From an uncultured Clostridia bacterium (lineage in GTDB: Bacteria; Bacillota; Clostridia; Christensenellales; UBA1242): DNA of 45,750 bases. Every line of letters starts with the position of its first letter. Positions within the stretch are counted from its first letter, which is position 1. A model generated the notes under the pieces. The model was not told where the DNA came from. It searched no databases and saw only the letters and a program-made list of their open reading frames with translations. The DNA is taken from positions 1 to 45,750 of the forward strand of contig CAMLSW010000004.1 of NCBI GenBank assembly GCA_946484195.1. Reading direction: 5' to 3'. Below are positions 1 through 45,750 of this stretch, in pieces. Made by a program: the position numbers and the translations under genes.

Positions 1-51
1 AGAAATTATTTAGTTTAAATAGGTCAACATATAATATAAACTATGTGATGT

Positions 52-76
52 TAAAACTTAATCGAGTTAAGTTTTA
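52..76. terminator. Perfect 10-bp hairpin, probable terminator of the upstream host gene
   Basis: Positions 52-61 and 67-76 are perfect inverted repeats (TAAAACTTAA / TTAAGTTTTA) around a 5-nt loop, followed by ATTTT. It lies in host flank before the tRNA. No gene is visible in the rest of 1-115. Confidence 0.55.
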
Positions 77-150
77 ATTTTGCTAATCGCAAAATACACA
101 ATAAATTGTAAATATAGAGATGTAGCTCAGTCGGTTAGAGCACCACCCTG

Positions 151-205
151 CTGTCCGAGCGGAGCGAACGCCAATCGCACGAAGGCTATCTTGACGCGGC
201 GATTC
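151..205. other. 55-nt GC-rich insert in the tRNA anticodon loop
   Basis: This stretch is far richer in G+C than the rest of the window. It contains the inverted repeat AATCGC (173-178) / GCGATT (199-204). It sits exactly where the tyrosine integrase is expected to cross over (the 7-nt CTGATAA between the CCACC and GGTGG arms). It is much too short for a group I or II intron, and no coding sense is evident. Its origin is unknown. Confidence 0.5.
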
Positions 206-1886
206 TAAGGTGGGGGTCGGTGGTTCGAGTCCACTCAATCCTACCAAAGCAAATATCACTCGGAATATTGCATTCCTGAGTGATATTTTCATTTTCTGAG
301 GTTTCTAACAAGCCATATTTTTCCAAGTCAGCATTTGTGATTGACATTTCGGCAATAGAACCCTCATAAGGTAAAATATTGATAAAGGTTTCAACTCGGT
401 CTTTATAAACCACGACACGATTAAGCAAAGTGTTGATAATTGTTCTTTGGTCTTCAACTTTTCCGCTTTTTAATAATTTCAAAACCTTGCAGTAAGAACG
501 GCGAACTTGGTCTTTTGTAATAAACTCGGTCAAGCCCATATTTGTTTCGTTTTTAAGATTTGCAAGAATTCTAATTTTTTCATCAGTAAGAGCATCCAAC
601 TGAGTTTCAAACATTTCAGTATATTTTCCTGTTTCGGCCACTATCTTTGTCAAGTTGCCAATTTTACGCTCAATATCTTGCAAATTCTTTTCAAGCCTTT
701 TAATAATTTCGCTGTTGTTATTTCTTTCTTTATAGAACTCAGCAAAACGGTCAAGTATGCTTGCAACAAACTCTCCACTTTTTACAACTTTTTCAATTTC
801 TTTTATTACAAAGTTTTCAATGGCTTCTTTGCGAATAGATATCATTTTGCAGTCATCATTATTACGCCCGCAACGATAATAGTGATAAGGTTGTCCGTTT
901 TTGTAGTGAGTAGAGCCTGTAAATTGAGCTCCACAATTTCCGCAAACAATTTTACCAGTCAATAGATAACTAACCAGTGAGCGAGCATTTGGTTGATGTT
1001 TGCGAGCATTTAGCATTTGCTGAACTTTGTCAAAGTCTTCTTTGTCGATTATTTTTGGCAGTCCACCCTCGTTTCGTATTACTTCCAAGTCCATATAATT
1101 AACTTGTTTACCTTTATTATACTCTAAAATATAAACACCAGTATAACGCTCATTTCTTAATATTTTATCAATATGAGTTGCGTTAAAATCTCCGCCCCTT
1201 GCATTCTTATAGCCGAGTTCTTTTAATCGTGCCAAAATATCATTTCTGCTTGCCCCAGCCAAGAACATATCAAAAATTAGTTTTACAGCAATTGAGCGTT
1301 GTGGGTGGAGCGTGTAAGTGTTTACCACTTTTGAAGATTTTCCGTCCTTGCTATGCTTTTTAATAGGATTACCATATTCGTCTAACTTTGGTGTCAACAT
1401 ATAACCATAGGTGCAACTGCCAACGCTTATTCCATTTTTTACATTTTCAACCATTCCACCCAGCACACCACGAGCAAGATTTTTGACATAGTATTCATTA
1501 AATTGTTCAAAGATGCCTTCAATAAGTTTTCCCTCTGGTGTGTTTTCAATTCTTTCAATTACTGAAAAAACTGACACTCCATTATCTCGCAACAATTGTT
1601 TAGCGGCTGCACCTTCATATACACTGCGTGAAAATCTATCAAGTTTCCAAACTAAAACTGTGCTAAAATTTTTCTTTTTACTATCAAAAAGCATTCTTTG
1701 AAATTCTGGTCTATTATTGTTAGTGGCTGAAAATCCGTGGTCAATATACCAGTCAATTATTGTTATTCCGTTTTCATCAGCATATTTTTGAATTTCGCAT
1801 TGTTGGTGGTCTAAACTTTCTTTGCGCTGCTCATCGGTTGAAACTCTACAATAGCCAACCGCAAAATTTTCTTTATTTTTAATCAT
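186..1886 (-). CDS. Large serine recombinase (integrase of the nested IME)
   Basis: The 566-aa protein has the N-terminal resolvase catalytic domain (GYCRVSTDEQ, catalytic Ser16), the long recombinase domain, a zinc ribbon with CGNC and RCG...C cysteines around residues 315-346, and a coiled coil around 385-450. This is the order of large serine integrases. The start has a perfect AGGAGG site (1891-1900) and overlaps the upstream small gene by 8 nt. The gene lies at the extreme left end of the IME, reading outward. Its last roughly 19 codons are antisense to the tRNA 3' half and the 55-nt insert, so this C-terminus exists only in the integrated state. It should cut and join CTACCA at the tRNA 3' end (241-246) and at 6494-6499. 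Family call is firm; site assignment is inference. Confidence 0.93.
   Translation of the reverse strand: MIKNKENFAVGYCRVSTDEQRKESLDHQQCEIQKYADENGITIIDWYIDHGFSATNNNRPEFQRMLFDSKKKNFSTVLVWKLDRFSRSVYEGAAAKQLLRDNGVSVFSVIERIENTPEGKLIEGIFEQFNEYYVKNLARGVLGGMVENVKNGISVGSCTYGYMLTPKLDEYGNPIKKHSKDGKSSKVVNTYTLHPQRSIAVKLIFDMFLAGASRNDILARLKELGYKNARGGDFNATHIDKILRNERYTGVYILEYNKGKQVNYMDLEVIRNEGGLPKIIDKEDFDKVQQMLNARKHQPNARSLVSYLLTGKIVCGNCGAQFTGSTHYKNGQPYHYYRCGRNNDDCKMISIRKEAIENFVIKEIEKVVKSGEFVASILDRFAEFYKERNNNSEIIKRLEKNLQDIERKIGNLTKIVAETGKYTEMFETQLDALTDEKIRILANLKNETNMGLTEFITKDQVRRSYCKVLKLLKSGKVEDQRTIINTLLNRVVVYKDRVETFINILPYEGSIAEMSITNADLEKYGLLETSENENITQECNIPSDICFGRIEWTRTTDPHLRIAASR
206..246 (+). repeat. attL: left copy of the 41-bp tRNA-Ile 3'-half repeat
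   Basis: Positions 206-246 are identical to 45705-45745. They cover the 3' anticodon stem, T-arm and acceptor with CCA. This is the usual duplication made by a tyrosine integrase at a tRNA gene. Identity stops immediately after CCA, where the IME begins on this side and host flank begins on the right. Confidence 0.85.
241..246 (+). repeat. IME left attachment core CTACCA
   Basis: CTACCA recurs at 6494-6499. The ten-base motif CACTCGGAAT begins 16 nt to the right of this core start, and its reverse complement ATTCCGAGTG ends 15 nt to the left of the matching position at the other end. That is the symmetric-arm arrangement expected of a serine-integrase attP. The crossover dinucleotide is probably CT. 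Confidence 0.55.
251..288 (+). terminator. Hairpin after the tRNA, overlapping the recombinase 3' end
   Basis: Positions 251-266 and 271-288 form a long stem with one bulge around a short loop, ending in TTTTCATTTT. It could terminate tRNA transcription on the plus strand. It also contains the recombinase arm motif CACTCGGAAT (257-266), so it may be a DNA-binding site instead of, or as well as, a terminator. Confidence 0.45.
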
Positions 1887-2061
1887 TTGATTTTCCTCCT
1901 TTGAATTTATCTTTTTGTTCGTTTTCCAACTCCTTCATTATTAGTTCGAATAGAGGGAAAAGCCTTGTCTTTTCTTCCTTTTTGCCTGAATTACAGGTTA
2001 AGGTATAATATTTTTGTTTATAATTTAAGTTTTGCTTTACAGCAATGGAACGAATTTCCAT
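1879..2061 (-). CDS. Small basic hypothetical protein upstream of the recombinase
   Basis: A roughly 60-aa ORF rich in Lys and Glu, ending inside the recombinase ribosome site and overlapping it by 8 nt, which suggests translational coupling. The in-frame TTG at 2076 would add five residues. No good Shine-Dalgarno site precedes either start; I prefer the ATG at 2061. Small ORFs often precede serine recombinase genes on IMEs and may act in directionality, but nothing in this sequence shows that. Not recognised. Confidence 0.5.
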   Translation of the reverse strand: MEIRSIAVKQNLNYKQKYYTLTCNSGKKEEKTRLFPLFELIMKELENEQKDKFKGGKSND

Positions 2062-2166
2062 TTTTTTATTTCGCAAAATTTAACTTGCAATTTTATTAAA
2101 GCACATTAAAAATAATAATGGAACCTTATAAAACACAAATTTCAATTTTGCTCAAACCTCCTCATT

Positions 2167-2967
2167 TTATTTTTTATTTTTTTGAATTAAAATTTTTTTA
2201 TCAATGCAATTTCTTTTCTTTTGTGTAGTAGGGTCATAGTATTGATGTGATTTAAAATACACTTCATATTCTCCACTATTTTGCAACGCAGAATATTCTT
2301 CAGGTGTAAGCAAAATGTTTTTACTTTTTGCCCTTGGCAAATTTGGACTAATATAAATCGGTCTTGCACTTTTCGGGTATCTTGTAAACTTTTCGCTGTT
2401 TCCAATTTCCAAATCGTGCTTAATGTTTGTTAGATAATCACAAAGACCAAAATGGTCAGTCACCTGTTTCATATCAACCAAACCCCAGCCCCACATTTTA
2501 CAAAAGTCTTCACAAGTCAAGTCAATATTGTTGCAATCAAAAACCAAAATACAATGTATATGGAAAAAGCCATTTTCTTGCAACTCAATAAATCTGGCAG
2601 TCCCAATATAGTGATTTTTTACTCTTTCACGAACCTCGCCAATAAAATGCTTAAACCTTTTGCTAACTTTGTTATAAATGTTATATTTCTCTTTGCATAT
2701 TGTAAGGGAAACAAAACGACAATTTTTGTCAATCAAGTCCAGTTCAAAAAGTCTGTCAAAATTGCGATTTAATGTTCGTTTATAAGCAATTTTGGTCATA
2801 GGTTCTTTGCGATTTACGGACGGACACCGACCTCGCATTTTAATGGGACTTGTAGCACCATTTATAACCTTTTTGCACACAATTGCTTTGCGACCATTTG
2901 AGTATGTAATTTCTTTGGCTGGTATTGCGTATTTAACACTGCCAGTCAATGCATCTTTTGTAATCAT
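2167..2967 (-). CDS. HUH-type replication initiator (Rep) of the IME
   Basis: The 266-aa protein has the HUH metal motif in FHIHCILVF (about residues 136-144) and, about 40 residues later, the catalytic Tyr in CDYLTNIKHD (about Tyr178) with a Lys four residues on. This is the layout of single-tyrosine rolling-circle initiators. These nick a double-strand origin, stay bound to the 5' end, and also serve small mobilizable elements. The start is supported by AAGGAGG at about 2976-2982. It lies between the small basic gene and a 490-bp non-coding stretch full of inverted repeats that could hold its origin. A C-terminal Lys-rich tail is present. Replication and mobilisation roles are inferred from the family. 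Confidence 0.8.
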   Translation of the reverse strand: MITKDALTGSVKYAIPAKEITYSNGRKAIVCKKVINGATSPIKMRGRCPSVNRKEPMTKIAYKRTLNRNFDRLFELDLIDKNCRFVSLTICKEKYNIYNKVSKRFKHFIGEVRERVKNHYIGTARFIELQENGFFHIHCILVFDCNNIDLTCEDFCKMWGWGLVDMKQVTDHFGLCDYLTNIKHDLEIGNSEKFTRYPKSARPIYISPNLPRAKSKNILLTPEEYSALQNSGEYEVYFKSHQYYDPTTQKKRNCIDKKILIQKNKK

Positions 2968-3088
2968 TATAAACCTCCTTTTATCTTCATTTGTTTATCT
3001 ACATTATTGTTTTACTCACAAAAAAATTTCTCATTCCGTTTTACTGCCAAAATTTTATAAAATTTCTTAAATTTGCTTATTTTTAGTC

Positions 3089-3115
3089 AAAAAAAGCGGT
3101 CACACCGCTTTTTGT
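3089..3115. terminator. Bidirectional Rho-independent terminator
   Basis: AAAAAGCGG and CCGCTTTTT form a perfect stem with a 5-nt loop, A-tract and T-tract on opposite sides. It separates the leftward Rep gene from the rightward nuclease operon. The rest of 2968-3244 holds no gene that I can see. Confidence 0.75.
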
Positions 3116-3244
3116 TTTTTGAAAGTAAACATACAAATCTTGTTTTTCTACGCCTTATAAACGAATTGTCGGGCTTGTAAAACATAATACAAAAGGAAAT
3201 TTTAGTAAAAATCTTTGCAAATGATTTCTTTTTTGCAGTCAATG

Positions 3245-3253
3245 TGCTATAAT
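3245..3253 (+). promoter_or_regulatory. Extended -10 promoter of the nuclease operon
   Basis: TGCTATAAT (TG at 3245-3246, TATAAT at 3248-3253) is a consensus extended -10. The -35 region is T-rich and weak, as extended -10 promoters tolerate. Transcription would start near 3260, exactly at the first base of the structured leader. Confidence 0.65.
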
Positions 3254-3259
3254 AATTTT

Positions 3260-3430
3260 GCGACCTACAACTGAATATTTTTTATTTTTTCTGCACGGGA
3301 ATAATTTTGTTTTGGCTATCCGCTGTAAACCCACCGCCCTGTGTGGAAAGTTGTAGGTCGCGCTCAACGAGGGTTTAGGCTGTAGCACTGTGCCGCTCTC
3401 GTTTGAGGGTGGCACTTTTATTTTGTGCCA
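3260..3430 (+). ncRNA. Structured leader RNA (or replication origin) before the nuclease gene
   Basis: Three nested or sequential inverted repeats lie between the promoter and the nuclease start. A perfect 13-bp pair spans 3260-3272 and 3349-3361 (GCGACCTACAACT and its complement). A 9-bp pair with one bulge lies at 3363-3371 / 3398-3407. A 6-bp pair lies at 3410-3415 / 3425-3430 (TGGCAC / GTGCCA). The segment is more GC-rich than its surroundings and non-coding. It may be a cis-regulatory RNA, a free small RNA, or the double-strand origin for the Rep protein. I do not recognise a known RNA class. Confidence 0.5.
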
Positions 3431-3457
3431 ACTTTTAATGATATTTAAGGAGTAAAA

Positions 3458-4603
3458 ATGGCACAAATTCCAACCGAAGAAGAATTGCAAAACTTTGCTT
3501 TGAATTTTGAAAATAAAATCGTTCGTCCGCTCGTTTCAGCCGGTTTTAATAAATACAATATATTTGACATTTTGAATATCGGCCGACAAGAATTAAGGCA
3601 CAGCGACTTTTTGGCATTTCTTTTAGATCCAAGCAAAAGCGGTCAAATTGGAGAGCAATTTTTAAGAAATTTTATAACTTTGCTTGCAAAAAATATTGCG
3701 TCAGACCTCAATTTTTTTGATATGCTATACGGAAATATTGATAAAGTCAATGTTTATCGTGAGGTTGCAGTAAAAGACGGGCGAATTGATATTCTTTTTG
3801 ATTTTGAGATTACAAGAGATAAAACTCAAAAAATAGTTGTTGCTATTGAAAACAAAGTTGATTCTGACCAACACGACAATCAACTTGAAAAATATAAAAA
3901 TTTTCTTTGCAGTGGAAAGTATAAAGACCATAAAAAAGTTATGCTGTATCTTACCCCAAACAAAGCGGGTTCGGGCTATGTTGATTGGCTTGAAATTGAC
4001 TATAAATTTATTTTTGATGTTTTACAAAAAGTCAACATTGACAACGCCGACAATACAATAAAAACACTTGTTGAAGATTACAAAAAGGTATTAGGGAGAG
4101 AGTTTAATATGAATAGTGAAATTGAATTGAAAAAACAAGCATTGGAAATTTACAAAAACAATAGAAAAGTTTTAGATTTTATTTTCGAAAGCAAGCCAAA
4201 TTGGATACAAGAAACCTCAAAAATCTTATGCAAATTGCTCGAACAAAAAGGTGCAATCATTGTGACCGAAAATAAGGACAAACAACTTATTCCAACAGCA
4301 AATAGAGGGCAAGTAAATTTGATGTTTAGAATAAAAGAACTTGCTTCATACCCAACCCACTATTTTCAAATTTGCGTAAATGAAATGTCTTTATTATTTG
4401 TTAAAAATTCCACTCAAAATCAATGTCCAAAACAATGGCTGTTTGGCAGTAAACAAGATTCATTTGAGGCAGTGGAAAAATATCAACAACTTATGTTTGC
4501 CGACAACAACTCAATTTTAGAGGAAGAGTGCAAACAAATGATTGACAAAATGTTTGAGCCAAAAGGTGTTGTTTCAATAGCCCTTGAAACATTAAAAAAT
4601 TAA
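3458..4603 (+). CDS. PD-(D/E)XK nuclease family protein (PDDEXK_4-like)
   Basis: The 381-aa protein has the N-terminal HSDFLAFLLDP motif typical of PDDEXK_4 proteins. The nuclease core follows: Asp111 in RIDILF, then Glu131 and Lys133 in AIENK, matching D-(x)n-ExK. A helical C-terminal half (about 215-381) has no motif I recognise. The start has AAGGAG eight bases upstream. It is the first gene of a rightward operon with a 58-aa and a 179-aa protein, against the direction of the IME recombinase and Rep genes, behind its own extended -10 promoter and structured leader. Stand-alone proteins of this family are usually cargo or defence genes of unknown target; a role in excluding other DNA is inference. 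Confidence 0.75.
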   Translation: MAQIPTEEELQNFALNFENKIVRPLVSAGFNKYNIFDILNIGRQELRHSDFLAFLLDPSKSGQIGEQFLRNFITLLAKNIASDLNFFDMLYGNIDKVNVYREVAVKDGRIDILFDFEITRDKTQKIVVAIENKVDSDQHDNQLEKYKNFLCSGKYKDHKKVMLYLTPNKAGSGYVDWLEIDYKFIFDVLQKVNIDNADNTIKTLVEDYKKVLGREFNMNSEIELKKQALEIYKNNRKVLDFIFESKPNWIQETSKILCKLLEQKGAIIVTENKDKQLIPTANRGQVNLMFRIKELASYPTHYFQICVNEMSLLFVKNSTQNQCPKQWLFGSKQDSFEAVEKYQQLMFADNNSILEEECKQMIDKMFEPKGVVSIALETLKN

Positions 4604-4612
4604 GGAGTTAAA

Positions 4613-4789
4613 ATGAAAAAGTTTGAGATAAAATTTCGTATAGTTCCAAACTCGTTTCTCGGCATTTTGACGATGACAGAAAACCAAATAATAGTTTCAG
4701 CATATAATGAAATTTTTGCCAAAAATCAGGTAAAGAAAATGTTTGCTGGTCAAAATGTTCAAATATTGTCTTGCAAAGAAGTAAAATAA
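4613..4789 (+). CDS. 58-aa small protein in the nuclease operon
   Basis: An ORF of 58 codons starts with ATG at 4613, with AAGGAG at 4602-4607 and only 9 nt after the nuclease stop, so it is almost certainly translated from the same message. The product begins MKKFEIKFRIVPN and contains ITMTENQ-like and VSAYNEIF stretches, with mixed alpha/beta character and a basic middle. No family is recognised. Its size and position next to a nuclease would suit an inhibitor or adaptor, but that is a guess. Confidence 0.7.
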   Translation: MKKFEIKFRIVPNSFLGILTMTENQIIVSAYNEIFAKNQVKKMFAGQNVQILSCKEVK

Positions 4790-4869
4790 ACATTTTATTT
4801 GAAATTAACCCAAATAGATTGGACTAATTTTGAAAAATCAGATTTAATTGAATTAAAGGAGATAAAACT

Positions 4870-5409
4870 ATGCAATCAAAATATACTTTGCCAAAGACTA
4901 TTGAACTTATTAAATCTGCAAATATTTCAGTGATTTTTGGCGGAAACAGTAAAATTTGTGATATTCATTCTGCCAACATTGTCAGTTATTATTTTCAAAA
5001 TTATGAATGTTTTAACGCAGAAAACCCAAGCGAAACAATAAATAAAGTCAAAAAGTTGTTGGCACAATATGCACTTGAACACAACTCTAAATTAGAATTG
5101 TTGCAAATTGATTTAAGCAAGATTTCACAAAATTATAACAGTGAAAATTTATATAAATTGCTGTTGGAATTAAACGAATTGTCTAAACTAAACAATTTCA
5201 AAATCATTGTGAACTTTACAACTGAAAATGACACTTTAATTTCAAATGTTTATTCAAATTTCACACCCGAACAGCAACAGCAAATTCTCTTTTTAAGATT
5301 AAGCAATACAAAACCAATAAAACTTGTTGTTGAAACGGGCAAGCATAAAGGCAAAAGTATAAACTATAAAGTCCGCACTGAATTAAATTTTATGGAAGAA
5401 ATTGATTAA
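4870..5409 (+). CDS. 179-aa hypothetical protein, third gene of the nuclease operon
   Basis: It has a strong AAAGGAG site just upstream and starts 80 nt after the small gene. The product alternates hydrophobic strands and helices (SVIFGGN around residues 25-31, ELLQIDLS and FKIIVNFTTEN later), like an alpha/beta fold of the P-loop or Rossmann type. There is no Walker A, and the segment resembles the middle and C-terminus of an ATPase lacking its nucleotide loop. A terminator follows at 5496. Not recognised; linked to the nuclease by operon position only. Confidence 0.65.
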   Translation: MQSKYTLPKTIELIKSANISVIFGGNSKICDIHSANIVSYYFQNYECFNAENPSETINKVKKLLAQYALEHNSKLELLQIDLSKISQNYNSENLYKLLLELNELSKLNNFKIIVNFTTENDTLISNVYSNFTPEQQQQILFLRLSNTKPIKLVVETGKHKGKSINYKVRTELNFMEEID

Positions 5410-5495
5410 AACAATATAAAACCACAAACTAAAAATTGTAAACCCGTATAACGCAGTGTGTCAGTTTTAACGAAACACATACGAACTATAACCCG

Positions 5496-5525
5496 AAAGA
5501 GTGGTCGCAAAGACCACTCTTTTTT
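5496..5525 (+). terminator. Rho-independent terminator of the nuclease operon
   Basis: The stem AGAGTGGTC / GACCACTCT has a GCAA-type loop, followed by TTTTTTAA. It is 90 nt after the 179-aa gene. It could also serve the leftward 226-aa gene, which ends at 5561. Confidence 0.85.
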
Positions 5526-5560
5526 AATTAAAACCACCTTAAAATGTCAAGAGGAACAAA

Positions 5561-6241
5561 CTAAAATAAATATTCTTCTTCACTTTCACTTTTTTCAATA
5601 AAGCCAAAAATGTCTTCCGTGATTTCCTCATAGTCCTTAATAAGTTTTTGTTCTTCAAAAGGACTTTTCTTTTCCAACTCAATTAAAGTTTTAACGCAAG
5701 CATAAAGCCATTTTACTCTTTGCAAATTAAATTGATACATTTTAACAAACCGAGATTCTTCTTTTGGTGCATACTTATTGAGATTAAAACGATATTGAAA
5801 AATCAAGTCCATCTCCTCTAAAATTTTAATGCTATTTTCTTTTGCTTTCCTTCCAATTAACCATTTGTCCCAAATACTTGGTGAAACATAAAAAGATGCT
5901 TTCATATTAAATTTTTCAGCAGAAAGATAATATTGATGAGATAATAAAGAAAAAACTCTGGTCAGACTTAAAGCACTTTGCTTGTTTTGTTGACTTTTGT
6001 GATATTTGTTTAAGTAAAGGAAAAAGAATTTTTCTAACGCTGGTGGTGTAATTAAAAACTCTGCTGTTGGCTCTTGCATATTAAGTAAAGCATTTTTAAC
6101 TATTTTGTGCATTCCTTCTTTCTTCTTAAATTGTTCCCAATAAATTTTCTTTTTCTCAAAAAATTGTTTTCTGCTTATTGCAGCCTCTCGGCTGATAATG
6201 CTGACACCTTGTTTCCTAACAATATTATTTTCAATACTCAT
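5561..6241 (-). CDS. 226-aa hypothetical protein of the IME
   Basis: It starts with TAGGAG at a normal distance. The protein is largely helical and basic in its N-terminal two thirds, with an acidic C-terminus (EKSESEEEY). The middle (residues about 65-150) could be a winged-helix DNA-binding region, as in some plasmid replication or partition proteins, but no conserved motif proves it. It is the rightmost IME gene, alone in its direction, next to the 6242-6493 non-coding end. Not recognised. Confidence 0.6.
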   Translation of the reverse strand: MSIENNIVRKQGVSIISREAAISRKQFFEKKKIYWEQFKKKEGMHKIVKNALLNMQEPTAEFLITPPALEKFFFLYLNKYHKSQQNKQSALSLTRVFSLLSHQYYLSAEKFNMKASFYVSPSIWDKWLIGRKAKENSIKILEEMDLIFQYRFNLNKYAPKEESRFVKMYQFNLQRVKWLYACVKTLIELEKKSPFEEQKLIKDYEEITEDIFGFIEKSESEEEYLF

Positions 6242-6407
6242 AATTAACTCCTAACATATAAAATAAAATTTCTACCCCTTTGACGACAACCTTATAATCA
6301 AGTATGAAAAACTTAATTTGCAACACGCAAATCAGTTCTTGCAACAACGGAGCGTAAAACAAAGAACGCCCACAAAATTTGTTTTTTATCAAAGTGTTGC
6401 ATTTCGG

Positions 6408-6437
6408 TTGACAAATAAGGTAAAAGTCTGTTATTAT
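6408..6437 (+). promoter_or_regulatory. Outward promoter at the IME right end
   Basis: TTGACA (6408-6413), 18-bp spacer, TATTAT (6432-6437). It points out of the IME across the right core into the ICE terminator at 6504-6529, so in the integrated state it would make an RNA of only about 85-90 nt. No gene lies behind it. The remaining non-coding sequence, 6242-6407, shows nothing else clear. Confidence 0.5.
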
Positions 6438-6493
6438 CAAAAATAACAAAGGGTTTTATCGTTTTTTCAATTCCGAGTGAAGAAACGGTCGGA

Positions 6494-6499
6494 CTACCA
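6494..6499 (+). repeat. IME right attachment core CTACCA
   Basis: This is the second copy of the 6-bp core found at 241-246. It is preceded by the arm motif ATTCCGAGTG (6470-6479), the inverted partner of 257-266. The sequence to its right belongs to the ICE. Confidence 0.5.
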
Positions 6500-6503
6500 G
6501 TCT

Positions 6504-6529
6504 AAAACCCCGATTTTATCGGGGTTTTT
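6504..6529 (+). terminator. Terminator just inside the ICE left end (original tRNA terminator position)
   Basis: AAAACCCCGA / TCGGGGTTTT is a perfect 10-bp stem with a 5-nt loop and a T-tract. If the IME is removed, it sits 5 nt after the tRNA CCA, so the ICE supplies a terminator to the tRNA it occupies. Confidence 0.85.
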
Positions 6530-6559
6530 GCATGGTCGAAGCAAAATGAAATTTTTATG

Positions 6560-6720
6560 TCTGTGCCTATTTTTTAAATTTTTCTAAAAATAGGCACAGG
6601 ATTTTAGGACTATTTTTCACATAAACTCATTTTTCTCAAAAAATGCAAAATACTAACATTGACTAACATAAACTAGTATAAAACTGGCACATAGGCACAG
6701 GAATAGGCACAGGATTTTAG
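6560..6720. promoter_or_regulatory. Left arm-type integrase binding sites (TAGGCACAG repeats)
   Basis: Several copies of ATAGGCACAGG occur: an inverted pair at 6560-6574 and 6586-6600, and direct copies within 6685-6720. The 27 bp at 6685-6711 recur exactly and in the same orientation at 45554-45580, next to the right end. Repeats shared by both ends beside a tyrosine integrase gene are the usual arm-type sites. No gene lies in 6500-6754. Confidence 0.7.
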
Positions 6721-6727
6721 GTTTAGA

Positions 6728-6752
6728 AAAGGAAGCAAATCGCTTCCTTTTT
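6728..6752. terminator. Terminator of the integrase gene
   Basis: GGAAGC / GCTTCC with a 5-nt loop, flanked by AAAA and TTTTT, directly after the integrase stop. It can act in both directions. Confidence 0.75.
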
Positions 6753-6754
6753 CT

Positions 6755-8029
6755 TTACATTTCAAAGTCTTTATTTCTTCGTTTAGGTTTATTTTCAGGC
6801 TCTTCATCAGGCTCATCAAACACTTCGTCAATGTCATTTTTAAGGTCTAATGCAGGGTTTTCATCCATTGATAAATAAATCTGCGTAGTCGTTACTTTCG
6901 AGTGTCTTAGCATCTTTTGAATTTTATATATGCTCCAGTTTTTCTCTCTTAATACATCCCCAAATGTATGTCTGATTGCATGAAAATGTATGCCATATTT
7001 ATCTAGATTATTATTTCTAAGGAATCTATTAAGTATGGTCCTAGTTCCGTAGTAAGTTCTCATAGTCCCATCGTCATTGCAGAAGACAAAATCTTTTTGT
7101 CCTGTTAAATACATCTTTAGTTTTCTACCTTTTGTTCGTTGTATATTTTTCCATTCTTTGAGTGTTTCAACAAGTATATTTGACATTGGTAACTTTGTTT
7201 TAGAACTAGCAGTCTTTGGATTTGATAAAATAGTTTTCTTTGATAGTTTATTGCCAAGTTTATCAAATTCAGGCTTTGTTGTGATTGCGTGTTCAACACT
7301 CAAGACCTTGTTTTTCATGTCTATATCTTGCCACCTGAGTCCTAGTAGTTCTCCAATTCTAAGTCCACTAAAATATGCTACATGGCACAAATAGTTTAAG
7401 AATGGATGTGATGGCAGAGCATCAAAGAATTTCTTTCTTACAGCAGGACTTAATGCTTTATATTTATTTCTCTTTTCTTCAATTTTTTCTTTCTCAATTG
7501 CATCTTCAGTATCTCTTGTTTTAATATCAATTGACATTACTGGGTTGTATGCAATTAACTTTTCCTCAACTGCATAATTCAAAAATTGATTGAGTAAATA
7601 CTTTGTTTTTCTTCTTACTTCTTCACTTTTTATACTTTTTAATAGATTTTTTAGTGTTTTTACATCAATTTCATGCATTTCTACATTTTTTAGTTTAGGC
7701 TCAATATGATTTTTAAAGTTTATCATTAGGTTGTCAAATGATCTAGGTGTAACAGTATTTTGTTTTTCATTTAAAAGCCATTGTATCATTAGTCCACTAA
7801 ATTTTTTAGTGAAAATCTCATTATCAAGTTGTGATTTTTGTTCAGTTGCTTTTCTTATAGCCTCATTAGCTTCTTCTTCTGAAAAACCATAATAAACCTG
7901 TTTTCTTATTCTTTTGCCATTTTCATCTCTGCCAAGATTTATCATTGCTCGCCATCTTCCATCAGCACTTTTGAAAACACTTCCAAGACTTTTTTCACGC
8001 CTTTGCGTTTCTTTTTTCTTTCTAGCCAT
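6755..8029 (-). CDS. int: Tyrosine recombinase, ICE integrase
   Basis: The 424-aa protein has an N-terminal arm-binding beta domain (about residues 15-60, GSVFKSADGRWRA), a SAM-like core-binding domain (about 75-165) and the catalytic domain with Arg224, His350-x-x-Arg353, His376 and nucleophile Tyr385. All key residues are present. The C-terminal tail is charged. The start has GGAGA and overlaps the excisionase gene by 8 nt, so the two are coupled. It integrates the ICE at tRNA-Ile, most likely by cutting around the 7-nt anticodon loop CTGATAA flanked by CCACC/GGTGG arms. Its original place beside attL is now separated from the tRNA by the IME. Confidence 0.96.
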   Translation of the reverse strand: MARKKKETQRREKSLGSVFKSADGRWRAMINLGRDENGKRIRKQVYYGFSEEEANEAIRKATEQKSQLDNEIFTKKFSGLMIQWLLNEKQNTVTPRSFDNLMINFKNHIEPKLKNVEMHEIDVKTLKNLLKSIKSEEVRRKTKYLLNQFLNYAVEEKLIAYNPVMSIDIKTRDTEDAIEKEKIEEKRNKYKALSPAVRKKFFDALPSHPFLNYLCHVAYFSGLRIGELLGLRWQDIDMKNKVLSVEHAITTKPEFDKLGNKLSKKTILSNPKTASSKTKLPMSNILVETLKEWKNIQRTKGRKLKMYLTGQKDFVFCNDDGTMRTYYGTRTILNRFLRNNNLDKYGIHFHAIRHTFGDVLREKNWSIYKIQKMLRHSKVTTTQIYLSMDENPALDLKNDIDEVFDEPDEEPENKPKRRNKDFEM

Positions 8030-8270
8030 AAATATCTCCGTTCATATTATTTTTGAATTGCCAACTTACAAAGGCAACAACACTAACTGTCTTTTTCTTT
8101 CCAAACTTGGAAGATGGGAATTGTTTAGAATTCATTATTTCACGGACTTTATCACGACCAAGACCTGTTATTTGCATAATGTCTTTAAGGTCAAGATAAT
8201 CTTTTTTGTATTTTTCAGATAGACGATTTACTTCGGCAGAGATTAGTTCTTCAATTTTAATGTTGTTCAT
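8022..8270 (-). CDS. xis: Excisionase-like HTH DNA-binding protein
   Basis: The 82-aa protein has a MerR/AlpA-like helix-turn-helix (LKDIMQITGLGRDKVREIMN, about residues 27-46) followed by a short wing (FPSSKFGKKKTVS). This is the usual shape of recombination directionality factors in Bacillota ICEs. It lies directly upstream of the integrase and overlaps it. It should bend DNA at the arms and favour excision; the symbol is by position and fold only. Confidence 0.75.
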   Translation of the reverse strand: MNNIKIEELISAEVNRLSEKYKKDYLDLKDIMQITGLGRDKVREIMNSKQFPSSKFGKKKTVSVVAFVSWQFKNNMNGDIYG

Positions 8271-8294
8271 AGTTTACCTTTTATAAAGAAGTCT

Positions 8295-8621
8295 TTATTC
8301 TATTTCATCTCCATCATCATAAAACTCGCTATCAAAGATTTCGAGTATTTCTTCGCACAAGTCATCATAGGTGTAGTAAGTGTCACTATTAAGATATATA
8401 TCTAATAAATAATCAAGGACATTCCCATCAATAGATGCCAGATTGTCAATTGTTGACTGTTTAATTGGAGAGTCCTCACTTTGTAGATAACTTGCTAAAT
8501 AGGATTTTAAATCTATTTCAAATCCTGCATTGAAAATTTCTTCTTTTGGTAGAGTTAACATATATGCTTTAAATTCATCATATTCTTTTTGAATTCTTTC
8601 ATTAAATTCTTTTCTTTCCAT
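8295..8621 (-). CDS. DUF3848-like acidic protein
   Basis: The 108-aa protein is strongly acidic, beginning MERKEFNERIQKEYDEFKAY and continuing with a PKEEIF..A.EI motif, which I associate with DUF3848 proteins common on Bacillota mobile elements. The C-terminus is Asp/Glu-rich. AAAGGA precedes the start. It stands between the methyltransferase and the excisionase. Its function is unknown; an acidic DNA-mimic (antirestriction) role is possible but not shown. Confidence 0.6.
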   Translation of the reverse strand: MERKEFNERIQKEYDEFKAYMLTLPKEEIFNAGFEIDLKSYLASYLQSEDSPIKQSTIDNLASIDGNVLDYLLDIYLNSDTYYTYDDLCEEILEIFDSEFYDDGDEIE

Positions 8622-8652
8622 ATTTTATTCCTTTTGTTTTAAGATTTTTTTA

Positions 8653-9399
8653 TTATCTCAATATAAAACTTTGTTGTCCATTTGCATCACAGCCATCAAG
8701 TCTATCAAGTGCAATCTTGTACCATTTTGGATTGATTTCAATGCCAATATAGTCACGGTTAAGATTCTTGCAGGCTACTGCTGTTGTTCCACTTCCAAGA
8801 AAACAATCTAAAACTAGATCATTCTCTTTACTGCTGTTTTTAATTAACTTTTCAATAATGTTAACAGGTTTGCAGGTAGGGTGATGAAAGGCAAACTTGT
8901 CTATTTTATTTGTAGGATTTTTGAAAACTGTTCTTGCATCGTCATAGCATTTAGGATTACAAACATTAGAACCCCTAAAATACAGACAATATTCCACATC
9001 ATTTAGGTATTGGTGATTATAAAGTGGCATTACATTAGGCTTGTTCCAAACTAAAATTTCAAAATTTAAGTGCAATTTATTGACAAAATAATTTAAATAC
9101 ATAGGAATTTGCTTGCGATTGCACCAAATATAAATGTTTGGTACTTTCATAACGCGCATAAATTCTTCAAATATTTCTTCTTTGATTCCGTCACAAATGT
9201 GATTATCCATAAGTTCTTGATTTAGTTTGTTTATGCCTTTTGTAATTTCATTTTTTGTGTTTTCTAAAGCTTCCTTAGACTTTGGTTTACCATCAATTTG
9301 ATAAGGTGGATCTATAACTATCAAATCTATGCTTTTATCGGGTATTTCCTTTATAAGTTCGTAAGAGTCGCCAAGATAAATATTATTCCTCTCAAGCAT
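8653..9399 (-). CDS. Orphan beta-class DNA adenine/cytosine-N4 methyltransferase
   Basis: The 248-aa protein has catalytic motif IV DPPY (residues 30-33) before the AdoMet motif I (LDCFLGSGTT, about residues 200), the order of beta-class enzymes. The start has AAGGAGATG, shared with the end of a 28-aa ORF. No restriction gene is next to it, so it is probably a stand-alone enzyme that marks the ICE DNA against host restriction, alongside ArdC. The target sequence cannot be read from the protein. It is distinct from the type III Mod at 34715. Confidence 0.9.
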   Translation of the reverse strand: MLERNNIYLGDSYELIKEIPDKSIDLIVIDPPYQIDGKPKSKEALENTKNEITKGINKLNQELMDNHICDGIKEEIFEEFMRVMKVPNIYIWCNRKQIPMYLNYFVNKLHLNFEILVWNKPNVMPLYNHQYLNDVEYCLYFRGSNVCNPKCYDDARTVFKNPTNKIDKFAFHHPTCKPVNIIEKLIKNSSKENDLVLDCFLGSGTTAVACKNLNRDYIGIEINPKWYKIALDRLDGCDANGQQSFILR

Positions 9400-9400
9400 C

Positions 9401-9487
9401 TTACATCTCCTTAGCGAATAGTTCTAGCAGTTTAGATCCATTTAAAATGTTTTGTTTTTTGTTTAAGAGTTGTTCTTTTTTTGTCAT
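9401..9487 (-). CDS. Possible 28-aa micro-ORF before the methyltransferase
   Basis: ATG at 9487 has GAGG about 8 nt upstream. The product begins MTKKEQLLNKKQ and ends FAKEM, with its stop 1 nt before the methyltransferase start and its last codons forming that gene's ribosome site. It could be a coupling leader. Low confidence that it is a real product. Confidence 0.35.
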   Translation of the reverse strand: MTKKEQLLNKKQNILNGSKLLELFAKEM

Positions 9488-9542
9488 GTTCCATCCTCGT
9501 AATCTAGATTTTTCTCTTTCAACTCTCTTTTTAGTTTTTTAT

Positions 9543-9675
9543 CTACATTTCTTCGTCATTTTCTGATTCAAGTGCTTTGACCATTTCTTTTAATTCTTTT
9601 CGCTGTTCGTCTGAACATTGGTTGTTTACTTCATCAGATAATGATTTGAATGTGTATTTTAACTCTTCTTCGGTT
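9543..9675 (-). pseudogene. Out-of-frame C-terminal part of the upstream gene
   Basis: This open stretch encodes about 46 acidic, helical residues (IEKVTEEELKYTF... ending SENDEEM). It has no usable start codon and is preceded by a stop in its frame. It joins smoothly to the gene at 9674-10072 if the A6 run (plus-strand T6 at 9686-9691) had one more base, or if ribosomes slipped by -1 there. So it is either a frameshifted tail, a sequencing error, or a programmed frameshift product. Confidence 0.55.
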
Positions 9676-10072
9676 ACTTTTTCGATTTTTTATCGTTAAA
9701 CCAACTATCTGAATAGACCCATTTTTTATCTTTTGTGAAAATATAAAAATATTCTATCCAGTAGTTTTTAAACATGTCTTTAAGTGTTAATTCTTTTGCT
9801 TCCTGATTTTCTTCGTTTCTATCTCTACCATAGGCAACACAAACATATCTTTGTGGATTTTCAAAAGTATGTTCTTTTTTCTTACTAGGTTTTATTACAA
9901 GTCCTAAACTTGAGAGATTGCCAAGATTTATAAGTTCATCAACCTTTTTCTCGGTATTATAGATATCATTTAAGAATAAACCATTATGATCTACATAACC
10001 ATCAAAATGGCAATATATTGTTTTGTATTTTCCATTTGGTAGTTCTTTGCAAATATAACTTCTAGTACTCAT
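9674..10072 (-). CDS. MSTRSYI-type mobile-element protein, frameshifted at its 3' end
   Basis: The start is ATG at 10072, with GGAGGG upstream and an ATGA overlap with the previous gene; the in-frame ATG at 10105 lies upstream of that site. The product begins MSTRSYICKELPNGKYK and has IYCHFDGY, a pattern I know from phage and ICE proteins of unknown role. It ends early at DKKSKK; reading on in the -1 frame adds about 46 acidic residues up to 9543. It is part of the tightly packed accessory operon between ArdC and the methyltransferase. Confidence 0.7.
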   Translation of the reverse strand: MSTRSYICKELPNGKYKTIYCHFDGYVDHNGLFLNDIYNTEKKVDELINLGNLSSLGLVIKPSKKKEHTFENPQRYVCVAYGRDRNEENQEAKELTLKDMFKNYWIEYFYIFTKDKKWVYSDSWFNDKKSKK

Positions 10073-10416
10073 TGCATCCCTCCATCTTGTATATCTTCCA
10101 TACACTTGAAGAATTTATTTAAAACTGCTCTGCAACTTTCAGCATTCTTTTGAGGCAAAGTTTTTAAAGACAAGTCAACTAAAGATTCCAATGTTTCTGA
10201 GTCGTTTAGATATTCAAGTTGTTCTTTTGTAAAGGTGTCAAGCATTTCGGTTATATAGTGGTGCAAGATTGTGTACTCATATATAACACCTGAGTTGTTC
10301 CAAATTGACTTCAGAGGCTGTTGTTCTATCGTCAATCTTCTGTAGCATTCATACTCATTATCGACCTGATTTTTGACTGACTCTATCAACTCATCTCGTG
10401 TTAAATTACATTTCTT
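10069..10416 (-). CDS. Hypothetical accessory protein
   Basis: A roughly 115-aa helical protein beginning MKKCNLTRDELIESVKNQ. The chosen ATG (10416) lies inside the acidic C-terminal codons of the previous gene, in another frame; in-frame ATGs up to 10443 are possible. It is linked by an ATGA overlap to the next gene. No domain is recognised. Several genes here overlap end to end, which suggests one translationally coupled operon. Confidence 0.6.
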   Translation of the reverse strand, partial: KKCNLTRDELIESVKNQVDNEYECYRRLTIEQQPLKSIWNNSGVIYEYTILHHYITEMLDTFTKEQLEYLNDSETLESLVDLSLKTLPQKNAESCRAVLNKFFKCMEDIQDGGMQ

Positions 10417-10879
10417 CATCTTCGTCATCCTCATCTTCGCCATAATACTCTACAAACTTAAATTTACCTTTACAATCATAGATGTCGTCAATTGCAGGTA
10501 GGGTATTGTAATATCCAAGTGTAGTTTCATTTAAAAAGTTGTCGGACAAATCTTTGAGTAAAAATTCGTATTCTGATTCGTGCGTTATATTTTCAATTCT
10601 ATCAAGTATTGCTTGGCTTTGAAACACATGCTTATACAACCAGTTTGCATAATCACTTAAATCGTTTGCCCAGCCCTCAAGTCCATGAGTGTTGTCAAAT
10701 ACATCTCCATCGTTATACCATTTGTAAACGAGTTTGTTTACAACAGTGCAAATTTGAGTAGCCATAGTTTCGCCCTGACCACTTAATGGAAGATATTTTT
10801 CATTTATTTCTTCGAACTTGTTGAAATATTCCCAGTCAACATGTTCTTTTCCTTTCATTGTTTCTGCATAAGATTTCAT
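10406..10879 (-). CDS. Hypothetical acidic accessory protein
   Basis: The 157-aa protein starts at an ATG that overlaps the preceding stop by one base (TAATG). It contains Trp- and Tyr-rich helical segments (LEGWANDLSDYANWLYKHVF) and ends in a run of Asp/Glu (GEDEDDEDEEM). Small acidic proteins with such tails recur in ICE accessory regions. Function unknown. Confidence 0.65.
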   Translation of the reverse strand: MKSYAETMKGKEHVDWEYFNKFEEINEKYLPLSGQGETMATQICTVVNKLVYKWYNDGDVFDNTHGLEGWANDLSDYANWLYKHVFQSQAILDRIENITHESEYEFLLKDLSDNFLNETTLGYYNTLPAIDDIYDCKGKFKFVEYYGEDEDDEDEEM

Positions 10880-11694
10880 TACATTTCTTCTCCTGAATCG
10901 TCTTGATCGTCTATATATTTGTAAGTTCCTAATTTTTCATCAAATACAAAGCTTTCATCTTCTCCCCATAACTCAAAGGATTGTTCATAAGCTTCCTTTG
11001 AATAGTCTGTATAGGCACATGATTCTAAAACTTTGCCATTTTTAAACACTGCGTATCCACAATAATATCCCATTTGTTCTTCTGCATAGTCATATCTAAA
11101 AGTGTTTTGTGGATGCTGTGTTGATAGTGTTTCAATTAGGTTTCTTATATCACTCCATGCTGTTTGAAAATACACAACATTAGGAACTTTTTTATCGTAG
11201 AATGTGTTGCACGCATTCCATTTAGTTCCCCAGTTGTTTATGCTCCAGTTATACCAATCTTTATCGCCATATTTTAGGACATTATCAACTATTTGTTTTC
11301 CATAATTGAAGATATCTTTTTCAGTTTTAAAGACTGGACTATCCTTAAAAATAGGATCTTTTTGACTGTATGAAGCAAGGTAATCTTCTTTAATTTTTTC
11401 TAATTCTTCTTTTGATAGAATATCGCATCCTCTTATAAATTTGGGATTGATATATAAAAGTTTATTTGTTATTTCTGCTAGTTCTAAATCTGATATACTT
11501 GATAAATAATAATTTGCACACTTATCACTTGTGATGCTGACTTCTACCATTAGTGATTTTGGCATTGGTTTTATCTTGTTAAAATCAAATTTAAAACTGC
11601 TAAATTCATTGTTGTCATCAACAAGTAAGGATTGCATAACTTTTTCTGCATTTTTGCCTGTAATTTCTAGTTTTCCCTGTACCCAATTAGGCAT
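10879..11694 (-). CDS. Api92-like ferredoxin-fold protein (DUF1281-like)
   Basis: The 271-aa protein begins MPNWVQGKLEITG and has the hallmark NNWGTKWNA around residues 152-160, both typical of the Api92/YubB family found on plasmids, phages and ICEs. Aromatic motifs near the C-terminus (YYCGYAVFKNG, ELWGEDE) fit the same family. A good AGGAG precedes the start, inside the end of the LRR gene. Family members have no established biochemical role; it belongs to the element's maintenance or transfer set by context. Confidence 0.75.
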   Translation of the reverse strand: MPNWVQGKLEITGKNAEKVMQSLLVDDNNEFSSFKFDFNKIKPMPKSLMVEVSITSDKCANYYLSSISDLELAEITNKLLYINPKFIRGCDILSKEELEKIKEDYLASYSQKDPIFKDSPVFKTEKDIFNYGKQIVDNVLKYGDKDWYNWSINNWGTKWNACNTFYDKKVPNVVYFQTAWSDIRNLIETLSTQHPQNTFRYDYAEEQMGYYCGYAVFKNGKVLESCAYTDYSKEAYEQSFELWGEDESFVFDEKLGTYKYIDDQDDSGEEM

Positions 11695-12091
11695 TTTCTT
11701 CTCCTATTGCTTGAAATTTATCGCTATATAATGACCAATTCGTATCGGTTTTGTATTGTTCTACTAGTTCTTCAGGAACATAGATTGTTTTTAGATTTGG
11801 ACAATTAGAAAATGCTTGATAAACTGTTGTGAACGATGTTTTGACAACTGAGTTATGCCTTATATACACCGTTTCTAGTTGACTGCATTTGTTAAATGCT
11901 CCTAGTCCTATTTCACTAACACTTTCAGGTATGTCTATGGTTGTAATTGCTGTGTTCCAAAACGCATAAGGTTCTATTTTCTTTAAACTAGTAGGAAGAT
12001 TTATTTCTGCAAGGCTACTACAATTCCAAAAACAACTATCTCCAAGTGTTTCAACTTTGTTTGAAAGTCTTATAGATTCTAATTTTTGCAC
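11687..12091 (-). CDS. BspA-type leucine-rich repeat protein, C-terminal fragment
   Basis: It carries BspA/LRR_5-type repeats (SLAEINLPTSLKKIEPYAF, TTIDIPESVSEIGLGAF, LKTIYVPEELV). The apparent GTG start lies inside the preceding gene's last repeat and has no ribosome site. Joining the two frames gives FRECKN-LESIRLS, an unbroken repeat. It is therefore the distal half of one protein cut by a one-base deletion near 12085-12092, or a -1 frameshift product. Confidence 0.75.
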   Translation of the reverse strand: MQKLESIRLSNKVETLGDSCFWNCSSLAEINLPTSLKKIEPYAFWNTAITTIDIPESVSEIGLGAFNKCSQLETVYIRHNSVVKTSFTTVYQAFSNCPNLKTIYVPEELVEQYKTDTNWSLYSDKFQAIGEENA

Positions 12092-12516
12092 TCTCTAAAA
12101 GCAAATAAGCCAATTTTAACTATCTGATCAGGCATAGTTATACTTTTTATGTTGCTGTTTCCGTAGAAAACTCTATATGCTATAGATGTGATCCCATATT
12201 TTTCGCCATCTATTTCATAGTAATCAGGTATAACAACATCAGCCTCAGAACCATCATATTTAATTAATTCATTATTTTTAAAGGTGCAGGATCCAACGAC
12301 AACCTCTAAATTAGAGTTGTCGTCAGTCCTATACTCAAACAAAATCCTAGATGTCATTGCGAATAGAAAGAATACTCCACAACAAACGATTACTATTAGT
12401 TCGACCCATGATATTGTTTTCTTTGCCTTAGCAGGCTCTGTCTTTGTTTCAGTTTCATTAGTTGTGTCAGGCTCGCTTGAAGATTGTCTTTTAAAAGTGA
12501 ACCTTTTATCAATCAT
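12079..12516 (-). CDS. Membrane-anchored BspA-type LRR protein, N-terminal fragment
   Basis: The 145-aa fragment has a short cytoplasmic N-terminus rich in Thr/Glu/Lys, one membrane segment (ELIVIVCCGVFFLFAMTS, about residues 39-57) and the first external LRR_5 repeats. It stops within a repeat at CKN. With the fragment at 11687-12091 it would make a membrane protein of about 270 aa with four to five extracellular repeats, possibly a surface contact protein. The start overlaps the DUF3846 gene by 4 nt (ATGA). Confidence 0.75.
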   Translation of the reverse strand: MIDKRFTFKRQSSSEPDTTNETETKTEPAKAKKTISWVELIVIVCCGVFFLFAMTSRILFEYRTDDNSNLEVVVGSCTFKNNELIKYDGSEADVVIPDYYEIDGEKYGITSIAYRVFYGNSNIKSITMPDQIVKIGLFAFRECKN

Positions 12517-12932
12517 AATTCGCCCTCGTTCATCAATTTTTCATATTTTTTAATGTGTTTTGCTATTAAATAAAGCCCATCTTCTCCCCAAAGATCTTCG
12601 CCCTCAGTAAGAGAAAAGTGTTTAAGATATTTCTTTATTTTGTTTATTTGATGCCCTGATAAGCTTGTAAAATCTCCATCTTCATCAACTTGGACAAATA
12701 CACAATTTCCGACTGTGCAATCTTGGTATTCAGGAATAAAGAAGTTTCCGTCTAGCTTTTCTAATTTGCCATCGTCATCAATAAGCATTAAGACATCCCG
12801 ATCAAGGGGGAATGTAACCCCCTCAACCGTTCTGCAATCTACTAGTTTTTTTAATTCACTAAAATCATTAGGAACTTCTATAATTTCACAGTCTTTGTAA
12901 GGTTGTTTATACAGAACTTTTATTGTTTCCAT
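12513..12932 (-). CDS. DUF3846 domain protein
   Basis: The real start is probably ATG 12932 (METIKVLYKQPY); the longer reading to 13067 runs antisense-like through the neighbour. The body matches the DUF3846 pattern as I know it: an N-terminal IKVL..P......EIP, LKKLVDCRTVEGVTF, LMLIDDDGKL and NCVFVQVDEDGDFTSL. Such proteins are frequent in Bacillota ICEs and phages, with unknown function. It overlaps the upstream 88-aa gene by 26 nt. Confidence 0.65.
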   Translation of the reverse strand: METIKVLYKQPYKDCEIIEVPNDFSELKKLVDCRTVEGVTFPLDRDVLMLIDDDGKLEKLDGNFFIPEYQDCTVGNCVFVQVDEDGDFTSLSGHQINKIKKYLKHFSLTEGEDLWGEDGLYLIAKHIKKYEKLMNEGEL

Positions 12933-13173
12933 TTTGTGTACCTGTATTTTTACGGAATTCACAATAATTTTTGTATCGTTCAAGTTGTTTTGGATTTGTG
13001 TAATAAGCCTGTTGGATAGCAACACCAATAATGGTGTAAAAGGTATCATAATGAGTGTTTGGTGCAAGATTAGGTGACTTTCTTAAAACTCTAAGTTTTT
13101 TCATAAGTTCATCCTTATCTTTAAACTCAATGTCGTCTAAAAATGTTGTTAGTTCTCCATTTATCCTTAACAT
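12907..13173 (-). CDS. 88-aa hypothetical accessory protein
   Basis: A good GAGGTGG site precedes ATG 13173, which overlaps the ArdC stop by 7 nt. The protein is helical, basic and soluble (DKDELMKKLRVLRKSPNLA), with no motif I recognise. Operon position between ArdC and DUF3846 suggests a role in establishment after transfer. Confidence 0.6.
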   Translation of the reverse strand: MLRINGELTTFLDDIEFKDKDELMKKLRVLRKSPNLAPNTHYDTFYTIIGVAIQQAYYTNPKQLERYKNYCEFRKNTGTQNGNNKSSV

Positions 13174-14198
13174 TTTTCCACCTCATCTTTTTCCTTTGTT
13201 TTTGCCGATTTTTTGCGTGTTTTTGGCTTTGTTTCGCTTTCTTCGATTGTTTGCTTTACTTCTTCATTTTCGCTTGTTTTAGGGCAATCCTTAGTTGTAT
13301 TTTCGCTTGTGTTTTCAGTGGTTGCGACCTTTTCTTTTAGGTGTGTTTGAAGTGCTGGCTCAACGCTAGATAAAATTTGGTAACTTACACTACGAACGAC
13401 ATCAAGGTTTGCCTTAAACTTATTAAGATCTCCATCTGAAAACTTTGCAATGTATCCAAGATTAAAGTCTGTAGTTTGTAGTCCTAATCTATTTGATACA
13501 ACCAGTGCTATACTTTCAGCTTCAATTTCTCGGATATTTGATTGTTCTTTTGGTGTTAGACCTTTAAAGTTACTTCTGACTCTTTCTTCAGCAAGTGCGT
13601 GTCCAACTTCGTGAATAAGGGTGGTAAGTGTTTGATTTAGTGGCATACCCTCACGAATGACTATCTTTTTATTAGTAAAATCACAATATCCATCACAACC
13701 GTCTTGGACTTGTCCATAACTTATCTCATAGCCTCTAGGCACTCGTTCGATAGCATCTTTTATAACATCAAAGTTTTCAATCGCAAGATTTTCATCACAT
13801 TTGAATTCGTAAAGCTCTCGTCCCTCAGTTTGAGATATATCAAACACATAGGCAACCTTAAATCCGTTTATTTCAATTTCTTTTGTTTCTACAACATTGC
13901 CATCTTCATCAAGAACATCTTCTTTTCTTATTTCTTTTAAAGGGGCAATGATTTTTATTGCTTTTTCGCCTTTAATTATGTTTCGGTGGTTATAATTCCA
14001 AACTTTCATACCATTTACACAAGTTGCAGTAGGCATTTGTGACAAAATAAGCAAATGATTGTTTAATGAATAGCAGTTTAAGTTACTCATTGAAAGAAGT
14101 AGATCTTTATACTTTCCACTTTTCAAAAATTCAACATATTGCTGTTCTGCTTGCGTGATTAGGTCATCCACCGTAGTTCTAACTTTGTTTTCTTCCAT
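13167..14198 (-). CDS. ardC: ArdC-like antirestriction protein with metallopeptidase domain
   Basis: The 343-aa protein has an N-terminal ssDNA-binding ArdC-type domain (SLNNHLLILSQMP, GMKVWNYNHRNIIKGEKAI, about residues 40-85) followed by a zinc peptidase with HEVGH (about 196-200) and a downstream Glu in EAESIAL. A low-complexity Thr/Lys tail (about 285-343) ends in a basic stretch. ArdC proteins coat incoming single-stranded DNA and help it escape restriction. It starts 9 nt after VirB4 with TAGGAG, so it is made with the transfer machinery. Confidence 0.85.
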   Translation of the reverse strand: MEENKVRTTVDDLITQAEQQYVEFLKSGKYKDLLLSMSNLNCYSLNNHLLILSQMPTATCVNGMKVWNYNHRNIIKGEKAIKIIAPLKEIRKEDVLDEDGNVVETKEIEINGFKVAYVFDISQTEGRELYEFKCDENLAIENFDVIKDAIERVPRGYEISYGQVQDGCDGYCDFTNKKIVIREGMPLNQTLTTLIHEVGHALAEERVRSNFKGLTPKEQSNIREIEAESIALVVSNRLGLQTTDFNLGYIAKFSDGDLNKFKANLDVVRSVSYQILSSVEPALQTHLKEKVATTENTSENTTKDCPKTSENEEVKQTIEESETKPKTRKKSAKTKEKDEVEKC

Positions 14199-14206
14199 TT
14201 TTTCTC

Positions 14207-16828
14207 CTAATTTTCAAACATTTCTTGAACGAATTCGCTTGCCACGATTCGAATGTTAGTTCTTTTAGCAGGACCTGTGATAAGGAATGCACAACCTCTC
14301 GGCAGGTTGACAATATTATCACTTTCAGTTTCGTTTATTTGTCCTGCTTTTTCATAAAGTGAACATAGATCACTCATGTCATTTGGTGCAAGAGAGAATA
14401 TAAGCGAATACTGGCTTACATTTATAATCGCAGAACTCTTTCTTGCAATTTCAGGACTACCGACAAAGTCCTTTACATTTTGAGTGATGACTATTTCCAT
14501 ACCATCATACTTTCTAATTCGCTTGGCTAGGTTATACATAAAGTCCAATGCTATTGGGTATTTGTCATCAATAAACACATGAGCTTCGTCAATCGCAACT
14601 ATGATCTTTCGGTTTGTGTTATAGATCCTATTGTAATCACGATTTTTTATTACTTCGTTGTCTAGCCATTTTAGAACTAAAAGCATTTGTGCATTTGCTA
14701 TCACATTATTTTTATTTGCAAGTAACTTTTGAAAGTTAAAGCATACAAAATTTTCTTGTGGTGCAAATGTTGTATATCCATTCCATAGTGCTGAATTTCT
14801 TCCACCTTTTTTGAACTTGCTTAAATAGTTTGATAGAACTTTCAAGCACGATTTATTGTAATCGTCTTTTTCTTGTTCGAGTTTACTGTCTACTAGATCA
14901 GCTAGGTCTTGGAAGATAGGGTAATCTTTTGGTGTAAGCTTTGAAAGGTCTGTTTTGCCTGTAATGTTTTTTAGCGAGTATGTTTCTAGGATTAATTTAT
15001 TTAAAAGTTCTAGACTATCTGCATTTATTCCAACTAGTATCAATCTGAAGAATTCTTCTAGGAATTGCAGATGCGAATAGAACGAATTGTTTGTTCCGTC
15101 TGCATTTTCGTCATCTAGTGAGTCTATTATTTGAAATGGATTAATTCGTCCATCCCTGCTACTAGATACATCAAGAACAGAGCCTTTCATATTTTTTGCT
15201 AGATTTGTGTACTCATTTTCAGGATCTAGAATAAATACCTTTGAATTATCACTTGCTAGTCCTGTCAGTATTGTTTTAGTTGCAAATGATTTACCTGAAC
15301 CTGACTTTCCAATGATGACCATGTTTGAGTTAACTCTCTCATCGTCACGCTTGAAAAAGTCTACAAATGTTGGTAGTTTATTCTCTCCAATTAAAATTCC
15401 TTTTTCATCCAATATTGCATTGCTTACGAATGGGAATGAAGATGCTAGTGCTGACGAGTTAAGTCCTCTTGTTAAATTTAGTTTATTTAACTTTGAAATA
15501 CTGCTTGCTAAATAACCATCAATTTGTCTACCAAATAACTCGCTAAACTTAAAACCCATTTCTTTTAATTTTCTTCTAACAAATCGTTTGTTCGTGGTTT
15601 GTTTACTTTCGTCATAGGCAGTTATTATTAAGGTTGTGTCAAGGAATGTTTCGTTGTCGTTTTGCAGTCCAATAAGTGTGCTTTGCAAACTTGAAAGGTG
15701 TGTTTCTTTGTCAATTTGACTTGAAGCCTTTCCTAAATCCCTTTGACTTAATAATTCGTTTATAGCACCGTCTATTCGTTTGATTGCCTTTATTTTATCT
15801 ACAGGGGTTGCTTTTAAAACTACTTTTGTATTTGGCAAGTCAAACAAATCTTGTCCCCAAGCATTTGGCACTTGAAGTGGATAATCAGTTATTACAAAAT
15901 GTGTAAGCCATTTATCATCTTGTATAACTCTTGAAGATTTAAATGCAACGCTATTTGGAACACTTGCTGATAAGTAGTCCTTTGGTTGCAGTTTGTCAAA
16001 ATCTCTTTCGTCAAAATCATTTGTATAAGAATATTTAATAAATTTTGCCAATTCTTTATCCGTTAACTGTTTACTTTCTAAACCATTGTTGTTTAGCGAA
16101 TTTATGATTAAAGATAATGTTCCTTTTAGGCTTTTGTTATCTATATCGTGCAAAACTATATAGTAGTAACTTGAAAGCACTTTTTCTTCTGAATTGAATT
16201 TATCAATGATGTTAATTCTATCTTCAAGAACATTTGCTCTTGCTCTGAACTCTTCTTCACTTAACTGCTTATTTTCGTTTGCTTCAATAAGTTCCTGTAT
16301 TTTAGTAAGTTCATTGCTGATATAATTATCAAAGATTACAGGTCTTTCAAGTTTGACAATATTGATTTCTTGGAATATTCCAACATTTTTTAAGATGTTA
16401 GAGATAACGCCATCAATAAAGTAGTTTTGCTTAAATTCGCTAAGCATATTAAACTCTATTGGCTTGACTTCTATCACACCTGTGTATCCACCATCTTTTT
16501 GGCGAATCACATCGTTTTCAATAGAAGAATAAGGGACTATGTTTCCGATATTAGATTTTCCATGATTTGCTTTTTTAAATTTCTTTCGTGAGAATGTGTA
16601 TTTCAAACCATAGACTAAAGCCTGATAAAGTTTAATTTCGCCAATTGGTATAAACAACGGAGCAAATACAATAAGTATTACCATTGCTATAATCCATTTG
16701 CTTTGCAGATTACTTGATACTGCAAGTGCAAGCATAGCAAGTGCAAAGACGGCAAGTATCACATCTGCAATGGTTACACCTTTATAGAATTGAAGTTTAA
16801 CCTTTGTGTTCTTCGGTATTATTCGCAC
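14207..16828 (-). CDS. virB4: VirB4-type conjugation ATPase with PrgI-like membrane N-terminus
   Basis: The 873-aa protein has Walker A GKSGSGKSF at about residue 505 and Walker B IIVAIDEAHVFID at about 743. The first 80 residues contain two membrane segments, resembling the small PrgI-type protein usually encoded separately, so this looks like a PrgI-VirB4 fusion. The start is GTG, with GGAGGTG, inside the VirB6 gene (32-nt overlap). VirB4 energises pilus assembly and substrate passage in type IV secretion. It resembles the Mbov_0397 ICE ATPase group as I recall it. Confidence 0.93.
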   Translation of the reverse strand: MRIIPKNTKVKLQFYKGVTIADVILAVFALAMLALAVSSNLQSKWIIAMVILIVFAPLFIPIGEIKLYQALVYGLKYTFSRKKFKKANHGKSNIGNIVPYSSIENDVIRQKDGGYTGVIEVKPIEFNMLSEFKQNYFIDGVISNILKNVGIFQEINIVKLERPVIFDNYISNELTKIQELIEANENKQLSEEEFRARANVLEDRINIIDKFNSEEKVLSSYYYIVLHDIDNKSLKGTLSLIINSLNNNGLESKQLTDKELAKFIKYSYTNDFDERDFDKLQPKDYLSASVPNSVAFKSSRVIQDDKWLTHFVITDYPLQVPNAWGQDLFDLPNTKVVLKATPVDKIKAIKRIDGAINELLSQRDLGKASSQIDKETHLSSLQSTLIGLQNDNETFLDTTLIITAYDESKQTTNKRFVRRKLKEMGFKFSELFGRQIDGYLASSISKLNKLNLTRGLNSSALASSFPFVSNAILDEKGILIGENKLPTFVDFFKRDDERVNSNMVIIGKSGSGKSFATKTILTGLASDNSKVFILDPENEYTNLAKNMKGSVLDVSSSRDGRINPFQIIDSLDDENADGTNNSFYSHLQFLEEFFRLILVGINADSLELLNKLILETYSLKNITGKTDLSKLTPKDYPIFQDLADLVDSKLEQEKDDYNKSCLKVLSNYLSKFKKGGRNSALWNGYTTFAPQENFVCFNFQKLLANKNNVIANAQMLLVLKWLDNEVIKNRDYNRIYNTNRKIIVAIDEAHVFIDDKYPIALDFMYNLAKRIRKYDGMEIVITQNVKDFVGSPEIARKSSAIINVSQYSLIFSLAPNDMSDLCSLYEKAGQINETESDNIVNLPRGCAFLITGPAKRTNIRIVASEFVQEMFEN

Positions 16829-18200
16829 TTGGCACCTCCGTTATTTTTGGTTTTCGTTTTATTGCTTGTGCATGATTGAAAAGCGTGTCGCCTTTAATGA
16901 CATTATTCATTCGTGGCACGAAGTTTTTACCCATGCCAACCACTCCACCTTTTGCGAGATCTTTCATAACTCCAAGTGGCATTGTTGCCAGACGCATAGG
17001 CATCTTTGCCCACCTTTGTGCTTTGGTTGGATTTTCAAGTCCTGCCACACTTTTTGAGGTAGGTGAAGTGAAAGTGCTTTTCATTCCACCTGTAAAGCCA
17101 CCAGACTTGTTTCCATCCATGTATGCTTTACCACCAAGAACAGCTCCACCAACTGCAAGTGCAGTCGTTCCCACAGCTCTTGTAATGTTTTTGCCTGTTC
17201 TCATATTGGCAATTAGTTCACGAGTTTCACTTCCACCTGCATGGCTACCTGTAAGATTTGCAATAACTATGTTTGCCTTAGTTACTGCAAAGGCTCCACC
17301 AATAAGGAAGAGAATATGGACTATGCCATTTTTAAAGGCATTTCCAAAGAATGTGATTTGTTGAACTTGTGGAATTATGATAAAGAATAGATTCATTGAT
17401 AGTATGATTCCGTATGCACCAAGAACCTTACCAATCATCATTTCTTTCCATTGTTTAAATCTCTGTCCATCATCGGTAGGTATGGTGGACACACTAATAG
17501 GCGACACTATATAAAGCAAGATGATATCGAATATCCTTTGTATGAAACTTATTGCACTGATAACGAACATTATGAGAATAACTAGGCTACCTATAATTCC
17601 AACAAAGAAGTCTAAATCTCTTATTTTGTAGTATTGACTTACGACATCTTTATCGTTGTAATCTAGTTCGCCAGTTATAAATTTTATTTCGATTTCTTCT
17701 CGCTCATCAGGATCTCCAATGTATGCGTAGTAACCACTTGTCACTAGTATTTGACCACCGATAGTTGCATCTTGTCCTGTTTCCAAAACATAGGGATTCA
17801 TTGCTGTATTAACGGACTTCACTATTGTGTTTGAAAGTGTAATACCTGCAAGCAAAACGAAGGGAACAATCAAGAAAATAATGAAACTTTGTAATGACTT
17901 TCCGAGTATCAAAGTTTTACTTTTCTTATTCTCTCCATTTGCATATTCGCTTCTGATTATTGCAACTATTACAAACACGACGAGCAGAGCAACTGCGACA
18001 AGCATCACTATTAAAAACGATTTTTTAACTGTGTCAGAAAGTAAAAAGTTGGATAATAAATCGGTTTCATTTCCATCTACATTTACGGGTTCAATTCCTG
18101 CTAGAGTATAGAAAATATCTTTTATGAAATCTATGATGTAGCAGATTGATTTTTGAATTCCGTAAAGTAAATCAAATATCCAATTAGTTAACCAATCCAT
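16797..18200 (-). CDS. virB6: VirB6/TrbL-like polytopic channel protein
   Basis: The 467-aa protein has about six membrane segments (about residues 60-82, 100-125, 190-215, 222-240, 252-275, 288-312), then a Gly-rich cytoplasmic tail (GGFTGGMKS). Size, topology and place between a pilin/lipoprotein pair and VirB4 match the Bacillota VirB6-like/Mbov_0396-type inner channel. AAGGAG precedes the start 3 nt after the lipoprotein gene. Confidence 0.85.
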   Translation of the reverse strand: MDWLTNWIFDLLYGIQKSICYIIDFIKDIFYTLAGIEPVNVDGNETDLLSNFLLSDTVKKSFLIVMLVAVALLVVFVIVAIIRSEYANGENKKSKTLILGKSLQSFIIFLIVPFVLLAGITLSNTIVKSVNTAMNPYVLETGQDATIGGQILVTSGYYAYIGDPDEREEIEIKFITGELDYNDKDVVSQYYKIRDLDFFVGIIGSLVILIMFVISAISFIQRIFDIILLYIVSPISVSTIPTDDGQRFKQWKEMMIGKVLGAYGIILSMNLFFIIIPQVQQITFFGNAFKNGIVHILFLIGGAFAVTKANIVIANLTGSHAGGSETRELIANMRTGKNITRAVGTTALAVGGAVLGGKAYMDGNKSGGFTGGMKSTFTSPTSKSVAGLENPTKAQRWAKMPMRLATMPLGVMKDLAKGGVVGMGKNFVPRMNNVIKGDTLFNHAQAIKRKPKITEVPSANNTEEHKG

Positions 18201-18202
18201 TT

Positions 18203-18712
18203 TTACTCCTTTAAGAAGATAATTAGACTGTCAAACTGAAAGGCTGTTTTATCTTCACTTTTGTTTTCTTCTACCTCTATATAAAATTCAGTTTGGCTAT
18301 TACAACTGACTGGATCTGAAAAGAATAAATCTATATCAGTTGTAACGCCTTTTGATAATGTTTTTGTTTTAATAGATTTGCTATCTCCATCAATGTAAGT
18401 TGTAAATTTAAGAGTGCAATCTTCTGAACTTCGAACTATAAAAACTACACCTCGAATTTGACAACTTTTCTTTAAACTTATATCTAATTTGCAGTAAGGT
18501 TTGCTTTGAATACTAGAGTTAAACTCCGTGTCGTCAACGAGTGTTCTCATCTCATAATAAACACTATTACCATCATCATCTTCGGCATCCACGCCATAGA
18601 AAATTTCGCAATAATTTTCTTCTGAAACTACACCGTCAACACAGCCTGTGAATAAAATTACCACTAGGACAATCACGGATAATAGACATATTATTTTGAG
18701 AACTTTTTTCAT
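18203..18712 (-). CDS. Lipoprotein of the conjugation operon
   Basis: The 169-aa protein has a signal peptide with lipobox LFTGC (Cys at about 24). The exported part is beta-rich and acidic (GVDAEDDDGNS, IYIDGDSKS-like stretches). It is encoded between the pilin and VirB6 genes with tight spacing, so it probably sits on the outer face of the membrane as part of the mating apparatus, in the way VirB7-like or TcpC-like parts do. No family recognised. Confidence 0.75.
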   Translation of the reverse strand: MKKVLKIICLLSVIVLVVILFTGCVDGVVSEENYCEIFYGVDAEDDDGNSVYYEMRTLVDDTEFNSSIQSKPYCKLDISLKKSCQIRGVVFIVRSSEDCTLKFTTYIDGDSKSIKTKTLSKGVTTDIDLFFSDPVSCNSQTEFYIEVEENKSEDKTAFQFDSLIIFLKE

Positions 18713-18727
18713 CTTATTTTTCCTTTA

Positions 18728-19024
18728 TTAAGTTGTAATTTGACTGCCTACCCAGTCTTGCAAAATAGGCATTAAAATCTTCAGTCCGACTATCAAAACA
18801 AATATAACAACGAAGCCTATAATTGCTCCTATCAAATCTTTCTTCGCTTTTTCTCTCGAACCTGCTTCATCAGCTTTGGCTAGCTTGACTCCGAGCACGA
18901 TACAATAGATCGTGCCGATTGCTCCAACGAGTCCAATAGCTGGCCATAAGATTGCGTTAATAATTTCTAAAACTGGTGATGTTACTGGTGTAAAATCTAC
19001 CGATGCAAGTAAACTTCTAAACAT
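18728..19024 (-). CDS. VirB2-like pilin (Mbov_0395-type)
   Basis: The 98-aa protein has two hydrophobic segments (about residues 20-47 and 66-90) separated by a short charged loop (KADEAGSREKAKKD). This is the classic two-helix conjugative pilin layout and matches T4SS pilin-like proteins of Bacillota and mycoplasma ICEs. TTGGAGGAAA precedes the ATG. It is the first gene after a 248-bp gap, so it may be transcribed separately from the surface-protein gene. Confidence 0.8.
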   Translation of the reverse strand: MFRSLLASVDFTPVTSPVLEIINAILWPAIGLVGAIGTIYCIVLGVKLAKADEAGSREKAKKDLIGAIIGFVVIFVLIVGLKILMPILQDWVGSQITT

Positions 19025-19272
19025 TAATTTCCTCCAAAATATATTTATTTTCTCTCTTTCAATTTTGAAGTTCTAAGCTCACTTACTGCATAAAATCTAA
19101 ACTGGGTTTCCCAGTTGTAGCAGAGATAGAGGTGTGCGTCAAAATGCGTCACTGCGATAAGGGGGTGCGTCAAAATATGCCTTTATTTTCTAGGCTTTTT
19201 GGCGTGTTTTTAGCATTTTGAGCCACCTCTTTTCCTGCTTATTAAATAAAAGCCCAATATATCTCTAAAAAT
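19025..19272. other. Gap in the conjugation operon with repeats and a hairpin
   Basis: It contains a perfect AACTGGG/CCCAGTT hairpin (19100-19116), two direct copies of GTGCGTCAAAAT (19134-19145, 19165-19176) and a weak GCCT/AGGC hairpin with T-tracts (19179-19200). No gene. It may hold a terminator for the surface-protein message or a processing site that sets pilin levels. Confidence 0.4.
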
Positions 19273-22200
19273 CTACTTTTCTTCGATGCTATCTACTTCT
19301 TCGGTCGTTTCTTCAATGGTTGTGATTTCTCCTTTGCCTTTGAAGAATCCTTTTCTTGTTGAGACTAAAAATATTATGATAATAACCACTATTGCAAGTA
19401 GTCCACCGAACAGTGCAATGGTAGCACCATTGAACGAATAGACAATTGTAAATTCGTATTCCGTTAGGTTACCTGCAATGTCACTTGCAATCAATTTATA
19501 AGTTCCTGCATTTTCAAGTTTGCCACCAAGTTCATATTCTTCTTCAGTTCCGTTATTTATCAAAGTGAGGAAGATAGGTGTTTCTGATGGGTTTCTTGTG
19601 GTTACTTCACTCTTCGTATAACCACCATTTTCAACGCCCACTAGATCAATTGTAGGTGGTGTTGTATCTAGAGTTAAATTAAAGCTAAACTCTTTATTTA
19701 CCGAGTTATCAAACACTGTAATTTTGTATTGCCCCTCATCAACTAAATAGAGAACACTGTCTTTATTTTCTTGTTCTAAAACGACATCATTTTTTTGAAT
19801 TTCAGTGACTGTAATATCATTATTAAATGTTGTTTCAATTCTCTTTATTGGGGTGTTCAAAATAAGGAAGTCGAAGTATTCTTGATTGCCAATTTCATCT
19901 GTTAAAACGAATTGATAATAAGCATCTTCATTTAATATTTGCTCAAACTGATAATCTATTTCTTCGCCATTTTTATACATTGTTATAGTGAGTTCTTCTT
20001 TTGATATTACTCGAACGCCACCATTTGAAATACCACCTTTAAAGGTATTGATGTCGTATAGAATTTTGTTATCAATTGTGAAGTTAAATTCTACAAAATT
20101 GCCAGCTCTGTCGCTTACAATAACTTCGTATTTTCCGTTGAGTTTTATCTCATCTCCACTAGAGTAAGTGCCGAGCTTTTCTTCATCCCTAGTGATAGTT
20201 GCTGTGACAAATTCTTCTTCCCAAACTACCTGAACGAAATTTGATGTTATTCCGTTATTTTCCACTCCAATGAGAGAGGCAATGGGACTTGTTTTGTCAA
20301 TAGTAAACTCAAAGAAAATCGTGTTTCCAAAGTTATCATAAATCTTTACGATATAGTCGCCCTCATCGTTAAAGTTAGTGCCAAACGAATAAGGGTAACT
20401 TTCTCCATTCCTGCTTATCTCAATGTTGAGTTCTTCATTGTCTACAAACTTTATACTCTTATTTGTATATCTAATATTTTCAATTGTTGCTTCCTGATTA
20501 TCTGCATAAATTGTGAAGTCCAAAGTTTTATCTATTTCAAAAGTTTTTGTTGTTAGATTACCTATATCATCTGTTAATGTTATTTTATAAACTCCTTCAG
20601 TTGTCAGTATTTGACCATTTAGATACCTATTTTCAGTTCCATTATTAAGGGTATAAATTGCAGACCATCCACCTTGAATTTCCCAAGTTGCATACACATC
20701 ACTTGAGGTTGTTCCAAAGTCTGAAACTCCATACAATGTGAGTTCAGGTTTAATTGTTTTTATTGTAAATTTATAAGTGTTGAAGTTCTCATCATCGGTT
20801 AAATCATATAGCAAAATTTTGTAATCATTATTGATATTTTCTTTTGCTAAAATCTCAAGTCTTACAGTAGAATTTCCATCTTCTTTAATTTCACTTATCT
20901 CTATTGGAATGTCATTTTCATACACAACTGCAATATATTTTGATGCATTGTAAGTGAATGAAACATCTCCATTTGTTCTACCACCATCTTTTACACCTTT
21001 AAGTATTCCAAGTGGCAAGTCCTTTTCAAACTTAAATTCACTAGTTGTAACTCGTCCAAAGTTGTCGGTTAATTCTACTTTGTAGAGTCCACCTTTGTTG
21101 AATGTGTATTGCTTAGTGGTGGGAGATATATAGATAAGTTCGTTTGTATCATCGTTTGGATATTCGTCATATCCATTGCTGTTATTTAAGATGTTTTCAT
21201 TTCTATAAATTTTAATGTCGGTCACTTGGTTATAATTTTCGCCAGATAGTATAGTGACTTTTACTTGGTTGTTATCGTTTATGGTTTCAAACCTAACCTT
21301 AGGCGATTGACCTAACAAACACACTTTAAATGAATAGTTGTTTCCAGCCCTGTCGTAACAGGTTATGTTAAATTCGCCAGTTCCAAATTCAGTTAGATTT
21401 GGCAATTCATCTCCGTATGAATAGTTGTAAGTTGTTCCATCAGGACACCTTACCTTTACCACATACCAAGTGTCATCTTCAATGATATTATCTATCTTAA
21501 ATTCTTCATAATAGAAAATAAGTTCGTTATTTTTAGGTATATCATTGGCAGATATTGTATGTGTAAAACTTTCATCTTCGCCATAATTTTTAACTGTAAC
21601 TTCAAGTATTGGTGCTTGCAGATCAAGGAATACATAGTAATCAGTTTCGTGACCAACATAGTCTAATTCTGCTATTTGATAAAGCCCGTGTCTTGAAACT
21701 TGATCTTTGAATGGTATGTTATAAAGTAAGAGTGACCAGTTATCTCCTGCATCTTCTGCATATTTGTAGTAGATTTGATAACTTTCGTCATTTCCATCAG
21801 TTCTAAAAACAAAGTCGTTTGCAAGATAAGCTGGTATGTCGTTTGCATTCCACAAGTTGTCGTACATGTCATCGTTTATAACATTGCCATAATTGTTAGG
21901 ATAAATATCCGTTCTATAGTCGAAATATTGAGCTAGACTTACATAATCTAATGCGTAATGTTCTATTGCTTTGTTTAATAATTCCTCGTCAAAGTAATAC
22001 ACATAAAGTTCTTCGTTATCTATTGATTTGTAGTACCAGTAGTTTCCAACCTTTATACTATCTCCGTTTGCGACTAAATTTAGATAATGAAAATCGTCTA
22101 TATTTTCTAAATAATAATTAGTAACTAAATTTGCTTTTTCGCTTGCTTTGGCTTTTTCTAGTGCATCTTCATAATATCTGAATGAGTATGTTCCATAATC

Positions 22201-23808
22201 ATTGAAGCCATAAGGAATAGAAGTGATATACCATTTTGAAATCTTATAGTCTGATTCATCTGATATTTCCAATAAGTTTTTGCTAGGCGACTTAGTATCA
22301 ATTGTAAATTTGCTTGTAATTGAGTTTCCTGCCATATCGACAATTGTTAGGGTGTAATCTCCATTTTCGCCAAGCCAAGTGCCACTTTCTATCTCATAAG
22401 TTTGATTGTTGAAAGTGAGATATGCCTTTTCAGGGCTTTCAGTATTATCTGCACCAAATACAATTTGCACTTGATCTTTAAATTTTCCACCTGTAATTAA
22501 TTGAGATTTAGCAAGTGTTGTTTGATCAGTTATAATTGAACCTTTTGAGAAGTTATCAATTGCATTTGTATTTTCGTAGTTAAATGTAACATCAGGAATC
22601 ATTGAGTCAAGGACACAATAATAAGTGGTATATTTGCCCTCAGCACCATCTTCTATCTCAACTGTCGTAACTCCCTCGTTGATAATTGCCATTTTAAGCC
22701 CATCAGCATAAGGTAGACAGTTACTACTTTCGATTGGTATTTGTTTTAAACCATTTACTTTTGTGTAATTGTTAAGATTTGAAGATGTTACAATATAGGC
22801 ACTAGGCGAGAAAAATACATTTCCATATTGCGAAACATAGTCGTAGTCAGCAGTAAGGGTGTTTGACCAATTTCTATTCGATCTTGGCATGAAGCCACTC
22901 ATAAACGAATAGATGTCAGTGTAATCAAAAGAGCCACCCCACCAACCATTTTCCCAATAACCAGTTCCTCGTAAAACTATTGTGATATAAGGGGAACTAC
23001 AATAATCCCAATCACATAGTTTATAATACTCATCTCCTGGATTAACTCCATTATTGCGATATCTTCCTGAACCCATTGTGTTGGCATTATTGTCATGGAC
23101 ATATGAGGTTAATACATCATCAGGATCTTCGCCTCTATCCCAAGTAATTTCAAAGTAGGCTCCACTCTTAAATTTGGCGTTTAAGATTGTTCCGAGAAAT
23201 CCTTTGTAGTTATAGGGCATTAAATTTGTCTTTACCCAAATTTCTGATTGGTAATCTATTATTTCATCACTGTATCCAAAGTTTCCGTCTTTCCACCAAC
23301 TAACATCTAGAATACCATCATCGTCATAAATTGCTCTTCCATCAGTTCTAACGACTTTAAAATAGTCAACAAATGATGCGTATTTCCAACCACCATAGCT
23401 TGTATCTTTTGTGTGATTGACAACGGTTAAGTCAGGATATGCATTGAGTTGTCCCTCAGGATATTTTGATTGGATATAAAGGGTTTCAGCTGATATTGAG
23501 TCCTTTGTTATATAAGGCATAGTTGATACCAAGCCAGGAACGTGTTCTACTTTATAAGGTAATCTTGTAATAACAGAGCCATCGGACTGAACAAGATAAG
23601 GAAGATTAGTAACACGGTCACCACCTCTAGCAGTTGATGGATCGTAATAACTGTAATCAGGATCATTCTTTTCAGTGGTATATGTGCAAGCAAGTGAGAC
23701 CATTTGTGGAATTCCTGTGCTTGTTAACATGATACTCAAACAAACTATTAATAAAGTGCATAGTTGCCAAAACTTAAACTTTCGTTTAGGTTTTGTTTTA
23801 TGATTCAT
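19273..23808 (-). CDS. 1511-aa Ig-like cell-surface protein of the conjugation operon
   Basis: It has a basic N-terminus and signal peptide (about residues 15-42), a unique Trp/Tyr-rich region (about 45-480), and then six or more tandem beta-sandwich repeats. Each repeat ends with a phrase like FTIDTKSP or LTLDTTPP, then GVENGG, about 80-90 residues apart, like bacterial Ig-like repeats. A C-terminal membrane helix (about 1460-1480) is followed by RKGFFKGKG and an acidic tail. It is therefore anchored by a helix and not by sortase. It overlaps VirD4 by 11 nt. It is probably a mating-pair contact protein, like the large surface protein of mycoplasma ICEs; that role is inference. Confidence 0.8.
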   Translation of the reverse strand: MNHKTKPKRKFKFWQLCTLLIVCLSIMLTSTGIPQMVSLACTYTTEKNDPDYSYYDPSTARGGDRVTNLPYLVQSDGSVITRLPYKVEHVPGLVSTMPYITKDSISAETLYIQSKYPEGQLNAYPDLTVVNHTKDTSYGGWKYASFVDYFKVVRTDGRAIYDDDGILDVSWWKDGNFGYSDEIIDYQSEIWVKTNLMPYNYKGFLGTILNAKFKSGAYFEITWDRGEDPDDVLTSYVHDNNANTMGSGRYRNNGVNPGDEYYKLCDWDYCSSPYITIVLRGTGYWENGWWGGSFDYTDIYSFMSGFMPRSNRNWSNTLTADYDYVSQYGNVFFSPSAYIVTSSNLNNYTKVNGLKQIPIESSNCLPYADGLKMAIINEGVTTVEIEDGAEGKYTTYYCVLDSMIPDVTFNYENTNAIDNFSKGSIITDQTTLAKSQLITGGKFKDQVQIVFGADNTESPEKAYLTFNNQTYEIESGTWLGENGDYTLTIVDMAGNSITSKFTIDTKSPSKNLLEISDESDYKISKWYITSIPYGFNDYGTYSFRYYEDALEKAKASEKANLVTNYYLENIDDFHYLNLVANGDSIKVGNYWYYKSIDNEELYVYYFDEELLNKAIEHYALDYVSLAQYFDYRTDIYPNNYGNVINDDMYDNLWNANDIPAYLANDFVFRTDGNDESYQIYYKYAEDAGDNWSLLLYNIPFKDQVSRHGLYQIAELDYVGHETDYYVFLDLQAPILEVTVKNYGEDESFTHTISANDIPKNNELIFYYEEFKIDNIIEDDTWYVVKVRCPDGTTYNYSYGDELPNLTEFGTGEFNITCYDRAGNNYSFKVCLLGQSPKVRFETINDNNQVKVTILSGENYNQVTDIKIYRNENILNNSNGYDEYPNDDTNELIYISPTTKQYTFNKGGLYKVELTDNFGRVTTSEFKFEKDLPLGILKGVKDGGRTNGDVSFTYNASKYIAVVYENDIPIEISEIKEDGNSTVRLEILAKENINNDYKILLYDLTDDENFNTYKFTIKTIKPELTLYGVSDFGTTSSDVYATWEIQGGWSAIYTLNNGTENRYLNGQILTTEGVYKITLTDDIGNLTTKTFEIDKTLDFTIYADNQEATIENIRYTNKSIKFVDNEELNIEISRNGESYPYSFGTNFNDEGDYIVKIYDNFGNTIFFEFTIDKTSPIASLIGVENNGITSNFVQVVWEEEFVTATITRDEEKLGTYSSGDEIKLNGKYEVIVSDRAGNFVEFNFTIDNKILYDINTFKGGISNGGVRVISKEELTITMYKNGEEIDYQFEQILNEDAYYQFVLTDEIGNQEYFDFLILNTPIKRIETTFNNDITVTEIQKNDVVLEQENKDSVLYLVDEGQYKITVFDNSVNKEFSFNLTLDTTPPTIDLVGVENGGYTKSEVTTRNPSETPIFLTLINNGTEEEYELGGKLENAGTYKLIASDIAGNLTEYEFTIVYSFNGATIALFGGLLAIVVIIIIFLVSTRKGFFKGKGEITTIEETTEEVDSIEEK

Positions 23809-25978
23809 TTTTTGCGTTCTCCAAATTTATTAAAGTTGTTATTTTTCTAATTATCGTTTCTATTTTAGGTTTAATATTATATTTTTCAAATTCTCTTGTT
23901 TCTGCTGTTTTAGACAATATATTAATAGCCCTATCATATTGTTTTTTGTCTAACAACTCTATAATTACTGACTTATCACTATCTGCAAGAACATCTATTG
24001 GAAGTCTTGCCATTAGCATCTTTACACCATCTAATGTTTCATCATAGTTAGGTTTATCAAAACTTACATTTTTCTTTGGTTTAAAGAAAAGTTTGTTTCT
24101 CTCAAGCATGTCATAGAACACTTTTTCTTCCATAAATGGTTTGCCAGACTTTGTGTCTTGCTTTGCATTTCCAAGCTTGTATTTGGAACACCTAAATGAC
24201 GGTGTAAATTTACTCTTTATAGGTGCGAAGCCAAATACCGACACAATTGCATTTCCCATATCATTAGCATTATTTAATTGTGCTAGTTCGCTTGGGTAGA
24301 TAAGTGGTCTTTCCTTTATGGATGCAGAAGAATTGACATCTTCTGCTTTACCTGTATTAAAACTTACATTTCTTTGTACTAGCGAATAGTTGCCACATTT
24401 TTTTGAAAATTCTTCTATTGTTTTTAGGTCGGTTGTGCCTATGAAAATCTGAATATTGCAGTTTGATTTAATTATATCTGCTGATTTTTCATCGTATACT
24501 TTTGCAAGTTGAGCATACGACTGCACTACGAGTGCAAACCATATCTTTCTTGATCGTCCAACAGTTATCATTTGTTCTAGTTTATGAATTCTTGGCAAGT
24601 TGCCGAACTCATCTAGTAAAAAATAGACGCTTCTTGGAAGTGATAAGTCAGGGAATGTATTTGCTTTTGCAACCAGTCCCTTATAAGCTTGCAGTATTAT
24701 CATTGAAGCAAGTGTATGTCTTGTTTCTTTCTCGTCAGGAATTTGCAAGAAAAGTGCTGTTGGCTTATTTGCTATCTCTCCAAAATCTATTTCGTTACTG
24801 CTAGTCAATGCACAAATACTTTTATCACTAAACATTGCTAGTTTATCAAAAATTGTTGATAGGTATGATCCACGAGTTTTATCGCTAGCATCTAATACCT
24901 GTTTTGACAAACTTACTGATTTTGAAATTGGACTTCTTTTTTGGAAATATTTCATTAAATCATCGCAATCATTTTGTGTATTTGTTGCAATTTTCATAAT
25001 ATTATAAAAGTTAAATTTTTCTTTTGTCATTCCCAGTTCAGGGTTTTCAGAATCTTCAAGCATTGCTAGAACTATTGCTAAAATAAAGTTTTTAGCCCCA
25101 CTTTCCCAAATAGGCTCGCTTTTATTTATTACTGGGCAAAGAACTGAAACAATGTCATGCAAATCTTCATAGATTTCGTCATACATTTCTTGCTTATCTA
25201 CCTGTATTTTAGATAGCAGTTCTTCGTGGTCATAATAAACTTTATCTTTGTATTTGTAACAACCATTTTCTTCATCAGTCACAACTTTATCTTCCAAATG
25301 TAACATTTCTTGGTACATTGTGAATGGCTTTTCAAGCGGATTCCATCTTATAGAACAATATGGATTGCGTAGATCTATAACTTTCACATCATAGCCAAGC
25401 CTTTGAAGTTCTTGACAATGCAAAGAATATAGTTCTCCTTTTGGATCGGATAAAATCATAGATGGTCTATTTTTAGAGTGGGCTAATATTTGTGTTGTTG
25501 GATTAATGAAAGTAGTTGTTTTACCAGAACCTGTTGTACCGATTATCAGTGTATGTGCGGGTTTTGATAGTGTAATTGTCAGTTTTTTCTTAATTTCTTC
25601 TGCTTTGATAGGAATTCCATCAATGTTGGTTTGAGAAAGTCTATCAAAGTCAATTTGTTTAAAGTTCTGTTTTAATTCTTTATCGCTTTCAAAATGTGCT
25701 TGTTCAAGTCCTGCTAAAAAATGCTTATCTTTTTCACTTGATTCCATTAAACTTTTGGAATGATTAAGCCAAAAACCTTTATACCAACCCCAAATATAAA
25801 GGCAGACGACTATCATAAACAAAAAAGCACTGTAAAGATAGGTGTCAGTATTTAGCAGTAGACTAGTGTCAAATTTAAACACAAAATCGTTCGCAACAAA
25901 GCAATTTGCTAAAAAGCCTAAAGCAAAACAAATCACAAGTAGTAATAACCAAATAATGATTTTTTTGACTATTTTCAA
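23798..25978 (-). CDS. virD4: VirD4/TraG-type coupling protein
   Basis: The 726-aa protein has two N-terminal membrane segments (about 8-30 and 45-65), Walker A GTTGSGKTTT at about residue 149, DPKGELY soon after, and Walker B YFLLDEFGN at about 456. These are the marks of type IV coupling proteins, which carry the relaxase-DNA complex to the channel. Translation begins at TTG (25978), overlapping the relaxase stop by 4 nt, with no good ribosome site, so it depends on coupling. Confidence 0.95.
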   Translation of the reverse strand: MKIVKKIIIWLLLLVICFALGFLANCFVANDFVFKFDTSLLLNTDTYLYSAFLFMIVVCLYIWGWYKGFWLNHSKSLMESSEKDKHFLAGLEQAHFESDKELKQNFKQIDFDRLSQTNIDGIPIKAEEIKKKLTITLSKPAHTLIIGTTGSGKTTTFINPTTQILAHSKNRPSMILSDPKGELYSLHCQELQRLGYDVKVIDLRNPYCSIRWNPLEKPFTMYQEMLHLEDKVVTDEENGCYKYKDKVYYDHEELLSKIQVDKQEMYDEIYEDLHDIVSVLCPVINKSEPIWESGAKNFILAIVLAMLEDSENPELGMTKEKFNFYNIMKIATNTQNDCDDLMKYFQKRSPISKSVSLSKQVLDASDKTRGSYLSTIFDKLAMFSDKSICALTSSNEIDFGEIANKPTALFLQIPDEKETRHTLASMIILQAYKGLVAKANTFPDLSLPRSVYFLLDEFGNLPRIHKLEQMITVGRSRKIWFALVVQSYAQLAKVYDEKSADIIKSNCNIQIFIGTTDLKTIEEFSKKCGNYSLVQRNVSFNTGKAEDVNSSASIKERPLIYPSELAQLNNANDMGNAIVSVFGFAPIKSKFTPSFRCSKYKLGNAKQDTKSGKPFMEEKVFYDMLERNKLFFKPKKNVSFDKPNYDETLDGVKMLMARLPIDVLADSDKSVIIELLDKKQYDRAINILSKTAETREFEKYNIKPKIETIIRKITTLINLENAKNES

Positions 25979-27195
25979 AGTTCAATAATACCTTGTTCAA
26001 TAAGAACTTTAATTTTCATCTCTTCAAGAACTTTCATGTGCTGTGCAAAGTAGTCAATAGCTTCTTGTTGCACCTTTTCACTTAATCTCATACTTTGGTC
26101 AAATATATATTCATCTTTTCTGCGTTGTAAACGCTTTTTTGCTAAGCGAGATTTTACCTGTATATCAAAGTGTTTGATTTCGTTGCTTATGTTTAAAATA
26201 TTTTTAATTGCAATATTACCAAGCCTGCGATATAAATCGCTTAAATATTTATCATAAAGCACGACTTTTTGGGGATCTATTTTACTATTTGCACACATTC
26301 TTCGAATAGAATTATCTTTTTCTTGAAGCAATGTTAAAAAAGTTCTAAAAACAGCATTTGTCTTATCATCTTGTTTGATTATTAGGTCTATCAAGTGATT
26401 TATGTCATTTTTTAAAAATATCATATTTTCGCTATCATAAGAGACTCGTCCATCTGATGGCAAAAGTATTAAGATCTTTTTTAGCATTTTTAGACTTTCT
26501 CCTTTTTTTATTGTTTTTTTGATGTTATTCTTTATTTTTTCGGTTAATTCCTGTCTTTTTGTGTAAATTTTTTCATTTATTTTAGAATTTGTTAAATAAG
26601 ACTCTATATCAATTTTTATTTTATTGATGGAATATTGGCTTACTTGACCATAAGAAAAACATAATTCTTTTTTAGTTTTTCGGTATTTGAGAGGCTCTTT
26701 TTCATAAAAAGAATAATGGATATGTCTATGATCGGTGTTTGTATGCAGTCCTGCACACCAAACAATGTTGTTAGGATCAAAACCTGCTTGCTTTAAGAAC
26801 TTGGGGAATTCTTTTAACATGAGGTTATAAGCTGATTCATAGTCATTGCAATATTTCTTCCCAAAGAATTCTTCAAAACTTATAAGCCCGTGCCAAATAG
26901 GACTTTTCGTATTTCTAAATCCCTTTTTTAGTTCAGCAAGTTGTTCTTTACTGCATAAGCCATTTTTATCAAAAAGACCAGTACTTTTTTCGTGATTGCC
27001 CGAATAGTCAACAAAGTCTATTTTCTTTTCGCTACCATTGTTTACATAATTCAGGTAGTTGTAATTATCTCTGCAAGAATAAAACAGCCTTTCCTTTCGG
27101 TATCTTTGATAAAGCTTGTCATTTACTCCGTAACCATCAAGGCAGGGCACTGAATGAATAAAGAAATTTACATTAGGTGTCGCCACGAACATCAA
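25975..27195 (-). CDS. MobP-type relaxase (MobP3-like)
   Basis: The 406-aa protein has the relaxase metal-binding motif DHRHIHYSF at about residue 155 within HTNTDHRHIHY, which fits the MOBP3-like relaxases of Bacillota ICEs. The catalytic Tyr is probably one of the N-terminal tyrosines (YQRYR or YNYLNYV). The C-terminal half is helical and basic. It overlaps the RHH accessory gene by 23 nt and VirD4 by 4 nt. It would nick at the oriT candidate at 27660-27735. Confidence 0.8.
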   Translation of the reverse strand: MMFVATPNVNFFIHSVPCLDGYGVNDKLYQRYRKERLFYSCRDNYNYLNYVNNGSEKKIDFVDYSGNHEKSTGLFDKNGLCSKEQLAELKKGFRNTKSPIWHGLISFEEFFGKKYCNDYESAYNLMLKEFPKFLKQAGFDPNNIVWCAGLHTNTDHRHIHYSFYEKEPLKYRKTKKELCFSYGQVSQYSINKIKIDIESYLTNSKINEKIYTKRQELTEKIKNNIKKTIKKGESLKMLKKILILLPSDGRVSYDSENMIFLKNDINHLIDLIIKQDDKTNAVFRTFLTLLQEKDNSIRRMCANSKIDPQKVVLYDKYLSDLYRRLGNIAIKNILNISNEIKHFDIQVKSRLAKKRLQRRKDEYIFDQSMRLSEKVQQEAIDYFAQHMKVLEEMKIKVLIEQGIIEL

Positions 27196-27631
27196 ATTCC
27201 TTAATCAAAGCTTCGGTAACTTTTTCAAAGTTTTCAGGGAGTTCATCAAAGAAACCTCGATTGTATGAGTCGATTGAAATACCTTTGTCTTGTGCTATTC
27301 TAAAAATTATGTTGTATAGTCTAGAAATGAGTGTTTGATTTTCTTTTCCTATCACATAACTTTCTTTGTAGTGGTTGTAGCCAACATCTACAAACCTATC
27401 AAGCATTGAGGTCAATCGTTTCATCTCGTCAAAGATTTTGCCAGACTTTAGCATATCTTTAACATTTTCATTTTCAGCTATGATAGACTCCATCCCTCGT
27501 TTTAGTACATCTACCACAAATGAATTTTGTGTTGTGTAAAACTTACAATTTTGTTCCCATAATTTATCTAGTTTTTCTATATCACGAGAGTCATAGAGAC
27601 GCACTGTAAGTTTCAGCAAGCTATCTTTCAT
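27173..27631 (-). CDS. Relaxosome accessory protein (ribbon-helix-helix, MobC-like)
   Basis: The 152-aa protein begins with a beta strand and helices of RHH type (LLKLTVRLYDSRDIEKLDKLW), followed by helical dimer segments. It is the first gene of the transfer operon, has TAGGAGG upstream, and lies directly beside the oriT candidate, where such proteins bind and open the DNA for the relaxase. Confidence 0.7.
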   Translation of the reverse strand: MKDSLLKLTVRLYDSRDIEKLDKLWEQNCKFYTTQNSFVVDVLKRGMESIIAENENVKDMLKSGKIFDEMKRLTSMLDRFVDVGYNHYKESYVIGKENQTLISRLYNIIFRIAQDKGISIDSYNRGFFDELPENFEKVTEALIKEFDVRGDT

Positions 27632-27659
27632 ATTTCCTCCTAAAATATTTTTGTTTTGT

Positions 27660-27735
27660 AGTCAGCTTCCGTTCTTCTATTGAGCGGAAGCCTTTCCAAA
27701 ACTAACTCATTGCCCCTCTATATAAGGCAGACTTG
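27660..27735. other. oriT: Candidate origin of transfer (oriT)
   Basis: The inverted repeat GCTTCCG (27665-27671) / CGGAAGC (27685-27691) with a 13-nt spacer lies in the only non-coding gap (27632-27747) directly before the accessory-relaxase pair. This is the standard place and shape for a MOBP oriT. The nick site cannot be assigned by eye. Confidence 0.5.
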
Positions 27736-27747
27736 TTGCATAAGAAA

Positions 27748-28275
27748 CTAGATTTCATCAGCGAATTTTCTTAATTTTGTAATAATTTTTGCTATATCTC
27801 TGCCAATAGTTGATCTATTTAGTCCAAAAATTTTTGCTATTTCTGATTTACTAAAATCAAGATAATAGTAGAGAAATATAGTAAATAACTCGCCAAAAGT
27901 GAATTCTTTGAAGTGATTTTTAAAAATTTTTGAAATAATTTGCGATTTTTCTCTCATTTCGTAAATTTTGTTGCATGCTTCCTGCAGTGCATCTTCCAAA
28001 TTTAGTTCAAATTCACTAGGCTCATAGTCTAGGTCGAAGTCCTGTTCATCAACTGGATCATCAGTCCTGTTATTGTATGGACATTCGTTTCTAGCAATCT
28101 CGTCTTTTTGTTTTTTATCAAACTCGTCCATCTCCATTAGGGCAACTTTGATTTTTCTTTTGTCGTGAATTACAACTTTCCTGTTGTGTAGTTTGTCAAA
28201 GTATTCAAAGTCTATAATCTCATCTTGATCAAGTAATTTTTCTTGTTCGAGTGGTGTTAATTTTTTTCTTCTCAT
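27748..28275 (-). CDS. Sigma-70 region 4-like HTH regulator
   Basis: The 175-aa protein has a C-terminal helix-turn-helix (FSKSEIAKIFGLNRSTIGRDI, about 146-166) like sigma factor region 4 or YlxM-type regulators, and an acidic middle (about 75-100). It has no region 2, so it is more likely a transcription activator than a full sigma factor. It overlaps the upstream HTH gene by 4 nt (ATGA) and precedes oriT, so it may control the transfer operon. Confidence 0.65.
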   Translation of the reverse strand: MRRKKLTPLEQEKLLDQDEIIDFEYFDKLHNRKVVIHDKRKIKVALMEMDEFDKKQKDEIARNECPYNNRTDDPVDEQDFDLDYEPSEFELNLEDALQEACNKIYEMREKSQIISKIFKNHFKEFTFGELFTIFLYYYLDFSKSEIAKIFGLNRSTIGRDIAKIITKLRKFADEI

Positions 28276-28622
28276 AAATCTATCTCCTTAAATTCTAGAT
28301 TGGTGGATAGTTTGTTTATGAAAGACTTAATTCTTGGGTTAGAATCCTGCAACGATTCCAACTTACTTATGATGAGTTGCAGATCATCAGATGTAAGTTT
28401 TTCAATACTGACTTTTTTGTCAGGTATCAATCTTATTCCACCTCGCTTATCTCCACCATGAAAGGATTCAATGTTGTAGCGATATGAAAGTGATTGAATA
28501 TGACGATAGGCTGTAATTCTGCTGACTTCGACTTCATCTGCAATTTCTTGCAGGGTATGAAATTTTTCGTCAGAAATAAAATGCAAAATATCAGCCATAA
28601 TGCTTGAACTTCTGACATTCAT
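28272..28622 (-). CDS. HTH_11-type transcriptional regulator
   Basis: The 116-aa protein has a winged-helix N-terminus (FHTLQEIADEVEVSRITAYRHI, about residues 20-42) with a wing (GGDKRGGIRLIP), as in DeoR/WYL-type regulators but without the WYL domain. AAGGAGGTG precedes the start. The palindromic operator 50 nt upstream is a likely target. It forms an operon with the sigma-like gene. Confidence 0.7.
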   Translation of the reverse strand: MNVRSSSIMADILHFISDEKFHTLQEIADEVEVSRITAYRHIQSLSYRYNIESFHGGDKRGGIRLIPDKKVSIEKLTSDDLQLIISKLESLQDSNPRIKSFINKLSTNLEFKEIDL

Positions 28623-28672
28623 ATCGCTTTACACCTCCTTTTATGATTTTGATAACTTGATCTTAGCAACCC

Positions 28673-28697
28673 CGTGTTATCAGCATTTGATAACACG
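28673..28697. promoter_or_regulatory. Palindromic operator before the HTH regulator
   Basis: CGTGTTATCA (28673-28682) and TGATAACACG (28688-28697) are perfect inverted repeats with a 5-nt spacer. A further half site (GTTATCA) lies closer to the gene. Placed just upstream of the presumed promoter of the 28622 gene, it is a probable autoregulatory site. Confidence 0.6.
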
Positions 28698-28738
28698 AGA
28701 AAACTTTTTCAATTTTTTTTAATTCAGAGGCTATAAAA

Positions 28739-28796
28739 AAGAAAGCCCCAACTTCAAGAGATAAAACATCTCGTAGAAATCAGGGCTTTCCTAATT
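28739..28796 (-). terminator. Compound hairpin terminator (leftward)
   Basis: GAAAGCCC (28741-28748) pairs with GGGCTTTC (28783-28790), with an inner GAGAT/ATCTC hairpin; on the minus strand it is followed by TTTTTTAT. The non-coding stretch between here and 29010 is very AT-rich and holds at most a 29-codon TTG ORF (28754-28843). Confidence 0.65.
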
Positions 28797-29010
28797 AAAT
28801 TTTTACTAAATAATATTTTATTTTGAAATGATATTAAAAACAAAATTCTCCTTAAAAATGTAAAATTTAATGATATTTTTTTTAATTTTTTACTACTTTT
28901 TGTGTAATTTTTTCAATTTACACTTTAATTTTACATTATTTTTCATTTAGAGAATTTGAAATAAAACACTATTAAAGTAAAAACTTATCTTATTTTGTCA
29001 AATAAAAAAG

Positions 29011-29072
29011 CCTTTGTTCCATAAGATAGTTTTATCAATTTTGATACACGCTGGTATCTTATGGTTCAAAGA
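29011..29072 (-). terminator. Long-stem terminator after the zinc-ribbon gene
   Basis: 29011-29028 and 29055-29072 form a near-perfect stem (CCATAAGATA / TATCTTATGG at its centre), followed on the minus strand by CTTTTTTATTT. It ends the LexA-like/zinc-ribbon message. Confidence 0.75.
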
Positions 29073-29085
29073 CCTAATTGGAATT

Positions 29086-29280
29086 TTAATCATTAAATCC
29101 TAAGACTATATATACTAGCTTACCACAAGAGTGGCACTTGCTTTGCATTGTTTTAGCTTTTGCTTTGTCGGATTTGGGTGGACTTTTTAATAGTTTTATG
29201 TGGCAATGTTCAAAATCAGAAGAGTGAACTTTGCCAATCCGTTTCTTGCAGTGTGGGCACAACATGTCGTCTTCAAACAT
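29086..29280 (-). CDS. Small double-CxxC zinc-ribbon protein (Com-like)
   Basis: The 64-aa protein has CPHC near the N-terminus and CHSC near the C-terminus with a Lys-rich linker, like the phage Mu Com family of RNA/DNA-binding zinc fingers. GGAGGTG precedes the start. It follows the LexA-like gene by 27 nt and so is probably under the same repressor. Role: possible translational or transcriptional activator, by family resemblance only. Confidence 0.6.
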   Translation of the reverse strand: MFEDDMLCPHCKKRIGKVHSSDFEHCHIKLLKSPPKSDKAKAKTMQSKCHSCGKLVYIVLGFND

Positions 29281-29306
29281 TTTTAAACACCTCCAATATT
29301 AAAATG

Positions 29307-29903
29307 TTAAAAATTGTGAATGCAACTGATGACCTTTCCAAGAATTTGTACATTGTCTACAATGATGTCTTTATATTCTTTGTTCTCAGGGTGTAGTACA
29401 ATTCTATTTCTTTTTTTGAAAAATCTTTTTACGGTTGCTTCTTCATCGATTAGTGCTACAACTATATCTCCATCATCTGCATTCTGACATTTTCGAACTA
29501 CAAGGATATCTTCATCTTTAATTCCTGCATCGATCATGCTTTGTCCTTTTGCGTGGAGAAGAAATGTTTCGCCAGTTCCAAAAATATCAGCAGGTAGAGA
29601 ATAAGTACCCTCAATGTTTTCGACAGCAAGAATGGGCTGTCCACAAGTAACCGTGCCAAGCAATGGGGCGATAATTGTTCGGTCTGGGTTTAACTTGCGA
29701 GAGATTTTGATCCCACCAAAATCATTCTTCTGAATCTTGCCATCAGCTTCAAGCCTACCAACATACCTGAAAACACTAGCGAGGTTAGTAAACCTCATTG
29801 CTTTCATTATTGTTCGGTATGATGGCGACTTACCATTTTGAGTTTGATACTTATTGATAAATTCTAAAAGTTCTGCCAATTTTCTTTCGTTTAATATTTT
29901 CAT
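29307..29903 (-). CDS. LexA-like self-cleaving repressor
   Basis: The 198-aa protein has an N-terminal winged helix (SPSYRTIMKAMRFTNLASVF) and a C-terminal S24 peptidase: cleavage site Cys-Gly in TVTCGQP (about residue 86; Ala-Gly in most LexA, Cys-Gly in UmuD), nucleophile Ser in GQSMID (about 119) and Lys in ATVKRF (about 157). The ATG at 29903 with GGAGAAAG is preferred to the GTG at 29915, which overlaps that site. A perfect palindrome directly upstream suggests self-repression. DNA damage would lift it and could start ICE excision. Confidence 0.85.
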   Translation of the reverse strand: MKILNERKLAELLEFINKYQTQNGKSPSYRTIMKAMRFTNLASVFRYVGRLEADGKIQKNDFGGIKISRKLNPDRTIIAPLLGTVTCGQPILAVENIEGTYSLPADIFGTGETFLLHAKGQSMIDAGIKDEDILVVRKCQNADDGDIVVALIDEEATVKRFFKKRNRIVLHPENKEYKDIIVDNVQILGKVISCIHNF

Positions 29904-29917
29904 ATCTTTCTCCACAA

Positions 29918-29938
29918 AACGAAACTATCCGTTTCGTT
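29918..29938. promoter_or_regulatory. Operator of the LexA-like repressor
   Basis: AACGAAAC (29918-29925) and GTTTCGTT (29931-29938) with a 5-nt spacer form a perfect palindrome between the -10 box and the ribosome site of the repressor gene. It is unlike the Bacillus LexA box (CGAAC-N4-GTTCG), but of the same size. Confidence 0.7.
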
Positions 29939-29945
29939 ATATGCC

Positions 29946-29987
29946 CATATAATAGCAAAACACAACACCTAAAAAACGGATTTTAAG
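29946..29987 (-). promoter_or_regulatory. Promoter of the LexA-like gene with conserved upstream element
   Basis: On the minus strand, AAAATCCG-TTTTTT is followed 16 nt later by TGC-TATTAT, an extended -10. The same elements at the same 30-nt spacing occur at 44257-44294 before the WYL gene, so both may answer to one regulator. Confidence 0.5.
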
Positions 29988-30017
29988 AAAAAACTTAAAA
30001 AATTTTCAAAAAAATAA

Positions 30018-30037
30018 CCACACTTTAATAAGTGTGG
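30018..30037 (-). terminator. Terminator after the zinc-finger gene
   Basis: CCACACTT / AAGTGTGG with a 4-nt loop, followed on the minus strand by TTATTTTTTT. It is 15 nt after the stop of the 30052 gene. Confidence 0.8.
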
Positions 30038-30051
30038 CTAAAAAAGTACTT

Positions 30052-30480
30052 TTATTTCTTGTTTAATTCTTTTAGTAATTCTAATATGTCTTTACTATTA
30101 TTTGTCGGAGCACTCCACCATTGAGAACAGATATGATATTTTTTTCCATTTATATTATAAGGCTCTATATAATATCTATAAACAGATGAAGAATCTACAA
30201 CAACCTCTTTTTTGCAATGTTCTTTATCAATATCTTGACATTCTACCAATAAGGGTAATCTTAAACCTAAAAATTCAAAACTCTCTTTTTTCTTAGTAAG
30301 CTTATCAAGAGAACTTTGAGGGAACGTTCTTAATAAGGGCAATAAAACTTCTTCAACTTGATTTTTGTTTACATCTCTTGTGCCATTGTTATGATTATGC
30401 TGTGATTTACATAGAGAACAAAGATCTTCATCTTCTTTTATATAATTTAATTCACATTGTGGACATTTTTTATATTTCAT
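30052..30480 (-). CDS. Hypothetical protein with N-terminal CxxC zinc finger
   Basis: The 142-aa protein starts at ATG 30480 with GGAG upstream. It has CPQC and CSLC (about residues 6-9 and 22-25), a linker, and an alpha/beta domain with HICSQWW near the C-terminus. It lies outside the defence repeat on the left. HNH-like spacing is not evident. Not recognised; possibly a cargo gene of the same hotspot. Confidence 0.6.
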   Translation of the reverse strand: MKYKKCPQCELNYIKEDEDLCSLCKSQHNHNNGTRDVNKNQVEEVLLPLLRTFPQSSLDKLTKKKESFEFLGLRLPLLVECQDIDKEHCKKEVVVDSSSVYRYYIEPYNINGKKYHICSQWWSAPTNNSKDILELLKELNKK

Positions 30481-30501
30481 AATCACTCCATAATAGTTTA
30501 G

Positions 30502-30537
30502 TTTTTCTTTTATCTCAAAAAGAGAGGCAATAAGTAT
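30502..30537. repeat. 36-bp direct repeat, left copy (defence cassette boundary)
   Basis: Identical over 36 bp to 44302-44337. It ends exactly at the stop codon of res. The centre contains TATCTCAAAAAGAGA, a weak hairpin. The matching copy ends a few bases from the stop of the SLOG gene, so each copy lies at the 3' side of a leftward gene. Confidence 0.9.
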
Positions 30538-33500
30538 TAATTTATGCTTTTCATAACATTGAGTAAATCTTCATAACTTGTTACATCGTGGTATCGAACT
30601 TTACTTGTAGATAGTTCATTAAACAGCTTTCTTGCACATTTTATTTTTGCTTGTTCAATTGGTCTAAGTTCAAGTGATTCCATTGTTCCTTTTGTTTCTG
30701 CGACAAAGTAAATATGCTTTATTCCATACCCATCATTGAATGCAATTGCCCAGTCAGGTGCGTAGTTGCCAACAGGGGTAGGTATTTGGAACGATCTTGG
30801 AAGTTTTGCATAAACACAAACCTCATCAGCTTTGTCTAGATCTTCAGCAAATCTTCTTTCTACTGAATTTTCAGCAGTTCCATCTGTAAACAAATAGTCT
30901 TGAATAGCCTTTTTAGCCCTGAAAGCTTTGTTAAAGTCGGCTTTTGTTTGGTTTGCTGTAAAGATATCAGTGTCGTATGTTCCGTCCGTTACATTGTAGG
31001 TTACATGGTCGATTATCATTGTTGCTTTTTGTTCGTTTATAAGTCTAATTACCTTTGAAATAAATTCTTCAGGATTAAGTTTATACATATAGAATTTTGC
31101 CGGACTTATTCCTTGCAAAATTCTTACAATTGTCTTTCTTGTAAGAGTTGTGCCTGCGACGATTTTACCAATTAAATCGTATTTTGTACTATCTGCTCCT
31201 GCACTAGTTATACTTTCTGTTCTTGTTTTAGTAGCACCGAACGAATCTCCTCGTTTCACTTGGTTTTCGTCCATAACTCTTCTTTGTTCGCCAATTGTTA
31301 CCGTGTATTTCATCTCGGCGACAAATAGTTTGTCATCTATATGAACAATAGACTTTTTGATAAGTTCTTCACTATCAAATTCCACTTTGTAGGTGTATTT
31401 GTGGTTGATATAATTCCATAGTGTTTGGAACTCTTTCTTTGCAAAGTTGTCATTAAGTGCATTGTCAATAATGGTGGTTTGATTGCCATTTTCAATCATA
31501 CCATCAAGTGCTTTCTCATCAAAGATACCCTGTACAAGTTTGTGAATGCTTTCAGTATAAGGTGCAAGTATAGCAGGCATTTCTTTGAATGCACCATTTT
31601 CTTTATCTGCAAAGTAGCTTTCAGTGAGTTTGTTGTCTTTATCTACATAGCCACTAAATCTAAGATAACTTTGAATGTCGGTTGCAAGTTGTGTATCAAC
31701 CTGAATTGTGTTAGTTCCATCGCTGACAAATTTACCCTTAAAGTATTCAACTGTGGCTCTAGTAGGTCTATCAGATAGGTTAGCCTTAATATCCTTTTGA
31801 ATATCTGCAACAAAGTCTTTATAACTGTCAGTAGCAACAACTGTAAGCATATTTATTTTGTGGAAGTTGTTTCCTGTGGTAGCACAATAATGTGCATCAG
31901 CTCTATCTCCAAGCATATTAACAGCAATACGAAGCCCACGACCAACTTCTTGTCGTTTTGCAACAGCAGATTCTCCACCAGGCTTCAATGCACAGATTTG
32001 GAATACATTTGGATTATCCCATCCCTCACGAAGTGCAGAGTGGGAGAATATAAATCTCGTTGGCTCTTCAAAAGATAGCAATCTCTCTTTATTTTTCAAA
32101 ATCAAATCATACGCAGAAATATCGTCCGAACCTGTTTCTTTGTTGTCCTTTGAATCTATCATTCTGCCTGTTTTCTTATCAATAGAGAAGTATCCCTTGT
32201 GAGTATCCTCAACTGCAATATTCTTTAAATATTTAATATATGGGGTTTCAAACAAGGTCAAGTATTCATTCAAGATTTTTACATATTCTTGTTCAAACAT
32301 TCTTGCGTATTCGCCTTTTTCGTCAGGCTGGTCATAATCTCTATACTTTTTAACCTCATCAATAAAGAATAGGGAAAGACACTTTATACCTTTGTTATAA
32401 AGCATTTCTTCTTTTTCAAAGTGAGAACGAATTGTTTCTCTTATCTGCACTCTGCGAATGTCTTTGTCTGAAATATCTCCAATAACTTCGCCAATCTTAA
32501 TCTCTATGTCATTTAAGAATGTAACAGAGTTTGTAAATGGATTAATCTCTTTGATTGTATATCCATTTTTGTATTGCTCCATTTCATTTGAAAGACTAAA
32601 TAAGTTTCTTTCAACACCAAGTATTCTTGTTTCTCGGTTGATTGACTTGTTGTAGTTAATTTCAAATTCAAGCTTTGCCATTGGTGGTTTGTTTTTAGAT
32701 AAAACAATATCTTGAAGATATAAATATCCATTTGTTCCACGCAAGTTTTTTATTTCAAATCCTTTAACTTGAATTTTCTTAACAAGTTTTTTGTTGTATG
32801 CATCTAAAGCATCTAGTGAATAGACTAGGTTGTGATGTTTTCTATGGGTTGCAGAGAAGTTCATATTGAATAGTGGGTTAAACTTTTTAAGTGAGGTTTG
32901 GGTTGCCTCTCCACCAAGTTTTTGTGGCTCGTCAATGATAAGTATTGGTCTTGTCTTTGCCACAACATCAATAGGTCTACGAGATTGGAATTCGTCAAGC
33001 ACCATATCAATTCTTCGAGCATCTGCACCACGAGCATTGAAAGCCTGTGCATTGATTATCATTACTTGAATATCACTAGAAGAGGCAAAACTATCAAGTT
33101 CAGAAAGCCTTTTGCTATTGTAAATAAAATATCTTGCTTTCTTGCCATACTGATCCATAAAGTGATCTTCCATCATTTCAAACGACTTTTTGACGCCCTC
33201 ACGAATAGCAATGCTTGGAACAACAATGATAAATTTACTCCAACCATATCTTTGATTGAGTTCAAAAATTGTCTTTATGTAAACATAGGTTTTACCAGTG
33301 CCTGTTTCCATTTCAATATCAAGCGAGCACCGACCAAGCCCTCGAACGAGTTCTTCAGACTCTTTGTAGTTGTTATCTTGCTGAATTTTCTTGATGTTTG
33401 CAAAAATATCTGCATCCTCAATCACGATTTTGGCATTCTCAAAGCCATCGTCATTTATCTCAAATGCACCTGTGTCTATCATGTCAATCTGAGCCTCAAC

Positions 33501-33629
33501 CTTTTTACGCCTAATACCCAAATCTCTTGTATATCTAATCATATCAAAATAAGGTTGTCCTTTAAACACCTTGCAAATGTTATTTACAGCATCTTGCTGA
33601 TATGGTTGTGTCTTAAATTTGAATTTCAT
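30537..33629 (-). CDS. res: Type III restriction enzyme, Res subunit
   Basis: The 1030-aa protein has a DEAD-like helicase core with METGTGKTYV (about residue 107), DEPQ (about 235) and the SAT motif in MNFSATHRKHH. The late helicase motifs include AKRQEVGRGLRI, and a C-terminal PD-(D/E)XK endonuclease has DWAI...AETKG (about 965-985). Length and order match complete type III Res subunits, which translocate or switch on ATP and cut when two unmodified sites are met. TAGGAG precedes the start, 21 nt after the DUF2971 gene. It is the last gene of the defence operon. Confidence 0.95.
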   Translation of the reverse strand: MKFKFKTQPYQQDAVNNICKVFKGQPYFDMIRYTRDLGIRRKKVEAQIDMIDTGAFEINDDGFENAKIVIEDADIFANIKKIQQDNNYKESEELVRGLGRCSLDIEMETGTGKTYVYIKTIFELNQRYGWSKFIIVVPSIAIREGVKKSFEMMEDHFMDQYGKKARYFIYNSKRLSELDSFASSSDIQVMIINAQAFNARGADARRIDMVLDEFQSRRPIDVVAKTRPILIIDEPQKLGGEATQTSLKKFNPLFNMNFSATHRKHHNLVYSLDALDAYNKKLVKKIQVKGFEIKNLRGTNGYLYLQDIVLSKNKPPMAKLEFEINYNKSINRETRILGVERNLFSLSNEMEQYKNGYTIKEINPFTNSVTFLNDIEIKIGEVIGDISDKDIRRVQIRETIRSHFEKEEMLYNKGIKCLSLFFIDEVKKYRDYDQPDEKGEYARMFEQEYVKILNEYLTLFETPYIKYLKNIAVEDTHKGYFSIDKKTGRMIDSKDNKETGSDDISAYDLILKNKERLLSFEEPTRFIFSHSALREGWDNPNVFQICALKPGGESAVAKRQEVGRGLRIAVNMLGDRADAHYCATTGNNFHKINMLTVVATDSYKDFVADIQKDIKANLSDRPTRATVEYFKGKFVSDGTNTIQVDTQLATDIQSYLRFSGYVDKDNKLTESYFADKENGAFKEMPAILAPYTESIHKLVQGIFDEKALDGMIENGNQTTIIDNALNDNFAKKEFQTLWNYINHKYTYKVEFDSEELIKKSIVHIDDKLFVAEMKYTVTIGEQRRVMDENQVKRGDSFGATKTRTESITSAGADSTKYDLIGKIVAGTTLTRKTIVRILQGISPAKFYMYKLNPEEFISKVIRLINEQKATMIIDHVTYNVTDGTYDTDIFTANQTKADFNKAFRAKKAIQDYLFTDGTAENSVERRFAEDLDKADEVCVYAKLPRSFQIPTPVGNYAPDWAIAFNDGYGIKHIYFVAETKGTMESLELRPIEQAKIKCARKLFNELSTSKVRYHDVTSYEDLLNVMKSIN

Positions 33630-33650
33630 TATTTTCTCCTAAATTAGCCT

Positions 33651-34715
33651 TTAAAACGGAATGTCTGGAATATTATCATTGTTATCATGACCTAAACCCA
33701 TATTTTTCATATCAATAAGCAGGTTATGATCGTTTATTTCATCATCTTCTTCAAATACAATTGCTCCATTTGAATCTTTTAATATACAATATTTTATATC
33801 TAACTTTTTAGCTAAATTTTCTACTGCTGGTTTAATTGTGTAGTTATTTATTCTTTTATGAATGAATAATCTTCTTAAATATGGAAAATACAATAAACAA
33901 CCATTTTGCAATATTTTATAATCTCCTATAGACCTGAGATCTTTTTCTGTTAGGACAAGTCTTATTTCTTTTTCATATTTCCATTGTTCATGTTTTTTAC
34001 AGAGACTTCTTTTAATAGCACTGATTATTTTTTTGTTTTCAGTTAGTTTATCAATAGGTGTATTAAAAAGTGTATCAGTATCTAATTTAATAAAATTTCT
34101 AGAATATGTTACATAATGCATATGTTTAAGTATTTTATATCCTCTCTTATCTATTCGTTCTTTGCCCAAGTCGTATTTAATATTGCCAAAATTGAATTCA
34201 GCACATAAACCTTTGTAATTATTTGCATAGTGGCTCCACATCACCATATTTCCTGTGGGACGATTTTTTGTAAAACAAGCAATATAAAATGAATTTCTAA
34301 TTTCATTAATTTTATCTCTATATTTTTGTAACAGGTCTTTAGACTCTTTTAACCATTTTTCATAATTCATTTTTTTGATAATGTCTTGTTCTAAACCAGT
34401 TATTTTCTCAATTTCATTTACATTGAATAATTTTGACATTGTATTAAAAGATTCTGCATATCTAATAATAGAAATGTCACCAGATTTAACATCAACAATA
34501 ATATTTTCAGGAGCATCAATTTCTTTTAATTTTTTTGCCATATAAAGACAAATAAATTTTTTTTCATCCATTGCAACAAAACAATCAAATGGATCGTTAA
34601 AAGCTGATGGCTTTGATAAAAATATTTTTTTATTATTTAATGCATCAAAGTTATATTCACTTTCGTTATACATTTTATATAAAGAATCTAAAAAAGTGAT
34701 TTCTTTATCCGTCAT
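33651..34715 (-). CDS. DUF2971 protein between mod and res
   Basis: The 354-aa protein shows the DUF2971 pattern: FLSKPSAFNDPFDCF near residue 35, NMVMWSHYANNYKGLCAEF in the middle, and a late KEIRLVL stretch. The start overlaps the mod stop by one base (TAATG), with AAGGAAGG upstream. DUF2971 proteins have no assigned chemistry that I know of; the conserved His, Asp and Arg suggest an enzyme. Being locked between mod and res implies a role in this system. It is only distantly similar to the second copy at 36693. Confidence 0.85.
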   Translation of the reverse strand: MTDKEITFLDSLYKMYNESEYNFDALNNKKIFLSKPSAFNDPFDCFVAMDEKKFICLYMAKKLKEIDAPENIIVDVKSGDISIIRYAESFNTMSKLFNVNEIEKITGLEQDIIKKMNYEKWLKESKDLLQKYRDKINEIRNSFYIACFTKNRPTGNMVMWSHYANNYKGLCAEFNFGNIKYDLGKERIDKRGYKILKHMHYVTYSRNFIKLDTDTLFNTPIDKLTENKKIISAIKRSLCKKHEQWKYEKEIRLVLTEKDLRSIGDYKILQNGCLLYFPYLRRLFIHKRINNYTIKPAVENLAKKLDIKYCILKDSNGAIVFEEDDEINDHNLLIDMKNMGLGHDNNDNIPDIPF

Positions 34716-36700
34716 TATAATACCTTCCTTGTAGTTGATGGAGAATAGGTTTCAAAGATTTGGTCAAAGTTAACTGCAACGCTGTCTGAAGACATTGAAC
34801 TGTCACGGAATACTGCGTATAGTGGTTGCATTTTAGCAATTTCTGTTACAACTTCGTCTGTTAAGTTTTCATCAAAACAGCATACTAGGTTACCATCATT
34901 CACATTGAATACTTTTTTACCTTTTATATCAAGTGTTTTAATTTCGCTTGAAAGTATAACGCCCATATCAAGCATAACTTGGAATAACAAATCTTCAGGC
35001 GACCTATCTTCTTTAATATTACTTACCAAATCAAGAAGATTGCTCTGCTCAGTGTCGCTAGGGCAATAATAAACATCTTTCATATTGCTTGAATCAAGTT
35101 TTAATACTCGGAAACCGATATCAGGTAGTTTCTTTTCTTCTAGATAAATAGAATCTAAACGATTATTTTCTAAATTGTCTACTGCTATTTCTATGGCTTT
35201 TTTAAATTCTTCAGATTTAGGATCATGTTTACCTTTTTCTTGAAATAAAATTTTCCCAGACATAATATCATCTCTAATTTTCTTACCTGCACGGCGAATA
35301 CGTTCTTTCCCTATTTCACAAATGTTTTTATAACCTGCTTTATAAGCCTCGCTCTTTTCATCACAATTTTCAGGAAGCTGAACCATGATGAACTTTCTAT
35401 TGCCACCATCTTCAGCATTGAGTTGCATAACAGCGTGAGCAGTTGTTGCAGAGCCAGAGAAGAAATCTAAAATAACTGACTTTTTATTTTTATCATAACT
35501 TAGTATTTTTTTAATAAATGATATTGGTTTTGCATAATCGAACATTCTTTCATCAAAAAGATCTATCATTTCTTTTGTAGATACTTGATTCATATATTGA
35601 TTTTCACAAACATCAAGAGAGTTAAGAAGTAAATTTTGACTTCTTAAATCCTTTTTATATGCTTTATAAATAAATCCTCTTTCAGTTTCTCTACATTCTT
35701 TTTTAAAAACTATAGCTTTTTCTTTAAGTAAATTATTAAATTTTTCTTTTGTGAAAGCCCAACCTCTACCTTTTGGAGGCAAATCAATTTTTCCATTATA
35801 TGGATTTACAATTTCAAAATCATTTTTTGAACCACTCATTGTAGGATCTGATGTTTTCCAATCACCATTTGGATCATTATCAGGATTGCTGTAAACATCA
35901 AAATTTTTCTCGTCGCCACATAAATCAAAACTATTATAATTTTTAGCATAAATTAAACAATATTCATGTTGTGTATTATAATTTTTTGCCATTGCTCTTT
36001 GAGAAACAGTCTTTCTAATGTGTGTTCCAACGAAATTGTGTTCGCCGAAAATTTCATTGCAAACTTTTTTGAGATTTTCAACTTCATTATCATCAATGCT
36101 AATAAAAATCACACCATCCTCAGTTAACAAATCTCTTGCAAGTTTTAATCTTGGGTACATCATTGAAAGCCAGTCAGAGTGGAAACGCCCATTGCTTTCA
36201 AGATTTTGCACCATACGGTTGCCATCTTCATCATAACTTTTACTATTTTGAAGATACTCATCAGCAGAACTAGCGAAATCATCGTTATAGACAAAATCAC
36301 TACCAGTGTTATATGGTGGGTCAATATAAATCATTTTGATTTTATTTAGGTATGTTTCTCTGAGAAGTTTTAAAACATCAAGGTTATCTCCCTCAATGTA
36401 AAGGTTTTTTGTGTTGTCAAAATCAACACTTTCCTCTCGGCAAGGGCGAAGAGTTGCATTTATTGGAGAATTTGCAGTTAAAATTGCTTGCTTTTTGCCT
36501 GCCCAGTTAAGAGTGTATCTTTCGTCAGTTCCGTCAACCACAACTTTGCTGAGTTCCTGTTTAAGCAAATCGAAATCAACAAGTTTAGTAACTTGTCCAT
36601 TTTCATCTTTGCCCTCAGTAACGCAGTTAGGGAAAGCTAACGCTATTTTCTCAACATTTTCATCTACCAAATTTTCACTCTGCATTTTCAATTTATCCAT
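34715..36700 (-). CDS. mod: Type III DNA methyltransferase, Mod subunit
   Basis: The 661-aa protein is a beta-class adenine-N6 methyltransferase: catalytic DPPYNTGSDF (about residue 130) before AdoMet-binding LDFFSGSATTAHA (about 413). The stretch between them (about 210-400) is the usual target-recognition region. The C-terminal 150 residues fit the Res-contact domain. AAAGGAG precedes the start. Mod alone modifies one strand of the site and also directs Res; the recognition sequence cannot be read from the protein. Confidence 0.95.
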   Translation of the reverse strand: MDKLKMQSENLVDENVEKIALAFPNCVTEGKDENGQVTKLVDFDLLKQELSKVVVDGTDERYTLNWAGKKQAILTANSPINATLRPCREESVDFDNTKNLYIEGDNLDVLKLLRETYLNKIKMIYIDPPYNTGSDFVYNDDFASSADEYLQNSKSYDEDGNRMVQNLESNGRFHSDWLSMMYPRLKLARDLLTEDGVIFISIDDNEVENLKKVCNEIFGEHNFVGTHIRKTVSQRAMAKNYNTQHEYCLIYAKNYNSFDLCGDEKNFDVYSNPDNDPNGDWKTSDPTMSGSKNDFEIVNPYNGKIDLPPKGRGWAFTKEKFNNLLKEKAIVFKKECRETERGFIYKAYKKDLRSQNLLLNSLDVCENQYMNQVSTKEMIDLFDERMFDYAKPISFIKKILSYDKNKKSVILDFFSGSATTAHAVMQLNAEDGGNRKFIMVQLPENCDEKSEAYKAGYKNICEIGKERIRRAGKKIRDDIMSGKILFQEKGKHDPKSEEFKKAIEIAVDNLENNRLDSIYLEEKKLPDIGFRVLKLDSSNMKDVYYCPSDTEQSNLLDLVSNIKEDRSPEDLLFQVMLDMGVILSSEIKTLDIKGKKVFNVNDGNLVCCFDENLTDEVVTEIAKMQPLYAVFRDSSMSSDSVAVNFDQIFETYSPSTTRKVL

Positions 36701-37643
36701 TATTTTTCTCCTTTAAATCAATATCAATTATTTTTAGATTAAAATTTTTATCAACATCAACTTTTGAAAACTTTATTAAATCTTTTTCATATATTTTATA
36801 ATAAAACAATCTCATTTGTTTCTCAGATTTAAATTTGTTTTTATATTTAGAACTATTACAATATTCTTTAAACTTATTAAATTTTGTTTCATTTAAATAT
36901 TGACATATATGTTTTAAGTCTTCTTTATCTTTTTCTGTGCATTTTAAACCACAAATTATTCTACTTATTTCTAAATCTAAATCTTTTAAATTATATAATT
37001 TGCCATTACTTTTTAGTTTTTTATTAACTTTTATCAACCGATATTCTTTCTCGTAGTCCCAAATTTTTGATTTTAAACAAAACAAAATTGATGTTCTTAA
37101 TGCATTTATTTTTGCGATTGATTTATCCTCACTATAATTCTTCAAAAATAAATTATTTTTTGTTTTAACAAATTCCTCAGCAATATCTTTAAAATCAATT
37201 TTTCTATCAATATATATCACAGGGTAAGTAATAGCATGCATGCACTTAAATTCGATACAGAACCCTTTATGTGAATTTGCATAATGTGACCACATCAACG
37301 GATTATCTGGAGTATCAGTCATACATAATAATAATCTTGTTTCAAAAATCTCTTTATAATAATTTAAAGTTTTTTCATCACTTCCTCCTATATCTGCTAA
37401 TTCAAACTCAAATGGATCATTGAGTAACTCTTTATTAGATAACCAAAATTGATTTTTACTTATTTGATTTAGCCTTTTATTTCTAGATTTTTTATTGCTT
37501 GGTAATGAAAAATATTTATATAGATACTCTTTCCGATTTAAGAAAAAATACTTGTTTGCTTCTTGGCATTTTTTATCAGGACATAAATTCTTATCATTTA
37601 AAATACTATAATAGTCATTCCAGTTAAATTCTTTTTTTTCCAT
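36693..37643 (-). CDS. Second DUF2971 protein, upstream of mod
   Basis: A roughly 316-aa protein with FWLSNKELLNDPFEFE, LLLCMTDTPDNPLMWSHYA and KGFCIEF, the DUF2971 signature, plus YEKEYRL later. I place the start at ATG 37643, which has GAGGAAAAG; the in-frame ATG at 37685 abuts the stop of a 32-aa ORF and has no ribosome site. It overlaps mod by 8 nt. It is more AT-rich and Lys/Asn-rich than mod and diverges strongly from the DUF2971 gene downstream, so the two did not arise by a recent duplication. Confidence 0.8.
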   Translation of the reverse strand: MEKKEFNWNDYYSILNDKNLCPDKKCQEANKYFFLNRKEYLYKYFSLPSNKKSRNKRLNQISKNQFWLSNKELLNDPFEFELADIGGSDEKTLNYYKEIFETRLLLCMTDTPDNPLMWSHYANSHKGFCIEFKCMHAITYPVIYIDRKIDFKDIAEEFVKTKNNLFLKNYSEDKSIAKINALRTSILFCLKSKIWDYEKEYRLIKVNKKLKSNGKLYNLKDLDLEISRIICGLKCTEKDKEDLKHICQYLNETKFNKFKEYCNSSKYKNKFKSEKQMRLFYYKIYEKDLIKFSKVDVDKNFNLKIIDIDLKEKNNG

Positions 37644-37685
37644 TGTGCTTTTCCTCAAAATCTCATACAACTTGGAATTTTTCAT

Positions 37686-37784
37686 TTAAATATATTTATT
37701 ACAATTCCATTCTTTCATCATTTCATCACATCTCCAACATTTGCAAGCTTTTTTCATCTGTTTTATTTCATCATTAAGTTTCAT
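37686..37784 (-). CDS. 32-aa Cys-rich ORF, displaced tail of the DUF4391 gene
   Basis: It starts MKLNDEIKQMKK, the same residues as near the end of the DUF4391 protein (PNIKMKLNDEIKQMKKE), and continues into CKCWRC and WNC. Its first 36 bases belong to the 42-bp duplicated segment around RhuM. It may be the original 3' end of the DUF4391 gene, separated by the RhuM insertion. Its own translation is uncertain; its ATG overlaps the RhuM stop. Confidence 0.45.
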   Translation of the reverse strand: MKLNDEIKQMKKACKCWRCDEMMKEWNCNKYI

Positions 37785-37790
37785 TTTTAT
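37749..37790. repeat. 42-bp imperfect direct repeat, left copy, flanking RhuM
   Basis: It matches 38838-38879 with three mismatches. Both copies encode the end of a KLNDEIKQMKK stretch. The pair encloses rhuM plus the present last codons of the DUF4391 gene. Confidence 0.8.
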
Positions 37791-38814
37791 CCTTTTTCAC
37801 TTGCAGTAGTAGTTTATCAAAATCACTTTGGTATAGTCTGTCTTGCACAATTCTATATTTCTCAAATTCACTTTCTGCTTTTGCTTTTGCAATTTCGGCA
37901 CTAATTTTACCGTTGTCTTGCAAGACATCTCTATCCCAAAGTTTTAAAAATCCATTTAATCTTTGTTCCCAGTCTTCCATTGTCATAGGAATATTTCTCT
38001 CTGCTTGAGCTTCTGCCATATCTAAATATGCTGATACAATTCTACCAAGTTGTGATAGTTCTTGTTCTGTTAGATAATTTTTAGCAACAACTACATCATA
38101 TTTGTGAATTTTAGAATTTGGAGAGCCGTCCCAAGAGGTTAAGCCCATATTTTCTTTTTCAGCGTCTGCACGATTATAAATTAATTCGGCAGCAGTTTGA
38201 CCATGCACAGAGTAGTGGAGTTTATTTTGTACAGCAGAGAAAAATCTTTGAGTGATTTTTGAAGTTGGATCATAGTCTATTGCAGTAGCATAAATATCTG
38301 TGATTTTTTGATAAAACAATCTTTCGGACAAACGAATTTCTCGAATTCTTTCTAATTGTTTTTCAAAATAATCTCTTGTTAAAATTGAGCCACCTTTTTT
38401 TAGCCTCTCATCATCCATTGCCCAGCCCTGAATAGTATAATCTTTAACAATTGAGTTTGCCCATTTTCTAAACTGAACTGCACGCTCATTGTTGACTTTA
38501 AAACCAACAGCAATAATCATTTGAAGATTGTAATGTTTTGTACTATAAGATTTTCCGTCACTTGCAGTTATTCGGAAATTCCTAATAACTGAATCTTCAG
38601 TTAATTCTTTGTCGTCAAAAATCTTTTTGATATGTTCGTTTATAGTGGGAACACTTACTCCATAAAGTTCTGCCATCATTTTTTGAGTGAGCCAAATATT
38701 TTCGTCTTGATAGCGAACTTCAATAGTCTTCTCGTCATCTCCAACTGACGCAATATAAGTTAAATACTCAGCTGTACTAGAACGAATTGTGATTTCTTGC
38801 TTATTTTTTTTCAT
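37774..38814 (-). CDS. rhuM: RhuM family protein
   Basis: The 346-aa protein has the full RhuM layout: N-terminal IRYQDENIWLTQKMMAELY-type segment with DNA-binding helices (SVPTINEHIKKIF), NFRITASDGKSYSTKHYNL, and the C-terminal TAAELIYNRADAEKENMGL block. RhuM proteins are found in pathogenicity islands and inside type I and other restriction operons, with unknown function; the N-terminus suggests DNA binding. GGAGGAAT precedes the start, which overlaps the DUF4391 stop by one base. It appears to be a guest in this operon (flanking duplication). Confidence 0.9.
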   Translation of the reverse strand: MKKNKQEITIRSSTAEYLTYIASVGDDEKTIEVRYQDENIWLTQKMMAELYGVSVPTINEHIKKIFDDKELTEDSVIRNFRITASDGKSYSTKHYNLQMIIAVGFKVNNERAVQFRKWANSIVKDYTIQGWAMDDERLKKGGSILTRDYFEKQLERIREIRLSERLFYQKITDIYATAIDYDPTSKITQRFFSAVQNKLHYSVHGQTAAELIYNRADAEKENMGLTSWDGSPNSKIHKYDVVVAKNYLTEQELSQLGRIVSAYLDMAEAQAERNIPMTMEDWEQRLNGFLKLWDRDVLQDNGKISAEIAKAKAESEFEKYRIVQDRLYQSDFDKLLLQVKKDKNET

Positions 38815-39449
38815 TATTCCTCCATATCCTGCAGTTCTTTTTTCATCTGCTTTATCTCGTCATTAAGTTTCATTTTTATGTTTGGTTGTTTCTCTGCATT
38901 CATTATTTTTGTTTGCTTTTCAATTTCACTTTTTTGTTTTTTGATTGCACTCATTCTATCAACATATTGTTTAAAATCCTCATCAATTCTGAAAGGGTAT
39001 AAGGTAAGTTTTGCGATCATTTGCTTGTAGATATTTTCTAGTTTAACACTGCTTGGCATTTCGTCAAGGGTTTCTTCTTGCCAATCGCTTTCAAATGTTT
39101 TTAGGATTTTAATTTTTTCATCATCAATGATTTTAATTGCAATTATGTATTTAACTCTATCATTATACTTTAATGTTAAAAGTGTTTGAAAATTTATGCT
39201 TTTATTAAGTGCTTCAATAAATTTTTCAGGAACTTTATTTGAGTTAAGTTCTATATCAAACACATAAATTTCTTTCACATTGTCACTTGATTCCATATTT
39301 GTTCTATCAGGAGATAAGACATTAGATAATGTGACCTTTGTGACATTTCCTGCGTCTGCTTTAACTACTTTATCTGCCTTTATGGTCCTGAATAGTTCAA
39401 GCATCTTAAATTGCATATTGACTTGAGTTTTTTCGCTAAATTTAAACAT
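38814..39449 (-). CDS. DUF4391 protein
   Basis: The 211-aa protein has an alpha/beta body with IYVFDIELNS and VKYIIAIKIIDDE strands and a long C-terminal coiled coil (about residues 160-211). I recognise the pattern of DUF4391, a family usually found beside SNF2 helicase and methyltransferase genes. The start is 10 nt after the helicase stop. It probably bridges the helicase and the Mod/Res proteins; no catalytic motif is visible. Its last codons may be new, created when RhuM entered. Confidence 0.75.
   Translation of the reverse strand: MFKFSEKTQVNMQFKMLELFRTIKADKVVKADAGNVTKVTLSNVLSPDRTNMESSDNVKEIYVFDIELNSNKVPEKFIEALNKSINFQTLLTLKYNDRVKYIIAIKIIDDEKIKILKTFESDWQEETLDEMPSSVKLENIYKQMIAKLTLYPFRIDEDFKQYVDRMSAIKKQKSEIEKQTKIMNAEKQPNIKMKLNDEIKQMKKELQDMEE
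38838..38879. repeat. 42-bp imperfect direct repeat, right copy, inside the DUF4391 gene
   Basis: Partner of 37749-37790 (39 of 42 bases identical), lying in the coiled-coil codons near the DUF4391 C-terminus. Confidence 0.8.
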
Positions 39450-39458
39450 TCATTCTCC

Positions 39459-42400
39459 TCATTTGACTACCACAAAGGCTATAAGCTCAAAGTCGTCAAG
39501 TCCTTTTATTTTTGTTCCACTAAGCACCATACTACCTTGCTTAAAAAGTGCGTTTATATCACTTTGCTCTTTAACCTCGATTATGCTTTCTATGGCTTTC
39601 TCTAATAGTTTACTATATTTTGACATATCAAGTCCATCATTTGTTTCTTCGTTAAAGATACTGCAAACATTGTAAAGTGGCTCTTTTCTTCCTTTGCAGG
39701 CAACACGAATTGAGTCAAGGATTTCCTTAACTTCAAGATGATTATTAACTATTTCTCCCTTTTCGTCAACATAAACTAGGTAGTAAGGGTGCAAGCGATT
39801 TTGTCTGTTTATATTCACATTGTTGTTTTGGTTTTTAAGAATGTAGATGACGCCTGGCACAATGCCACGAGAAGCATCTTTTTCTATGACGCAGTGCATT
39901 CCTTTTGGAACTCGCCTAGGCTCTCCATAAGTTTTGATAAACTCAGTTGCATCCATTCTAAATTCGTTTAATCCAAGATCGCTTATAGATATACCACTAT
40001 TTGTATCTTCAAGGTCAATATTTTCGCCCTCACGAAGCTTTTTGATTTGAACTTCACGGTAATCGTCCATTTGGTCATCAGGATTTAAAATATTGTCATC
40101 AGCAGTTGCTGTTTGATCGACAATTGTCATTCTGCTTTTAACTCTATCAGTAAGGTTAATATACTCATTTAATGGAAGTGGTGGCCAAAAATTCACTAAT
40201 TGTATTACTTTGTTTTTGCTACCAATTCTATCAATACGACCAAATCTCTGCACAATTCTAACTGGATTCCAGTGTATATCATAATTTATACACATATCGC
40301 AGTCTTGCAAGTTTTGTCCCTCTGAAATACAGTCGGTTGCAATCAAAACATCAATGTCTTTGAAACAATCGTCAAACTCGTGTTTATCAATTTTCCCACT
40401 CCAATTGAGTTTAGGATCGTTATAACTTTCAATTTGTCTATGCATCCAACTAAATACTTGATCTCTATTTTTACTTATTGGACTAAACATTGTAAGCAAG
40501 GTGTTGGTTCTCTTTGGACAATGTTTCAGGGATACTTTGTTCGCTTGTCCCTCGATCATCGCTGATTCTATGCCATAAGTATCTTTTAACCATTTATGCA
40601 AGTTTTCATAAAGATAATTTGCAGTATCAGCAAACGCAGAGAAGATGAGGAACTTTCTATTTCCTGCATTTATAGGATTTTTTATTTTTATATCAATGAT
40701 CTCCTTTAAGGTTTGAAGCTTTAAGTCATATTCAGGTGTGATTTTGCCAAGTTCATTTATAAGATACTCAAGTATTTCGACATCGTGTTCCATTGCTTTT
40801 TGCCAAGATAACCTATCAATATCAGCATATTCGATGTGAATTTCTTTACCTTTGTCGGTTTGCACTAGGTTTAGACTGCCATCTTCATCTTGGTCAAACA
40901 TTTCATAGTTAAACACCTTTTTAGTTGCATAGGCATCAGGTCGCATTTGTCCTGCATTGTAGTAGGATAATCTTTTAAGTTCTGCTCGGTTTAGGTCTAG
41001 CATTCCAAGCATAGTAAGTCTGAAAGCCTCAACACTTGATTCAAGTCTTTTTAGCAAGTTTACAGTCATTATACGCTTAATGCCAGAAGTTCTACCACTG
41101 CGAGTTAGTCCACTGTGTTTGATTTCAACATCGTATTTTCTTTCATATTTATCTTTTTGACTATCAAGCACGAAGTCAAATAGTCCATAGACTGCCATAC
41201 TTAATGATTTTATTGATTGATAAATCTCTTTATATTGTGGCACATCTTTCCTTTTGGTAAGTTCAGGAGAACAAGAGACTGGTGGAAGTCTATCAGGGAA
41301 CTTGCCAATATCGTTCATATTGTAATACTTGGCAATATTCTTACGACTTCTTGCAATAGTAACACTATCAAGTAGAATTTTAAAATCTATGCTTAACGCA
41401 TCGATTAAATCTTTGTTTTTTCGTTCATTTGGTGGTCGTTTGCTCCAATCATTGAATACTGCTTGAGCTTGTCTAAAAATTGTTGCGATGTTGCTTTTTG
41501 TGTCCAAGCTATTCTCAAATGCATCGTAATCTTGGCTATATGCAATTGCAAGTTGGTTTTTAAGGTCGTTATACCTATTGTTTACAGGAGTAGCAGAAAG
41601 CATCAAAACCTTTGTTTTGACACCTGCTTTAATTACATGATTGATAAGGAAGTCATATCTTGTTTCTTTGTCTTTAACAGGGTTATTGTTTCTAAAATTA
41701 TGGCTTTCATCAATCACAACTAGGTCATAGTTTCCCCAGTTAACAAGTTTTAAATCTCTGCCATTGTGTGCTGTTCCAACACGACCTAAGTCAGTGTGAT
41801 ATAGCACCTCATATCTAATTCTATCCTCATAGAAAATATTTGTGGTATCGTTACTGCTACCACAGTATTGTGTCCAGTTATCACTTAGTCTTTTTGGACA
41901 TAAAACTAATATGCTCTTATTTCTTAAAGAATAATAGGCAATAACAGCAAGTGCAGTAAAGGTTTTACCAAGACCAACACTGTCTGCCAGAATACAGCCA
42001 TTGTGTTTTTCTAGTTTGTTTATTATGCTAATAACTCCATCCTTTTGGAAGTCATATAGCATATTCCAAATTTTTGTGTCTTTAAAGCCTGTTGCCTCGT
42101 TAGGCATATTGTCTTCACTAATATCATCAAGAAATTCGCTAAAAATGTTATATAAAATTATGTAATAGATAAACTCAGGACTATTTTCTTGATAGGCACT
42201 GCTTATCATCTCCACCACATTGTCAGTTATTTCTTCAACTTTCGATTTGTCGTTCCAAACCTCGTCAAACATTGAAAATAGGAATTTGCTTTGTTCTGCA
42301 AAGTCCGTTTTACTTATTGCTGTAAATATACTATTTCCTTGCTGATAACCTAAGTCTGTAGTTGTAAAACCGTTGACTGGATTGTATGTAACCGAAGAAC

Positions 42401-42815
42401 CATCTTGATGATCAATACCAATATAGTTTGGAATAGAAGAGTTTGTTATGTTACTTTTAAATTTAACTTTTTGTCTTACCCAGTTGGCACATTCTTTTGC
42501 GATGGCTTTAAGTGTCATCTCATTCCTGAGTTTAATTTCAAACTCGCTACCATAAAGGCTGTTTTCTCGGTTTTGTTTTGGGATATAAAATTCTCGTTTT
42601 TCCTTTTTAACTCCCTCTGCGATTGTATCCTTTGTGAATGTTGGAGAAGTAAACAAAAATTTAAGTTCTTCAATTTGGCTTAGTTCTTCCTTTAATTCTT
42701 TAAATGCATACATTGAAAAACAAGAAGAGGCTATTCTTACCTTTGAGCCTTTTCTTAACTCACTTTTTAAATCATCTCCAAGCAGTTTTGTTCTATTGTC
42801 TATATTTTCAAACAT
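39459..42815 (-). CDS. SNF2-type helicase with PLD-like N-terminus
   Basis: The 1118-aa protein opens with a PLD-like segment (KVRIASSCFSMYAFKEL, about 24-40) that lacks a visible HKD motif. The helicase core has ADSVGLGKTFTA (about 278), DESHNFRN (about 368), LSATPVNNRY, and a second half with TDCISEGQNL and RFGRIDRIGS (about 860), as in SNF2/RapA-like translocases. A C-terminal 200-residue extension is unassigned. It is the first gene of the defence operon, with AAAGGA and its own extended -10 promoter 35 nt upstream. Confidence 0.9.
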   Translation of the reverse strand: MFENIDNRTKLLGDDLKSELRKGSKVRIASSCFSMYAFKELKEELSQIEELKFLFTSPTFTKDTIAEGVKKEKREFYIPKQNRENSLYGSEFEIKLRNEMTLKAIAKECANWVRQKVKFKSNITNSSIPNYIGIDHQDGSSVTYNPVNGFTTTDLGYQQGNSIFTAISKTDFAEQSKFLFSMFDEVWNDKSKVEEITDNVVEMISSAYQENSPEFIYYIILYNIFSEFLDDISEDNMPNEATGFKDTKIWNMLYDFQKDGVISIINKLEKHNGCILADSVGLGKTFTALAVIAYYSLRNKSILVLCPKRLSDNWTQYCGSSNDTTNIFYEDRIRYEVLYHTDLGRVGTAHNGRDLKLVNWGNYDLVVIDESHNFRNNNPVKDKETRYDFLINHVIKAGVKTKVLMLSATPVNNRYNDLKNQLAIAYSQDYDAFENSLDTKSNIATIFRQAQAVFNDWSKRPPNERKNKDLIDALSIDFKILLDSVTIARSRKNIAKYYNMNDIGKFPDRLPPVSCSPELTKRKDVPQYKEIYQSIKSLSMAVYGLFDFVLDSQKDKYERKYDVEIKHSGLTRSGRTSGIKRIMTVNLLKRLESSVEAFRLTMLGMLDLNRAELKRLSYYNAGQMRPDAYATKKVFNYEMFDQDEDGSLNLVQTDKGKEIHIEYADIDRLSWQKAMEHDVEILEYLINELGKITPEYDLKLQTLKEIIDIKIKNPINAGNRKFLIFSAFADTANYLYENLHKWLKDTYGIESAMIEGQANKVSLKHCPKRTNTLLTMFSPISKNRDQVFSWMHRQIESYNDPKLNWSGKIDKHEFDDCFKDIDVLIATDCISEGQNLQDCDMCINYDIHWNPVRIVQRFGRIDRIGSKNKVIQLVNFWPPLPLNEYINLTDRVKSRMTIVDQTATADDNILNPDDQMDDYREVQIKKLREGENIDLEDTNSGISISDLGLNEFRMDATEFIKTYGEPRRVPKGMHCVIEKDASRGIVPGVIYILKNQNNNVNINRQNRLHPYYLVYVDEKGEIVNNHLEVKEILDSIRVACKGRKEPLYNVCSIFNEETNDGLDMSKYSKLLEKAIESIIEVKEQSDINALFKQGSMVLSGTKIKGLDDFELIAFVVVK

Positions 42816-42849
42816 TCTTTTGTCCTTTGCTGGCTAATATCTTAAGTTG

Positions 42850-42858
42850 ATTATAGCA
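42850..42858 (-). promoter_or_regulatory. Extended -10 promoter of the defence operon
   Basis: On the minus strand the sequence is ATATGCTATAAT (TG then TATAAT at 42855-42850). The leader is short (about 28 nt). The same ATATGCTATAAT occurs before the WYL gene, so both units could be co-regulated. Confidence 0.65.
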
Positions 42859-42918
42859 TATTTATCGCTTTTTTGTGGTGTTTTTCGCAAAATTTAATTA
42901 AAATATTATATATTTTTA

Positions 42919-43164
42919 TTAAAAATCTTCATCATCCTCATCATCGAAACTATTAAATTCGTCAAATGATGTTTTGTTATTTCCTTTTTTATTTTCTCCC
43001 CAAAAGGATTGACTAATATCTTGTTTGCTTTGTGCCTGCCAGTCACAAGTGCAATCTTCTAATAACTCTCCACAGGACTCACAATGAGTTTCCCAATTAA
43101 AATCATGTTGTTTCTTCTTATCCTTTGGTTTTGAAAATCCAAATAAAAAATCTAAAAATCCCAT
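42919..43164 (-). CDS. Small zinc-ribbon protein of the defence region
   Basis: The 81-aa protein has CESC and CTC (about residues 29-40) forming a possible zinc ribbon, a hydrophobic N-terminus (MGFLDFLFGF) and a strongly acidic C-terminus (DDEDDEDF). TAGGAG precedes it, 9 nt after the WYL gene. Not recognised. Confidence 0.6.
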   Translation of the reverse strand: MGFLDFLFGFSKPKDKKKQHDFNWETHCESCGELLEDCTCDWQAQSKQDISQSFWGENKKGNNKTSFDEFNSFDDEDDEDF

Positions 43165-43173
43165 ATTTTACTC

Positions 43174-44160
43174 CTAATATTTATTTAAAACTTTTTCAAG
43201 CATAGCTTTTATTTTTTCTCTTGTTTCTTGTGGACTTACAATCTCTACATGCTCGCCATACTGCATAGACCAGTAGATAAGTGCAAGTTCGTTTACTTTC
43301 AAGTTTACGAATATTTCTTCATTTTCTTTTTTAATTTTTATATTCTCGCCATACCAATCTATAATATCTCCAATAACTTTCGGGCTATCTAACTTTAATG
43401 TTGCATCAACTGAATTTCCATGTGTCATATAAATGTGTTCGTTTATATAGTTGTCAAGTTTAAAGTTTTGTTGATTAGGTAGTGACTTTAAAGGCTTTAT
43501 ATCTTCATCTAGTATTTTTAAATCTGATATGCACTCAATTTTGTAATTAGCGAGATCATCATATTTGTCGTAGTTGCAAACTAAATAATATTTTCCATTA
43601 TTGTTTACTAGAAAGTAGGGATTCATTATAAATCTATGTCCCTGCATTCTTGGTAGAAATTTCTTTGTTATGTCGTATTCGTTATATTGAAATGAAACCT
43701 TTTTACCTTTCTCAATTGTTTCATCAAGCATCTCAATGTTTTTAAACAACTGCGTATTTCTCATTCTGCTGATTTCTTCAACTTTGTAAATATGCTTATA
43801 TTTTCTTTTTTCAAAAGTACTACAGTTCTTAATTATTTTTTGAATTAATTCCTTAGCATCCTGCGGGGGAATAGTTTTAGAAGAAAAAATGGCGTCAACT
43901 AGAAACATCACTTCAGATTTGTCAAAATCTCGTGATGCCAAGTAACAGCCATATTTACCTTTCTTTACTATTTTATATCCGTACTCAGTAAGTGTTTCTA
44001 TGTTTCTAGCAATTGATTTTATATTTGGAGAAACTCCATATATAATATCTAACTTTGTGATTATATCTGAATAGGTTAACAAATGATTTTCGTCAGTAAA
44101 ATCTTTCAGTATGTCTAAAACATACAGAAGCACAATTTTTTTATCACTTTCAGACGCCAA
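43174..44160 (-). CDS. WYL-domain transcriptional regulator
   Basis: A roughly 328-aa protein with an N-terminal winged helix (about 15-70), a WYL domain (NPYFLVNNNGKYYLVCNYD, about 180-200) and a C-terminal WCX-type extension. The GTG at 44175 lies on the GGAGG itself, so TTG 44160, 8 nt after that site, is the better start. WYL regulators often control defence islands and may sense nucleotide or DNA ligands; here it is placed upstream of, and read towards, the defence operon. Confidence 0.85.
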   Translation of the reverse strand: MASESDKKIVLLYVLDILKDFTDENHLLTYSDIITKLDIIYGVSPNIKSIARNIETLTEYGYKIVKKGKYGCYLASRDFDKSEVMFLVDAIFSSKTIPPQDAKELIQKIIKNCSTFEKRKYKHIYKVEEISRMRNTQLFKNIEMLDETIEKGKKVSFQYNEYDITKKFLPRMQGHRFIMNPYFLVNNNGKYYLVCNYDKYDDLANYKIECISDLKILDEDIKPLKSLPNQQNFKLDNYINEHIYMTHGNSVDATLKLDSPKVIGDIIDWYGENIKIKKENEEIFVNLKVNELALIYWSMQYGEHVEIVSPQETREKIKAMLEKVLNKY

Positions 44161-44161
44161 C

Positions 44162-44233
44162 TTATTTACCTCCACTGATTAAACTTTTAAAAAAGTAGTA
44201 AATGAATAGGATTGGGCACAATATCCACCACAT
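44162..44233 (-). CDS. 23-aa hydrophobic leader peptide before the WYL gene
   Basis: ATG at 44233 has a strong AAAGGAGAG site. The product is MWWILCPILFIYYFF followed by KSLISGGK. Its final codons (SGGK) overlap the WYL ribosome site, so its translation could control WYL start-up. It also resembles a small membrane peptide of type I toxin size. The extended -10 promoter lies just upstream. Confidence 0.5.
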   Translation of the reverse strand: MWWILCPILFIYYFFKSLISGGK

Positions 44234-44256
44234 AATCTCTCCTTTTTTACGCTTTT

Positions 44257-44294
44257 ATTATAGCATATTTCAAATCCAAAAAAACGGATTTTAA
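44257..44294 (-). promoter_or_regulatory. Promoter of the WYL/leader unit
   Basis: The minus-strand sequence has AAAATCCG-TTTTTTT, then 30 nt from its first base TGC-TATAAT. It also holds the inverted repeat AAATCC/GGATTT. It shares upstream element and spacing with the LexA-like promoter at 29946-29987. Confidence 0.6.
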
Positions 44295-44301
44295 TAAACT
44301 T

Positions 44302-44337
44302 TTTTTCTTTTATCTCAAAAAGAGAGGCAATAAGTAT
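44302..44337. repeat. 36-bp direct repeat, right copy (defence cassette boundary)
   Basis: Perfect match to 30502-30537 in the same orientation, 13,800 bp apart. Recombination between the two would remove the whole defence cassette and leave one copy. Confidence 0.9.
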
Positions 44338-44342
44338 GTTTA

Positions 44343-44870
44343 TTAAAGTTTTTGCAGGTCAATAATCTCTATATCTTTACCGACTTTCTTTGCATACTGA
44401 ATTGTGTTCCAAGTTCCACCTGATTGCTCTCCATTCCAAAATGCTAGCAGTTTATCACAATTATCAACCATATATTCATTTCGTTTTTGCATACAGTCAA
44501 ATGAGTATTTGTCGCTTACTAGGGTAATCTTATCTGCGCTCAAAAGAATTTTTTGATATCTAGCCTTATCTTCGGCATTCCATTTTTTATCTTGGTCCGT
44601 GCAAGGTAATGCCATTTCTAACTCAATCTTTGTTTTATTTAATTTATTTAATAAAATCTTTGTATCTATTACAGCTCTTGCAAAGTCAAGGTCTACACCA
44701 ATTGCACCACCTGAAATAAAATAATCATATCCATTTGTGGCATATTGCATTACGGTAGATTGCATTAAAGAAGTATATTCCACAAACTTATCATCATTTA
44801 CGTTGCCATATTTCATTACTTTATTTAGCCCCTTAGGTCTATGTCCTGTAACAGCGATTTTCCTATGCAT
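44343..44870 (-). CDS. SLOG-family protein (YpsA/DUF1273-like)
   Basis: The 175-aa protein begins with IAVTGHRPKGL and has ISGGAIGVDLDFARAV and SGGTWNTIQYAKK, the nucleotide-binding pattern of the SLOG superfamily (YpsA, DprA-related). Such proteins are thought to bind or process nucleotide-derived signals and occur in immunity neighbourhoods. TTGGAGGT precedes the start. It is divergent from the XRE repressor, with which it shares an intergenic control region. Confidence 0.8.
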   Translation of the reverse strand: MHRKIAVTGHRPKGLNKVMKYGNVNDDKFVEYTSLMQSTVMQYATNGYDYFISGGAIGVDLDFARAVIDTKILLNKLNKTKIELEMALPCTDQDKKWNAEDKARYQKILLSADKITLVSDKYSFDCMQKRNEYMVDNCDKLLAFWNGEQSGGTWNTIQYAKKVGKDIEIIDLQKL

Positions 44871-44902
44871 ATTGTTACCTCCAATGTAACATTATAGTCT
44901 AA

Positions 44903-44963
44903 CTCGCTTTCAAAAATCAACTTATTTGAAATAAATATAGTATATCTCACTTTCAAAATTAAC
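44903..44963. promoter_or_regulatory. Paired repeats between the SLOG and XRE genes, probable operators
   Basis: CTCGCTTTCAAAAATCAAC (44903-44921) and CTCACTTTCAAAATTAAC (44946-44963) are direct, one difference in length. They lie in the divergent promoter region of the XRE repressor gene, as expected for its binding sites. Confidence 0.5.
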
Positions 44964-45007
44964 AAATGATGTCAAATTTAAAATAAACTATGATTGGAGA
45001 GTTAATT

Positions 45008-45445
45008 ATGTATTCAGTCAAAGAAAATTTGGAAGAACTTATGTCCAATCATAACTTAACATTGACTCAATTATCGGCAGAACTTGGTATTCCATACAAG
45101 ACTATCTCTAATTACACTAATGGCAAATATCTGCCTAATTTGAACACGGCTATTAAAATCGCAAACTATTTTCATTGTAGTATCAATTATCTTATTGGAT
45201 TATCCGATAGTGAGGAATATGGCAATTACTCTGAAGTGGATAATTTATTTTTATCTAGATATGAAGAACTTCTCAAAACAACAAAAGTCACTCATTATAG
45301 GGTGACTAAGGATCTTGGTTTGAACATAAACATATCTCGCAAATGGCGAGCAGGCACAACTCCATCTCTAGCAGTATTAACAAAACTTGCAAACTATTTT
45401 GGTGTTACTATTGATTACTTAATTGGCAGGAATAATTTAGGTTAA
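45008..45445 (+). CDS. XRE-type repressor with two helix-turn-helix domains
   Basis: The 145-aa protein has two tandem XRE domains: LTLTQLSAELGIPYKTIS near residue 18 and VTHYRVTKDLGLNINIS near 93, each followed by a matching ANYF...I.YLIG phrase, so it arose by internal duplication. ATG 45008 is chosen because TTGGAGAG precedes it; the ATG at 44990 lies before that site. It is the only plus-strand gene of the ICE right end and is likely to control lysogeny-like maintenance of the ICE. Confidence 0.85.
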   Translation: MYSVKENLEELMSNHNLTLTQLSAELGIPYKTISNYTNGKYLPNLNTAIKIANYFHCSINYLIGLSDSEEYGNYSEVDNLFLSRYEELLKTTKVTHYRVTKDLGLNINISRKWRAGTTPSLAVLTKLANYFGVTIDYLIGRNNLG

Positions 45446-45494
45446 TTATTTAGATTTTCGTATATTTTGTACAATTCTTTTTCGCTCGAACTAG

Positions 45495-45523
45495 TTGACA
45501 TCAGTATTATATCCGTTTATAAT
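45495..45523 (+). promoter_or_regulatory. Perfect consensus promoter facing out of the ICE
   Basis: TTGACA (45495-45500), 17-bp spacer, TATAAT (45518-45523), an exact sigma-A consensus. It points towards attR and the host. A hairpin (TTTTTGAT / ATCAAAAA, 45531-45552) lies at the expected start of the RNA. No ORF on this strand follows in the window. Confidence 0.75.
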
Positions 45524-45553
45524 AGTATTGTTTTTGATTGATATATCAAAAAT

Positions 45554-45580
45554 TGGCACATAGGCACAGGAATAGGCACA
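45554..45580. promoter_or_regulatory. Right arm-type integrase binding sites
   Basis: The 27 bp are identical to 6685-6711 and contain two TAGGCACA units and a GGCACA unit. Their presence at both ICE ends supports an arm-site role for the tyrosine integrase. The rest of 45446-45690 holds no gene. Confidence 0.7.
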
Positions 45581-45695
45581 AACGATAAAATTTGATAAAG
45601 CCAAAATTGTGTTCAAAGTGTTAAAAACTTGCATAAAAGCACTATATATTGTGTTTTTTGATAAAATTAGGTCGAGTTGACTAGATTTTAGAACC

Positions 45696-45745
45696 CCACC
45701 CTGATAAGGTGGGGGTCGGTGGTTCGAGTCCACTCAATCCTACCA
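45696..45745 (+). repeat. attR: 3' half of tRNA-Ile with intact anticodon loop
   Basis: From CCACC-CTGATAA-GGTGG to the CCA end, this is the tRNA-Ile 3' half displaced by integration. Positions 45705-45745 equal 206-246. The stem extends to a 7-bp perfect inverted repeat (CCCCACC / GGTGGGG) around CTGATAA, the expected core site of the tyrosine integrase. It has no 5' half, so it is not a gene. Host flank begins at 45746. Confidence 0.85.
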
Positions 45746-45750
45746 CTAAA

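Follow-up and report, generated by a model that had tools for sequence, protein, structure and literature searches.

A type III-like restriction operon with a near-constant SNF2-DUF4391 pair and two slots for variable cargo genes

Classical type III restriction systems consist of two genes, Mod and Res, and work by sliding on DNA. The window analyzed here, a stretch of 45,750 nucleotides from an uncultured Clostridia bacterium, contains a Mod and a Res gene in one operon with five further genes, which raises the question of whether these are parts of the restriction machinery or passengers. A preliminary description of the locus had proposed that an SNF2-type helicase, a DUF4391 protein, and two DUF2971 proteins form a larger machine around Mod-Res. 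The host genome comprises 1.34 Mb in 88 contigs and is ~80% complete; the four-gene system described below is borne by a mobile element of this small-genome bacterium.

ORF calling places seven consecutive genes head to tail on the minus strand, from 42815 to 30537, in the order SNF2, DUF4391, RhuM, DUF2971-a, Mod, DUF2971-b, and Res (Table 1). All seven proteins were named by Pfam and all except DUF4391 by PADLOC, so that the tightly packed leftward genes of the preliminary description and their order are borne out. With ORF starts assigned mechanically, the spacings from SNF2 to Res are +9, -1, +88, -8, -1, and +21 nt, and Mod overlaps both DUF2971 genes (8 nt with DUF2971-a, 1 nt with DUF2971-b). 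The short gaps and overlaps are therefore as described, but the stretch after rhuM is 88 nt long, not 90-130 nt.

Table 1. Genes of the operon and its upstream region (positions are those of the window)
Feature	Position	Strand	Assignment
SNF2-type translocase, 1118 aa	39459..42815	-	Core gene 1; N terminus PLD-like by profile, without HKD motif
DUF4391 protein, 211 aa	38814..39449	-	Core gene 2; PF14335 1.8e-26
RhuM, 346 aa	37774..38814	-	Cargo, slot 1; PF13310 2.9e-110, PADLOC PDC-S05 1e-151
DUF2971-a, 330 aa	36693..37685	-	Cargo, slot 1; PF11185 8.6e-9, PADLOC PDC-S31 7.3e-29
Mod, type III adenine methyltransferase, 661 aa	34715..36700	-	Core gene 3; PADLOC MTase_III 1.4e-228, whole length
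DUF2971-b, 354 aa	33651..34715	-	Cargo, slot 2; PADLOC PDC-S31; predicted ADP-ribosyltransferase-like fold
Res, type III helicase-endonuclease, 1030 aa	30537..33629	-	Core gene 4; PADLOC REase_III 2e-290, PF19778 endonuclease 2e-31
WYL-WCX regulator, 333 aa	43174..44175	-	PF13280 + PF25583; possible local regulator, not a constant part
81-aa ORF between WYL gene and SNF2	42919..43164	-	No family found

One promoter at 42850 and an upstream WYL unit had also been described. An extended -10 element near this position, TATGCTATAAT, can be read by eye, but the site is absent from the list of a promoter scan, and the density of promoter-like sites in 30000-45750 is at chance level (78 found versus 78.3 in shuffles). 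The WYL-WCX gene and the 81-aa ORF are both present. A WYL gene also lies two genes upstream in locus L086 and adjoins SNF2 in 4 of the 40 plasmid matches listed, but it was found in 2 of the 47 neighbors scanned, the window included. The WYL regulator recurs beside these operons but is not constant. Used as a phmmer query, the 81-aa ORF matched only its own locus among the 87 loci compared below.

The SNF2 protein matches the PADLOC profile C3a139 "HKD+Snf2" over its whole length (1.8e-107), and its motor motifs are near-invariant in 85 sequences. The name of this profile implies an HKD nuclease, and a PLD-like N terminus had been claimed for the window protein; the profile match upholds the likeness, but the motif is absent. 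Within the first 260 residues, HxK(x3-5)D occurs in only 3 of the 85 sequences, in one variable stretch and without a conserved column. An assignment as an HKD (phospholipase D) nuclease was accordingly rejected, the motif being missing in 82 of 85 sequences. The next-best PADLOC matches are the DrmD, BrxHI, ZacC, and HmaA helicases. The protein was also rejected as a DISARM DrmD, with 134.1 bits against a curated cut-off of 610 and 84.3 against 950. By sequence, the closest proteins of solved structure are chromatin remodelers and RapA, whose activity is to remove or shift bound proteins.

Mod and Res carry the features of type III enzymes. Mod is a beta-type N6-adenine methyltransferase in which the DPPY residues are present in 74 of 74 sequences, F414 in 73, and G416 in 74; we take these to be the DPPY and F-x-G motifs. 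Res combines an SF2 helicase with a C-terminal PD-(D/E)XK nuclease: residues G110, G112, K113, and T114, presumably Walker A, are found in 64 of 64 sequences, and D959, E978, and K980, presumably the PD..ExK motif, in 63 of 64. Because these nuclease residues are kept and the HxK..D motif of SNF2 is absent, Res is, as judged from its motifs, the only recognizable nuclease of the four-gene core. AlphaFold models DUF4391 with high confidence (pLDDT 96.7): an alpha/beta domain is joined to a long helical hairpin at the C terminus. A search for a solved structural counterpart of this predicted fold found none; DUF4391 may be an adaptor.

The conservation of the operon was examined in 87 loci, composed of six plasmid loci from the best SNF2 matches, the best 80 of at least 568 genome stretches encoding an SNF2 relative, and the window; since the 80 are the best of these relatives, the sample leans to close ones. 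Among plasmids, SNF2 matches at E<=1e-5 occur in 466 records, of which 98 cover at least 80% of the length. SNF2 is followed by Mod and then Res in 76 of the 87 loci, in several of which Mod or Res is truncated at a contig boundary or clearly split (e.g. L006, L013, and L048). DUF4391 was detected by phmmer in 72 of the 76, and the other four carry at the same place an ORF of one shared cluster, which is probably a diverged DUF4391. In eight of the 11 loci without the full order, the sequence stops no more than 4.7 kb from SNF2; DUF4391 is already visible in four of the eight, and Mod as well in three of those four. Of the other three, L042 carries a gene on the opposite strand immediately behind SNF2, L052 is a degenerate locus, and L075 encodes DUF4391 but lacks Mod-Res within 10 kb; these three speak against a fixed unit. 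A phylum is named for 68 of the 76 loci, and 14 phyla are represented, metagenome labels included.

The same 291 genomes of the window's class were then searched from the SNF2 side and from the Res side. SNF2 was found at E<=1e-30 in 22 genomes, 15 of which have a near-full-length copy (>=1320 bits; the G056 and G189 copies contain an internal stop), and the other seven contain fragments or distant relatives. This Res is present in all 15 genomes with a near-full-length SNF2, in 13 of them on the same contig within ~15 kb; in G016 and G056 a contig breaks inside the operon. Besides the window there are 12 linked class loci, and all 12 have DUF4391, Mod, and Res in order, with Mod split in two of them; cargo is present in five. 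From the other side, Res at >=890 bits occurs in 16 genomes, with SNF2 linked in 11, on another contig in three (G016, G056, and G015), and missing in G215, where the locus is cut by a contig end, and in G006. At 740-845 bits Res occurs in six genomes: SNF2 is linked in G222 and G249, the G144 and G020 loci lie at contig starts, G190 is fragmented and without SNF2, and G286 has another SNF2 type. This SNF2 is missing from all 11 genomes whose Res scores below 590 bits, and 26 plasmid entries with a distant Res (204-239 bits, H89-H114) are likewise absent from the SNF2 matches listed. The expectation that the pair co-occurs with mod-res thus holds in both samples, and the comparison supports the SNF2-DUF4391 pair as a standing part of a type III-like operon. 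To this extent the preliminary description is supported, but its inclusion of the two DUF2971 proteins in the machine is not, as shown below.

Six plasmid loci were inspected, five of them opened for their Res or broken SNF2. Two small Gram-positive plasmids have Mod-Res of this clade with no SNF2 annotated. On a Listeria plasmid, SNF2 is reduced to its C-terminal part next to a Tn3-family transposase, and a 185-aa ORF, Mod, and Res are intact. The full four-gene set is present on two proteobacterial plasmids, even at a Res identity of 33%. The sixth locus, on a Listeria plasmid, has an SNF2 fragment adjoining an IS6 transposase and no Mod-Res. Mod-Res alone on two plasmids is to be set beside the larger set in 76 of 87 loci, which were chosen by SNF2. 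Because Mod-Res occurs on plasmids without an intact SNF2, the SNF2-DUF4391 pair seems to need Mod-Res more than the reverse, and the dependence appears one-sided. By the same token, the two plasmids, the broken SNF2 in Listeria, and G006 mean that the pair may be dispensable or have a separate function.

The reading that we favor, at a level of confidence evenly poised between acceptance and doubt, is one deep type III branch with its own SNF2-DUF4391 translocase pair that improves restriction, in an operon that carries other defense genes. Directly visible in the loci are the fixed order of the four conserved core genes, the intact motifs of methyltransferase, motor, and nuclease, and the variable cargo of the two slots. 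Mod would recognize a short asymmetric site and methylate it, and unmethylated sites would license Res to cut, as in EcoP15I. SNF2-DUF4391, which has no recognizable nuclease, may load at or near Mod-Res and supply active duplex-DNA translocation, where EcoP15I relies on sliding. Such translocation could serve long-range communication between sites or the clearing of bound proteins, and it would improve restriction without being strictly needed for it.

A somewhat unlikely alternative is that one methylation mark serves two arms, with Mod marking self both for Res and for an SNF2-DUF4391 arm that acts independently and stops phage DNA without cutting it, like the SNF2 proteins of DISARM and Hma. 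The helicases that rank behind C3a139 among the PADLOC matches are in keeping with this, as are the Mod-Res pairs that stand alone on two plasmids. SNF2 and DUF4391 also behave as a unit: they lie within -20 to +30 nt of each other in 57 of 72 loci, they are rarely split by cargo (3 of 76 loci), and their protein distances correlate most closely (0.91, 73 loci). Yet only 3 of 87 loci have SNF2 without Mod-Res, with eight further loci truncated by contig ends, and the distances of SNF2 track those of Res (0.84, 64 loci) better than those of Mod (0.64, 74 loci), although the latter figure is lowered by Mod's variable recognition domain. The remaining correlations are 0.81 for DUF4391-Res (57 loci), 0.73 for Mod-Res (62 loci), and 0.62 for DUF4391-Mod (67 loci), and none of the six values was reached in 1000 permutations. 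Since co-transferred genes correlate without touching, these values support co-inheritance, not contact.

For the analysis of cargo, inserted same-strand ORFs of >=140 aa were counted in the 76 complete loci. The gap between DUF4391 and Mod (slot 1) is occupied in 19 loci, that between Mod and Res (slot 2) in 30, and either slot in 36; 40 loci have no such ORF in any gap. Gaps of >420 nt are commoner than these inserts (28 and 35 versus 19 and 30 of 76). On a FastTree tree of SNF2 the states of the two slots change at least 16 and at least 24 times, as raw counts without a shuffled-label baseline, and single families change almost as often as they occur: RhuM six times for the six of 76 loci that have it in a slot, Fic four for four, DUF2971 three for three, and Schlafen seven for nine. 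Of the 78 slot inserts found outside the window, 62 entered the family tallies; the remaining 16 comprise short ORFs, a 152-aa ORF located between SNF2 and DUF4391, and four ORFs resembling DUF4391. Schlafen-AlbA_2 proteins are commonest (10 of 62), followed by RhuM (5), Fic (5), and UvrD-like proteins (3). AAA_21 with DUF4276 (HEC-01), BRO-N, and DUF2971 were each found twice, and single inserts include SIR2 with HerA (L051), HEC-07, YhcG, and PDC-M59A. A PADLOC family match at E<=1e-5, in some cases weak, was obtained for 14 of 20 cargo representatives and none for six, a raw count without a background rate. These patterns support RhuM and the two DUF2971 proteins as interchangeable cargo.

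DUF2971 was found in 3 of the 87 loci and on one viral contig, and of 36 DUF2971 matches in the 291 class genomes only the two of the window lie in such a system, so that the proposed co-occurrence of these genes with mod-res is not supported. Outside the window, DUF2971 was found in three such systems, L081, L008, and L111. In an alignment of 41 DUF2971 sequences, N40, D41, W160, Y163, E248, and E250 are invariant, with E250 on a strand. No sequence link to ADP-ribosyltransferases was detected by a PDB profile search, by Foldseek at E<=0.001, or by hhalign, for which the control was weak (three usable Tpt1 sequences and one DarT). From its predicted fold, DUF2971 may nevertheless be a structural cousin of the ADP-ribosyltransferase toxins, and the two cargo genes possibly represent a little-studied kind of toxin. 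RhuM and the two DUF2971 proteins would be passengers co-expressed with the core; they most likely form a second line of growth-arresting or abortive effectors, perhaps ADP-ribosyltransferases, that acts once restriction is overwhelmed or blocked. A bolder form of this proposal is doubtful: a widespread four-gene type III form in which a nuclease-less SNF2-DUF4391 drives or extends Mod-Res, serving as a two-slot effector carrier, with DUF2971 as a new ADP-ribosyltransferase toxin family that the restriction complex silences and then releases once it is blocked by phage proteins.

It is improbable that SNF2-DUF4391 is a regulator or safety device, removing for example Mod-Res from self DNA or replication forks, instead of a restriction motor. 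A motor without a recognizable nuclease whose solved relatives are chromatin remodelers and RapA would suit this role, as would restriction that can apparently do without SNF2 on two plasmids; loss of such a device should be costly, yet Mod-Res without an intact SNF2 persists on plasmids. That all seven genes form one machine, with DUF2971 and RhuM as subunits of a translocase-restriction complex, is highly improbable given the scarcity of DUF2971 in both samples, its three changes for three occurrences on the tree, and the 40 empty loci, even though Mod overlaps both DUF2971 genes, DUF2971 recurs in three other systems, and in L132 a gene for DUF2971 lies 12 nt behind a solitary Mod-like gene.

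The favored reading, a type III branch with a translocase pair, can be placed beside known systems. Anticodon nucleases such as PrrC sit inside type I operons. DarTG2 lies within a type I system in enteropathogenic E. coli, according to the available text of PMC12255303, and these two cases would be the nearest precedents for the cargo. As far as that text goes, the likeness lies in an ADP-ribosyltransferase toxin within a restriction operon, of which DUF2971 may be a structural cousin, and the difference in the carrier, which is type III-like here and not type I. None of the ten window proteins scanned has a macrodomain (DarG-like) match, and DUF2971 has no sequence relation to the one DarT compared. 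The "guilt by embedding" of defense genes in restriction operons is already known, as are the PDC and HEC families (Payne 2024 preprint, via the available parts of PMC12255303 and PMC12988326). RhuM corresponds to PDC-S05 and DUF2971 to PDC-S31, and other cargo here to PDC-S02, PDC-S13, PDC-M59A, HEC-01, and HEC-07; here they are carried by a type III-like core of four genes in which two slots are preferred.

In EcoP15I, a Mod2Res1 complex recognizes its site, hydrolyzes ATP, and slides until it collides with a second complex, whereupon it cuts; type III cleavage requires two inverted sites and ATP (available text of PMC4490356). The window shares with EcoP1I and EcoP15I the whole-length Mod and Res profile matches, the order of Mod before Res, and the catalytic motifs, but its clade has a near-constant SNF2 and DUF4391 ahead of Mod-Res. 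BREX-related Type-2 systems combine an HKD+Swi2/Snf2 helicase, an N6-MTase, and DUF3780 (PMC12839542, main text in part). The present operon likewise pairs an SNF2-type helicase, HKD-like in part, with an N6 methyltransferase; in contrast, no DUF3780 match was found here and a type III Res is present, and DUF4391 does not appear in the available main text of that article. The four-gene core is not described in the available parts of PMC8102008, PMC10853773, PMC4490356, and PMC2292703 on type III and SNF2 enzymes, preprints being outside the scope, nor in those of PMC12839542, PMC12255303, PMC13092281, and PMC12988326. The literature search returned no article on type III systems with RhuM and none on PDC-S31, two on PDC-S05, and a single one on DUF4391, and the slot preference and the DUF2971 fold were not found in the same literature, as far as its text was available. 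The parts and the embedding phenomenon are thus known; relative to the available literature, preprints aside, what appears to be new is a standing type III variant with a four-gene core, together with the preference for two slots and the predicted fold of DUF2971.

A large type III branch carries a second motor and its partner protein as near-constant genes, in 14 named phyla, on plasmids, in an integrative element, and on a viral contig. A compact copy of the core exists in E. coli, mostly on plasmids (L001, 11992-21020), and what an extra translocase adds to a sliding restriction enzyme is a question directly testable in that host. The two slots provide a ready list of candidate defense genes, and a biochemical activity is suggested by the predicted fold for DUF2971, a family that turned up in a single article of a full-text search.

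A second SNF2 type of 869-870 aa stands in front of Mod and Res in L134, a genome of the window's genus, and in L149. The two helicases share 32-33% identity and align with the window SNF2 in the motor stretches only. If the coupling of a translocase to Mod-Res is real, this type would mean that it arose twice. The two gaps of L149 hold a Fic-like ORF, recognized by eye, and RhuM.

The operon is carried by a putative integrative conjugative element, bounded by a 41-bp and a 27-bp repeat and containing recombination and conjugation genes. The left copy of the 41-bp repeat falls within the serine recombinase ORF. Close to the left end of the element, a PDDEXK_4 family protein is encoded on the plus strand (3458–4603). 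A YpsA/SLOG-family protein (44343–44870) lies upstream of the WYL regulator gene.

Features of the putative element in the window
Feature	Position	Remark
41-bp direct repeat	206–246 and 45705–45745	includes 3' half of tRNA-Ile gene
27-bp repeat	6685–6711 and 45554–45580	adjoins tyrosine integrase
Serine recombinase ORF	186–1886	
Tyrosine integrase	6755–8029	
VirB4-like	14207–16828	
T4CP	23798–25978	
MobL relaxase	25975–27195	

The four-gene core (SNF2, DUF4391, Mod, and Res) occurs in compact form on an IncFIB plasmid of E. coli (NZ_CP046008.1, L001). This plasmid also encodes a thymidylate synthase, a DNA polymerase III alpha subunit, and a 5'-3' exonuclease, and it looks phage-plasmid-like. 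A search of 5426 complete genomes of E. coli found close matches to its core in 10, with at least 80% covered in nine of them, and 10 of the 11 places were plasmid-borne. A viral contig (L111) has the operon order SNF2-DUF4391-DUF2971-Mod-ORF-Res.

A distinct second SNF2 type of 870 aa precedes Mod-Res in L134 (3326–11803) and L149 (about 5100–15307), one of these two loci belonging to the genus of the window. The gaps of L149 are both filled, by a Fic-like gene and RhuM. A distant SNF2 relative of 1065 aa adjoins a 1238-aa ORF at locus L135 of a genome from the class of the window (G166); Mod and Res were absent from the 18 kb examined, and the two genes probably represent another system.

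At L132 (8904–11375), a DUF2971 gene lies 12 nt behind a lone Mod-like methyltransferase gene, near which Res was not found; the two are a candidate methyltransferase-effector pair. At L139, a locus from the class of the window, four genes occupy the gap between DUF4391 and Mod (7684–11407), and in one of them a TIR-like stretch, YDVFISHAWEDKEDF, was recognized by eye.
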